A DNA stretch of 64,000 bases, from positions 2,418,001 through 2,482,000 of the forward strand of contig CM034546.1 of the NCBI GenBank assembly GCA_020055645.1, in the 5' to 3' direction. The position numbers were made by a program, and so were the translations under genes. The stretch comes from Tomocerus qinae. Taxonomy: Eukaryota; Arthropoda; Collembola; Entomobryomorpha; Tomoceridae. Shown piece after piece: positions 1 through 64,000 of the stretch; within the stretch, counting starts at the first letter, position 1; every line of letters starts with the position of its first letter. Below the pieces are notes generated by a model. The model had not been told where the DNA came from. It saw only the letters and a program-made list of their open reading frames with translations, and did not search any database.

Positions 1-1151
1 TAGCTTTAGGTTAGCTATACTGCTATAGATAGGCAAACATATAAAATAAGTAAAAAATAATCTTTTAAAAAAGGTTTCGCATTTACAATTTATGTAAAAT
101 TGGTATTAATTTCTGTTCCTCGGAAAATCCAATCTATTTACACTGAGAATAAATTGTATATTGCTATATACGATGTTACGTAATCAGAGTGTATAAACTG
201 TGCACTCTACGTTTGTCACAGTCAATAAGATAAGACTTGTTGCTGAATCGACAAAATCCAATATATTTCAACGGACTGATAAATATGAAAGGCAGATGAT
301 GAGAAATACATACCACAAGAAATATTGAGCTATGCTATCCATCCTGCTCCATAGCTCCATGTAATATTTTGTAATATACTATACTTTTATCTGTATTTGA
401 AGGAGTTATATGTATATGCAATAGTTTAAATTTAGGATCACAAACCAGAGATGTGGCTACGTAAATCATGTGTGGACATATCAAAAATGAGAACCTGTAC
501 TTTTACAGAATAAAGATTTCATTATACGTAATGCAATGCCTTTTCTTAATGTAATATTAAAAGTACTTTAAGACACAAGTATATGTTTACTCTCTTTTAA
601 GTAATCTTATAGTCTGACTGGTGACTGAACTTGCTATCTAAAACTCTCTCTGCGATCTCTACGTTATTTGTCAATGATTATTTAAATCGTGAATTAAAAA
701 AAAAGTCTTTCATATAAATTAATTCATTCTATTACATATCCGAAAACAATATTACTAATTGGAATTTTGGACCAAGAATTTCTAATTCCCTCACCATCAA
801 CATAAGGTTATTAAAAGTTACTATAATTGAAATTGGCTGTATTGTGTATATAAGTTGTGGTTTCTCGTTTAATTGACTTCTGATTGATGCTACTACTAAA
901 CCAAAATTTTACTAAACTGTACTAAAATATTTTAGTGGTTAGACGTACCTATAAATACTGGCAATTTGATTTATTAATACATAATATATTATTGTTAATG
1001 CACAAGACTAGCTGAACTGTGTATTATTATCATCAACTAATCAACTATGACTATAGTAATAAATAATACAATGATTTAAATTGTTTTCTACATTTCATGG
1101 GATAATAAAACTAACATCTGACCACTGTACCTATCTAATGCATAGATTGTA
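1..1151. other. upstream non-coding region of the GH18 gene
   Basis: No open frame or repeat that I can support. A TATA-like stretch (tgtatataag) lies near 845, about 300 bp before the GH18 start codon. It could be the promoter of a 5' leader, but nothing else fixes a transcription start. The rest is AT-rich with scattered homopolymers. Confidence 0.4.
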
Positions 1152-2036
1152 ATGGAGACAACTCAGAAGATGAATAAAAATGCGCCTTTGGGTGTTTTGT
1201 ACGTTGAAGTCAACAACACCAACTTTGCAAATGCTGGCTGTTACTCCGTCGGGTGCCAACAGCCGTTATTTGATATTGCAATAATATTTGCAGCAAATAT
1301 CAATTTCGACAATACAGAACGAAGAGCTTATTTGTACTTCAATCCGAGCGTTCAAAACGTTTTATCAAATGCCAATGAACTTATCAGACCTTTACAAGCT
1401 AAAGGGATAAAAGTCCTCCTTTCAGTCCTTGGCAACCACCAAGGAGCAGGAATTTGCAATTTCTCTACACCTGAAAGTGCCCATAAATTTGCAATTCAAT
1501 TGCGAGGTGCAGTGGAGCTGTATGGCTTGGATGGTATCGACTTTGACGACGAATATGCAGACTACGGTCATAACAACACGGATCAACCAAACGATTTTTC
1601 CTTTATCTATCTGCTGAGAGAACTAAGGAATCTGATTCCGGACAAGATCATTTCGCTTTACTATAAGGGCTCTGCCGTATCTAGACTAAGTTACAATGAA
1701 TTGACTGCTGGGGATTACCTGGACTACTGCTGGAATGCTAATTATGGATGTTTCAATCCTCCTGTAGTTCCTGGACTTGACAAAAATCAACTTGCCCCTG
1801 CGGCCGTGTGGCTGAAAGAAACTGATTTGTGTTTAGCTCAATTCCTTGCCACCCGAACGGTTGATGAGGGATACGGTGCCTTCCTGTACTATGATCTGCC
1901 TAATAAAGACATAAACATTTATCTCTCTGGCATCTCCGAAAGACTATATGGGTGCGAATCAAATCTCTGTGAAGATTGTCTTGACACTTGCCCTTCAAAA
2001 AACTCAAACGAAGAAGACTCCTGCAATTGCCTTTGA
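1152..2036 (+). CDS. Endo H-like GH18 endo-beta-N-acetylglucosaminidase (probable horizontal acquisition)
   Basis: Intronless 294-aa frame. Enzymes of this type cut the chitobiose core of N-linked glycans, leaving one GlcNAc on the protein. The GH18 signature DGxDxDxE is intact as DGIDFDDE at residues 127-134, with E134 the expected acid/base. The text after it (YADYG, then QPNDFSF, PDKIISLY and SRLSY) follows the order of Streptomyces Endo H rather than arthropod chitinases. RRAYLYFNPSVQNVL (58-72) and RTVDEGYGAFLYYDL near the C-terminus fit the remaining barrel strands. No signal peptide is visible at the first Met, so an upstream leader exon cannot be excluded. A cysteine-rich tail of about 30 residues after ERLYG goes beyond the core fold. 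Its neighbour is another glycosidase gene. Family call is firm; origin by transfer is inferred. Confidence 0.9.
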   Translation: METTQKMNKNAPLGVLYVEVNNTNFANAGCYSVGCQQPLFDIAIIFAANINFDNTERRAYLYFNPSVQNVLSNANELIRPLQAKGIKVLLSVLGNHQGAGICNFSTPESAHKFAIQLRGAVELYGLDGIDFDDEYADYGHNNTDQPNDFSFIYLLRELRNLIPDKIISLYYKGSAVSRLSYNELTAGDYLDYCWNANYGCFNPPVVPGLDKNQLAPAAVWLKETDLCLAQFLATRTVDEGYGAFLYYDLPNKDINIYLSGISERLYGCESNLCEDCLDTCPSKNSNEEDSCNCL

Positions 2037-2421
2037 GAAAATTTAAACATTTTTAATTCGCAGTCAAATTTTAACACTTATAACCCATATTTATATTTAC
2101 ACCTGAATTTTATTTCTTGGTGTCTGTTTTAAATTTTATTTTTAGCTATTTCGCCAGATAGTGGCTTTAATTACTAAAACATTCAGAAAATAATCTATTT
2201 TTAAATCTCAGAGCTGCAAAGCAACCTGGCCTTTTCCTAAACATTTTGGATTATTAAAAGAAAGTTTTCATTACACAATCTGCACTTAAGAAAAATTTTC
2301 TTTATTACTATTCTTGAATATATTAGATAAATAATTTCTGTCCTGGTCCATATCGTCATACAATTATGCAATGGAAGGAATTATCAAAATTCGCAATATT
2401 CATTATTCTGTTGCATTTTAA

Positions 2422-3919
2422 TTATAGAGCATCTGCTGAGCGTTGCCCACTTGGAAGAGGAATCGATGTGTTGAGACCAATAGGTCGAGGAAACCTCGGA
2501 GCATTGTCAGGGTTCCACTCCAACTTTTGAGCTCGAGCAGTTCGATTGAATCCATTTGCGTTCTCAATATCGGTTGCATGGTAGATCATCCACAGCTCCG
2601 ACCCATCTAGCCACAGTAAACAATTAAGGCTAGTCATCATTTAAAAATTAGAAAGTGAATTTAATTAAGTTGAATAAAAGTTACGATTACTTATTATAAT
2701 TTGCATTAAAATATAGCAGGTTTTATAGTAGTATTAAAAGGTAACGTTTATAATATCACTACAGATGTAAACGAATTTAAATATAATTGTTACCGGGAGA
2801 TGGAGTGAAAGAGGCGTGTCCAGTGGTGAAAACACCTTCTGCATCATTTCTCCAAAAGACACATTCGTCTTTGTCGTTCCACCAGTTTGAGGCAATGAGA
2901 GGATCCTTCAGACCGTCGATTCCGAAAATACCGAGACAGTAGTGCGGGGTAAAGGTGGAAGATGCTGAGAAGACGACGAAAGTTCTTCCGGCGTTCTGAA
3001 TGACGTAAGGTCCTTCGTTGACGGGGTAGCCGTGCATTTCCCAAGGTGACCGAGGAGAACGAAGAAGTCTTCTCGGGGAAATCACTCGCGTTGGATCGGA
3101 CATTGGGGCAATGTACAAATTCATTGAACCTGGTGGTTCTGGGAAGCCCACCCAAATGTAATACAAAGCACCGTCTCCGTACTGCATAACAGTACCGTCA
3201 ATTCCGTACCTTTCTTCTTCAGGAAGTAACCTGTTTACAGAAAATTTATTTTTTAATGAACAGGAAAAAAATTATTCATGCTAATTAATTTTCTACACCT
3301 GCTGGAATTATTTGGCATTTTACCATTATAATTAATAATTATATTCTGTTTTCCAAACCAATGTCATATTCGATATAAGCATTACAAATATTATCAAAAT
3401 ATAACTCATAAGGTTTATTTAGGTCTAATTTATAAATACTTACAACAGTATATCCCATAAAAGCCTACCATTTAATCAATTAATTAAAATTGTTGAGATT
3501 TTTGCATACCTAATTTCAGGACTCCAGTTTCCAAGAGGATTTCGAGGATCATCTGCCCTAATCACGTACATTCGATGATGCTCATCTGCGACTCCGTCGT
3601 CCATTGTGAAGTAGATGTAAAGGTTGTTACGGATGTAATGCATTTCAGGAGCCCATAAATTGGCTCTTCCTGGTGGAGCGTGATAAACCGTTCGGGACTC
3701 TGCATTCCGGAAGTTAGTGAAGACGGGACTTTTGTGGACTGTGATCCGGTCTCCCTCAGTGAAGACGAGGTAATAAAATCCTTCGTGCTTAAGAACAGCA
3801 GGATCTGCTGAATCTCTTCCAATTATAGGATTCCGAAACGTTTGAGAAAAGGCAGTCTTGGCAAAAATCGCCAGCACCATAAAACAGAGAAGATTTCTCA
3901 TGGCTAACATAATTGCCAT
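2422..3919 (-). CDS. GH43-type arabinofuranosidase/arabinanase-like secreted glycosidase, three exons
   Basis: Exons 3919-3510, 3230-2794 and 2606-2422 join in phase (phases 2 and 1) with GT-AG borders, giving 343 aa. A signal peptide (about residues 1-25, ending AFSQ) precedes the GH43 propeller start TFRNPIIGRDSADPAV. D39 in the ADP motif is the likely base. Y-G-I-D-G (D148) sits where the pKa-modulating Asp is expected, and N-E-G-P-Y (E209) where the general acid lies. WAPEM and DDPRNPLGNWSPEI are further GH43 blades. The family removes arabinose or related pentoses from plant or microbial polysaccharides; the exact substrate cannot be read from sequence. Starts at 3919, 3910 or 3901 are all possible. 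Bacterial-type content together with introns suggests an older, domesticated transfer. Confidence 0.88.
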
Positions 3920-4454
3920 ATGGATGGGTATTAAATGAGACTGGAAATAATTATTTCTAATTATTTTAGCTTACATCACGTTGTTACGAGTAGAGTCATT
4001 TGTAAATGATAAATTACTTAATCTTGGTGGCTGCAGATAACAAGCGAACTTGAAATGGTTTCATTTCCAAAAGGTGTGATAATGTGATAATTTGTTAATT
4101 GGCTGAAATTGTTCATTAATTAAATTGCATGGTTATTATCTTGACAGGATTATCTTATTTTTTAAGCACAGATAATCGTATTTAGCTTCCATATGGTAAG
4201 CTTCGCAATAAACAAAACATCAGAATGATTTAGTTTTCATAACCTACTCATATGCATATTATAAGTACATAAAATATGTAGATATATGCAATGAGGATAA
4301 ATGTTGCCTTCAATTCAATTGCTCTCATTTGTGCTGACTCATATCTCATTCTTAGGTCTATCAACCACGTTATATTACAGTATCTGCTTTGACAAATAAT
4401 TTATGATTAATTGGGTTGATTGTGTATTTTGCTTATACATGAGAAATGTTTATT

Positions 4455-4506
4455 TCATTGCCTCAAACTGGTGGAACGACCAAGACGAATGTGTCTTTTG
4501 GAGAAA
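4455..4506 (+). pseudogene. inverted fragment of GH43 exon 2
   Basis: These 52 bases match, with a single mismatch, the GH43 exon-2 stretch encoding ASNWWNDKDECVFWRN (minus strand near 2850-2900), but in the opposite orientation. The mismatch would change K to Q. Similarity stops abruptly at both ends, so this is a scrap of a second GH43 copy and not a gene. Confidence 0.8.
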
Positions 4507-4740
4507 GCCATGGTTTAACTTTTTTAGCAAATATTTTTTTATTTGGTTGCAAAAATTACAATGCTGATATACAAGCACGTATACAGAATTACAAATATTC
4601 AATTGTATACTATATAAAATTAACACCGCCAAAGCATTTGCTGCGAATTCTTAATGAAATCATAACGTTGTCTTGAAAACCCAAGGGCAAGATGTCAGAA
4701 AATAATTTTATAATTGCATTTTCCAGTAATAACATCAAAG

Positions 4741-7344
4741 CTAAGTATCTCTCTCCCAGTTAAGTTCAGTGGCAGCGCCTTTGCTATTCTCAAAAGTGTA
4801 CCATTCTGATTTCTTATCGACAAGTTTTGAAAAGGTAGAATTTTCAAAATCATATCTATGCCAAGCAAACATTCCAATTGTAAGTACTTTGAATCGTTCT
4901 TGTAGGTTTGTCAAGTCTTGATAAAATGAATCACTGGTAATATCATATTTTCTTATGTCGGTATCAACCACGAAATTGTGATTGATTTTTAGTTTTGTAT
5001 CTACGTCACCCCAATTTCTGACAGGCTGTTGCAGGATTAATTTTTCCAAATATAAATCTTCACCTAATATTTTAATATTGCAAAACGATTCAATTTTCAT
5101 GACGTTTTTGGGAATATCCGAAGATTTAATTTCCAGCAGGGTAGTTTTATTTGCTAAACCAGATTGGCAATATTCGTATCTAAATCTCAAGGTGGTTATG
5201 TTAGGGCATTGTGAAAACATTGGAAGAGACATTGACATTAAATCTGTTTTAACAAAGCCGTTAAAGGTCAGTGTATTTAGTTTTGGTAGAGTTATTTGCG
5301 GACCGTCAATAACTTTTGCATCACCCTGTAAAGTTAATTCTTCAACGTTACTTGGCAAAGCAGATAGACTAATTGTTGTTTGTGTAAGGTGAACTTTTCT
5401 GCTTTTCAAAGGTGTCGCAGTTTCCAGATTTGCAATGTTTTTTAAATACAGATTTTCAATTGTCCATGAAGCATTTTTCCAATTTTGTATTTCTATGCCG
5501 TCTAAGTTCAAATGCTCGATAGTGACTGGACTACTTAAATCGATTTTCAGTTCCTTTTGGCTGTTTTCAAAAATTTGTAATTGTTCGATTCGACTGAAAG
5601 CGACAAAGTCATTTACAAATATTGTTTTACTTGTCGAGAGTGCGTGACCAAATGTAACATTTCGTAGAAGTAGTCTTCGTGGTTGCATTTTGGCTTTGTT
5701 GCCTGTTTGTGCATTAACAGTTAGGCCTATTAATTTTATTTCTGACACAGATGACAGCAGATGAGGCGATACTTTTAATTTGCTGCAGCTAACTTTCTTT
5801 GAGTCGCCGTAAGGATCATCGGATAGTATAAATTCGCTCAGATTAGTGCCGATGAGCATGCTGTTAGATACATCGAATTCTGAAAATTTGTTTCCGTATT
5901 GGTCGAAAAATTTCGGTCGTGACATTGCTAAGTATTGCAAGTTACTAGGAAATGTAAGGCTTGAGTTTAGATACGGTTGCACCAGATTCACTGCGTTATG
6001 GCCCGAATTTCTTACTTCTAAGCGATGGAATGCTTCCGGGACATTAAAATTTCCTACCAGTAGATACATTTTATCACTTATCAGTTCCAGTATCCTCATA
6101 GTGCTTTGTATCGATGCAGAAGGTATAAAAAACTCTGTCTCATTTATTAGCATTTCTTTCACCTCATCAATGTTTCCATTATTCCACAACAACACTAATA
6201 GGTTACCAGTAACTACAGGTCCACTTAATTCCCTGTATCTAATATCAATAATTCCTTTGTCAGAATAAGCGTATCTCTCCGGTCTCAATAACAATTTATT
6301 CTCCGTATAATTATTTACCTTTAAATGGCCATGGAGGCACTGAAATATTAATATTGCTTCTGTAGTATTTCCTGAATATCCCAAAACTTTTCCGTAGTTG
6401 TATAAAGATTCTTTTGTTCTCACTACACTATGAATTTCTTTTGCCAATTGTGATGCTTCGACGTATCTTCCCTCGTTCACTAAATTGAGTAGCCGAGGAT
6501 GATCTATTGTAACACTTTTCACTATTGGATATTCATTCAGCAAATTTCCGTCTGCAAATTCAGCAGCTGCATATTTGTGGGCCTGAAACCCAGAGGATTC
6601 TAGGATCCTTCTGAGTGTGCCTTCCTTTTCATGTCTTCCATTGTATCTAATCAAAGGCAGAAATATGGGGTTAACTAATGTCACAATTTGTTCTCTGTTT
6701 TCGGGTAGTACTTCTCTGTCATTGATTATTAATTTTATTATTAATCCGTATGTTTGTAAAAGATCTGTAGCACTTTTGACATCTGAAATGCTACTGTTTG
6801 TTACTGATGAATAAAAATCCATTTTAACATTAAGATGACAAACGCCCATAAAGCTCCGAATTAACAAAATATCAAATGCCAATTTCCCAATGTCTCCTTC
6901 TTGGGTTTTCAAAATTTCTATTGCAACTGACATTGCCTTATTGATATATACTTCATTCTTATTAAATTCTAAATCACTTTCAACTTTTCTGTCTCCGATT
7001 CTGTCGATATAATCTTCAATTTCAATTTTCTTGTTTTCCAGACTTGCTGCTGCAAGACTTAGAGCCGCAGTTTTTCTCCCAAGTAGCGCGTTCAATTTCA
7101 AAAGTTGATCCGATTTGAGTGTAAGATGTTTGATTGCTTTCGTTAAATACACTATTTCTCCTTTTGGAGGAACTTCTTCGTCTTCATTAAATATGGTATC
7201 TTCATTATTTCTTGGCTCGCCTCCGATGCAGTGATATTCTGATTTGGGAGTTTGTAATTCTATGTTTTTATCACTCAGGCTGTAGCAATTTCCATCCACT
7301 TGGTTCACAAAGATGTATAGAAATATTAAAAGAATTGACACCAT
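4741..7344 (-). CDS. large secreted orphan protein with LRR-like C-terminal half, copy 1
   Basis: Single-exon frame of 867 aa. It starts with a hydrophobic signal peptide (MVSILLIFLYIFVNQ..., cleavage likely near G18) followed by NCYSL. An in-frame stop lies just upstream of the start. Residues about 30-280 are helical and charged. Residues about 280-360 look like a helical repeat (REGRYVEASQLAKEIH, then ESLYNYGKVLGYSGNTTEA), suggesting TPR-like hairpins. From about 480 on, regularly spaced leucines and asparagines (IEHLNLDGIEIQNW, TIENLYLKNI, SNVEELTLQG, LPKLNTLTFNG) resemble degenerate leucine-rich repeats. I do not recognise a named family. No transmembrane segment is seen after the signal, so secretion is likely. 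A paralogue lies just upstream in the same orientation. Function unknown. Confidence 0.75.
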   Translation of the reverse strand: MVSILLIFLYIFVNQVDGNCYSLSDKNIELQTPKSEYHCIGGEPRNNEDTIFNEDEEVPPKGEIVYLTKAIKHLTLKSDQLLKLNALLGRKTAALSLAAASLENKKIEIEDYIDRIGDRKVESDLEFNKNEVYINKAMSVAIEILKTQEGDIGKLAFDILLIRSFMGVCHLNVKMDFYSSVTNSSISDVKSATDLLQTYGLIIKLIINDREVLPENREQIVTLVNPIFLPLIRYNGRHEKEGTLRRILESSGFQAHKYAAAEFADGNLLNEYPIVKSVTIDHPRLLNLVNEGRYVEASQLAKEIHSVVRTKESLYNYGKVLGYSGNTTEAILIFQCLHGHLKVNNYTENKLLLRPERYAYSDKGIIDIRYRELSGPVVTGNLLVLLWNNGNIDEVKEMLINETEFFIPSASIQSTMRILELISDKMYLLVGNFNVPEAFHRLEVRNSGHNAVNLVQPYLNSSLTFPSNLQYLAMSRPKFFDQYGNKFSEFDVSNSMLIGTNLSEFILSDDPYGDSKKVSCSKLKVSPHLLSSVSEIKLIGLTVNAQTGNKAKMQPRRLLLRNVTFGHALSTSKTIFVNDFVAFSRIEQLQIFENSQKELKIDLSSPVTIEHLNLDGIEIQNWKNASWTIENLYLKNIANLETATPLKSRKVHLTQTTISLSALPSNVEELTLQGDAKVIDGPQITLPKLNTLTFNGFVKTDLMSMSLPMFSQCPNITTLRFRYEYCQSGLANKTTLLEIKSSDIPKNVMKIESFCNIKILGEDLYLEKLILQQPVRNWGDVDTKLKINHNFVVDTDIRKYDITSDSFYQDLTNLQERFKVLTIGMFAWHRYDFENSTFSKLVDKKSEWYTFENSKGAATELNWERDT

Positions 7345-8548
7345 TTTGTTTTCAAAAATTGTCCAAATTTTCCTTGGTTATAATTTCCCTGTTTTTCACT
7401 TTGTTCTGAAACAATATTATATCTCTCTATCTGCAGTCTATAGCCGTTGCTACTACAATCATTAAAAAATAGTTATCACATACCATACTTATGTATGAAT
7501 GAAGTTTTATTTTACAATTATAATTAATTTATGCGTCTTTCCAAGAAACTTGAATGCATTCCTATTCCTAGTATCTATAACTGTATAAAGCAGCGAGAAA
7601 CATGCTTCAGTTCAGGTTTTTTAGGTTAGATACTGATACTGGATTGCATTCTCTACCATACCACCTGCACCTGCTATGTTTGACAGACATGGCACTTAAT
7701 ATATTTCTCGGAAATAAATAGTCGAAATTTTTGAAATATTTCGCGAAATATTTCACTCCCACTTCCCTTGAAAAATGAAATATTAGAAATAAATGAAATA
7801 AATAGGGAACATGGCATTTATTTCAAAAATTTCAATAAATTCCACTTGAAATAAATGAAACGCGCATGCGTGTACACATGCGCATTGTATTTATTTCAAA
7901 TATTTCATTTTTCAAGAAAAAATCCTTGAAATAAGAAATTAATGCCATGTCTGATTTTTGCTGTTTTAACTGTCATAATACTTGATTCAATGCACCACTG
8001 ACGTCATGCACTGATATGGATAAGTATTACATAATATAATATTTACTTATGCAACTACATAACCTGTTTAAAAGCTCTGAACCTCGACATCCATTGATGT
8101 GAAGATGAACAAAAGCTAATTTCTATGATTAGGTTTTTGTAAACAGAAGATCTTTTTAAAGAACTAAATACAGATAACCTTTTATCGTGGAACTACAGAA
8201 TTTAAGATTTCAAGACCCATTATAAATGCATTAATCTTCTATGCTGCCGATCATTATTTTGGCAATGTAGCTTCTTGGAGACTTCCTCTACGATTGATGT
8301 GCAAACATAAATGTCAAATTTTTTGAAAGAATTTGTTTTATGGGCCAGCAAATATTTTCCAACGAATACAGTCCAAATTATGCTAATAATACATTTTTCC
8401 GAATGTATATGTCTTACATTTATACAAACACAGTTTAATCACAGAAGGAAACAGCATACGTTTTTCGTGACCAAAAAAGGTAAATTGGTATTTTTATTGA
8501 ATACTTTATCACGATGACCCGATGACCTAACCTTTCCTATTTCCTCCT
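7345..8548. other. spacer between the two tandem orphan genes
   Basis: Besides the MITE at 7684-7953 I see no gene. It should hold the promoter of copy 1 (minus strand, just right of 7344) and the 3' end of copy 2. No strong TATA box is visible. Confidence 0.4.
7684..7953. mobile_element. 270-bp MITE with CAGACATGGCA terminal inverted repeats
   Basis: The left end reads CAGACATGGCACTTAAT and the right end is its near-perfect reverse complement (ATTAATGCCATGTCTG). The interior is built from inverted AAATATTTC / GAAATAAAT motifs around a GCGCATGCGTGTACACATGCGC palindromic core, so the whole unit can fold into a long hairpin. It has no coding capacity. I could not settle a target duplication. 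Confidence 0.7.
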
Positions 8549-11225
8549 TCATCTTCTTTTCCAGTCCAATTCGTCTTCATCTTTGAAATTGAATATGGTC
8601 TCCTTTAGTAAATCTTTAAGGTCAGTTGCTACTCCTTTACCATTCTGAAAAGTGTAGTATTTAGATTTTCTATCGACTAGCGTCGAAAAGGTGGAATTTT
8701 CAAATTTATAGAAAATCCAGTCAAATCGTCCAATTGTTAAAATCTTAAATCGCCTTTGCAGATCTGACAAATCCCTGTAAAAGGCATTGATGTTCATATA
8801 GTTTTTGCCTAAGTGGTCAATCAAGAAAATGTGGCTGGGTCTTAATTTCTTATCAATGATGTCACCCCAATTTCTGATACGCGGGTACATTATTAATTTT
8901 TCTAAATGCAATTCTTGCTCTCCTAATATTTTGATATTGCCAAACGATTCTATTTCCGTGACGCTCTTGGGAATATTTAAAGATATTAGTTCCAATGTAT
9001 CGCGGTATGTGAACCTTATTGTGGTTAAATTAGGACACTGCGAAAACAATGGAAGATACGCTAAAGAAGCTTGAGTCCCTTCTTCAAAATGCAATGTATT
9101 CAGTTTCGGTAGGAAAAATTGATCTCCGCCAATAAGTGTCGTATTTTTACCAAAAACAATTCTCTCAATAGTATTTGGAAGAGCAGTTAGATTGATTGTG
9201 GATTCTGCTATGTCAAGTTCAGTGATTTTCATGTTTGATGATTCCATGAAATTCATTTTTCTTAATTGCAAACTTTTGATTGTCCACGAAACATTATTCC
9301 AATTCTGCACATCAATGTCATTTATACGCAAGTCTTCTATAAAGATATCATCCATTCAAAATTATTTTTTGACTCATTGCATTAAGTTCTAATCGTTCAA
9401 TTCGACTAAAATCAACAAAGTCGTTTATAATTATTGTTTCACTTGTCAAGCCTGAGTGAGCCAAAGTAACATTTTTCAATGACAATCTTCTCGGGTTCAT
9501 TTTGTCTGTATCTGTTGGTAAAACAATCGAAGTGTCAAACAATTTTATTTTTGCAACAGTAGTGAGCTGATGAGTCGATACTTTCAATCTAGTACGGTTT
9601 TCAATTGAGCTCCCACTGTAATCATAGAACCATAAATCAAGGTTGGTCAATTTAGTTCCGCTCAACATATTTGTCATGTCGAATTCTAAAAGCTTATTTC
9701 CATGAGAGTCGAAAAATTTCGGTTGTCTATTTCGCAAGCTTTCCAAGTTACTAGGTAATGTAAAGTTTGGAAGCAAATCTAATTTTGTTAGATCAACTTT
9801 GTTGAAAGAATAATCTGCGAGCACCAAACGTCTGAAGCCTTCGGAGTAAGAATGGTCATACAGGTGGTACTTTGTGTCCGTAATTAGTTCAAGTATCTGC
9901 ATTGTTTGATAGATGGATGTTGGAGCTATGCTAAACTCTGTCTCTTTTCCTAGCATCTCCTTAACCTTATCAATATTTCCGTTATTCCACAGTAATACTA
10001 AAAGATTACCTTTAATAACTGTTCCACCCAAATCCCTGTATCTAATATCAATGATCCCTTTACTGGAATAAACTTTTCCTCTCGCGCTTATAAATCTTTC
10101 GTCGTTTTTATTTTCTGCAAAGTTGGTCTTAAAATTACTGTAGAGGCACTGAAATATTGACAGAGCTGCCGGGATGTTTCCAGAATATTCCAAAACTTTT
10201 CCGAAGTTGTATAAAGATTCTCTTGTTCTCACTACTTTATGAATATCTGCTGCCAATTGTAATGCTTCGAAGTATCTTTCCTTCTCTATTAAACTTATTA
10301 GCCGAGGATGATCTTTTGTAGCACTTTTGACCATTGGATAGTCATTCAAAAAACCTTCATCTGCGAATTCAGCGGCTAAATATTTAAGATTTTGGTACCC
10401 TGAAGTTTCAAATATCTTTCTGAGTGTATTTTGTTTTTCATATCTTTCATTGTAACGAATCACAGGTAAAAATATTGGATTAACTAATGTCAAAGTTATT
10501 TCCTCGTCATTTTTTTGTCCTATTAGACTTCCGTGGTCAATTATTGTTTTCTTAATTAATCCGTAACTTTGTAAAAGATCTATAGCACTCTTGACATCGC
10601 CAATGCTGCTCCTTGTTACTGATGAATAAAAGTTCAAGTCAACAAAAAGATGGCAAGTACTCAAGAAACTCCTAATTAGCAAAATATCATATGCCAATTT
10701 TCCAATGTTTCCTTCTTTAGTGTTCAAAATTTCAATTGCTGCTGACATTGCCTTATTGATATATTCTTCATGTTCATTTAACCCAAAATCACTTTCAATT
10801 CTTTTATTTAAGTTTTCACTTTTAATATAATCTTCAAGTCCAATTTTCTTGTTTTCCAGGGTTGCTACAGCAAGATTTACAGCCAAAGTTTTTCCTCCGA
10901 GTAGATAACTCAACAGATCAATTTGATCAAAATTTATTGAAAGATGTTTCATTGCTTTAATAAAATATATCACTTCTTCATTATTGTCAGAAATGTCTTC
11001 ATCTTCATTAAATATGTAATCCCCACCTTTTTTTGTTGCCTCATCTCCGATGCATCGATATTCTGATTTGGGAGAGTGCAATTTTATATTTTCATCACTA
11101 AGGTTGTAACAGTTTCCATTTCCCCGCTCCAAAAATATTGATAGATATATCAATAGGATTGTAACCCCACAGGTATCAAAAATGACCCGCCTTTTCTTAG
11201 GCTGAAGATTTCTGGCGAATTTCAT
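8549..11225 (-). pseudogene. secreted orphan LRR-like protein, copy 2, split by a frameshift
   Basis: Two overlapping frames, 11225-9348 (625 aa) and 9355-8549 (268 aa), together match copy 1 end to end. The first has a signal-like start (residues 1-38, then NCYNLSDENIKLHSPKSEY) and ends at ...RIERLELNAMSQKIILNG; the second resumes at ...FIEDLRINDIDVQNWNNVSWTIKSL. The break falls in or near A and T runs at about 9352-9372 (minus strand caaaaaataatttt), so either a real single-base indel or a sequencing error is possible. Joined, it would be close to 890 aa and colinear with the 867-aa paralogue. A 6-kb transposable element begins only 46 bp before the start codon, which may also have cut it off from its promoter. 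Function unknown. Confidence 0.75.
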
Positions 11226-11469
11226 TTTATTCTGCAGCTGCTCTTTGTGCGTCGTCCTTCATACAGTTATATATTAATTGGTGTTAGGCGAGGTGGCCCC
11301 ATGGAAACTGGCCCCCCGGACACCTGGCCCCATGGCAAGTGGCCCTATGGATAGCTGGCACCAAGTGGGAGGAGCTTCCGTGTATAGTCCGAGCTTATCG
11401 ATGAGCTCGTTAACTTCCATCAATCCCTTTCCCAATCAATATACTGGCCATCACAAGGGCTATTATTAC

Positions 11470-11502
11470 ACCTAATCTAACCTAACCTAACCTAATCTAA
11501 CC
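11470..11502. repeat. short interstitial CCTAA (TTAGG) telomere-like run
   Basis: About six consecutive CCTAA/TCTAA pentamers lie just inside the left arm of the TIR element. TTAGG is the canonical arthropod telomere repeat. The run is short and imperfect. Confidence 0.65.
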
Positions 11503-11520
11503 AACTAATTTCTTAGAAAG

Positions 11521-14500
11521 ACTTAACATTGGACTTAGCATGGGGAATTAACATGGGACTTAGCATTGGACTTAGCATTGGACTTAGCATGGGGAATTAA
11601 CATGGGACTTAGCATTGGACTTAGCATTGGACTTAGCATGGGGAATTAACATGGGACTTAGCATTGGACTTAGCATTGGACTTAGCATGGGGAATTAACA
11701 TGGGACTTAGCATTGGACTTAGCATTGGACTTAGCATTGGGAATTAACATGGGACTTAGCATGGGGATTTAACATAGGACTTAGCATTGGACTTAGCATT
11801 GGACTTAGCATTGGACTTAGCATTGGACTTAGCATTGGACTTGGCATTGGACTTAGCATTGGACTTAGCATTGGACTTAGCATTGGGAATTAACATGGGA
11901 CTTAGCATGGGGATTTAACATGGGACTTAGCATTGGACTTAGCATTGGACTTAGCATTGGACTTAGCATGGGGAATTAACATGGGACTTAGCATTGGACT
12001 TAGCATTGAACTTAGCATTGGACTTAGCATTGGACTTAGCATTGGGAATTAACATGGGACTTAGCATGGGGATTTAACATGGGACTTAGCATTGGACTTA
12101 GCATTGGACTTAGCATTGGACTTAGCATTGGGAATTAACATGGGACTTAGCATGGGGATTTAACATGGGACTTAGCATTGGACTTAGCATTGGACTTAGC
12201 ATTGGACTTAGCATTGGACTTAGCATTGGACTTAGCATTGGGAATTAACATGGGACTTAGCATGGGGATTTAACATGGGACTTAGCATTGGACTTAGCAT
12301 GGGGAACTAACATGGGACTTAGCATTGGACTTAGCATTGGACTTAGCATTGGACTTAGCATGGGGAATTAACATGGGACTTAGCATTGGACTTAGCATTG
12401 GACTTAGCATTGGACTTAGCATTGGACTTAGCATGGGGAATTAACATGGGACTTAGCATTGGACTTAGCATTGGACTTAGCATTGGGAATTAACATGGGA
12501 CTTAGCATGGGGATTTAACATGGGACTTAGCATTGGACTTAGCATGGGGAATTAACATGGGACTTAGCATTGGACTTAGCATTGGGAATTAACATGGGAC
12601 TTAGCATTGGACTTAGCATTGGACTTAGCATTGGGAATTAACATGGGACTTAGCATGGGGATTAGCATTGGACTTAGCATGGGGATTTAACATGGGACTT
12701 AGCATTGGAATTAGCATTGGACTTAGCATTGGACTTAGCATTGGACTTAGCATGGGGAATTAACATGGAACTTAGCATTGGACTTAGCATTGGACTTAGC
12801 ATGGGGAATTAACATGGGACTTAGCATTGGACTTAGCATTGCACTTAGCATTGGGAATTAACATGGGACTTAGCATTGGACTTAGCATGGGGAATTAACA
12901 TGGGACTTAGCATTGGACTTAGCATTGGACTTAGCATTGGACTTAGCATGGGGATTTAACATGGGACTTAGCATTGGACTTAGCATTGGACTTAGCATTG
13001 GACTTAGCATGGGGAATTAACATGGGACTTAGCATTGGACTTAGCATTGGACTTAGCATGGGGAATTAACATGGGTTTTAGCATGGGGATTTAACATGGG
13101 ACTTAGCATTGGACTTAGCATTGGACTTAGCATTGGACTTAGCATTGGACTTAGCATTGGGAATTAACATGGGACTTAGCATGGGGATTTAACATGGGAC
13201 TTAGCATTGGACTTAGCATGGGGAACTAACATGGGACTTAGCATTGGACTTAGCATTGGACTTAGCATTGGACTTAGCATTGGACTTAGCATTGGACTTA
13301 GCATGGGGAATTAACATGGGACTTAGCATTGGACTTAGCATTGGACTTAGCATTGGACTTAGCATTGGACTTAGCATTGGGAATTAACATGGGACTTAGC
13401 ATGGGGATTTAACATGGGACTTAGCATTGGACTTAGCATTGGACTTAGCATTGGACTTAGCATTGGACTTAGCATGGGGAATTAACATGGGACTTAGCAT
13501 TGGACTTAGCATTGGGAATTAACATGGGACTTAGCATGGGGATTTAACATGGGACTTAGCATTGGACTTAGCATGGGGAATTAACATGGGACTTAGCATT
13601 GGACTTAGCATTGGACTTAGCATTGGACTTAGCATGGGGATTTAACATGGGACTTAGCATTGGAATTAGCATTGGACTTAGCATTGGGAATTAACATGGG
13701 ACTTAGCATGGGGATTTAACATGGGACTTAGCATTGGAATTAGCATTGGACTTAGCATTGGACTTAGCATTGGACTTAGCATGGGGAATTAACATGGAAC
13801 TTAGCATTGGACTTAGCATTGGACTTAGCATGGGGAATTAACATGGGACTTAGCATTGGACTTAGCATGGGGAATTAACATGGGACTTAGCATTGGACTT
13901 AGCATGGGGAATTAACATGGGACTTAGCATTGGACTTAGCATTGGACTTAGCATTGGACTTAGCATGGGGATTTAACATGGGACTTAGCATTGGACTTAG
14001 CATTGGACTTAGCATGGGACTTAGCATGGGGAATTAACATGGGACTTAGCATTGGACTTAGCATTGGACTTAGCATGGGGAATTAACATGGGACTTAGCA
14101 TTGGACTTAGCATTGGACTTAGCATGGGGAATTAACATGGGACTTAGCATTGGACTTAGCATTGGACTTAGCATTGGGAATTAACATGGGACTTAGCATG
14201 GGGATTTAACATGGGACTTAGCATTGGACTTAGCATTGGACTTAGCATTGGACTTAGCATTGGACTTAGCATGGGGAATTAACATGGGACTTAGCATTGG
14301 ACTTAGCATTGGACTTAGCATTGGACTTAGCATTGGACTTAGCATGGGGAATTAACATGGGACTTAGCATTGGACTTAGCATTGGACTTAGCATTGGGAA
14401 TTAACATGGGACTTAGCATGGGGATTTAACATGGGACTTAGCATTGGACTTAGCATGGGGAATTAACATGGGACTTAGCATTGGACTTAGCATTGGACTT

Positions 14501-17190
14501 AGCATTGGACTTAGCATGGGGAATTAACATGGGACTTAGCATTGGACTTAGCATTGGACTTAGCATTGGGAATTAACATGGGACTTAGCATGGGGATTTA
14601 ACATGGGACTTAGCATTGGAATTAGCATTGGACTTAGCATTGGACTTAGCATTGGACTTAGCATGGGGAATTAACATGGAACTTAGCATTGGACTTAGCA
14701 TTGGACTTAGCATGGGGAATTAACATGGGACTTAGCATTGGACTTAGCATTGCACTTAGCATTGGGAATTAACATGGGACTTAGCATTGGACTTAGCATG
14801 GGGAATTAACATGGGACTTAGCATTGGACTTAGCATTGGACTTAGCATTGGACTTAGCATGGGGATTTAACATGGGACTTAGCATTGGACTTAGCATTGG
14901 ACTTAGCATGGGACTTAGCATGGGGAATTAACATGGGACTTAGCATTGGACTTAGCATTGGACTTAGCATGGGGAATTAACATGGGACTTAGCATTGGAC
15001 TTAGCATTGGACTTAGCATGGGGAATTAACATGGGACTTAGCATTGGACTTAGCATTGGACTTAGCATTGTACTTAGCATGGGGAATTAACATGGGACTT
15101 AGCATTGGACTTAGCATTGGACTTAGCATGGGGAATTAACATGGGTTTTAGCATGGGGATTTAACATGGGACTTAGCATTGGACTTAGCATTGGACTTAG
15201 CATTGGACTTAGCATTGGACTTAGCATTGGGAATTAACATGGGACTTAGCATGGGGATTTAACATGGGACTTAGCATTGGACTTAGCATGGGGAACTAAC
15301 ATGGGACTTAGCATTGGACTTAGCATTGGACTTAGCATTGGACTTAGCATTGGACTTAGCATTGGACTTAGCATGGGGAATTAACATGGGACTTAGCATT
15401 GGACTTAGCATTGGACTTAGCATTGGACTTAGCATTGGACTTAGCATTGGGAATTAACATGGGACTTAGCATGGGGATTTAACATGGGACTTAGCATTGG
15501 ACTTAGCATTGGACTTAGCATTGGACTTAGCATTGGACTTAGCATGGGGAATTAACATGGGACTTAGCATTGGACTTAGCATTGGGAATTAACATGGGAC
15601 TTAGCATGGGGATTTAACATGGGACTTAGCATTGGACTTAGCATGGGGAATTAACATGGGACTTAGCATTGGACTTAGCATTGGACTTAGCATTGGACTT
15701 AGCATGGGGATTTAACATGGGACTTAGCATTGGAATTAGCATTGGACTTAGCATTGGGAATTAACATGGGACTTAGCATGGGGATTTAACATGGGACTTA
15801 GCATTGGAATTAGCATTGGACTTAGCATTGGACTTAGCATTGGACTTAGCATGGGGAATTAACATGGAACTTAGCATTGGACTTAGCATTGGACTTAGCA
15901 TGGGGAATTAACATGGGACTTAGCATTGGACTTAGCATGGGGAATTAACATGGGACTTAGCATTGGACTTAGCATGGGGAATTAACATGGGACTTAGCAT
16001 TGGACTTAGCATTGGACTTAGCATTGGACTTAGCATGGGGATTTAACATGGGACTTAGCATTGGACTTAGCATTGGACTTAGCATGGGACTTAGCATGGG
16101 GAATTAACATGGGACTTAGCATTGGACTTAGCATTGGACTTAGCATGGGGAATTAACATGGGACTTAGCATTGGACTTAGCATTGGACTTAGCATGGGGA
16201 ATTAACATGGGACTTAGCATTGGACTTAGCATTGGACTTAGCATTGGGAATTAACATGGGACTTAGCATGGGGATTTAACATGGGACTTAGCATTGGACT
16301 TAGCATTGGACTTAGCATTGGACTTAGCATTGGACTTAGCATGGGGAATTAACATGGGACTTAGCATTGGACTTAGCATTGGACTTAGCATTGGACTTAG
16401 CATTGGACTTAGCATGGGGAATTAACATGGGACTTAGCATTGGACTTAGCATTGGACTTAGCATTGGGAATTAACATGGGACTTAGCATGGGGATTTAAC
16501 ATGGGACTTAGCATTGGACTTAGCATGGGGAATTAACATGGGACTTAGCATTGGACTTAGCATTGGACTTAGCATTGGACTTAGCATGGGGAATTAACAT
16601 GGGACTTAGCATTGGACTTAGCATTGGACTTAGCATTGGGAATTAACATGGGACTTAGCATGGGGATTTAACATGGGACTTAGCATTGGAATTAGCATTG
16701 GACTTAGCATTGGACTTAGCATTGGACTTAGCATGGGGAATTAACATGGAACTTAGCATTGGACTTAGCATTGGACTTAGCATGGGGAATTAACATGGGA
16801 CTTAGCATTGGACTTAGCATTGCACTTAGCATTGGGAATTAACATGGGACTTAGCATTGGACTTAGCATGGGGAATTAACATGGGACTTAGCATTGGACT
16901 TAGCATTGGACTTAGCATTGGACTTAGCATGGGGATTTAACATGGGACTTAGCATTGGACTTAGCATTGGACTTAGCATGGGACTTAGCATGGGGAATTA
17001 ACATGGGACTTAGCATTGGACTTAGCATTGGACTTAGCATGGGGAATTAACATGGGACTTAGCATTGGACTTAGCATTGGACTTAGCATGGGGAATTAAC
17101 ATGGGACTTAGCATTGGACTTAGCATTGGACTTAGCATTGTACTTAGCATGGGGAATTAACATGGGACTTAGCATTGCACTTAGCATTTT
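11521..17190. repeat. 12/18-bp minisatellite array with a higher-order repeat of about 2,070 bp
   Basis: Units of GGACTTAGCATT (12 bp) alternate irregularly with GGGAATTAACATGGGACTTAGC and GGGATTTAACAT variants over about 5.7 kb. Rare variants recur exactly 2,070 bp apart: atgggtttta at 13071 and 15141, tacttagcat at 15071 and 17141, and tgcacttagc at 14751 and 16821. The stretches I compared between them (13141-13260, 13621-13680 and 14161-14190 against +2,070) are identical, so about 12,960-15,030 has been copied as a block to 15,030-17,100. There is no gene inside. Confidence 0.95.
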
Positions 17191-17351
17191 GGCTTTAGAC
17201 TGATGGAAGTTAACGGGCTCATCGATAAGCTCGGACTATACAAGAAACTCCTCCCACTTGGTGCCAGCTATCCATAGGGCCACTTGCCATGGGGCCAGCT
17301 GTCCGGGGGGCCAGTTTCCATGGGGCCACCTCGCCGGACACGATATTAATT

Positions 17352-18387
17352 ATGCTACAGTTCACAAATATATAAACTTCTTAGTTTAGTGCTACATTGC
17401 ACTCCGTTCCCAAGAAACAGCTTAGAAACGATTTTATCGTATTCCTACAATACAATGCAAGCCCTTTCAACCGAGATACCTCTAAGAGAATTTCCGACCT
17501 GATTTCCCAGTTATTTTTATACAGTATTAACTTGTATTAAAGGAAGAAGATTCCGTTATTAGCTGACTGTTGACCCCATACTTATTGACGTAAGTAGTAT
17601 GACTACTGCTACACTTCGCATAAAGTTTGAAGCTGAAATCTATATGGTTGCATAAATATACTCTGTTGAATCTGCAAGTATTACAATACAATGCTTAATT
17701 AAATTGCAACACATATGGAAATGGTTAGCCATTTCGCTATTATTGTGAAACGGATTTAAATTATCTAGCCTATTTAAGTGGACAGATAAATATAGTAAGA
17801 CCACCAAATTATAACCCACACCCAAAGTGCAATATTTTTAGAGTTTAATAATTATCATTTCATCGATACTACATTTCAGTATTCACCGTTATACCGTCTA
17901 CCAACAGAGTTGATTAATGCTTTGGAGAATTAATATTTCGTTTTTATAACAATAGTAATAAAATTGGCACGACAATGCAAAAGGTTTTGTCCCATTCTTT
18001 ACAAATTTATTGTGAATCAATTTTTAAATTAGTATGATTAATAATGATTTAAAGAGAAACATTTTATTACTGAGTTATTAGTGTTATAAGTAATTATAAA
18101 AGATCTTATTCTCGTCTTCACAAATTGGTAACCTATTTTTTGCGTATATAAATTGCACATGTAGCAATTTACATTTTCATGGTGTTTAATAATATTTATT
18201 TATACCGTTAACGCTAATAACTGATATAAATAGACATTTTTGTAATATTTAACATATTTAGTGATATTGTTATTGATATGTTTTGATTATTGATTCACCA
18301 TAATCATGAAGCAATGATTAATGGTAATTGAGGGATGACAGACATCGTTTTACAAACATTCGGAGTCTGATTTTGATGTATAAGTGC
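17352..18387. other. non-coding stretch after the TIR element
   Basis: AT-rich with no supportable frame. It probably contains the missing 3' exon(s) of the zinc-finger gene to its right (transcribed leftward), but I could not identify one. Confidence 0.4.
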
Positions 18388-20076
18388 CTATTGTAACCCT
18401 TCAAAATATAAAACCACTACAAATATCAAGACCAATATTAATACTATACCCGGACATGCAATAGCTTGGTGACACAAATCGCATTGGTACGGCCTTTTCG
18501 TTTCTGTCGCATGTGTAGTTAAATGCAGTTTTAACTCAGTCATCCTTAAATATTTTTTCGAACAAACATCGCAACTGAATTTTGAATCTTGTATATGGGC
18601 TAGTCGGTGTTCACTGAGAGCAGCATCATCTAACATCTTCTCTCCACAGATCTCACATTCAAATGGCGTATGCAATTCAGTGTGCTGTATTAAATTCGCT
18701 TTAACAGAGAAAGTTTCTCCACAAGTTTCACATCTGAATGGCTTTTCTTCTATATGTAACTGAGTATGAAGTTTTAGTACTCCCGAACTGGAGAATGACA
18801 ATCCACATGTCTCACACTCCACCATGGGCTTCCCACAATCGTGCTTTAACAAAATGGTGTACCGTGAAAATTTCCTTTGGCAAGTTGAACATGCGAAACC
18901 AGATTCAAGCAGTTTTTGCAGACTTGATTTTGGCTGTGTGTGCTCCTTACTGACAACCGACGACTTTGATTCTAAATATAGAAATCAAATAAATTAAATA
19001 CTTTATACAGTCTCTGTACTTAGGCGTTCCCTAAAATACGGAAGCTACTGACAATTGGTAAGCATGGTACTTATAATAATATTAGTAATTAGAATTAATA
19101 AGTTTAATTTTTGCTTAGGAAATTACAATTTCTAGTGGGGTCAAGAAATATGAAATAATAAAAACTTTTCCGACATTCAGTCATTAACAAAATAGGAATA
19201 AATATTGCAAACTTCTCAAGTCTCAATCTACTACATTATTTTTTATTAGATAGATAAATGAATTTTAACACTTACTTCTTTCTTTGGGCTTCACACAATC
19301 GTGCTTTTGCAAAATGGCGAACCGTGAAAATTTTTTGTGGCAAGTTGAACATTCGAATCCAGACTCAAAAAGTTTTGGCACACTTGATTTTGGCTTTCTG
19401 TGGTCCTTGCAAACAATCGACGACGTCGATTCTAATATATAGAAAACAATTAAATTAAATAGGTAAATTGTAAACGTTTAAGTAGTAATATACATCATCA
19501 AACAGATTTAAATATAAAGTTCATACAATAACATTTTAATAATTTTAAGCCAAAGTTACTATCATAGGTAATATTATTGTTTCATCGGTGTTTGTTCTTT
19601 TATTGTGAGTGCCAACAAAGTCTGTATTTTTAATGTCCTCCAAACCATCAAAGAAGGAGGTTGGATCAGTTTCAGAATCATAAATGTCTAATTCACCTTG
19701 CTGGTTTTCGATTTGTATGGATACACAATTTTTGGAGTTAATGCCAGGAGTGACTGGTGGCACTTTCTGATGCCCAATATCCGTCGACATCTTTTTCCTT
19801 TCAACTTTTCGCCATGCAAAATTATACAGTTTGTCACTTCTTTCTTCTATCTTCGTCTTTATTCCAAATGGAAAGCTTTGAAAGTTTTCTTAAGCTTTCA
19901 ACATTACAAAAACAAAAAGGATCATTTCCTCCCAGTTGATTGACTGTTGGATTAATACCGTCAGAAATATATTTAGAACAGGTAAATGATTTTGGGAATT
20001 GAGATTCTTGTATAGTCTGGTCATAATCACAATGGCACAAAATACACGTTTGGATTAGGAAATTATTTTCAAACAT
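18388..20076 (-). CDS. C2H2 zinc-finger protein with ZAD-like N-terminus (partial or disrupted model)
   Basis: The first exon starts at 20076: MFENNFLIQTCILCHC, with cysteine pairs (CILC, PFCFC) and VESLRKLSKL resembling an arthropod ZAD dimerisation domain. This frame stops near 19837, and the likely continuation (acidic linker GELDIYDSETDPTSFFDGLEDI, 19790-19545) is in another frame, so there is an indel or an unseen splice. Internal exon 19431-19276 and last visible exon 18971-18388 each encode a finger with conserved FACSTC or FECSTC then FSR..ILxKHDC. The 18971 exon adds fingers VECETC..HTQLH, FRCETC..HTELH, FECEIC..HRLAH, FSCDVC..HLTTH and the start of YQCDLCHQ. It then reads into a probable donor (CCG|GTATAG), so the 3' end is missing. 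A DNA-binding transcription factor is likely; target unknown. Confidence 0.65.
19276..19431 (-). other. phase-symmetric duplicated zinc-finger exon
   Basis: This 156-nt exon has a TTAG acceptor and a GTAAG donor and is phase 1 at both ends, so it can be kept or skipped without changing frame. It closely resembles the first 150 nt of the exon at 18971 (KSSVVSKEH versus TSSIVCKDH, FACSTCQRKFSRYTILLKHDC versus FECSTCHKKFSRFAILQKHDC). It arose by local exon duplication. Confidence 0.7.
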
Positions 20077-20509
20077 TTTTTGGTTTCGCTGGGACGAAGT
20101 ATTCTGTCTGAAATATGCCTGTAATTTATAACAACAACAAATTTAGAAACGATTTTTAATTTAAATTCATTTTTACAACCAAAATTATTCAACGCTAAGA
20201 ATCCGTTAGGTTAACACGTTTTATGAAATTATTGGGACATAAATAGTCTCACAGTCTTTTACACCTACAACTACGACATCAGCAAATATTAATGTTTTCC
20301 TTGCGGAACCGTCTTGAAATACTAATCGTTCTGGATTTCCTATAGCTTTTTTATAATTATCAATCATACTCCCAGCCCTAAATTGTCATTGTTAAGTGTT
20401 CAATGACTCACCTTGTCACCTTCAAGCTTTTAATACTCCCCTTTTTATTCTGGCGTTTTAGCCCAACTCCTCTGAACTTGAAAAATAATTTATATTTTTG
20501 TGATGAAAT

Positions 20510-21122
20510 CAATTAAAGAAATTTTTTAAATATTTTTGGGTACTTTGAGACTCGAAACTTAACTTTGGCCTAGACTAGAGAGATCCAGTAAACACCAAAA
20601 GAACAAGTAAGGTGCCAATACGTTTCCATAAACGTACCAACTCGGTAGTCGAATAATAACCATTTTATTTTTCTATCAAATGTATGTGCATACAAATAAT
20701 GGTTGACATTCAGGCAAAGGACAATTGTAGACAGAAAATGTTGGCTTGCATGTTTCCCAATTTAAAAAAAAGATTTGAACCGTTTGTGAAAGCTGGGAAA
20801 GATGAAAGAAGAAAATCAATAAAAGAAAATTTGGAAATTGTGTCTAAATGAAAGATAAGTATTATCTCATTGGCGTCCACCTCAGAATTGCATGAAAACT
20901 TTCGGTCAAGATCAGATTTTAACGCTAAAGAAGATGTAGAAGGATTTTGGGTGGAACATTTAAATGAAATTTTTTAATTAATGTTTTAGTACAAGAAAAA
21001 AGAATTTATAACATTTTTGGGGTACTATGAGATTAAAAAAGTAACCTTCGGTCTAGAAGTATCTATTGCCCACCAACAGAACCGGTAAGTTGTCAATTAT
21101 TTTCCACAAATGTACAAATTCG
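20510..21122. repeat. diverged direct duplication
   Basis: About 130 bp at 20525-20655 (from ttttgggtactttgagac to ccaactcggtag) recurs at about 21013-21126 (ttttggggtactatgagat to caaattcggtag) with many substitutions. No convincing frame in either copy. The second copy is interrupted at its cggtag end by the inverted-repeat element that follows. Confidence 0.6.
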
Positions 21123-22096
21123 GTAGGGGAAAGTGCTGTCGGTTGTCCCATGCTGTCGGTTGTCCCACTACCATTATCTGAAGTAATCCTTGGTTATATG
21201 AACTGAGATTTTTTATAGAGATGTAAGCTTCTTAAATAGAAACTGTCACGAGAAATTTTTAAAATCCGTTGGAAAATGTGGCTTCAAAAAATAATTTTGA
21301 ATTTTCAGCCTTCAAAGTAAAATTTTCATACACAGCGAAATTTTTATTTAAAGCCGCTGTGACTAAAATTGAAAGACAACAATTTTTTGACGAAAAGTAT
21401 TAACATTCAGGATTGACATTTGATAATAGTTTTAAATTTTTGATGTTACCCCTTCCAGGGAAAATTGATCATCAATAAAACGTGCAAGTGCTGTCGGTTG
21501 TCCGACTAGTACATGCTGCCGGTTGTCCTCGTTGAAACTTATGGTTAAAAGTCATTAAAATCAAATTTTAACTTTATTAGTTAACTATGGTTTGGTTACA
21601 CATAATTTGTCTACTTTATTTTAATTTCAGCCATTTCGCAACCTATTTACAGTTGCATTTCTAACAGAAGCGTATTTTATGTTTTCTTCTATTATTTAGA
21701 AGGTACACTCTTTGTTATCTTTTTTTAAACCGTAAGAAAGTTGTGAAATCCTTGAAATTTTAGATCTATGATCTTAAGCACAAACCCAGGAGTATATTTA
21801 GATAAATTTAAAATGGTTTTTGCTGTTTGTTGACCATTAATTTTAACCTCGGACAACCGGCAGCACCTCCTCGGACAACCGACAGCACTAGTGCTGTCGG
21901 TTGTCCGAAAAAAGTTTTTTGAAATACAAATTATTTTCATCTGCATTGAGAGATATTTGATTGGTGAAACTTTTTACCTTAGTACCCAAGAACCTAATAA
22001 ATAAAATGTGTACAACAAAATTATGAGAAACGGTATAGGATAATTACAAAACTTATCAGAGTAAAATCTCGGACAACCGACAGCACTCTCCCCTAC
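21123..22096. mobile_element. inverted-repeat element with repeated TGCTGTCGGTTGTCC motifs
   Basis: The left end reads GTAGGGGAAAGTGCTGTCGG and the right end is the complement (ACCGACAGCACTCTCCCCTAC). The 15-mer TGCTGTCGGTTGTCC or close variants occur twice at the left end (21132-21167), twice near 21490-21530, at least three times in mixed orientation at 21850-21908 forming a palindrome, and once at the right end. No transposase; about 970 bp; MITE-like. Confidence 0.75.
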
Positions 22097-23542
22097 TTTA
22101 ATACTATGTTTGATGGCAAAAACTAATCACTAAAAATAAATTACTGCTGTAAAATTCCCTTTTGTACAAGAATTTTACTCTAACTTCACACACATATTAT
22201 CTAAATGGGAACACAAAATTATTTACGTGCATGTCCGACTTCGCGTTTACATTATAGAATTATAAATAGAAGATGATATGGATTAAAGAAACTTTAAACA
22301 AATTTAAATGCCATCAGCAATAAGATGAGCTGATTGCAGCACAAAAGGGAAGCGTATAGCAGCGTATTAAATATTTTTAAGGACACCATTATCTAAATAA
22401 ATTCACAAATATTGACCATAATTAAAATTTCAATCACCAAATCATAAGTTATTATATTAAGTTTCAGGCTTACCTTTTTACTACTTTTCTACTTTTCACT
22501 TAACAGTTTTACAACAGTTGAAGTTGAAGAGAAATGGATTTACCGCCAAAGTTTATGCTCATCCTATCCACCCGACACCCGACAGTCAACTACCCGACAC
22601 TCGACCCGATGCCTATTTCATTTTAAACAGTGAAGGGTTTTGGGATGAAAAATGCCACGAACACGCCCTAGGAAAACATGTGGTTTTAAAAAATAACTTT
22701 TTATTTCCCATGGGGGACGTGTTATTATAGTTATTAACCTTCTGCGCATCGAAGACAGCCTTCGAGTTTAGTGAACAAATACTTATAACCAAGCACAGCC
22801 TTTTAGCCATTTTATTCCAAATTGAAGAAAAAAAGTCCAATTACATTCTCTGATACAATTTTATAATAATTAATACTTCGTGATTATTTTACTGCCTACT
22901 TGAAATTCAATTAGATACCTTATACTTATATCCTACCCCTTCAGACAAACCAGGGTCGAGCCATATAAATGTAATCGTTAGCCAATTTGTAAACATTAAT
23001 CTATGAATTATACATACAATTTAACAATATAACATTGATTATTTCAAAATACAATGAAGTAGTTTATCAACTGCATTAATTTATCATCTGAGAATCATAT
23101 TTATTGATAAAGCTAAAGCTAAACGCAGTTTGTATTTTACTTGCATAATATATTTGTTTTAAATTTTAGATTTAAATAGTATTTTATTTCTATAGTTTTG
23201 CTTTTCATTTATCAAAAAATCTGTTCAGTTGTTCTAAAGAAAGAATAATAAGTAAAACAACTTGTTTAGCCTTTATATTAAGTAATTCAACGTCAAAAAA
23301 TAGTAATTATAATTGGTAATAACAATATGGTAAATGTAAATAGTAGATCAGTTTATGATAATTACATTGTACTAACTTGCAAGCTTGCAACACCAATTAA
23401 TGTTTCTTTGGGCTTTAAAAAATCCCACAATGCTTTGGCAGTAGTATATATTGCACAAAGTGACTCATTACACTTACACGACTGATTTCTTAGAATATTT
23501 TGATAAATAATTACTTTTTCATTCAGATTAGCAGCCATTTAT
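22097..23542. other. non-coding stretch
   Basis: AT-rich; small chance frames only. A short run of acccgacac repeats sits near 22568-22606. No gene supported. Confidence 0.4.
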
Positions 23543-26500
23543 TTACGTTTTCGGTTCTTTTGACATGCTATGGCTATGGCGTCTCCGCCTTTGGTAACGA
23601 ACTACTCGTTTAGCAAGCTCTTCTGAAACTGCACTTGCTGCATTCTGTGATGTCCCGAGTAAAGCCTTTTGAACAACGGCACTTGGGGTATCATCATTAG
23701 TAGAACTCATCAGGCGAATTTTCTCTTTAACAATTAAGATTTCCAGTCTAAAATAAGAGATGGACAAAAGTGAAATTAAAGTCACCATTAAATAATTAGC
23801 AGTATAATACGTTGGAGAAATATCTATACTAAAAAGTAACAATACTAAGGGAGAGGGAGAAAAAAAAGAATAACAGCGGTAGAAACTCGCACAACATATA
23901 AATATGACGGTTCTATGCCTACTGGGCTGCCAATTGGTTTTTTTGCGTTTGTTGAAGTGGCAAGAGTATCAAGAATACTGAACTGTAGAACGAGTAGTAA
24001 ATGCCATAGTAACATAAGAACTAACTTTATTTAGCATAAATTAATTTAAAAATAGCAAATGAGTAACAATGTGCAGTAAGTGAGTAACAACATTATATTA
24101 AGCAAAATCCCGGTCTCCCTAGTAGTCCCAAGGCCATTATTTTGGTTCTAAAAAGTTGGCTTCATTTTTATCCCGTAGACGTTTTAAGAAGTTTGTTAAT
24201 TGGAGGATGGTTGGAATTGGAGCGGTAGTCAAACTACCTTCAATTTGTTTTAATATTTGTTTCGGCTTTCGTACTCCCATTTGAAATAATTTCGTGATTT
24301 CTTCTTTCGCTTCAGGAGCCAGTTTTTTCGCAAAATGAAAATGTTCAGCTTCGTTTCCCCACAATGTTACAACTTTGCCAACTTGAAGTTTTCGTTTACA
24401 TGGGCACTTTTTATTGTCTTTACAATAATAATAAATAACTTTGCCTCCTTGAGTAACATTTTTGAACTGGACAGACCAGAGATCTTTTAAATCCAACGAT
24501 GCATCTTCTTCTGTATCATACGTTTTTACAAATTTCCAGACAACTTTCTTAGGGGTAATAATTTTCGGTTTTGATTCTGAGGCCGAATTACTGGAATAAT
24601 AAACAAGGTAAGAAACTTTCAAGAAGAAAGAAAAGAACAGTCAATACAATACAGCCTTTTAAATGTGTTGAGGTTATTATACTTGGAATATAAAACATTT
24701 CCAAAGCTATCTATTACTACTACAACATTATCTTTTCTTTCATGAATTACTTTTTTCAAACCATAAAAAATTTCTTGTAAATACATTAGTGTTACTAATT
24801 CGCCAATTTTAATTTACTTTTGTTTTAATTTTAGCTAAATAAAATTCAACCGTGTGCACGTGTGTTATTACTATGGCGTTTTATTACTCGTTATTATCCT
24901 TCCAGCTCCTTATATTTATGATACGTAAAAATACAGAAGTAATAATAATTATTACCTTGCAGGATCTGATTCATGGTTGTGTTCTTTTTTGACTTCCAAT
25001 TCACTTTCGTTTGTGTAAATGGCTCGACTTGGGCATTTGTATTTTTCACACCGCCAATATGAAGCACTGTTGTCAGCGTTAGTGTTAGTTTTGCTGTACA
25101 AGTATCCCTCATAGCTTAATTTCTCCCCTCCTTTTTGAGACTTTACAAATCTGATTCCTTCCGTGACTAAAATGTTAAGCAAAGACATCAAGTCAATTTA
25201 TTTTATAAGCATACGCAATATTATACGACGTAGGATATAAATAGTAGGAACTTATAAGTTTGTCTAATCTGCAATTTTTTTGCACTAAGCCAGGGAACCC
25301 ACCACCCCTATATAGAATCGCCGTTTTAACTTCAACACTGAACAGGTAAGACCATTTCTGAGTATTCAGAGTAGGTTTATGTCAATAAAGACTCGCCCTC
25401 GTCATTTAAAGTTAATCTAGTTGTAATACATATTTTTAAATGACTCAATGAGTAAGTGAGTAATAGTAACTTTTACTTATAATGAATTTATGTCAAAGAA
25501 ATCTAAAATTAGCTTTTTAAAATTGTGGTTACTGGTTATCTACAATTATATTTGATGTTTTCTCTCCATTTAACTCTGTTTGATGGTAAAATATTTAAAC
25601 ATTATTTAATTTATAGGAAAATAATTTTTTTATCATTTTAAAAAATAATGAGAATCTTTTACGGGCACTTAAATAAAAGTCTAAATGTTTTTGACCTTCC
25701 ATTTTCATGAAAACTCCTTGGTCACTGAATAAATATTACCAATAACCCACTTCAGTGTCTAGTTTTCGTCATGCATAATCTGTGACAATGAAAATGATGA
25801 TTATTTATTGTTATTTGAATTGCGGCATTAAAATATGTCTATTTAACAGTAGTCCGAAGAAAATTGAATTCTTGAAAAGTTTCTGACGATAATCAAGGTT
25901 AATATAGAAACTACCTTGGTGGAGAAGGTTGGTCTGTTCGGGACCTGTCAGTTTAAAAATTCACTTTTTCCCCCCCTGGAGGACAAATCCTTGACATTTG
26001 TACGTCATTGCTTGGATATGATAAAGAACTGTCATTACTAACTACCATGGTGATTCCAGCCAGGTGAATATAGAGGTGAAAAGTGAACTTTTATCTAGCC
26101 ACCCCCGGACTAAACAACATTCTCCTCCGAAGGTAGTTTCTATAGGAACCTTGAACAATAATAATGATTTATTTACCTGTTCCTTTATTTTGGATTTTCT
26201 TTTTTATTCTGGGACCCTGGGCTACTTCAAAAGAAGGTAAGAAATCTGGATCATTTGTTACTGAGTCATTTGGATCTTCGTCGTCATCACTTTTGTCGTT
26301 CAAGAAATCATCACACATATCCATTTCGTTACAATCCGAAAGTATCACTTCATCCTCTGTTCAAAGTTTCAAAATCATGTACATATGACTAACGCATTGT
26401 GATGAAAATAAAACTGATGGTGTTGTTTATTTATTCTTACTAGGAACAATGAGAGGGTCCAGATTATCATTCATTTCCCCAGAATCGTCTTTGGATGCAT

Positions 26501-27655
26501 TACCCAAGGTATCAAGACACAGATCATTTTTTGATTCAATCACTCCAGTCTTTGATAACGTCTCTAGGGTTTTGTTTTCATTGGCGTCACCAACAGCATC
26601 AACATCAAAACTTTGCCTTCTTCCTGTGTTATCAATCAAGGAAACATTAAATTGAAATCAATTGTCAAATGACAACATGATCCCTAATTGTATTATGATA
26701 AAAATTTTAACAGCAGTAAGGAAAAGGAATATAATAAAAACATTAAATATAGGTTTAACCAAGGAGCTTGGACGGTTAATAAGGAGAGCCAAGTAAAGAA
26801 TTGCCCGTAAGGGATTTTGAAGATCTATAAGGGACATTTTGTCCCTAATTTTGTGTGAATATCTGGTTGCTATGCTGTTGGAAACGTATTAAATTATTAG
26901 AGGATAGCAAGTGGGACATGAATGTTTATAGCAGATTGATAAAGACAGGGGTAGGGGACGTTTTCCAAAAAACGTCCCTTATAAATCTTCATATATAATA
27001 TTCATTTATGGTAAAATTCCCTACTCGACTCTCCTGATGAAGCGCTACTATACCATGACAACGTCCAAGCTTCTTGGAGTTAACTAAAATTACAGCCTAT
27101 AATGCCTCAATTGTCCTTTAAATAAGTTGATGTTATGAATGCTGAAACTCTACCATGGAATCCTAGTTACTTTAACACAATTACTTGATGGTTCGGTTGG
27201 TTAAAACATAATTAGAAGGTTTTACAAAAATAAATCGATTAATTTTCTACATATACTTACGTTTTCTTTTACTACGTCGTGAGTCGGAGCAGTCATTTGA
27301 GACTTCAGGGACTGAGAATCTTTTAGAAGTTTGTATGGATGATGATGTTTCTGGAATTTGTTCTGTTGATTTGCGAAATCCACTGGGAGTGAGAATTTCT
27401 CCTAAAAATATTTTTTATTATTTTATTTATTTAACGATTTTTAAAAGATACTTTAATAAATAAATTTTTGTCATCGTAATAATCAATGTTTTCATTGAAC
27501 GAAAGATTAATAAAACATGAAAACTTACCAAATCTTTCGGCAATGAAATCTTCTAGTAGATATACACGTGTTGTCAATCTCCAAACTGCATCCTTTAATG
27601 AATCTACTTCAATATCCGAATCAAAGTCCATATTTCGATTTCGACTTTTATCCAT
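23543..27655 (-). CDS. FLYWCH zinc-finger gene derived from a Mutator-like element, alternative 3' exons
   Basis: Exons 27655-27529, 27401-27261, 26623-26441, 26356-26177 and 25166-24956 join with GT-AG borders in phases 1,1,1,1,2. Exon 1 starts MDKSRNRNMDFDSDIEVDSL. Exons 2-4 are acidic or serine-rich linkers ending in a basic patch (GPRIKKKIQNKG). Exon 5 is a FLYWCH finger: IRFVKSQKGGEKLSYEGYLY, YWRCEKYKCPSRA, HNHESDP. Two last exons accept phase 2. The exon 24590-24137 gives a 431-aa protein with a CxC-type second domain (YYYCKDNKKCPCKRKL...EHFHF) typical of N-terminal MULE zinc modules. The exon 23747-23543 gives a 348-aa protein with LEILIVKEKIRLM...TPSAVVQKALLGTSQNAASAV, the usual post-FLYWCH helix. 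No transposase domain remains, so this is probably a domesticated DNA-binding protein. Confidence 0.8.
25893..26154. mobile_element. 262-bp MITE in a FLYWCH-gene intron
   Basis: The ends TCAAGGTTAATATAGAAAC and GTTTCTATAGGAACCTTGA are inverted copies; the similarity continues inward through CTACCTTNGGNGGAGAANGTTG. No coding capacity. It lies in the intron 25167-26176, whose first exon ends 22 bp to the right of the element. Confidence 0.75.
26758..27083. mobile_element. inverted-repeat element in a FLYWCH-gene intron
   Basis: The left arm starts ACCAAGGAGCTTGGACGG and the right arm ends ACGTCCAAGCTTCTTGGAGT, its imperfect complement. Further inward pairs include GGAGAG/CTCTCC and TATAAGGGACATTTTGTCCC paired with GGGACGTTTTCC...ACGTCCCTTATA. 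About 325 bp, no coding capacity, in the intron 26624-27260. Confidence 0.65.
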
Positions 27656-28010
27656 TCTAAATAAATTGATCAATGATGAAAATGATATAAAATGACAAAT
27701 AATGAAATAATATTTTAAATTGCATTGTATTTTAAAATATAATTTAAACATGGAAATTAAATGATTATACCTGACACTTAATGATTAAGAACCTAGAAAT
27801 TATTTTGAGGTAATAATTATTTCGATTGATCTGAATCTGAGCTTGGTTGTAGTCGTAGTTTTAATTAATTTTTACAATTGAACATTTGTCTTTGGCGCCA
27901 TGCCAGTTCTCAATTTGTAGTGTTACGCTGTAATGTCGGGTGTGATAAAATACCCGAAACACGACAACGTGGATGTACATACCCCAAACACGACAACGTG
28001 GGTGTACATA

Positions 28011-28550
28011 CCCGAACTGAAAGCAGAATGGTCCATAATACCCGAACTGAAAGCAGAATGGTCCATAATACCCGAACTGAAAGCAGAATGATACATAATA
28101 CCCGAACTGAAAGCAGAATGATACATAATACCCGAACTGAAAGCAGAATGATACATAATACCCGAACTGAAAGCAGAATGATACATAATACCCGAACTGA
28201 AAGCAGAATGATACATAATACCCGAACTGAAAGCAGAATGATACATAATACCCGAACTGAAAGCAGAATGATACATAATACCCGAACTGAAAGCAGAATG
28301 GTCCATAATACCCGAACTGAAAGCAGAATGGTCCATAATACCCGAACTGAAAGCAGAATGATACATAATACCCGAACTGAAAGCAGAATGATACATAATA
28401 CCCGAACTGAAAGCAGAATGATACATAATACCCGAACTGAAAGCAGAATGATACATAATACCCGAACTGAAAGCAGAATGATACATAATACCCGAACTGA
28501 AAGCAGAGTGATACATAATACCCGAACTGAAAGCAGAATGGTACATAATT
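28011..28550. repeat. 30-bp minisatellite, 18 units
   Basis: Unit CCCGAACTGAAAGCAGAATG followed by a variable 4-mer and ATAATA, repeated 18 times. The 4-mer is GTCC in units 1, 2, 10 and 11 and ATAC in most others, pointing to duplication of a nine-unit (270-bp) block. Because 30 is divisible by three and the unit has few stops, long frames stay open on both strands; they are artefacts. Just to the left (27953-28008) is a related 28-bp duplication around ACACGACAACGTGG. The array lies about 350 bp upstream of the FLYWCH gene start. Confidence 0.97.
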
Positions 28551-29274
28551 CACAATTTAATCCGGAAATTCGGAATTTATTAAATTAGCTAGTCAATTAC
28601 GTAATTAGCTAGTGGGACTGGATTCCGATACTGTGTATACACAAATATATCTATTTATTGTGTTAAGGTCGGATAAATGTTTTGTTGGCCAGCGGATGAT
28701 TTCTAAAAGGACAATAAAGGAGAAATTCTCCGATGATTCAAATAACATGACATGACAATTTTCATACAATTAACATAAAAATTACTTTATAATATAATAA
28801 TGAAGTAATTTATTATTATGATTATAAAAAGGCCTACGTAGGTTCTGAATTCGGCTAGCGTAGATTCGGAATTCGGCTGCCGTATGCATCCCATTTTCGT
28901 GCTTCGTGCCAACAAACAGTCAGTCTAACAAAAATATCCGCATGCCCAGGTACCGCGAATTTTAAACCAACTTGATATGTTTATTGTTTATTTACAAATT
29001 ATTGATTGAGCAAACAGCAAAACAAAGATAAAGCGAAAGCATCGAGATCGAGATAACTTCAAAAATTAGCACTGGTCAGCTATTAAAATTACAAAACAAA
29101 TGTTTTGACATTTGATGACTAATTTTTGTTTTTTTCTGTTTTTATTCGAGTTGAACCCAAATATCCATATCTGCATTATTTGAGTCAACGTAAAATCAAA
29201 ACTACAGAGACTTTTGAAACATCATTCATTCACCCTGGACAGGTGACTGCTGTTGAAAGTTGAAAGTAATTAAA
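28551..29274. other. non-coding stretch upstream of the + strand zinc-finger gene
   Basis: Contains a short diverged direct repeat, gtaggttctgaattcggct / gtagattcggaattcggct, at 28838-28880. No frame supported. It presumably includes the promoter of the zinc-finger gene; no clear TATA box is seen. Confidence 0.4.
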
Positions 29275-31302
29275 ATGATTACCCCAATGACACAGTGTGT
29301 ACTGTGTTTCGAAGAAATTAAAGAAGAAGGCATTCCCTTCTACCCTCCGAAAATAACTAAACTCTGTTCTAAATATTTGCATTCGTCTTTAACACAAGAT
29401 ACTTTATTGTGCCAATCTGAATCCAATGATGTGCCATTCTGTTTAAAATGCTTCGAATCGGTAGTGGAGCTAGGCGACCTGAATGATCAGTTTGAATTTT
29501 ATCAAAAAATAATTTCAGATTTTGTTTTCATTCTGTCTTTGGAAATCCTTCATCGACGTGGAAATATCGACAATAGCCACAGTAGATCAAATGTCAGAAA
29601 TCTGACGGAATTTGACGTATCTGGACTAACAAAGCCAAAGTAAACCATCTTAAAATCAAATTTGAAAAGGTAAAAGTAGACATTGACAAACACAGCGAAA
29701 TAATAAATGGAATTCAGGATGAAGATTTCAGTACAATTGAAAATATTGACAATGACTTGTTTGTCGAAAAGGCGAAGGAAATCGTATCTTCTGGGTACAT
29801 CGGAAACAAAGGACTCATCCCTGTGTTAAAACTTCAAAGTATGTAAATATATAATTAATATGCGTACGAGTTAAGCTACTGCCATTCACAATTTGTATAC
29901 TTGGTTTGCATAATATAATCTCTATATTATAACCACCGTTTTAGATAGAGCAATACATTTACCTGCCTATAATATATGTATGTAACTATGTGTGGTAAGG
30001 CGTGCTCAGGCACGTATCCAGGAATTGGGGTAAGGGGGGTCGCAACAAATAGTTATGGCAAAATATGAGTTGAGCAGGGTGGGGGGGCCCTCTAACCTCT
30101 TCTGGGTACCTGATTGGCCCCAATATCCAATACGCATGATTATGCTGGATGCCTACCTTTCGAAGTCACATATGCTGGGGCAAGCACGTATCCAGAAGGG
30201 GGGACGGGGGGGTCCGCCCCCCCTAAGTATCCAGGAAAAGGCATTTTTTTGTCAAAAAAGGTGAAAAATCCAAAAAATTTTCGCGCCTCGCGCGAATATG
30301 ACTTGAATTTATCAATATATTTTGATGGGCCCCACCTAGGTCAAATTTCTGGATACGTGCTTGTGCTGGGGGCTACTAGTAAGTTCTATATTTTAGTTAT
30401 TTAATTTAAAATTTTAATTCTCATTTCTTCCAGGACTTTTCCATGGCAATGACGGAAATGTCATAGTCGCAGAGAGTGACCAGGATAATTTAAATACATC
30501 CAATGAAAGGTCACAAACTATTTGAACTAAATGTGATTCTAGGGGCAGCTTCAAAATTACTTGTGCAAGAAAAATTTTTGCTTCAAAAAATTGGTGAAAC
30601 AAAATTTTTCCTTTTTCATTTTCTTTATAATTCACGAAATATTTAGTCTATTTCTATGTTCAACACCTAATCATAATAATAAAACATTCTATTTTTAGTT
30701 TGGACGATTTGCCATGTGTTTCAACATTAAATTCTACTCAAGTTTCTTCATCCAGTATAATACCTAATAGGGGTGCAACAACGGAAGACGAATCAGAAGT
30801 TCAAGCAGATGGTCATTTGAAAGAGCAAGTCAATTGTAATGTGGAAGGTTACTTATTGCCATCAATTGTACGGAAGGCCAAGCCTTTCAAATGCAAAGTG
30901 TGTGGTAAGGGATTTACACAACGAGGCAATCTGACCATACATTTCAGATTACACACTGGGGAAAAACCATATAAATGTGATGTTTGTGGGAAGGGGTTTC
31001 CCCAAAGATATAAACTGATAGATCACCAAAGAATTCACAGCGAAGAACGGCCTTATAAATGTGAATTTTGTGGCAGGGGATTTAGACAATTAGGTATTCT
31101 GAAAATACATAGAAGAATCCATACTGGTGAAAAGCCATACAAATGTAAAATTTGTGGCAAGAGATTTAGTCGTCCAAATAGTTGTTCAGTGCATGTCAAG
31201 AGCCATTCTGGGATAAGACCTTACAGATGTGAAATGTGTGGAAAAGGATTTAAACAACATGGTCATTTGACAAAACATGGCAAGATTCATAATCGTATAT
31301 AA
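29275..31302 (+). CDS. ZAD-like C2H2 zinc-finger protein, three exons, one apparent frameshift
   Basis: Exons 29275-29838, 30434-30509 and 30699-31302 join by consensus sites with matching phases 1 and 2. Exon 1 starts MITPMTQCVLCFEE, and with LCSKYL and PFCLKCFESV forms a ZAD-like zinc fold. Its frame meets a TAA at 29641. The stretch that joins exon 2 in phase (HLKIKFEKVKVDIDKHSEII... to VLKLQ) is open only in another frame from 29616, so a one-base shift between 29616 and 29643 is needed. Exon 3 encodes five tidy fingers (FKCKVC, YKCDVC, YKCEFC, YKCKIC, YRCEMC) with TGEKPY-type linkers, ending HGKIHNRI. A nuclear DNA-binding factor is likely. The shift may be an assembly error or a pseudogene mark; the intact fingers favour error or recent damage. 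Confidence 0.72.
30008..30030. mobile_element. left end of a second hAT-type MITE copy
   Basis: CAGGCACGTATCCAGG followed by a G-rich tract matches the terminus of the complete element at 30181. No matching right end was found; it is truncated or nested with its neighbour. Confidence 0.5.
30173..30371. mobile_element. 183-bp hAT-type MITE with perfect 15-bp TIRs and 8-bp TSD
   Basis: The perfect inverted termini CAAGCACGTATCCAG lie at 30181-30195 and 30349-30363. The 8-bp direct repeat TGCTGGGG flanks them at 30173-30180 and 30364-30371, which is the hAT-superfamily target size. Inside is a GGGGGGTCCGCCCCCC hairpin. It sits in the first intron of the zinc-finger gene. Confidence 0.88.
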
Positions 31303-31522
31303 AGCCTTATACTTGTTATGGTACGAACTTGGCACAGAAAAGTATCACTACCAACAAATGTCGATCGGCTACAGGGTATGACAACACGCACAATAAATGT
31401 GACGAGGGGCAGGGTGGAGATGCAGCCCACTTTAGTAAAAAAAATTCGGAAACTTCGTTAAGTGCTTAAATCGAAATAGTTTAAATTCGCGTAAAAATCC
31501 GGTAAAGCAAACAGTTGGACAG

Positions 31523-31738
31523 CCCTTCAAATGTGATCTCAGTGATCTGTGTGATTATAAGTCAAATTTCAATGGAGACGTAAAATGGCACATGATCTTG
31601 AGACATTCTAGTTATAAACCTTTTAAATGCAGAGAATGCAAAAAGGATTTTAAAACCAAGGGATTGTTAAAACAACACTACCGGCGAATTCATTTTGCTC
31701 TCGAATTTTCTGAAGATTGTGTTGTTACAAATGTGTGA
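31523..31738 (+). CDS. extra zinc-finger exon or relic downstream of the zinc-finger gene
   Basis: After a possible acceptor (TTGGACAG) an open frame encodes PFKCDLSDLC...HMILRH, a degenerate finger with Cx4C spacing, then FKCRECKKDF...HYRRIH, a canonical C2H2 finger, and ends at TGA 31736-31738. It lies about 220 bp beyond the stop of the gene on the same strand. It could be an alternative last exon or the remnant of a neighbouring paralogue. No in-frame start of its own. Confidence 0.5.
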   Translation, partial: PFKCDLSDLCDYKSNFNGDVKWHMILRHSSYKPFKCRECKKDFKTKGLLKQHYRRIHFALEFSEDCVVTNV

Positions 31739-32648
31739 AATATATTATTCCTAGTTTTAGTTTATGGTAATAATAATGTTTATAAATTTATTTAATTTTA
31801 CAAATTATCTTTCTTGTAACGCCTTTAGGGTATCAGGGCACATATGGTAGTTATACAAAATATACATTACCATGCACAAAAGTTGTATGCACGTTGCACA
31901 AACTTATAATATAATTATAAATCATTTAATCTTACATTTTGATTGTTTAGTAAAACTAAAGAACTAACACAATATGGAGTTAATCAGTCTGATTCATTAG
32001 GATCGGATATTTGTAATGTTTGACAATCATTTTCCTGCATAATATTATGTCCGCAATTCTGTAAAGTATTTTTTATTTAACTTATGTATTTTCTGTATGT
32101 TTTTAATCGCAATTGATATTCACAAATAATATAATCTGCATTTTTACATATTTTATACGTTTTAAAACTTTGTGTGTGAATTCAGTTTGTCTGATTTACA
32201 CAAAAGCTACACTTGCATATCTCAAACAGTCCGTAAAATCGGAAGGAAGGTTCCTCCGGAAAGGATGAGACTGTTAATCAATGTAACTTTTAATATTATA
32301 AATAAAAATGTACAATAACTTAGATTATCAGTGCATACTAATAAAGTACTAATAATAAATTGATGGTTACTAAAATAACAACAGCTTAAATAAAATTATA
32401 GTCGAGAAGTTTGTTAAGCTTTTTTGCTGAATTTCTACCACTATCATATTAGGTTATTGTAGACAAAAAAAATTACTTTTCGGTAAACTGCCCTACATAA
32501 ATGATATTTATCATCGTTACCCTTCTTTTGAAATTATGTCGCACAGAATTGTTATGGTGGTGAAATAGAATTAGTGAATTGAATTGTGATGGTGTTGAAA
32601 TCCATATACTAATGCTTATTGGATACTCAATAATAATCACCTTTGTAA
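31739..32648. other. non-coding stretch
   Basis: Very AT-rich; several AATAAA signals. No gene or repeat that I can support. Confidence 0.4.
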
Positions 32649-32918
32649 TTATCGTGTATTATCTCTGTATCTGCATGAGTTCCAGTGTAAGTATAAAGAT
32701 GTAGAGTGACTCCCGTTGCTTGACTCAAATAATCGAATATTCAGGTGTGGGCGAATGTAGCTACACACTACGCTTTGGTATCTAATGTTGTAACAGTTTC
32801 CATTCACGTTGTTCATAAACGTATTGCAGACCAGCAACAAATTGTTGTCAAAAATATTCCATCTTTTCCTCGGCTGTATTTTTCTTGAAACTTTCTTCAT
32901 TTTGCTCTTCGTTGTCAC
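32649..32918 (-). pseudogene. 5' fragment of the secreted orphan LRR-like family
   Basis: The 89-aa frame starts MTTKSKMKKVSRKIQPRKRW and continues NIFDNNLLLVCNTFMNNVNGNCYN. This matches the start of copy 2 (ARNLQPKKRRVIFD ... NGNCYNLSDENI) through the signal peptide and the NCYN motif. After that the similarity ends and the frame soon stops. It is a third, truncated family member in the same orientation, about 21 kb from the intact copy. Confidence 0.7.
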
Positions 32919-35900
32919 CTTTTAGCTTCTATCATCTTTGACTGCAGATTTCTAAATCTTTTCAGTTGATTACTTTTGCATTTAATTTCCAAGAAATGAT
33001 TTAAATGCGATTTCAACGTATTCTTTTCTACAACGTAAATTCTTCTGCTGCGACAGAAACTTGTTGAGCGCCTTTATGAGTCAGCGACTTGTCTTAATTC
33101 AGGTTACTCTTATAAATGGTTTAGGGTTATGGACTTTTGACCTTGCAACAATAACATAAATAGCGGAAGATAATGTTTAGCATAACAAATTTTGCATTAA
33201 AAATATTTCACATTGTGCAGACATAAAATTTAGATTTAATTGCTTTATAATACAATACAACAAATACTATTCCGTCATATTTGTCCATTTTATTGCAATT
33301 TTAACTTATATTTGTGAACATTTTAAAAATCGTATTACAAGGCATTTGGACGATTTGGTACCAAATACTAATCATTTGTAAGGTATTTTATTCCATTTTC
33401 AAAATATGTTTTATTAGAACCGGAGTTGCAAAAAAGTACAAGTACAACTGCATCAGAAACTTTGGTCGCCAGTTGCGGGTCATGTCATTTTTTATGGTTG
33501 GGGATTGTGCATACAATATTAAGCACTCTGTTGTGACAGTTGTAATTGTAAGATACTTCGTGACTTTCACATCTTATGTACCGATAATTTTGTAGATTGG
33601 TGAAAGTAACAATTAATGTGATTTTCGCCCAAAAATAATAATATAAAACAAAGTTTATTTTAATTTTTAAAATTTTTAAGTATATAGTGTTATGGGCGAA
33701 TTCAGTACAGAACATAAATTGTGCACATTGTAAAATTCTTTGCCTATTTCAGCTTCATAAACTTATAATCGGACATTAACTTTTTATGCAATTGAATTTA
33801 ATGCAGGAACATATTATACACGCTAGAAGGATTTAGGTCATTAAAATCAAGCACAACATTTACTATAAGACTGCGTGCCTGTTTCGAAATAAAACGTTGG
33901 TGAACGGTAAAACAAATACTAACATCCGGTGAATCATGAAATCACAGGCTCGTAAGTTCTGGCTCAGTAAAATATTTTCTCTATTTAGCTAACGGTTGTG
34001 GGTGAAGTCAATATTGGTCAAGACTCATAAAACAGATAAATCAACCACTGCAAGTGCATACTAAGGAACTAGCGTCTCAGAAAGGTTACTGAAAATTTCA
34101 TGAAAGGTTTTTTAATTTAGTTAACGGGCCAGGTGCATGGAACTGCATCTGCTGGACTATTGAGTATTTTTTCTACGTTGATAAGGATTTGACCTTTTAA
34201 ATAAAGGGGTTAGTAAGTAAAGTAATAAAGTGAGTTAATCGCAGTATGTTTTGCTTATTTGTATGTGATGTTGAGGCGTTACTGAAATGAAATCTAAATT
34301 ACGACGGACAGAGAGACATAACGTATAGTGCATTGTATAATCTAGACTATCAAGTCGCTAGGCAATAATGTAGATTAGACAGTATACATGTAGCAATCAA
34401 CTTTATATAACTTTTCATACACAACCCACAGCACATGACATTAACGTGATGTTATTGGTGTCGGTTTCTATCTGTATAAAATAAACAGATAATACAAGAA
34501 TATCTATTATAATGTTCACGTCTCACTTCCACCATACACAAATATTAGGCTATTAACGCCAAACGCTTTATTTATATATTTGTCCAACATACATTCATTA
34601 CAAATATTGGTATTCTATTACAGATTCTGTATACTATACTACGAAACAGAAACAGGACCTACAGTCATTTGATGACGAATAGTGCATATTGATATTGATT
34701 TCCTATGAGTTAAGTACTTTACTGGCCGGCTGCTCTCTCTCCTATACCAGTCTCCAAACAGCCAAATTTAGATTTTAGACATTGACCCATTGAAATTTAG
34801 GAAAATGAGGAGATACCAGGAATTAAGTTACTAATTGTATGGACTTTGTGTATAGACAATATCATTTAGGAATCACTTTATACACTTCACTCATTGCATT
34901 ACCATAAATATACCCATATTATAGTAAAATGTATTTCCAAAATTCGCATTTAAGCATTGCTTGGTATGGGGGGGGGGTACTTTTGCATGGCACCCAGGCA
35001 ACTGTAATTCGACCTCAGCCTATGCTCTTTCTGCAAAGCGACTCGTTTCATATGCCGAAGACGCTACTATTTAGCCAATTCACCCCTTGTCTACTATTAT
35101 ACTGTACTAACTGGATAAGTAAATATGGACCATCTATAATATAATCGCACTAATACCTGGCTATCTATGTCTTGGTAGGAGACCCTAGGGAACCTGAATA
35201 TATTACGTAACGTAAAACCCCCTCTCTCAAGTATAGCTCAAGTGCTAGCTGTAACTCTTTTGGACATCGCTTCCTCCCATCAACTATCAACGTAATATAT
35301 GCACGTTCCTTGAAAGCACAAAAGAAAAATGTGCATGCCACTTCCTCTAAACCAACGAATTGAGTTGTTTCATATAATTATAACATCAGAACAATAATAC
35401 GAATTCTCATAAGATAATTATTGGTGATTGAATGGAAATAATTAGCTAAAGAAGGCAATTCGTTTTCCAAAATCCCGGAATCATATTTTTCTGGTTTTAA
35501 AGGGAAACATTCTGGGGTGTTTAATAAAAATAATCTTTTATTACTCCCCATTTGAACCGGAATTGTTTTTATTACAGTGATGAGTGGCCTGCTTAATTTC
35601 TCTTGAGTGCTAGGTTCGCCCCTTAGCTGGGTTCAACTATATTATATATTATTTAGTTCAAGTACGTTAGTATTCTCAAAACATTCTGATGTCGAAATAA
35701 AGTTCCTCGTTCTTTATTGATTGAAAAGATAAGACGATTTTTGATGTGAAAGGGAAATGTAACATTCATTATATTATAAAATTAGTAATAATCTGTTATA
35801 TTGAAATTAGAAGTGGCCATTTGGTGACACAATATCCCAGTATTGTTTAGTTACTCTTACTAAATATTTCTATGCCTCTTGGTGAAAAGAAGACTATACA

Positions 35901-36990
35901 TGCAAATATTATTTAATTTAAGTTGTTCAGGTATGATTGATGGACCGATGTTGTCATGCCACTTGAATAAAATTGAACTGTGAACTGTAAAGCCATTACC
36001 TTTCCTACTATTAGAGCAGCATATTTTGAAGTGGATTGGCATGTTAGATAACATGCAGTAAGTACAATAACCTCAATCAAGCAATATTTTATTCTCATTT
36101 AACATTTACCTTCCACTACTTGCTTCCACTCGATGTGGAGTTGAATATTATAGTAAATATTAATTTCTTTATCACATAATTGTTACTGATCAGAGTACAA
36201 GATTTACCGATATTTTGGGCATTTAACCATCACAGTGGTAAAAATGTATAATTAGTTGGAAAAATTGTAATTTATAAAAATTTACGAATACATATACACA
36301 CAACGCGTATTAAAATATGTCGGTATGTTTTCTTTTCTCCAAAACACATCAAATTTATATTTATATTTGCATATGAATGGTCAAAATCAGTTAAAATATA
36401 TTTAAGTGACATATATCTATTGAATTCCAACTTTATATTGTTAATAAAAATGTCTCAGTTAAATTAGAATTAATTATTTTATCGGCAAATTATTCCAGTT
36501 TTGTCAACTTTAATGGAGTCTGTCTTTGACAAAAATGAACATGCTTAAAATTTTAACTGTATTAACAAACGTAATAATCAAATTATTTCATAGCTTAAGC
36601 TTTTAATTTTATTCTGTTCTATATTCGGCACGAAATTCAAAATCGTATTTTTATCATTTTTACCAATTGCAACACTAATAACTAATAATTAACTTTTAAA
36701 TGCATGATTGGAAATAACAGAAAGTAAACTGAACGGATGATGTGAAATAATTCGAACCTTCATTATTCGTTCTTAACTATATAAACATTATAATAATTAA
36801 ACTGCATGGTAGTATCAGATCCTATGTAAAATTGGTTTTCATAGATTGTAAATAATATAAAAAGCCGCAAACCTTTGCATAATAATATTTTATTTTGGCT
36901 AATGTGATGACTAATTGTCAAAACGTTGACTTCTTAGTTTATCTTGCGATGTTCACGTTATCAAAACGTTCATGGAAAATTGAAGTGATA
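32919..36990. other. long non-coding stretch
   Basis: About 4 kb, AT-rich, without a supportable frame. At 35609-35632 is TAGGTTCGCCCCTTAGCTGGG, which recurs at 42910 (see repeat entry). A nine-G run lies at about 34969-34977. Confidence 0.4.
35608..35632 (+). repeat. dispersed repeat, copy 1
   Basis: GCTAGGTTCGCCCCTTAGCT then GGGTTCA; the same string with one C-to-T change stands at 42909-42933. The two copies are about 7.3 kb apart in the same orientation, and the bases around them do not align for more than a few positions. Confidence 0.6.
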
Positions 36991-36998
36991 AAACATCC

Positions 36999-37007
36999 CT
37001 ATATAAA
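36999..37007 (+). promoter_or_regulatory. TATA box of a small gene
   Basis: CTATATAAA about 30 bp before ggccacagacattac, a plausible start site. It is followed at 37110 by a donor-like GTACGTTG and at 37301-37310 by an acceptor (ctttattcag) just before a small coding exon. Confidence 0.45.
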
Positions 37008-37338
37008 TGCTCATTTGGCATGTAATTAGGCCACAGACATTACTTGTTTGGTGAAGAATTGCCACCAGTTCTACACACAACTGCATGGAGAAAATACTTT
37101 AAGTTGGGTACGTTGCATTAAATCTATTTCCGTCTATATTAATGAAACTGATTAAATTATTGAAATTAAAAAGCGCATTTACCTTCAGCTATGTAGGTTG
37201 GTCGATATTGCTATTAACCACAATAACTTGATCCTATTTAAAAAGAGTCAGCGTTTTACGTTTAAACTACGCCTGCATTTACGTTTGGCCTATGTCCATT
37301 TGCTTTATTCAGTTTGTTTGCCACTGCTGAGTTTGACG

Positions 37339-37545
37339 ATGTCAAAATTTAACAGATTCGATTTTCAAAATCACAAAACTCAGCCACCGGTTAATTTCGG
37401 TGGCAATAATTCATACATTCAAAAACTAAACCAAGACAATGAACGGTGCATTAAAAGGTACAGAGAAGGAAAAAGTATCGCTGTGTGGCTTTTTATGTGG
37501 CTTTATGACATCATTGCCCTTGCCCCCTCCGAAATCGACTTCTAA
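37339..37545 (+). CDS. small hypothetical protein, 68 aa
   Basis: The frame starts MSKFNRFDFQNHKTQPPVNF and ends in WLFMWLYDIIALAPSEIDF. The middle is polar (NNSYIQKLNQDNERCIKRYREGK) and the C-terminal part is a short hydrophobic, possibly membrane-active helix. The frame opens further upstream, but the acceptor at 37310 makes ATG 37339 the natural start. A TATA box and probable non-coding first exon lie 300 bp upstream. I do not recognise a family. Could be a chance frame. Confidence 0.4.
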   Translation: MSKFNRFDFQNHKTQPPVNFGGNNSYIQKLNQDNERCIKRYREGKSIAVWLFMWLYDIIALAPSEIDF

Positions 37546-39202
37546 ATACGGTACTGGTTTCTAGAACAGACAATAGTAAAAGTTGTATTTTTACATCATC
37601 ATCTTTTTGTTTTCAATGTAAATGTTGAAGCAAAAGGTTGTTTCATTCCAATACAGTCCGTCGAGCAAGGCAACAGGAAAAAAGAATCATCTCTTTAATA
37701 TTATATTAACCATAACTTAGTTTATTTATTGAGCTCACAGCAGAGCCGAGGTAGACAGAAAAAAAGCAGAAAATGTGAGTTGCATAATTATAAATGTACA
37801 GGAGAGTACTTAAAACTTGAAGCCTAACCATTTGAATGCTTTAGATTTTCTGTAGTGCTGAATCTGTGTACCAAACCGAGCAACAACAATAATATTTTTA
37901 CTTATCACTTACTTAAAAACACTCTATTTTTGCTTTTATTAACGTGTACATTGAACTGAATGGGGCACATTACTACATCAAAAAAGATGGTACTAAAATC
38001 TTATGCCTCAATTTTATAAAAAAGGCAAAACAGGTAAAAGACAAAAAATGCCATTTAGTTCCCTGAGTTAGAGCCATAAGCTTCTAGATTTATGACTTAT
38101 GACTCGATTTCGAAAATTTATTGTTTAATTGTCAAAATTTTTATTTCGCCCATATATTGGGTAATTCCCTTACCCAAGAGCAAGTAAATCTCCATATTTT
38201 TCCTAAGTTTTTTTCCTCCTATTTTTAAGTGCCTATTTTGCCTTTTTAGTTTAGAATTTTAGCTAAGTAATTCTATTAAGCTTTTCAATAAAATTGGCTA
38301 CCTTGTCCACGAGGTGGTTAGGTGATAGGTGTACTAACATTTTATTCTCGAATTTACACGAACGAACAAACGCAAACGTACTGTCTGGCTTTATAAAAAT
38401 CCGAATGATGACCTTTAGTAACCCCATTGTTGACAAATATTTTTTGAGTACTATACTTCACACCAAATTACAGGAGCCATACAGTCTTTAGCGTCACATT
38501 TGACTGTATCCACAACAACATTATTTATTAAACCGAAATAAAATAAATATTGAAGAAAAAATATTTGTTATAGGCGGGGCTAAATGGGGTTAGTAGAGGT
38601 CATCATTCGGATTTTTATAAAGCCAGACAGTATGTATGTCGTTGTTTATGCAAAGTCTTCTCTCTCAGATATGAGTGAGCCATTCATTGAATACAATATA
38701 TATTTTATGGCTGTAGCTGTAGGCTATAGCATTGCTAACCTACACTAACACTACACTTACACTTGTCTGCGAACGAATTCAACAAGTCCTGACCACAAGT
38801 ATAAAAATCATCACACGAATTCACATCTTCTATGAATGGCTCTTCCAGTATAAAGATTATTTGCAAGTAGTATTTCAAGGTTGTATAATTCTGAATTCAG
38901 TCAGTTCAGTGCTTTCATCGGGCGATTAATATAAAATATTTCTTTCAGTTTAAATACTATGTGATCCACAAAAAGTCCAAACTCTGCTAATTTTCAGATT
39001 ATTTCCTAATAATTGTTATTCGTAAAATATTTTCTAGACTTGTGCATCTTGACAGTTTAGTTTTTAGACAACGCTGAATATTTTGGGCAAAGCCAAGTCA
39101 TAATGTACAAATTATTTTTATTTGTGCAATTGCAAAATGCAGTCTAGACGTGACGTATTAGATCAGATATCATACTTTGAGACTTCGGAATGAATAAGTG
39201 TT
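37546..39202. other. non-coding stretch containing an inverted repeat
   Basis: No gene supported. Holds the inverted repeat at 38375-38636. Confidence 0.4.
38375..38636. mobile_element. inverted-repeat (MITE-like) element
   Basis: ACTGTCTGGCTTTATAAAAA continuing TCCGAATGATGACCT at about 38380 is mirrored by AGGTCATCATTCGGATTTTT...GCCAGACAGT at 38597-38630. Arms of about 50-75 bp differ at a few positions, including ACCTTTAGTAACCCCATT against ACCTCTACTAACCCCATT. No coding capacity. Confidence 0.65.
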
Positions 39203-39253
39203 TGTATAGTGTCCATTATTCATGGCAAAGCCATGAATAATGGACACTATACA
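39203..39253. repeat. perfect 24-bp inverted repeat with 3-base loop
   Basis: The arms 39203-39226 (TGTATAGTGTCCATTATTCA then TGGC) and 39230-39253 are exact reverse complements around AAA. No gene is near. Confidence 0.9.
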
Positions 39254-42200
39254 TGATATGTTGTAGTCTCAGAGTCTCACTGAGTGTATAGTCACTGGTT
39301 CGAGCAATTGAGGGTTTGAAGTTTGAAGTAATCCGATTTCCACAGCGGATACTCTATTCCAATTGCGAATATTTGTCGACTGACTGCACTCGCACTCACA
39401 TGTGCTTGAGTCTAGTGGTGCAGGTGCAGCATTAATGAAGAGCGCGAGCGGCAACACTAAGTAGTAGTAGGAATATTGCTGTAGGGAGTACCCTATCCTC
39501 TAGAAGACTTATTTATAACCCTACAAACGTCAGTTAAAAATCTTTAAAAAGTTTAATATACCATTGGTTTTGAATTTAACACCAATTTTTGTTTTTATTC
39601 TATTATAACTAGAATTTAACATCAACATTTTCTGAAGCGTCGGCCAAGCTCTACTTTGGTCATCAAAGGGTGCGTTGTAATATTTCGGTGTCACCGACCA
39701 CAAAGGTAAGTATCGTTATCTTTTAATTTTAAATACAACCTTATATTCTAAAACACTTAATTGCAGACATTACAATTTCCTCGGTTAGATTTGTTTCATA
39801 CATTCAGTTTTTGTCTAAAAAGGTTAAAGCTATATTTCGTGCCAAATGAACTTGCATAAGCTTTCAAATGTGACAAATTGAAAGTATATTTTGGTTACGC
39901 ACTATATTGTAACAAAAACAAACCAATGACCAATATATCACAAATTACCATAGAAAATCTCAAAAAGTAATACACATATGCATATGTTTGGAAATATCAT
40001 GATAAATAAGACATTCTAGTTTCAGAATTTATTCCCCAATAGATCTCTTTAAGGTACTTCACGGCACGCACAGTGTCGCCATTACAATCATTTCTGGAGA
40101 TTTTGTTATGGTTTTATTTTATTAAAATCAATATTTTTAACCTTGTAGTTGTACAAACTTGTGTTCAAGACCTTGTGTTCACCCTCGGGTTCAAGACCCA
40201 CCGCCCGTTACGCTGTGGTAAATAGGGCGAAGCTAGCACAATTTGACAACCAAATAACTGATTCGAACCTAATTTTATTCAGTTTGTCACGAGCCAATAA
40301 TCAACGTTTTTCCTAAGTTTTGTCTAAATCTGTCTATGAGCCTTACTGCCGATGTATGGGGCACTTTTAAGATATCAGAACTTATACATTTGACATTTTG
40401 GTATATGGCAATTTCATCCGTTATTAAAATTTTTGCCAGAAAAAATCGTAAGCGTAAATCATATTATTTCGAATAAGTACTATAAATTCCAGCTTGAAAA
40501 TACTGAAAATCAGATTGATTTTTTTTAACTAAAAACCCTTAAAAACGTACTCATTTCCGGCGATGATTGTAATGGCGACATGGCGACACTGTACTGTTAC
40601 AAAATATACTTAGAATTGCCCTAAACACATTAAACACTAAATTCAATGGGTTTGTAGTCATCACAACACAAAAAAAACCTACATTTTTCATAAAATAGCA
40701 ATGGCAGAATATAGTCTAACATTGGTAGATTGAACAAAGATCTGACACCTCGGTAACTATCGACTTAGCTTGTTCAGGGGATTGTCGATGAGAGCTATCT
40801 GTATGTCTTTAAGATTCAGTGCTAATTATTTCGATTTCATATCAGTCAGATTTCGGTCACTGAGTTCGCAACTCAGTTTACACAGTAGAAACGGGAACAG
40901 TAAGTAACAAATTTTGTGTAGTTTCATGCACCTGGCAGTTAACGTTAATTCTATTAAAAAATAACTATAATTTTATTAAGGTTTTCTGCATTACGAGGCT
41001 TGAATAGAATTTGTAGACTGACAAAGGCTTTACGATTACGAAGGATAATATATGGCTCGAGAGGATACAAAGACCGCAATATTCCATTAGACTTTTTTCT
41101 CATTTCACAAATAATTAATCCTGCAAATTTTTCATTGAATTGTTTCATGTTCTCAGAAATTCACTGATTTATTATTACCAAAAGTGAACAAATAAGATTA
41201 AGACTTAAATAAATATTGAAGTTACAAGAAGCTTGTATACTCTATATATATCTGCTCATATTTGTACTATGTTAGGCAATGGCCCAAGTTAAGTGAGTCA
41301 GTAGCAGGGCATGAAAAGCCCAAAAAAACCAGGGTTTTTAAGCTTTTGGCTGTGTTTTTAGAGGGTGGGGGTAGAAGAGGTAATAAAGGTCATTTTGTCA
41401 TAAAATGAAGTCTTCTGGGCCAGAGAACGGTACAAGGGACCATAACAAGGAGTACTGAGGACAATAGAAGTTCAGAAGTATTCTTTCCCAAGGAACGAGT
41501 ACACTGTTCCATAAGTTATTACTATTACTATAAATAAATCGAAGAAATAACGACTTATAAATGAAATAAAAACATTTCTTCGTACTATTCGTAAAAAAAC
41601 TACGGAAAATACTATTTTCTGTGCCATGTGATGGTATGAGATAAATATACTATATGGTAATGAATATTCTAATGAAATGGAATTCAAGGATAATTTAATA
41701 GCAAATTAATTACTCTAATGAATTGCCTGTTTAAAATGACTTACCAACGAATATACAATTCTAGTGATTCTGATACAGATTCCGAATCACAATTAGAACG
41801 TAAAACTTTAAAACCGCAAAAATGGCTATATTTACTACATTGCAATATAATTAATATATTATGCCACAGACAGAACAGACCAGGGATTATGCCACATAAT
41901 ATGAATTATGCAAACATTTTCCACACACGCTTGCGAGGTTAGAGCGTCGAAAAAGTCCGCAAAAAATGTGAAGTATAATTGCATGTGAGTCAAATATTCA
42001 CTTAATTATATATAAATTGTCAATATCCTGTTTTCTACAAATGATAGGTATGTCAACATATCATTAATATTGATACTATGCATATACATACATACATTTA
42101 TATTTACATATTTATAAAATTTCAAATTACACGAAATAGATTTCATTTTCATGCCATCAAATGTACGTATCTTATTTTAAATCTGTTGGAGCACTGTTAA

Positions 42201-42359
42201 ATCATTTCATTTTTTCCTATATTGAAGCTTAGACTCTGAGATTATCTTTATTTACAAAAATGGAAATGTGCCCCAGCGATCGACCACCCCTGAAATGAGC
42301 GTTTACTGTTTAAAACGCCTAAAACTGCAGAACTGACTGGATAATGAATTATGACAGAT

Positions 42360-42914
42360 TAAGCACGTATTTAGGGGGTATGAGCGCCCGCTTAATCTTG
42401 TCAAAACTTTTTTGTCAAAGAAGATTAAAAATCATAAAAAATTTTAGCGGTTCGTTCGAAAATGTATCTTCTTCGCCAATACATTGTAAAATTAATGTTT
42501 CCTCGTTGGAGAAATTATTGGATACTTGCTTATTACAGATTGATAGGATTAAATTTTGCAATTGTGAAAATGCAGATGTTGATATTGTGGAAACATACTT
42601 TGTTTTCATTTACAAGTGTTTCAAACTAAAGTTCAAAAGCACATTTACAGACTTATAACTATCAAATTGGAGGAAATAAATTAGTAATAAGGAAGGGGTT
42701 TTGAAATTTAGTTTGAACAACTTAATTCCATTAGAATCTGAGGCAGGAAGGACTTTTAAAATCCAAAAATTACTGATTTCTATAAATCAATGATATTTTT
42801 GCAAAGTAAATGCTTGTTTCCTCAACATCAACCTCTATTCACATAATTTGTTTGATTTATGCACTCATTTTTAGAAATTAGCACTCCCTAGATCAAATTT
42901 CTAGATACGCCCTT
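42360..42914. mobile_element. hAT-like non-autonomous element (diverged)
   Basis: The left end TAAGCACGTATTTAGGGGG and the right end CTAGATACGCCCTTG resemble the CAAGCACGTATCCAG terminus of the MITE at 30181, in inverted orientation. The shared CAAATTTCTNGATACG inner right end is common to both. About 555 bp. A 104-aa frame inside has no recognisable domain. A target duplication is not clear. Confidence 0.5.
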
Positions 42915-42933
42915 GAGAGCTAGGTTTGCCCCT
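42909..42933 (+). repeat. dispersed repeat, copy 2
   Basis: GCTAGGTTTGCCCCTTAGCT then GGGTTCA, as at 35608. It begins exactly at the right end of the hAT-like element. Confidence 0.6.
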
Positions 42934-43059
42934 TAGCTGGGTTCACCAGTATTGACTATTAAGTAAAATAATTAAGACTGACGTGACGAACTGATTAGTA
43001 GTGCCTAATATTTACTACCCAAATGCCTAGTATTAAATACATTTTAATATCCTATTTAG

Positions 43060-46000
43060 ATGGTTAAGGACGAGCCAAAGTCGAATTGTATGAAAAATAT
43101 AATTCATACATCCGGTACCATGAAAAGCTCACCAAAAAATCTTCCTTCAAACTCCGAGGCTCAAACCTATTTTCCATTCAGCAAGGAAGCTTTTCTGCCA
43201 ATAATCAATCATGTCTTCCTTCCAAGAAGACTTCCTCAGGCTCAAGAGGATGATATTGAAAATATTGAAAGAAACTTATTAGCTACAGCAATGGACGTTA
43301 TTGTGGAATTTAAAAATGTACTACCGGGTTCTTCCTATTCTCTTTTTAAAAACTGGGTCGATTTGCAAAAATTCTCAAATTTGGATTCTGTTAATTTTAT
43401 TTCGGAAACAATACAATCCATGGAAAACGGAGAAATGCTAGCATTTTATTTAAGAGCTCAAAATTGCGGAATGATTTTATTCAGACCATTAAATGAGGAT
43501 CATGCAGTCATGTCCACTTTTAAATCCTCAATGAGAAATGAGTTAGTCGTCTCATCCCCAAGCGATATTGTGGCGTCGTTTCCACAACAGTCAATCACAA
43601 TTCCATTCAGCAACTTATTAAAATCAAAAACGCTTGCCCAGCAAATTTCTGATTTACATGCAGAGGAAATAAGTTTGGCTATGCCACAATCGAGAAAAGC
43701 GGGTCATAACTTTGATGAAATTCGGGATGTGTCAAACACAATGTTTGTATCCGAATGGCTTACAGCATCTTTGTCCAATGAAAATTCTTTCCCATGTACT
43801 GACTTCCCGACAATCGTGAAGAAAATTAGAGATGACGTTTTGTTGAAAGGTTCTACATTATTTCCTTTTCGTAGATCGGGATTTTGGATGACAATAAAAG
43901 TAGTCCTTCAACTTAATTTAAAGCAGGAACTTGGAACTTTAAATGGAAAATTGATGTACAAGCTTTTAATGGCAAGTCTCATGACCCGAATGTGTGGCTT
44001 TTGGTGTCGTGTTCCGTCGATTGATATCGACGTTGCTTTACAAATGCTAGCAAAGTTGGCCAGAAGACTCGAAAAATTGAAAAAAATTGTGAAAGAGACC
44101 GAGGCGGTTGATATGTTTCCACTGTATCAAAAGATTACTGGAGAAGCTTCGAAGGTGATTGAAGAAGTTCGTAAATTGATGGACAAAAAATTCCGAAAGA
44201 TTTACGAAAATGATGTCAAAGGAAAAGAATTGCAACCTCTTCAAGGGTTAAATTTCAACCGAGATATTTTTCAAACAGTATCAACCCTTCAAAAATATTT
44301 ATTTGACCGACAGAAAAAAGAAGAAGCATCCCAGAACGGGAACATTCGCTTAAAACCGAAACATTTCTTACGTCTTCGCGATACGAATTTCCCTTTCGTT
44401 GATTTATTGAACAGGATAAATATCCAGGACGAAATTGAAGCAGGATTTGTTCTGACCGATATTGAAAATTGGATCCACACTGAATTGGAAAACGTTAACG
44501 GAAGTGCTGATAAAATCCGTGAACTAGCAAATGCCTATTCAACTAAAGCGAGAAGTTATTACAAAGATGATCCGGTTGGTTCGAGTCGAATGCTGTTCGC
44601 CCTTTTAAAGATGATTTACGTTGTTGATAAAATGGCAATAAAAAGATGCCCTACGCTAACAGATCACAGATGTGGACTGAGCCCAGAAATATTTCACGAA
44701 TTACTGCTACGGGAAAGGCCGGAATTGTTAAAAGCGTTAGAAATGGAATCCTACTTTAGCGAAAGAGACAAAATTGCCAATTATCCGTCTGTTATCGAAG
44801 AAAATGAAGTTACAGTAGATTCATTTGGATCACGATATGCTTCTGGTAACCTTGAAATGACAAGATTAAAGGAACAAATTTTGGAAAATACAGAAGAGGC
44901 TATTTTAAGGAAATATGAAGAGTTGAGAAGTGCAAGAGAAAAACTGTCCAACTGGAGAAATGACTACCATCGGATTTCCCATGACATGAAATATGACAGA
45001 TATGGAGATAGGATCTGCTGTTATGATTGCACTAAATGCAGATTAAAATCGAGCATTGACAATTGTAGGGTACAAATCTATGAGCGTACATTAAGGCACG
45101 AGCGTCACTACCAAGATGCAGTTGTGTTTGAGTTGTTGATTCCTGTTGAAGTTGCTTGTCTCAGGGATTTGCTTCATATGTTTATTTTTGACTTCTGCAA
45201 TCAATCGGGCCAACGAATCAAAATTGCAGGCGAATGGACTAATCATCCAGAATTATCTTGGACTAACCGATGGCAAGAACGAGTAAAGCTAGGTAGCACT
45301 ACGGTAAGATTTGCTAAGTCCCACTACAGCAATCTTCATCCCGATCAACCAGATGACAATTTTATCGCCAACTGTGCATACAATTGTACATTTTTCGGAC
45401 CAGGTAAGAAAAACCTTTCTGTAATTTTCAAAAAACTGCCTAGCTTTTATATTTATTTCTTTTGTGGGCTCCTTTCGTTGTGTAGATAGCGGGTAGACCT
45501 ATACACACTGAGCACGAATAACAGTTATACTGTATATAGGTATGTAGGAAATGTAAAATCCTGATGCTCTAACTCGAATTACGTGCTTACAGGCAATACG
45601 ACAATAGCAAGAAATGTGCATAAAGACAGCATCCGACACCTCTGTACCTTTAAGGTTCAACCTGAATCACCGTACAGCAATATGGATTGGGCTTTGAAAC
45701 AGACAAAAAATTATTCCAACGACAGTTTAGCAAAGCAGTCAGATTGTCACAAAGACCTGTCACTACCCGAGTATGTTGAATTTGGGTCACTGAGATCTGG
45801 ACATCGACTCCAGATAAGAAATATTTATAGAGCGTTGGCAACTGCAAAACTTTCTTTTAAAAATTCATCTGTCGTTTCTCTGATTCTCCAAAGTTTGTGG
45901 GAGGCGGGCCCTAATGTAGATACCACCAAATGGTACAGAGAATCACATGAAGATTTGACTGATCCAATTTTTACTGCCAAGATGGTCGAAGAGATGCAAT

Positions 46001-49000
46001 GCTTCGTCAGGTCACAGAAGAAAAACTGGAAAGAGCCCAACAATTTATTAATCATCATTCTGATCACTGTGAGAATCCTTGAATTAAATTCAATGCCAAA
46101 AGTCATTGACCAGGCTCTTCTTTTACTTACTGAATGCAGGGATATCGCACAAGAATGGATTTCAAAAATCGAGGATGTCATATCAAAATGTAACTTAGCC
46201 AAAAATTCAAGTGGCAAAGATAAAACAATGCCCAATCAATCCAATGACGAAGATAATACAATTGATAAAGAAATTGACGAGCTGAGGTCCATTCTAATTG
46301 ATGTCGCTATTTGTTGCTCATTGACGTTTTCAGTTAATCCAAAATGTGAATTCTTCAGCAAAGTCTTAAATGCTTCTACAATGAATGCTTGGCTGACTTC
46401 TGTCGTGAAAACAGATAATAATATCAACTTGTCTGCCGGGTTATGTAAATCAAATATTGAGCAACGAAATTTCCTCAGGTTAGTCCGCTATGTAGGAATC
46501 AATATTGAAAAATCATTAGCCACATTAGCCGAAGGAAATCTTTACGAATTAAATCGTTTTACCCAACTTCAATGGGCTGGGGCAGAAAATGGAACTTTTG
46601 ATGCTTGGAAATTGGAGGATAGCCCCGCCCAACAAGTTTGTTATGCTCAAATGATAGATGTACTCCAAAAACTGCACTGGATTCAAATTGATCTGATTCT
46701 GGGAAAATTTCTGGTTGATGGAAAGCCAGTCTCTAGACTATCGGATGACATTCTGCACCACAAACAGTACATCAGAATATTCGGTGGAACAATTTTTGAA
46801 GTGCAGCCGACTGATGACAGATTTTGTACTATTTCCAAGTACAGTGGATGTAGTTATTTCTTTTCGATGTCTGGAGAAAATGTAATTGTTACCGAGCAAA
46901 ATAACTGCGGAGAAATATCTGAGTTAATTCCTCACGAAAATATGGTCAATGAAATGCCATTTCTCTTAGTTGAGAATTTTAGCCATTGGTGGCAAGCTGA
47001 CAAAAATATTATTAACTTCAGACCGAAAAGTTTCCAAAATAATCGTTTTTCTTTTGATGAAGGAATCGAGTACATCTTCGACACAAAATCTAAACTCCTT
47101 AAAGAATGCAAATCCTTACGTCACGTGGCCGATATAACTAAAACCAGTTTTAAAAATGTTGCATCATTTCTATCAAGGATTGAATTACCGGAATATATTT
47201 TGGTATTGGCGACAAATAATCATAAAGTTGAAATAGAGCTTCCGAGGCTGGCATTACAATTTCAAGTGGACGAAAAAAACCAAATGGTCTCTAGGGAATA
47301 CAAAGGCATGAAAATTTGTGTGAATCCAAAACTGGAAGTATTTCTGGGATTACAAAGTGGGATATTTCTAGAAGACTCTGACAGTACTTCAAGAAATGAA
47401 AAAATGTTTTTGGTTCCGCATGGAAATATCCTCTCTGGCGTTACAATGGGCCACCAAAAGGTTGTATCTGTAAATGAACTTAGGGAACCTCCATTTTTTG
47501 TATACGAAGTTGATGAAAGCTTTCGCTATTTAAAAGCAGGTAAAAATTATTCGGCTTGGTTTTACTTGGCGAATCTTCATGCAGTTACGTCCAGCCCTTT
47601 GCCCGACCCTTTTACGGGTATGACAGGATCAGAAAGAGCGCTGCAAATTCTCCAGTCAGGATATTGCTGGTCATCAGAACCATTTGATACAGAGTCTATA
47701 AAAACCATGAAAGCTATTTCCAAACTGTCACCAACACGGCAATATTATCCTCCACATTTAAGAGACATGCAAAGGATATATTGGCCTTCTTCTGTTTCCT
47801 CATCTGCAGCCCACGATTCTTATTCACTAATTGTAGACAAACTAATGGAAGATAGTACGCGACTGAAATTTCTGTACTCTAATGAAGATGTAAAGGGCGA
47901 TTCAAAAGACAATGAGAAAAATAATAATAAACAGGACCTTACGGAGAAAGCTTATTTCAGACATATCTGCTACAATCCCAATGCAAAACTTGCAGATAAC
48001 TTTGAAACAATTTTGACACTCAGGAATAGTAGCTACTCTCGTTTCCAGGGTTCACTAACACCTAATTCTCTAAAGAATTCCAGAATTGCAGCTTGCTTAG
48101 GACACAATTGGAAGTACATAGTCCCTGAAAATAGTCTCACCCTTTTGATACAAAGACTAATAGATGGAAGTGATACCGAAGGATTGCTACAAGGAGCCTT
48201 GGGATTTAAAGAAAATAATCTTAAATCGTGGCTAAGCTTTGACTTTCGAAATAATTGGCTGAATTTGTACAACTTTGCGCGGAAAGTTGGTTCTCTTCAT
48301 GCGGAATCGCAGTGGACGCTCCTGTTATCCATACTTGCATATTTAGACGTCCGCATCGATGAACTTCAAATACTTCATACAATTGCGGTAAATCCGAAAT
48401 CTTTTGCCGACAAGAATCCTCCTTCATACGAATCTTACAAAAATCCCAAACTGCAAACTTTCTCTTCATCCGACATTGCTTCCATTTTCCGTTCCAATTG
48501 TATTTCCGAAGATGCGTACCTGTCAAAAAAAGGTTATGGTAGTTGCTGGTCTTCCTACAGTGACTACCACATAAGGAGAATAAGAGAAATCAGGAAAGAG
48601 TACAGTTCTGAACTACCTTCTGAAGCGACAGCTTTGACTAAAGAATTGGAAAGGATGTGGCCCTGCAATTACTGCCATTCAGGAAACTTCCGGACAAATG
48701 TATCTATCGTTAAAATAAGGGATGCTATGTCAGAAATAAATTCTTTACTCAAAAGTTGGTACGCAAACAGAGAGTTAGGGTTATTCTTACAAGATATTTC
48801 CGCTAAACTAAATGAGTTAAAATTGACCCAAAATGGTAGTAACTACTTGCCATTACACGAGTGGAGGAATCCTGTCCCAGAATTGGTAATTGAACCAAAA
48901 TACCAAATAAATTATACGGAAAAGATGTCGCAGCAGCTCGAGGATGGACATAAGCTTCAATTGGCCGAAGAAATATTCAAATCAAAAAAGCCCAGCAGCT

Positions 49001-52000
49001 ATCAAAATGTTAACAGTAGAGACTTTTGGAAAATTTTGGAAGATCACATTGTCCCCAAAGGCGAAAATTATTTGATGGCCTCAGGACTTTATCCTAGGAT
49101 AGTTCCCAGTATCATGCTTCCAATGGTTCTTTTACAAAATTCTACAATTAACCAAAATATGCAAAGGTTGATCGACCTCGTAGGCTGTATCGGAACATTA
49201 TTGAGTCTTGAGAAACAATCTACCCGAATTGAGAAATTCAGGAAAGGAGGACAGAGGTTTGAAGTGGCTTTGCAAAATGAATTGATAGCATTGTCCACTG
49301 TGGAATGGAGCCGAGCTGAATATCCGAGTTGGCTTCTCATTGAACTGGAAATGAATATAACGATAAGAATGATCCAAATTAAAGTTGCTCATCAAATGAT
49401 AAAAAGTGACAGCCACAGCGTATTGCAATTAAATATGGGCGAAGGAAAAACCGCCGTAATTGTACCACTTTTGGCATCTCTTTTGGCTGACGGGAAACAA
49501 CTTTGTCGTGTTACAGTTTTGAAGTCTTTGTATCGCACCAATTTAAGCGCTTTGAGACAATGTCTTGGAGGAATGCTAAATCGACGAATTTATACTGTAC
49601 CTTGTCGACGAGACAGGAAAATGGAAGTGGATGAAGCAAATAAGATTTTCGAATCCTATCAAGAATGTTTGACTAACAAAGGAATTGTAATGACTCTACC
49701 TGAATATCGACTGTCCTTTCAGTTGAAAATGTACGAAACGGCCCGACAAAGCAAGTTTCAAACATCGCAAATATTGACTAAAATACACGACTGGCTAAAT
49801 TCAAATGCAAGGGACATTTTAGATGAATCGGACGAAATTCTGCACGCAAAGTATCAATTAATTTATACAGTTGGAGAACAACTATTACCAGGGGGCGGAA
49901 CATTGCGGTGGACGGTTGTTCAAGATCTGCTAAAACTTGTTCCAGATGAAGTTAAAAAACTTCGGCAAAATTACGGTTATCAAAAGGTTGAATTTGACGA
50001 AGAATTTGCCAACAAAAATGGCCATCAAATATTTTGGCCCTGCAGACTCCTTTCCAAAGACGTTTATTTGGAATTGAAGAACATTCTCGCAGATAAATTT
50101 CTGGCAGGGCATACCACTATACAATTTCCTGAATTAACAGATAAGAAAAGGGAAATCATCAAACGATTTCTAACTAGAACAGATATCACAATTGAAGAGC
50201 ACGCACTGGCTGTAGGTATGTTCAAAGATAATAATCTTCTGAGAGATACGGTGTTAATATTGGCGGGCTACCTCAAATATGAAGTCCTCTACTTGGCTCT
50301 CACAAAACGATGGCGAGTAAATTATGGCGTGAATCAGCTAGGCCACCGAAATATGGCAGTTCCATTCAAAGCTAAAGATGTTGCAGCAGAAATGACAGAA
50401 TTTGGTCATCCGGATGTTGCGATTTGCTTAACACATTTGAGTTATTACTATTCTGGATTAAGCAACGATCAATTGCTTAAAACATTTGAATTGCTTGCAA
50501 AGCTTCCCAATGCTGACACCGAATATCAAAATTGGATTTCCAAAGTTCCTGTTAATGAAATAGACAGTTCCATTACGACATACAGCGGAATAAATTTGAA
50601 AGACTCAAGCCAAAGGGAACTTTATTTATTTCCTGTGTTGAAGAAGAATATGTACGTGATTGACTTTTGGCTTAACAATATCGTTTTCCCAAGGGAAGCG
50701 AAACAATTTGCAGGTAAGATGATGTGCACGGCTTGGGATCTTGTGTCTGAAGACCAACAAAGAACAGTTACTGGATTCAGTGGGACTAACGACTCCAAAC
50801 TGTTGCTTCCCTTACCAATCCAGCAAAGAGATCTACCAGAATTGGAAAAAACAAACGAGGAAGTCAGGAATGTACTTTTACTCCCAGAAAATGACAATTA
50901 TTTGGCTCTGGAGCCAAATGTTAGAAGCATTTCAATTTTGGAGAAATTGGCAGAAAATAATATTCAAGTATTGCTAGATCCTGGAGCTTTGATGCTCGAA
51001 TTGAATAATTATGAAGCTGCATCAGAATGGCTTAAAATTGTCCAGAAAAAATATTTGGATAGGGACATTAAAGCTGCTGTTTACTTTGATTCAAGAAATG
51101 TTCTAATGGTCACTGATGGACTAAATCGACCCAGAGAGCTGGAATTGTCTCCATTTAGAGATAGTTTAGAAAAATGTGTGACTTATTTGGATGATGTCCA
51201 TACAAGAGGGACAGATTTGAAGTTTCCTCCAGGCACTAAAGCATGTGTAACTTTATCAGGAGACATTACCCGGGATAAAACAGTGCAAGCGTGTATGAGG
51301 ATGAGAATGTTGGGGAAAGGTCATACAATTCGTTTCTGGGCATCACAAGAGGCAGATAATAAAATTCGAAAATCTTGTGGGAAATGCGGTGATACAAAAG
51401 AGATGATAAATAATACAGATGTGGTCGAATGGATATGCAAAAACAGCAGAGACTTTGAGAAAGAAGGTTTAGTCCATTGGTCCGCAGCTGGATACAACTA
51501 CACAAAGAAACGGGCAGCCCACAGAAAACTTGGAAACAGTTATTCGGACGAAGATTTGCAAAAACTGTCGGAAGGATGCAGCGATAAAGAAATATTTGAA
51601 CTCATGTACATATATGGTGAATTCAAAAACGAAGAAAAGCTCACCACTATAATTCGAAAGCGATTTGGTGATCTTGTTGCTGAAAATTCCCTCCAGGGAA
51701 TAGAAGTCATCAATAAGGCTACAGATGATGATGAAATGATTGTTTCCACAATGAAAAGTATTCTTGGCCGCGTAGAAGAATGGATCCCCGATAAGAAACG
51801 ATTTATTCAGCTATTGGATGAAGAACAGGAGAAAGAATTGGAAAATGAAACGGAAGAAGAAAGACAAGTCAGTAGACCTGGAAATGCTACTCCAGTTGTT
51901 CCAAAATTTGATCCAATTGTAAAGAATATGATTGCAAATGGATATAGCAATCCTTTGATTTTATTTAACTCGCTTAACAAGCTTCCATTTGTATTGGACA

Positions 52001-52695
52001 ACACGAGTATGTGGAATATAGCCCAGAGTGACGGCTGGGGAAATTGCATATTTGCAACTCAAGATTTCAAGTCAGTGATCAAACCTGAAGCCAAACATGA
52101 CAAAGTTGATGAATTTTTGCGACCCGTTTCTTGGATTGCGAATATTCGCAGTTCATCAGGCGATTCGTCTCAACAATCAATGTTAATTCTACTCAGTCCA
52201 TTTGAAGCAAATGAATTCATTCCCATTTTCCGGGCTTCAAAGTTTTCTACTTTGCACATGTTTGCACCAAGATTGCATCCAAAGCATGACAATCTGCTAA
52301 ATACTTCACAGCTTCAAGTCCCAGCTCGAAAAGAAGGAAATGCAGAACTCATCGATGGACATCTGGAATCACAGTTATCTGTATTTTCTGGTGCACTTTA
52401 TTTTCGCGATAAAAAAGAACAAGATGATTATTGCAATTTTGCTGGACTCATTCCTGGGCCAAGATCTGTCATTCATCAAAAAGCATATGACGAAGGTCAT
52501 ATTTCAAGCACTGGCTTTTTAGATCCAGATTTTCGAAGAGACATTTCACAGGAAATAGAACAATTCTGTAAATTTCAAAAATGTCCTGATAAACTCATCC
52601 GATATCTAGCTGAACAACGCCATCAACTTTTCCCAAAAACGTGTCACGTCGCTTCCGTTGTGGTCGAGTCGAAGAAACCGTTTCGGGAAGATTGA
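43060..52695 (+). CDS. giant DUF6606-DUF3638-DUF3645 family protein with helicase-like motifs, about 3,148 aa
   Basis: Exons 43060-45403 and 45593-52695 join in phase 1 (CCAG|GTAAGA ... TTACAG|GC). The N-terminus has INHVFLPRRLPQ at 49-60, the hallmark of DUF6606. The DUF3638 core carries a Walker-A-like LNMGEGKTAVIVPLLA (GEGKT at 2064-2068) and a DExD-like DILDESDEIL (2192-2195). DUF3645 follows near 2355 (LGHRNMAVPFKAKDVAAEMT, then GHPDVAICLTHLSYYYSG). Further on, HTRGTDLKFPPGTKACVTL and VQACMRMRMLGKG resemble the late motifs of SF2 helicases. The architecture and length match fungal and oomycete proteins often labelled ubiquitin hydrolase, although no experiment I know of fixes their role. 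ATG 43060 follows a TAG that is both an in-frame stop and a possible acceptor. All key motifs are intact, so it looks functional. Confidence 0.9.
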
Positions 52696-52702
52696 ACAAC
52701 AG

Positions 52703-52787
52703 GTAATTGTAGATATGACTCGTATTTTTTGTGAGATGAGATAATTCCGAGTCAATATTTTTCAATTTATTTAACTTTTAATTTTAG
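52703..52787 (+). other. probable 3'-UTR intron of the giant gene
   Basis: CAG|GTAATT seven bases after the stop codon and ATTTTAG|GTGAAC at 52788 frame an 85-bp AT-rich intron. A polyadenylation signal AATAAA follows at about 52879. Confidence 0.5.
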
Positions 52788-53689
52788 GTGAACTTTACGA
52801 AAGCAGAATCGTGAAATCTTCAATGAGTTTACTCAAACTATACTACAAAAACTAATATAATATATATAATCATATTAAATAAAAAACTTCTTAATCATAA
52901 TTGCTATTTATGCTTTCTACATTCTACCTTTTTGCAAATTTCAATAGAAGAAAAATTTTTGGCTGGTTCACATTGTACTTTTCTATATTTTCATTACATT
53001 GTAATTAAATTGGAAATACAATTAAAAGTTATAAATAAAGGATTTTGATTATTATTAATTTTCAATTGTATAAAATAGATGCATCTAAATAGCTAGATTG
53101 TTATTTAGTACCATATTTTAATTTTGACCATCTTTTCCAGTTTCACAAGGACAGACAACTTCCAAACTGTTCCAAATAATGAACTTCCAAAATAAATAAC
53201 GATCATAGATTTCATGGATTATGCTCAAAAATTAATTAATTAGGTCTCAATGCATGCAATTTAAAGTTAAATGCAATATAAGTTTTCAGTAGTTATGTAA
53301 TCAATTTGTATTGTTTGTAAAATACAGAATTAAAATGTGTGGATAAAAGCGTCATATTTTTAATTTAGTCCAAATAAACCTCTTTTTATGAAATGGACAA
53401 GCAATAAATTGTTGTCAAAAAGTATTTGGAATCTAGTGTCAGAATGTAATCACATTGTTAACAATAATGTTGTTGGACGACAATCACATAACAGCAGCCA
53501 TAAAAAACATCTTTCAAAGTTGCATTAAATATCTTTGATTAATATATACTGACATTAATTGTTTGAGAAAGTGAAAATGCATAGCCCAAGATTTGCAATC
53601 AATATGGCATTAGTGTAATGTGTATTTCAGCACATATAGCTTAAACCTGGTTGCTGTTAAATATTATTTCTGTATAATTCTATATAAAA

Positions 53690-53700
53690 GCTGTAACACA
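53690..53700 (+). promoter_or_regulatory. TATA box, four-TM gene copy 1
   Basis: CTATATAAAAG, kept in the second copy (57479-57489). The conserved stretch tgtaacacaacanagacatg starts a few bases after it and covers the expected start site about 30 bp on. Confidence 0.55.
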
Positions 53701-54125
53701 ACAGAGACATGAACATTTCTGCTATGCAAACTTGCATGCTAAGCACTATGCCCTATTTAGGCCATTGTTGCGAGGTCAATGGTAAAGTAGCCCGAAGCTA
53801 TGTATAACAGCAACCTAACGTAAGAAAAGTCTCTGACTCTTAAAGACGCTCGACAAGTTTCCGTTCTAGCAGAACGTTGAATGAAAGATTACGTTGTAAT
53901 CGTAGCTAAACAATTTCTTGGAAATGAAATCATAAACTATGCTGCGGATTTCAAACTTGGTTAGATTTTCATGATAATGGAAGCTTCCACTTCCATGTTT
54001 CTAGTGCTTGACATCATGAGCAAAATATAACTTTGTGACAGAATTTTTAAAACCATTTCTATCACTCACAAAAACTTAATTTAAAGTTACAATTTGTGTC
54101 CCATTTCCGCTAGAATCCAGCTGAA

Positions 54126-56577
54126 ATGACATTCTGTTGCGATGTTTTCAAATTGCGAACTGCAGGAATTTTTATAGGCGTCCTACAAATTGTAAGTATC
54201 AGAATAATACTTCAATAATATTTTCATAATGATTTTAACATGGATTTGGATAATTTTTAACAATCTCGTTGTTCATACTTGGCGTCCGATTTTAATAGTT
54301 AGTAGGAACGTTTTTCTTTTGAAAAATGTTTTCATAATCTGGGTTTTGATATCGGTACCAAGGTGACCAGTTCGTATCATTAAAAACTTACAGCAAACCG
54401 TAACAGATGCTCGCCTGAGTAAAGGGGACCGTGTGCACATTTTTGGTGGAATAATAGTAAAAATAAATTTATTTTGATTACTGAAGTCTAATCAGATCAA
54501 TAATGACCATAATTCAAAATTTAAAAAATTAAAAACAAATCGATATTGACTATGAAAATTAAAAGCTATTAAAAATAGGTATCATAGTACTATCGTAGTG
54601 TACACAAATTGAACGCAATTAATAGATTAAAAGCTGAGTGTACAATAATAAATTACTTATGGCTAACAAATGAAATCGTCATGCTTTGCTAAACAAAAGC
54701 ACATTTAAATTTTCAATTTAATCTTCAGTACCCTCGTTTTTGTCCGCAGCAGTTTTTAATTAATAAAAATTGTATTATTGTGCTTATTAATAAAAAGGTC
54801 TAATTTAGAAACCCTCAAATGTTTTTATTACCATTTTTAATTTCCACTGACAGTGTCAGTTTTAAATGGAAGCGTTTATTGTGACTATAAAATTACCTAT
54901 TAAAAGCAAGCAGAATAAAATTTGAACAATTTGAACGTAGAATATATTAACCAATAGTTTGGAAATTAATATTTTATTAATGCATGTTGTTTAAGAGCAG
55001 AAATTTATCTTTGAAAAGCAAACAGATATTACTAATTAAGGATTATTATCTTAAAGTAATCTTAAGATAATTATTCTTTAGGATATCTTCATTTTGATAG
55101 TCAAAACATCAAAAAGTGCATTAAAATGATGGATTGCGTTTCCTATAAATTGTTAGAATATAGTATAAAATATTTAATGCCGCTTCTTTAGGTTTCATAC
55201 TAAAGCCACTGTAACCGGAATGTACCGCTTAAAGGAAAGACGTCAATCTGTTTTCTATTTCTTTTGATTTTTAGAGTCAGTTTTAACCCTTTCTGATTTT
55301 CTTTAAATTTTGATAGTTAGTATTATTCCATTTTGATTTCTGTCGTTGTTAATAGTCAAGATTAATCTATTTTGATTTTATGTTGATTATGATAATCAAA
55401 AGCAATCTATTTTTGGTTTTTGTTAAATTGGTATAGTAAACATTAATCTATTTAGATTTTCTGTTGATTTTGGTAGTCAACATTAATCTATTTAGATTTT
55501 CTGTTGATTTTGGTAGTAAACATTAATCTATTTAGATTTTCTGTTGATTTTGGTAGTCAACATTAATCTATTTAGATTTTCTGTTGATTTTGGTAGTCAA
55601 CATTAATCTATTTAGATTTTCTGTTGATTTTGGTAGTCAACATTAATCTATTTAGATTTTCTGTTGATTTTGGTAGTCAACGTTAATCTATTTGGATTTT
55701 CTGTTGATTTTAATATTCAATATTGATCTGTTTTGAATTACTATTCATTTTACTATTTAAAATAAATCTTTTTCACTATTATTCCACCAAATATGTGCAT
55801 ACCGTCCCCTTTACTCAGATGAGCTTCTGTTGCGGTTTGCTGTAAGTTTTTATATTTCAAGTTACATCATTTGATATTCCTATTTAACAGTTTGGAGCAA
55901 TATATGGGATTTTTATCGGCGTAATTGGCATTCTTGGAATTTCTTCTGATATTAAACAATTAAATGGTAGACAAATTGAAGGGGAAACCAAAGAAAAACT
56001 CTATAATAGTAATGATAAACATATACTTATGAAATAATAAGAGAAATTATGAAAATTAAAATTGCATGACAATTACTAAATTTTGATTTGGCTTTGTAAT
56101 AAATAATTATATTAAAAATTACATTTAAAAATTAAAACTTAAAAATTGCAGAATTTGCAATATTGTTTACGATATTGTACGTTATGGTATGCCTTTGTAT
56201 CATTCACATTTTCATCGCGTACTACTTAATAATAGGAATAACAAAGGTGAGTTAACCATATATTTTTCAAAACTTATCGTTACAAATGATGTCTTCTTTG
56301 CCGAATAATATAACTGTGTAATTTTAAATTATAGCAAAAGGTGTCATACTTAATTGGTTGGATCGCCTACAATTGTCTGAGCGTCGTCATTTTTATTATC
56401 ATAATTTATATTTTCATTGGATATTTTGGTGTGGAACACCACCACGGAGGAATGCTTCTGGGTGTACTTATAAACGTCTATAATATTTGTTTGGTCATTG
56501 AACTTCAAAAGAAAATAAAAGAAGAAGTTAGTCAGGAAAAAGGAAATGATAAACCTACACTTAAAGCGAAGGTCTGA
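54126..56577 (+). CDS. four-transmembrane small protein, copy 1, four exons
   Basis: Exons 54126-54191, 55891-55966, 56152-56246 and 56335-56577 join in phases 0, 1 and 0 to give 159 aa. The product starts MTFCCDVFKLRTAGIFIGVL and has hydrophobic stretches at about 12-42, 49-77, 84-112 and 120-137, then a charged tail (ELQKKIKEEVSQEKGNDK). A conserved VEHHHGG lies between TM3 and TM4. The layout resembles the four-TM DUF4728 or MARVEL-like proteins of insects, but I cannot assign a family. If the second intron is retained, translation ends soon after exon 2. A TIR element sits in the first intron. Role unknown. Confidence 0.78.
54381..55852. mobile_element. 1.47-kb TIR element in intron 1 of copy 1, TA target site
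   Basis: The termini AAAACTTACAGCAAACCG at 54383 and the inverse CGGTTTGCTGTAAGTTTT ending at 55850 start inverted arms of about 85 bp that run through the GAGTAAAGGGGAC and TTTGGTGGAATAATAGT motifs. TA dinucleotides flank both ends, as with Tc1/mariner-like elements. No transposase frame. The interior includes a 40-bp tandem repeat. The paralogous intron at about 58095-58145 lacks the element. Confidence 0.85.
55441..55720. repeat. 40-bp tandem repeat, seven units
   Basis: The unit contains CATTAATCTATTTAGATTTT and CTGTTGATTTTGGTAGTCAA; seven copies in register, the last diverged. Degenerate versions continue leftward to about 55290. All lie inside the TIR element. Confidence 0.95.
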
Positions 56578-57478
56578 GCAGAGGTAAAACTCAGGACGAC
56601 GCTAAAGGTACCCGCATGGCCCTCTGCGAGACCCTTAGCATCAACGCGGGGACCTTTACCTATTTTTGCAATAATTTTGCTATTGAAGTATAGATGCCAA
56701 AACAGTTGACATTCAGAAAACAAATACTTTTTGTTATGACAAAAGCCAAACTTTGTATATATATTATTTTTCTATTGTTGTATTATTTTAACGAAAAATG
56801 TCCAATTTTATTTTTTGATACAATTTTTATAAATATTAATTACCTCTTAGTTATTGCAACAAACATTTCAGTCGCTAAATGAAACTGTAAGTACAATTTT
56901 TGCGTTTATAGTAAAAACTTATACCGCTATATCCGCCCGTAAAGAAAACTGGTTTTGTTAGAAATGTTACTGTTACTGACGATTAAAACATCACTTGTAA
57001 TGTTTGTATACAAATAAACAATAAACATTTGTTCATGTAAATGCCCTGTATCATAATTATTTCGTTGCAGTATTCATTCGCAAGTATTTAGAATTAAACA
57101 AATCAATACAATATATATCAATTGACTAAATCATCTTTGTCATTGTCACTGTAGGAATATCGCTATATATTATGCATATATGGCTATGTATTAAGTATAT
57201 ATGGCCATATATTAAGCAATTGGAAATTAGTGTCAAAATGTAATCACTTGTTAACAAAAATGTTGTTGACACTTTGACAAACAAAAGACAGTTACCATCA
57301 AAATACCTTTCAAATTTGCATTAAATATCTTTGATTAAAATATGCTGACATTAAGCAATTGAAAAAGTAACTGAAAAAGCATAGTTTATGATTTACAATC
57401 AATGTGGCATTAGTGTAATGTATTGTTTCAATACATAGATTAAATCTGGCTGCTGTTAAATATTATTTCTCTATAATT

Positions 57479-57489
57479 CTATATAAAAG
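57479..57489 (+). promoter_or_regulatory. TATA box, four-TM gene copy 2
   Basis: CTATATAAAAG, the same as in copy 1, followed by tgtaacacaacaaagacatg. Confidence 0.55.
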
Positions 57490-57872
57490 TTGTAACACAA
57501 CAAAGACATGAACATTTCTGCTAATCTGATATATACAAACTTGCATGCTAAGCACTATGCACTATTTAGGCCATTGTTGCGAAGCGAGGTCTATGGTAAA
57601 ATAGCCCGAAGCTATGTAACAGCAACCTAACGTAAGACAAGTCTTTGACTCTTAAAGACGCTCGACAAGTTTCCGTTCTAGCAGAACAAACTACTTTGAA
57701 GAAACGAATACGTTGTAATCGTAGCTAAACCATTTCTTGGAAATGAAATCATAAACTATGCTGCGGATTTTAACTCAGTGACTGAATCCTTAAAACCATT
57801 TCTATTATCACTCTCATTGACTTATTCTACAGTTACAATTTGTTTCCCATTCCTGCTAAAATCCTGTTAAAA

Positions 57873-58865
57873 ATGATATTCTGTTGCGGTGTTTTCAAAT
57901 TGCGAACTGCAGGAATTATTATAGGCGTCCTCCAAATAGTAAGTATCAGAATAATATTTCAATAATATTTAGGATAATTTTAATAATATTGTTGGTCATA
58001 CTTGGCGTCCGTTTTTTATAGTTAGTATAAACGTTTTTCTTTTGAAAGATGTGTTCATAATCTGGGTTTTGGTATCGGTAACAAGGCGGCTAGTTCGTAT
58101 CAATTAAAAACGGTGTATAATTTTTTTAGATGTCAAGTTACATCATTTGATATTCCTATTTAACAGTTTGGAGCAATATATCCAATTTTCATTGGCGTAA
58201 AAGGCATTCCTAGAATATCTTCTGATATTGAAAAATTAAATGGCAGACACATTGACGTGGAAACCAAAGAAAAACTCCACAATAGTAATGATAAACATAT
58301 AATTATGAATTAATACGAGACATAGTGAAAATAAAAGTTGCGTGGGAATTATTAACATAACTAATTGATCTGGCTTTGTAATAAATAATTATATTAAAAA
58401 TTAAATTTAAAAATTAAAACTTAAAAATTGCAGAGTTGGAGATATGTTCTGCGATATTGTACATCGCAGTATGCCTTTCTATTATTCACATTTTCATCGC
58501 GTACTTCTTGATATTAGGAATAATGAAGGTGAGTTAACCAAATATTTCAAAACTTATCTTTTCAAATGATGTATGCTTTGCAGATAAATATAAATATATA
58601 ACAATGTAATTTTAAATTATAGCGAAAGGTGTCATTCTTAATTGGTTGGATCGCCTACAATTGTCTGAGCGTCGTCATTTTTATAATCATAACTTGTATT
58701 TTGATTGGATATTTCGGTGTTGAACACCACCACGGAGGAATGCTTCTGGGTGTGCTTATAAACGTCTATAATATTTGTTTGGTGATTGAACTTCAAAAGA
58801 AAATAAAAGAAGAAGTTAGTCAGGAAAAAGGAAATGATAAAGCTACCCTTACAGCGAATGTCTGA
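57873..58865 (+). CDS. four-transmembrane small protein, copy 2, four exons with a GC donor
   Basis: Exons 57873-57938, 58167-58242, 58434-58528 and 58623-58865 mirror copy 1 and give 159 aa starting MIFCCGVFKLRTAGIIIGVL. The donor after exon 2 reads AATG|GCAGAC, where copy 1 has AATG|GTAGAC, so this copy needs a GC-AG intron or fails to splice. If unspliced, the frame runs GRHIDVETKEKLHNSNDKH and stops, losing TM2-TM4. In exon 2, GIFIGVIGILG of copy 1 has become PIFIGVKGIPR, with Lys, Pro and Arg in a membrane segment, which suggests relaxed constraint. TM3 and TM4 in the last exon are nearly unchanged (VEHHHGG kept). Either a diverging paralogue or an early pseudogene. Confidence 0.7.
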
Positions 58866-60476
58866 GCAGAGGTAAAACGCGAAACGACGCTATAGGAATC
58901 CGAGTGGCCCTCTGCGAGACCTTTAGCATCAACGCGGGGCGGACCTTCACCTAATTTTTGCAATTTTGCTTATGAAGGAGATGCCAAAACATTTGACATT
59001 CAATAAGCATATACTTTTTTGTTATGACATTCCAAGTCAAACGTCGCAGCTATGTTATTCTAATTGTTGCATTATTTTAACGAAAAATCTCCGTTCTTAT
59101 TTTGTGATATAATTTTTGAAGATGAAATCCATCTTGGTTATTGCAACAAACATTTCAGTAGCTATAAATGGAACAGTAGGTATAACTTTTGCGTTTGTGG
59201 TAAAAATTTGCACCGCTATATTTGGCTGTAAAGAAAACTGGTTCTGTTTGAAATGTTACTGTTACTGACGATTTAAACATCACTTGTATTGTTTGTATAC
59301 AAATAAACAATAAACATTTCTGTATGCCCTGTATCATAATTATTTCGTTGCAGTATTCATTCGCAAGTATTTAGAATTAAACAAATCAATACATAATATT
59401 ATTATTTCTGCTTTGCTACAAATGAAGACTCATTAACTTGCACCCTCCACACATGAATTTTGTATAAGGTTTTTCATGGACACATTAAAACTTAAGTTTA
59501 AGAGATACATAAATGAAATGAAAGTATTATTATAGATACAACTAGAGCTGAGAGAGAATATTTTCAATTGTGCCCGTGAAAATAAAAACGAAGATTTAAA
59601 TCGGTATATACATACTATAATTATATCGTTTCTCAATTACGTCAATTACGTCATCTATAGGATTGTCAATTATATAACTACATCTTGAGGTTCTCAAGGA
59701 CTCCCATTTTGAATAGTAAAAAAATTTGATAATATTTCCTTTCAACGATTGATCTGCCAATACTATACAAATACTAAATGTTTCGAATGAATTTGTTTTA
59801 TATAGGCGAAACCAATGTTATGTAACAAAATGGAATATTATGGTAATCAGTCATTTTTTCAACATGCACTGCGTCAAAAGACGTAAACTGGTTCCGAAAA
59901 AGCGATTAACATAATATTTATGTTGCTATTTATTTATTTAAAATCAATTACTTATACGTTGATACGAATTTACATTGAGTCACGTACAATTGAAGGAGAG
60001 CGAAGTAAAAGTGAGGATTTCAATTTTCCTTTTGGTTAGCAACGAAAATGAGAAATTTTGATTCATAAAATGCCCAAATAAAATTTCAGAGGTTGACATT
60101 TGACTTGAAAACTAGATCTTGGAAACTATAGATCTGGTCAACAGAACAGAAAAATCACTTTTCAAAAATACGTACGTAACTCAAAAGAATTAGTAACTCC
60201 CATCAAAACAGGCAACATTTTCCGGCGCGCGGGTGGGGAGGAACTCTACAGTCTCTAATCTCCAGGTCATGTCCAGTACGCATTCGATGAAATATTAATA
60301 TGAACCTCGGCTTAAATTCGGTTGAATTTAGGCAGCAGGATCTCGTTGACGCCGTTGCCCCTTGTTCTTCATAGGCTGAATAGAAATAAGCCAACACCGA
60401 TTGTCCGTGACCGTTTTTGTCAAAGCCGAAACAGAAATCTAAACTCTACCCACAATCCTGTTCTCATCTGGCTTCG
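58866..60476. other. non-coding stretch
   Basis: Holds the 3' end of duplication unit 2 (to 59400), then AT-rich DNA with no supportable frame. Confidence 0.4.
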
Positions 60477-60704
60477 TACTATGATCGCCAAATAACTTTG
60501 GACAATAAGATTGAAGAACAATAAAACCGATAAGAAAATATAATAGGCGAGTTCGCGGTTCAGTGAGCAAGAACAATACAGGAGTTCGTGCTTCAGTGAG
60601 CCCTTTGTTCGTGCTCACTGAACCGCGAACTCGCCTATTATATTTTCTTATCGGTTTTATTGTTCTTCAATCTTATTGTCCAAAGTTATTTGGCGATCAT
60701 AGTA
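60477..60704. repeat. perfect 93-bp inverted repeat, 42-base spacer
   Basis: The arms 60477-60569 and 60612-60704 are exact reverse complements over 93 bp. The spacer contains GTTCGTGCTTCAGTGAGC, a near copy of GTTCGCGGTTCAGTGAGC from the arm. No gene is seen in it; the frame across the right arm is incidental. Confidence 0.95.
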
Positions 60705-61088
60705 AACAAGAACTTAATAATGTATACCAATTCTATTTGTATACCAGGCATAGCCAGAAAGTGGGGCTCGGTCCCTGTAATCTTGTAAAGTAGACAGTAA
60801 TTAGTAATTACTATAGTCTAGATTTCTAAACAATGAAAGATGCTATCCGGTTTATTCTGGTCAGGTAATTATTCTAATTATTAATAAACAATTTTGAGCA
60901 GATAGTTAAATTCTGAAGAATTATTATTCAGTTAAACGTAATTTCAATATCAAATTAGTTATGAGTATACATTTAAAATTTTGAAAGTATCAATTTGTTT
61001 TCAAAATAATGTGTTATTCATTAGTAGACAGTTGATTTTTAAAAGTTTATTATCACTGTAGAGCTTATGTTAGGTCAGGATACAATGT

Positions 61089-62179
61089 CTACTCCGAATC
61101 CGAAGTTGTTTCACTTTCTTCCGTTGGTGTTGATGCCGTTGGTGTGGGTGGCTCCATCAATGTTCCAACTGCAGAAATTAAACAAGGGATAATTATCCAG
61201 TTTTAGCATAATAGCCATAAGTACCTATATGGTCATATGGGGCAACTATCTGTAAAATATTTTATTGACGATATGTCTTGGCTAAACCACATAATGTTAC
61301 TATTGAAGGAGTTTATATTTGATAATTGTTAAACGGTGAATTCAAAGTTTACTCATTGCTTATATTTTTTATATATTACTATCAAAATATTAAAAACAGG
61401 TCAAGCATAATGTGAAAGTCAAAAATGTAGGTCTTACGTGTGAAAAAATTGAAAAGGCTTAAAATTAGCAGGAAAAATTTAATGCGTCAGATCAAAATTT
61501 TTATCAAGCTGTTAAACCATTTGATGTGGTTTAAGTATACTAATGTTTACGTTAGCAAAGAAGGAATTTTTGCCAATTCTCATCGATACTGATGGATTGT
61601 TGGCAAAAGGAGTATACTGTTTCTTCTGGTTGTTATAGTTTAAGTAATAATAAATATTATCAAACACAGAATCCAAGAAACGTTTATTCTATTGAACTGC
61701 GGCCCTACAGCCTTTTGAAATTATTGTTTTTATTTGAGGATGTAATTAATTATTTGGAAAAATAAGAAAATATATTGACCTTCATACTCTTCAGAATCGT
61801 CGTCACTGTCTTCTTCGTCACTTTCTTGATTTTCTTCGTCGATGCTTTCTGTAATTTCCTCCTCGTCACTTTCTGTGCCTTCGTTTTCATCATCATCTTC
61901 TATGGCTTCATCTTCACCTTCAGTGGTCTGTGTCTCATTAATCTCACCGTCCTCAGTAGCTTTGTCATCTTCTTCGTTTTCTTTTTCATCGCCCGTGATA
62001 TTTCCATCTTGATTGATATTCGCATTTTCTTCACTTAAATCTCTCCAATCATTATTTTGACTTTTATCGCCATCTTCTTGAGGTTCGTTTGAGTTTACAG
62101 GAAGACAGTTACAAAATTCCAATACAGAAAAGAACAAAAACAAATAAACGAAAAGATTCGGAGAAATTTTGGTTGCCAT
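61089..62179 (-). CDS. small secreted highly acidic protein, two exons
   Basis: Exon 1 62179-61780 and exon 2 61168-61089 join in phase 1 (GAAG|GTCAAT ... TGCAG|TTGG) to give 159 aa. The signal peptide MATKISPNLFVYLFLFFSVL then EFCNCLP (about residues 1-26) is followed by a low-complexity region dominated by Glu, Asp, Ser, Thr and Asn (GEDEAIEDDDENEGTESDEE as an example), then a PPTPTASTPTEE tail rich in possible O-glycosylation sites. No folded domain is recognisable. The donor GTCAAT is weak; reading through it would add QYIFLFFQIINYILK. Acidic secreted proteins of this kind can bind calcium or cuticle components, but that is only a possibility here. Confidence 0.65.
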
Positions 62180-64000
62180 ACTAAAAATAGTTGAAGAAGC
62201 TGCAGTAATGTTTTAAAACACCGTGGAGAAAATCAATTTACTAACTGTATAGAAATAAATTGCTCACCTGGCTACACACCGAGAAGTCTAAATAGTAGCT
62301 CTTGATTTTTTGCCTTTTGTTTAATTTATTCTGTTTAGTTTGATTGAGACGTGACTTCTGTTATGAATGTGGCCATAATTCCTTTTCATTCTACCTACTC
62401 ATTATTCAAACTGGCGTTTCACTTGTATAATACCAAGTATTAATACATAATGACATAATATTATTGCGTCTATATTATAATGATATTAATCACGAAAATT
62501 ATTTTATGTTTACGTAAAGTTGTTTTCCTCTTAAACGACAAATATTTGTCTCAAAACTCGGACTTTAAAATGATATTATGGAAATTCAGTGACCCAAGTC
62601 AGAAAACACGAGAAGTCTTATATTTAAACCGTTTGACATTTGACTAAAGGACATGAAATGTAAAATGTCAATAAATTTTGATAGTAAGAGATCAGTTAGT
62701 CATTAATTAGCCTTTTGTCTTTGTCTAATTTTGAACCAAGTAACTGTAGTGCAGACAGTGCTTGGTTACACATATTATGCCATTATATGCATTGCAAAAC
62801 GTCGCCCACCCAAAATGTGATAATAATAAAAGAATCGTTATTTTTAGGAACTTTTGGCTTTTCTTCTGTAGTACGTGGTTGGGAATTTATTGATTACTAT
62901 TATATTTTGTGGAATTATTCAATACAGCATTCTTTACATCAACCTGTCAAGTTAGACATTCTAACTGCGCCATAAGATGCCAAAGTAAGTTTCTGCAAGA
63001 TGCCAAAGAAAGCACAACCGATAAAACAGTATAATTATTATATTATCTACTTTACTTGTACGTACTTACAAGTATTACTGATGTGTTATTTCGCTATAAT
63101 TCCTACACTGAAGTTTAACAATGATATTTTTGTATTTTAATGATTCTCCTTACTGTCATAATAACAAAATAATAATATATTATATTTAAAACCAATTTGC
63201 ACAATAAGGAATGCATTGACTATAATCATAACTTGTACCGTGTCCCTGTTAATCACAAATAGTTTCACTTGCTGTTGCATATGAAATTGACCTTAGTTTT
63301 TTGGAGCGTCGAAAATAATTGCTAACAAACACATCATGAAAATGATACAGTTTACTTGTATTTGCAAGACATTTTAAACATAATTTATACACAACACTTA
63401 TATTCTGATTTCTAAAACCGAAAATAGTGGTTTGATACCAATCATGGTTTGCCTACTTGGCAATTCTATTTCAGTTACATAGGAGGATGTCATATATACC
63501 TGGTGTTTAAATTGTAATGTAAAGACTCAAAATAAAATGTTTGCATTTTGCAAAGGTCAACCAGGGCAAATTTAGCAAATAAAAAATAATTATTATAATC
63601 CTGCCTTCATCCTAAAAGAAAAGTTGAACTACAAACTACCTAGAAAGACTAATGGCAGCTAATTGCTCTGATACTTATTGCAATGTTAATTATTATATAA
63701 TTTTGAGGCTATTTATGAAGTTCTGTATTCCTCACTGGGTGCTGACGTTTGCTTAATATTTAAAATCTTAAAATGGGAATAGCTACCAGGAATCAATGAA
63801 TTATTAATATTATTAAAAACAATGATATTCTACTTAAATTGAATTTTTAATGCTACAAAATATTACAATTCAATGCAAAAAATTATTCACCGAAGTGTAT
63901 GCATTGTTTAGAGTTGAATAACCTATCATCTACATTACAATCTGACCGGGTACACAGCAAATATTAGTAGCAAAGTTCATTCATTATAGTAACTCCTTGG
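62180..64000. other. non-coding right end
   Basis: The first part should hold the promoter of the acidic-protein gene (minus strand). The rest is AT-rich with no supportable gene, repeat or element. Confidence 0.4.

What the first reader, a model, noticed from the sequence alone, without database searches (positions are those of the whole stretch)
43060..52695. Intact giant DUF6606-DUF3638-DUF3645 protein: the most promising uncharacterised system here
A protein of about 3,148 aa keeps a GEGKT Walker-like loop, a DESD box and a QACMRMRMLGKG motif, an arrangement like an SF2 motor buried in a huge scaffold. The family is known mainly from fungi and oomycetes, is labelled ubiquitin hydrolase without clear proof, and its biology is essentially open. 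Only one intron in 9.4 kb of coding sequence fits acquisition by an animal ancestor.
Basis: partly seen in the sequence, partly recalled or inferred. Interest (0 to 1): 0.8.

Follow-up and report, generated by a model that had tools for sequence, protein, structure and literature searches.

The report
Giant protein with SecA-like motor
An animal genome carries an intact 3,148-residue gene for a giant protein whose buried ATP-driven motor resembles the bacterial protein-export motor SecA, and whose relatives are common in bacterial groups known for living inside amoebae, which gives a little-studied protein family a concrete and testable working model.

Summary
Window 43060-52695 (+) encodes 3,148 aa in two exons with DUF6606, DUF3638 and DUF3645 (9e-54, 5e-76, 3e-12). 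Giant DUF3638 relatives also occur in bacteria: over Pfam's cut-off in 94 of 232 Chlamydiota and 55 of 143 Legionellales, but 0 of 398 and 0 of 296 genomes in even samples of Pseudomonadota and Bacteroidota. ATPase residues are nearly invariant in 43 motors. The motor is SF2. Its layout resembles SecA: DExD, a ~320-aa insert holding DUF3645, a TGT-type motif III, then GTD and QxxxRxR. Its second half matches SecA plus SecA-domain giants best (76%), yet SecA alone gives 27% and the giants alone 1.7%; DEAD-box 5%, eight other clusters at most 1.4%. The first half fits DEAD-box proteins equally well, and both AlphaFold models are poor. So: resemblance to SecA, not membership. No peptidase domain supports 'ubiquitin hydrolase'. 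Transfer into an animal is plausible but untested; one intron is weak evidence. Best guess: an ATP-driven polypeptide (less likely nucleic-acid) translocase used in cytosolic conflict with microbes.

The parts
43060..45403 (+). exon 1, residues 1-781 plus one base
45404..45592 (+). only intron, 189 nt, GT-AG, phase 1
45593..52695 (+). exon 2 with stop codon, residues 782-3148
43201..43995 (+). DUF6606 (PF20255), residues 48-312; no match in 182 Chlamydiota genomes searched
46678..47586 (+). scaffold block, residues 1144-1446, shared with bacterial giants (domain E 1.5e-25)
49297..51870 (+). motor block, residues 2017-2874, shared with bacterial giants (domain E 9e-87)
49303..49962 (+). DUF3638 (PF12340), the first RecA-like domain with motifs I and II
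49438..49452 (+). motif I, GEGKT, residues 2064-2068
   Evidence: G87 and K88 of P0001 43 of 43
49822..49833 (+). motif II, DESD, residues 2192-2195
   Evidence: D and E 43 of 43, second D 40 of 43
49876..50724 (+). insert between motifs II and III, at the place where SecA carries its preprotein-binding domain (that placement is recalled)
50350..50433 (+). DUF3645 (PF12359), inside the insert; its P and F kept in bacterial members
   Evidence: P393 42 of 43, F406 40 of 43
50773..50787 (+). motif III, GFSGT, residues 2509-2513; aligns with SecA GMTGT
   Evidence: T534 42 of 42
51205..51219 (+). motif V, RGTDL, residues 2653-2657; aligns with SecA GRGTDI
   Evidence: G675 39 of 41, D677 38 of 41
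51286..51321 (+). motif VI, QACMRMRMLGKG, residues 2680-2691
   Evidence: Q 39 of 39, both R 38 of 38

Best explanation
The gene is intact and encodes an ATP-driven SF2 motor (two RecA-like domains) at residues about 2017-2874 of a giant scaffold. Its layout resembles SecA: DExD motif II, a ~320-aa insert carrying DUF3645 at the place of SecA's substrate clamp, then a TGT-type motif III and a GTD motif V. Most likely it works as SecA does: the insert and second RecA domain grip an extended chain, most likely an unfolded polypeptide, and ATP cycles push it, while the ~2,000-residue N-terminal part picks the substrate. The distribution (bacterial groups that live in amoebae, several copies in many genomes, expansions reported in fungi and microsporidia) points to a role in conflict between a cell and microbes in its cytosol. 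Shown: gene, motifs, conservation, bacterial relatives. Inferred with moderate support: SecA-type architecture (about 0.55). Inferred with weak support: polypeptide substrate (about 0.4) and conflict role (about 0.35).
For: Intact frame and domains. Catalytic residues near-invariant in 43 motors, the others 16-23% identical to the window. SecA (9 sequences) plus 6 SecA-domain giants against alignment A1 gives three collinear local matches: motifs Q to II (89%, E 2e-6), around motif III (8.8%) and motifs V-VI (1.7%), and a global match of 98%, E 1e-12 (again). SecA giants alone, whole motor: 93.5% for the first half, 36% (E 4e-4, 219 columns) for the second. Second half cut out: SecA+giants 76%, E 2e-5 over 163 columns; SecA alone 27%; DEAD-box 5%; eight other SF2 clusters at most 1.4%. 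Motif III is among the top three local matches for ordinary SecA too. Motif II-III distance is 318 aa here, 293-294 aa in three chlamydial SecA proteins and 163-181 aa in six others. Of the four Legionellales genomes with SecA-domain giants, three also match DUF3638. Model 2, of a bacterial relative, hits SecA-SecY with substrate (5eul, rank 2, prob 0.99) and SecA 2ibm (rank 4). Distribution. A published passage lists SecA-like helicase-related domains among Amoebophilus effectors (PMC3482391, passage).
Against: Pfam SecA_DEAD is not listed for the window protein at E up to 1. A profile of 43 motors finds no SecA chain in the PDB and only weak XPB, XPD and PriA matches. DEAD-box proteins match the first half as well as SecA does (88%); their core also gives a global match of 65.6%, E 8e-6, though with motifs V and VI laid in the insert, and a loosely trimmed DEAD-box set scored above SecA (99.7%), which I took for an artefact of the tails without examining it. 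Ordinary SecA alone fails in global mode. With the second half cut out, the SecA giants alone give only 1.7%, so the 76% rests on the mixed set. In the shuffle control 4 of 60 shuffled versions reached the SecA+giants score, 2 of 60 for the giants, 1 of 60 each for SecA and DEAD-box; the null held outliers near 133-137 that I did not examine. Four of the eight other control clusters are single sequences and so weak controls. The giants were chosen after seeing them. AlphaFold models are weak (mean pLDDT 53.0 and 60.9, pTM 0.32 and 0.33) and MDA5 ranks above SecA. Substrate and conflict role are inference only.
Confidence: 0.47

Rival explanations
1. A nucleic-acid translocase or sensor of the SF2 class (like RIG-I/MDA5, Dicer or FANCM): the motor moves on or senses RNA or DNA, and the giant scaffold signals.
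For: Top Foldseek hits include MDA5, Dicer, FANCM and SNF2/INO80 proteins; the first RecA domain matches DEAD-box proteins as well as SecA; the PDB profile search shows XPB and XPD P-loops, weakly.
Against: The insert lies between motifs II and III, unlike those families (recalled); the second half matches DEAD-box (5%) and eight other SF2 clusters (at most 1.4%) poorly, four of these being single sequences; no RNA- or DNA-binding family over a cut-off.
Confidence: 0.3
2. A deubiquitinase, as the label quoted by the first reader says: a protease domain sits in the scaffold and the motor unfolds the substrate.
Against: No peptidase, OTU, UCH or USP family listed for the 3,146 aa scanned.
Confidence: 0.06
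3. A scaffold whose motor domain is degenerate: it binds ATP or nothing and has a structural role.
For: The window has alanine where 41 of 43 members have proline in DUF3645 (P0001 400).
Against: The conserved residues of motifs I, II, III, V and VI are kept in the window.
Confidence: 0.1

Closest known systems
DUF3638/DUF3645/DUF6606 giant family (PF12340, PF12359, PF20255)
   Same: All three domains over their cut-offs, giant size
   Different: A member in an animal-like genome; no functional study found in the held library
Giant DUF3638 proteins of Chlamydiota and Legionellales
   Same: Residues 1146-2874 align with a profile of 21 giants (20 loci of Chlamydiota and related bacteria, none of Legionellales), hhalign E 1e-53; same motifs
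   Different: No DUF6606 match in 182 Chlamydiota genomes; residues 1-1143 and 2875-3148 not matched by the profile
SecA preprotein translocase (PF07517, PF21090)
   Same: Motif order I, II, insert, III, V, VI; TGT-type motif III; GTD motif V
   Different: Not listed by Pfam for the window protein; motif VI is QxxxRxR rather than QxRGRxGRxG; SecA's later domains were not looked for
SecA-domain giants of Legionellales MAGs (L008, L032, L036, L045)
   Same: Giant size, motor in the interior; with L183 and L185, best whole-motor profile match apart from the DEAD-box artefact
   Different: Carry recognisable SecA_DEAD (4e-15 to 3e-11), no DUF3638 match at E up to 0.1
RIG-I-like receptors and Dicer
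   Same: SF2 motor with an insert; MDA5 is the top structural hit for model 2
   Different: Their insert is in the second RecA domain (recalled)

Membership tests
DUF3638/DUF3645/DUF6606 giants | Pfam matches over curated cut-offs for all three | tested here: met
   DUF6606 183 bits (cut-off 27), DUF3638 255.5 (31), DUF3645 46 (25)
SF2 ATPases | Motifs I, II, V, VI with catalytic residues | tested here: met
SF2 ATPases | Two RecA-like folds | tested here: inconclusive
   two better-predicted strand-helix blocks, low overall confidence
SecA | Match to SecA_DEAD (PF07517) or P-loop_SecA (PF21090) | tested here: not met
   searches list neither for the window protein at E up to 1
SecA | Large insert between motif II and a TGT-type motif III | tested here: met
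SecA | Profile similarity of the whole motor above other SF2 families | tested here: inconclusive
   yes with SecA and SecA giants together, weak with either alone in part of the tests
SecA | PPXD clamp fold and helical scaffold/wing domains | not testable with these tools
   models too weak in the insert
Deubiquitinases | Recognisable peptidase domain | tested here: not met
Horizontally acquired animal gene | Nested in a non-animal clade in a tree with eukaryotic members | not testable with these tools
   no eukaryotic collection; tree of 43 motors only

The most novel reading that the evidence does not exclude
DUF3638/DUF3645 giants are a previously unrecognised branch of SecA-type polypeptide translocases working in the cytosol of eukaryotes, exchanged between protists, fungi, a few animals and their intracellular bacteria, and used to thread or extract foreign proteins in host-microbe conflict.
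Probability: 0.2. Interest if true: 0.92.

Novelty: new variant of a known kind. Interest (0 to 1): 0.65.

Why it matters
A family of giant proteins reported from fungi, ciliates, microsporidia and now an animal-like genome has no function in the papers found and a doubtful label. Linking its motor to the SecA layout gives residues to mutate, a substrate class to test, and a reason to compare it with giants of amoeba-dwelling bacteria. If right, SecA-like threading, so far tied to bacterial and plastid export (recalled), would also act in the eukaryotic cytosol.

Tried and rejected
Ubiquitin hydrolase: rejected, no peptidase match. Phage, plasmid and viral origin: no protein match in phages or plasmids; in viral contigs one peptide scan found nothing and a P-loop pattern gave 6 stretches, none of which looked like the family by eye. 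Bacterial relatives through the window's own peptides: 9 stretches, none confirmed; found only with a P-loop pattern, where 5 of 59 stretches carry the DUF3638 motor and 4 of 59 a SecA-domain giant. The weak PF12340 hits on frames of about 690-860 aa were suspected to be SecA; the one checked (L149) looks like another helicase, so that idea was dropped. Sequence searches against solved structures: no confident match. A first comparison of A1 with four SecA giants at full length gave only the P-loop (12%). A loosely trimmed DEAD-box control scored above SecA (local 99.1%, global 99.7%, with further hits of 11-13 columns at E 5e-15). I took this for an artefact of low-complexity tails, which I did not examine, and replaced it by core-trimmed sequences, 18 of 22; 4 were dropped because the P-loop pattern did not fit. 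Of 10 genomes searched for SecA, nine SecA proteins were used. Of the 46 motor references listed, 42 plus the window went into A1; L083, L143, L144 and L147, lower-scoring, were left out, though the similarly low L063 was kept. Legionellales motors were left out of A1 on purpose. A tree of A1 placed the window beside L063 (support 0.994); L063 may be a eukaryotic contaminant in a bacterial assembly, so this says nothing on transfer.

Full report
What is there. Window 43060-52695 (+) holds one gene: exon 1 43060-45403, a 189-nt GT-AG phase-1 intron 45404-45592, exon 2 45593-52695, 3,148 aa. An in-frame TAG lies directly before the ATG (sequence printed). Exon 2 is open for 2,366 codons, with a chance of about 1e-75 at this composition. 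Pfam finds DUF6606, DUF3638 and DUF3645 and nothing else above a cut-off; NCBIfam finds nothing over a cut-off. No PADLOC result was obtained (one search failed and was not repeated).

Relatives. No match in phage or plasmid records. A P-loop pattern found 59 stretches in prokaryote genomes; 5 of 59 carry the DUF3638 motor (L023, L054, L060, L063, L064) and 4 of 59 a SecA-domain giant. Whole-genome searches with PF12340 gave matches over the cut-off (and, in brackets, at E up to 0.001) in 8 of 11 chosen genomes (8), 94 of 232 genomes of the phylum of L060, Chlamydiota (110), 55 of 143 of the order of L023, Legionellales (56), 4 of 11 of the order of the gammaproteobacterial L064 (4), 2 of 74 of the phylum of L063 (7), 0 of 14 mixed genomes (0), 0 of 398 evenly drawn from the phylum of L053, Xenorhabdus, so Pseudomonadota (0) and 0 of 296 from the phylum of L009, Rufibacter, so Bacteroidota (3). 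Named controls gave 0 of 14, and searches had no positive control of their own. Legionellales belongs to Pseudomonadota, so one search shows rarity outside a few orders, not absence. These groups are known mainly as residents of amoebae and other host cells (established knowledge).

Extent of homology. A profile of 21 bacterial giants from the 20 regions matches the window protein at 1144-1446 (1.5e-25) and 2017-2874 (9e-87), and hhalign joins 1146-2874 (1e-53). DUF6606 has no match in 182 Chlamydiota genomes (nothing rang in its controls, though the window itself matches the model).

The motor. In 43 aligned motors the counts are: motif I second G and K 43 of 43; motif II D and E 43 of 43, second D 40 of 43; DUF3645 proline 42 of 43 and phenylalanine 40 of 43; motif III threonine 42 of 42; motif V G 39 of 41 and D 38 of 41; motif VI Q 39 of 39 and both R 38 of 38. 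The window keeps all of these; it departs at P0001 400, alanine where 41 of 43 have proline. DUF3645, below Pfam's cut-off in the five bacterial motors scanned, is therefore probably part of the common insert between motifs II and III.

SecA comparison. SecA motif names and the place of its preprotein-binding domain are recalled. Nine SecA proteins from fetched genomes share the order GEGKT, DEVD or DEID, MTGTA, GRGTDI, with 163-181 aa (six sequences) or 293-294 aa (three chlamydial ones) between motifs II and III; the window has 318. Four Legionellales giants found by the same P-loop pattern carry Pfam SecA domains (PF07517 4e-15 to 3e-11; PF21090 in three of four). SecA plus six SecA giants (these four, L183 and L185) aligns with A1 in three collinear local pieces (89%, 8.8%, 1.7%) and globally (98%). 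Nine-sequence SecA alone gives local matches of about 10% and no global match. A DEAD-box set of similar diversity matches the first RecA domain equally well; its core gives a global match of 65.6% with motifs V and VI misplaced, and a loosely trimmed version scored above SecA, which I set aside as an artefact. With the second half cut out, SecA+giants leads (76%), then SecA (27%), DEAD-box (5%), the giants alone (1.7%) and eight other clusters (at most 1.4%, four of them single sequences). The column-shuffle null was noisy: 4 of 60 shuffles reached the SecA+giants score, 2 of 60 that of the giants, 1 of 60 that of SecA and 1 of 60 that of DEAD-box. The global alignment sets the DUF3645 stretch near SecA's GRRWSDGxHQAxEAK stretch, but a global alignment forces this and posterior confidence there was low.

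Structure. Two AlphaFold runs with seven rows each gave mean pLDDT 53.0 (window) and 60.9 (L064), with the first RecA-like block and parts of the second among the best stretches. Foldseek: for the window model SNF2/INO80, FANCM, MDA5, DEAD-box and SecA (6gox, rank 18, prob 0.92), all weak, with dynein chains among them; for L064 MDA5 (rank 1) and SecA (5eul, rank 2, prob 0.99; 2ibm, rank 4). This supports SF2, allows SecA, and does not decide.

Literature. Four papers in the held library name one of the DUFs: an Aspergillus lineage-specific gene list (PMC6237848, passage), a Hypomyces expansion of nine genes listed beside ankyrin and BCS1 families (PMC6627653, passage), a Tetrahymena paper that calls the mechanism undefined (PMC12615304, passage), and a microsporidian study whose legend marks a large gene family with the domain (PMC5423893, legend and passages). 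No paper holds the accession numbers. I found no statement of a SecA link in these searches; subscription journals and preprints are not held.

Host and transfer. The window also holds GH43 and GH18 genes. Animal GH43 genes are reported from springtails, a midge and a tardigrade (PMC9460274, abstract and passages), and 809 foreign genes are reported in the springtail Folsomia (PMC5490193, abstract and passages). A springtail-like or other arthropod host is my inference. Transfer of the giant is plausible from this setting; codon usage close to a neighbouring frame (0.90) and the intron argue against a recent contaminant.

Verdict.

Noticed in passing
window 1152-2036 (+): Single-frame GH18-like gene of 294 aa (PF00704, 4e-9).
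   Followed up: no
window 2777-3919 (-): GH43 gene in two frames (PF04616), the family reported as transferred into springtails, a midge and a tardigrade.
   Followed up: partly
window 4741-7344 and 8549-11225 (-): Two neighbouring, similar proteins (by eye, with a signal-like start) without a Pfam family over a cut-off; the second lies in two overlapping frames.
   Followed up: no
window 11520-17188: 12-bp minisatellite, about 463 copies, with strong GC skew.
   Followed up: no
window 28008-28549: 30-bp tandem repeat, 18 copies at 98%, with long open frames on both strands.
   Followed up: no
L008, L032, L036, L045, L185: Giant bacterial proteins with SecA_DEAD domains (the frame behind L185 is 5,314 aa); they may be a separate SecA-motor giant family.
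   Followed up: partly
L063: Closest motor to the window in the tree of 43, with DUF3645 over the cut-off, on a 4.3-kb contig of a bacterial assembly; possibly a eukaryotic contaminant.
   Followed up: partly
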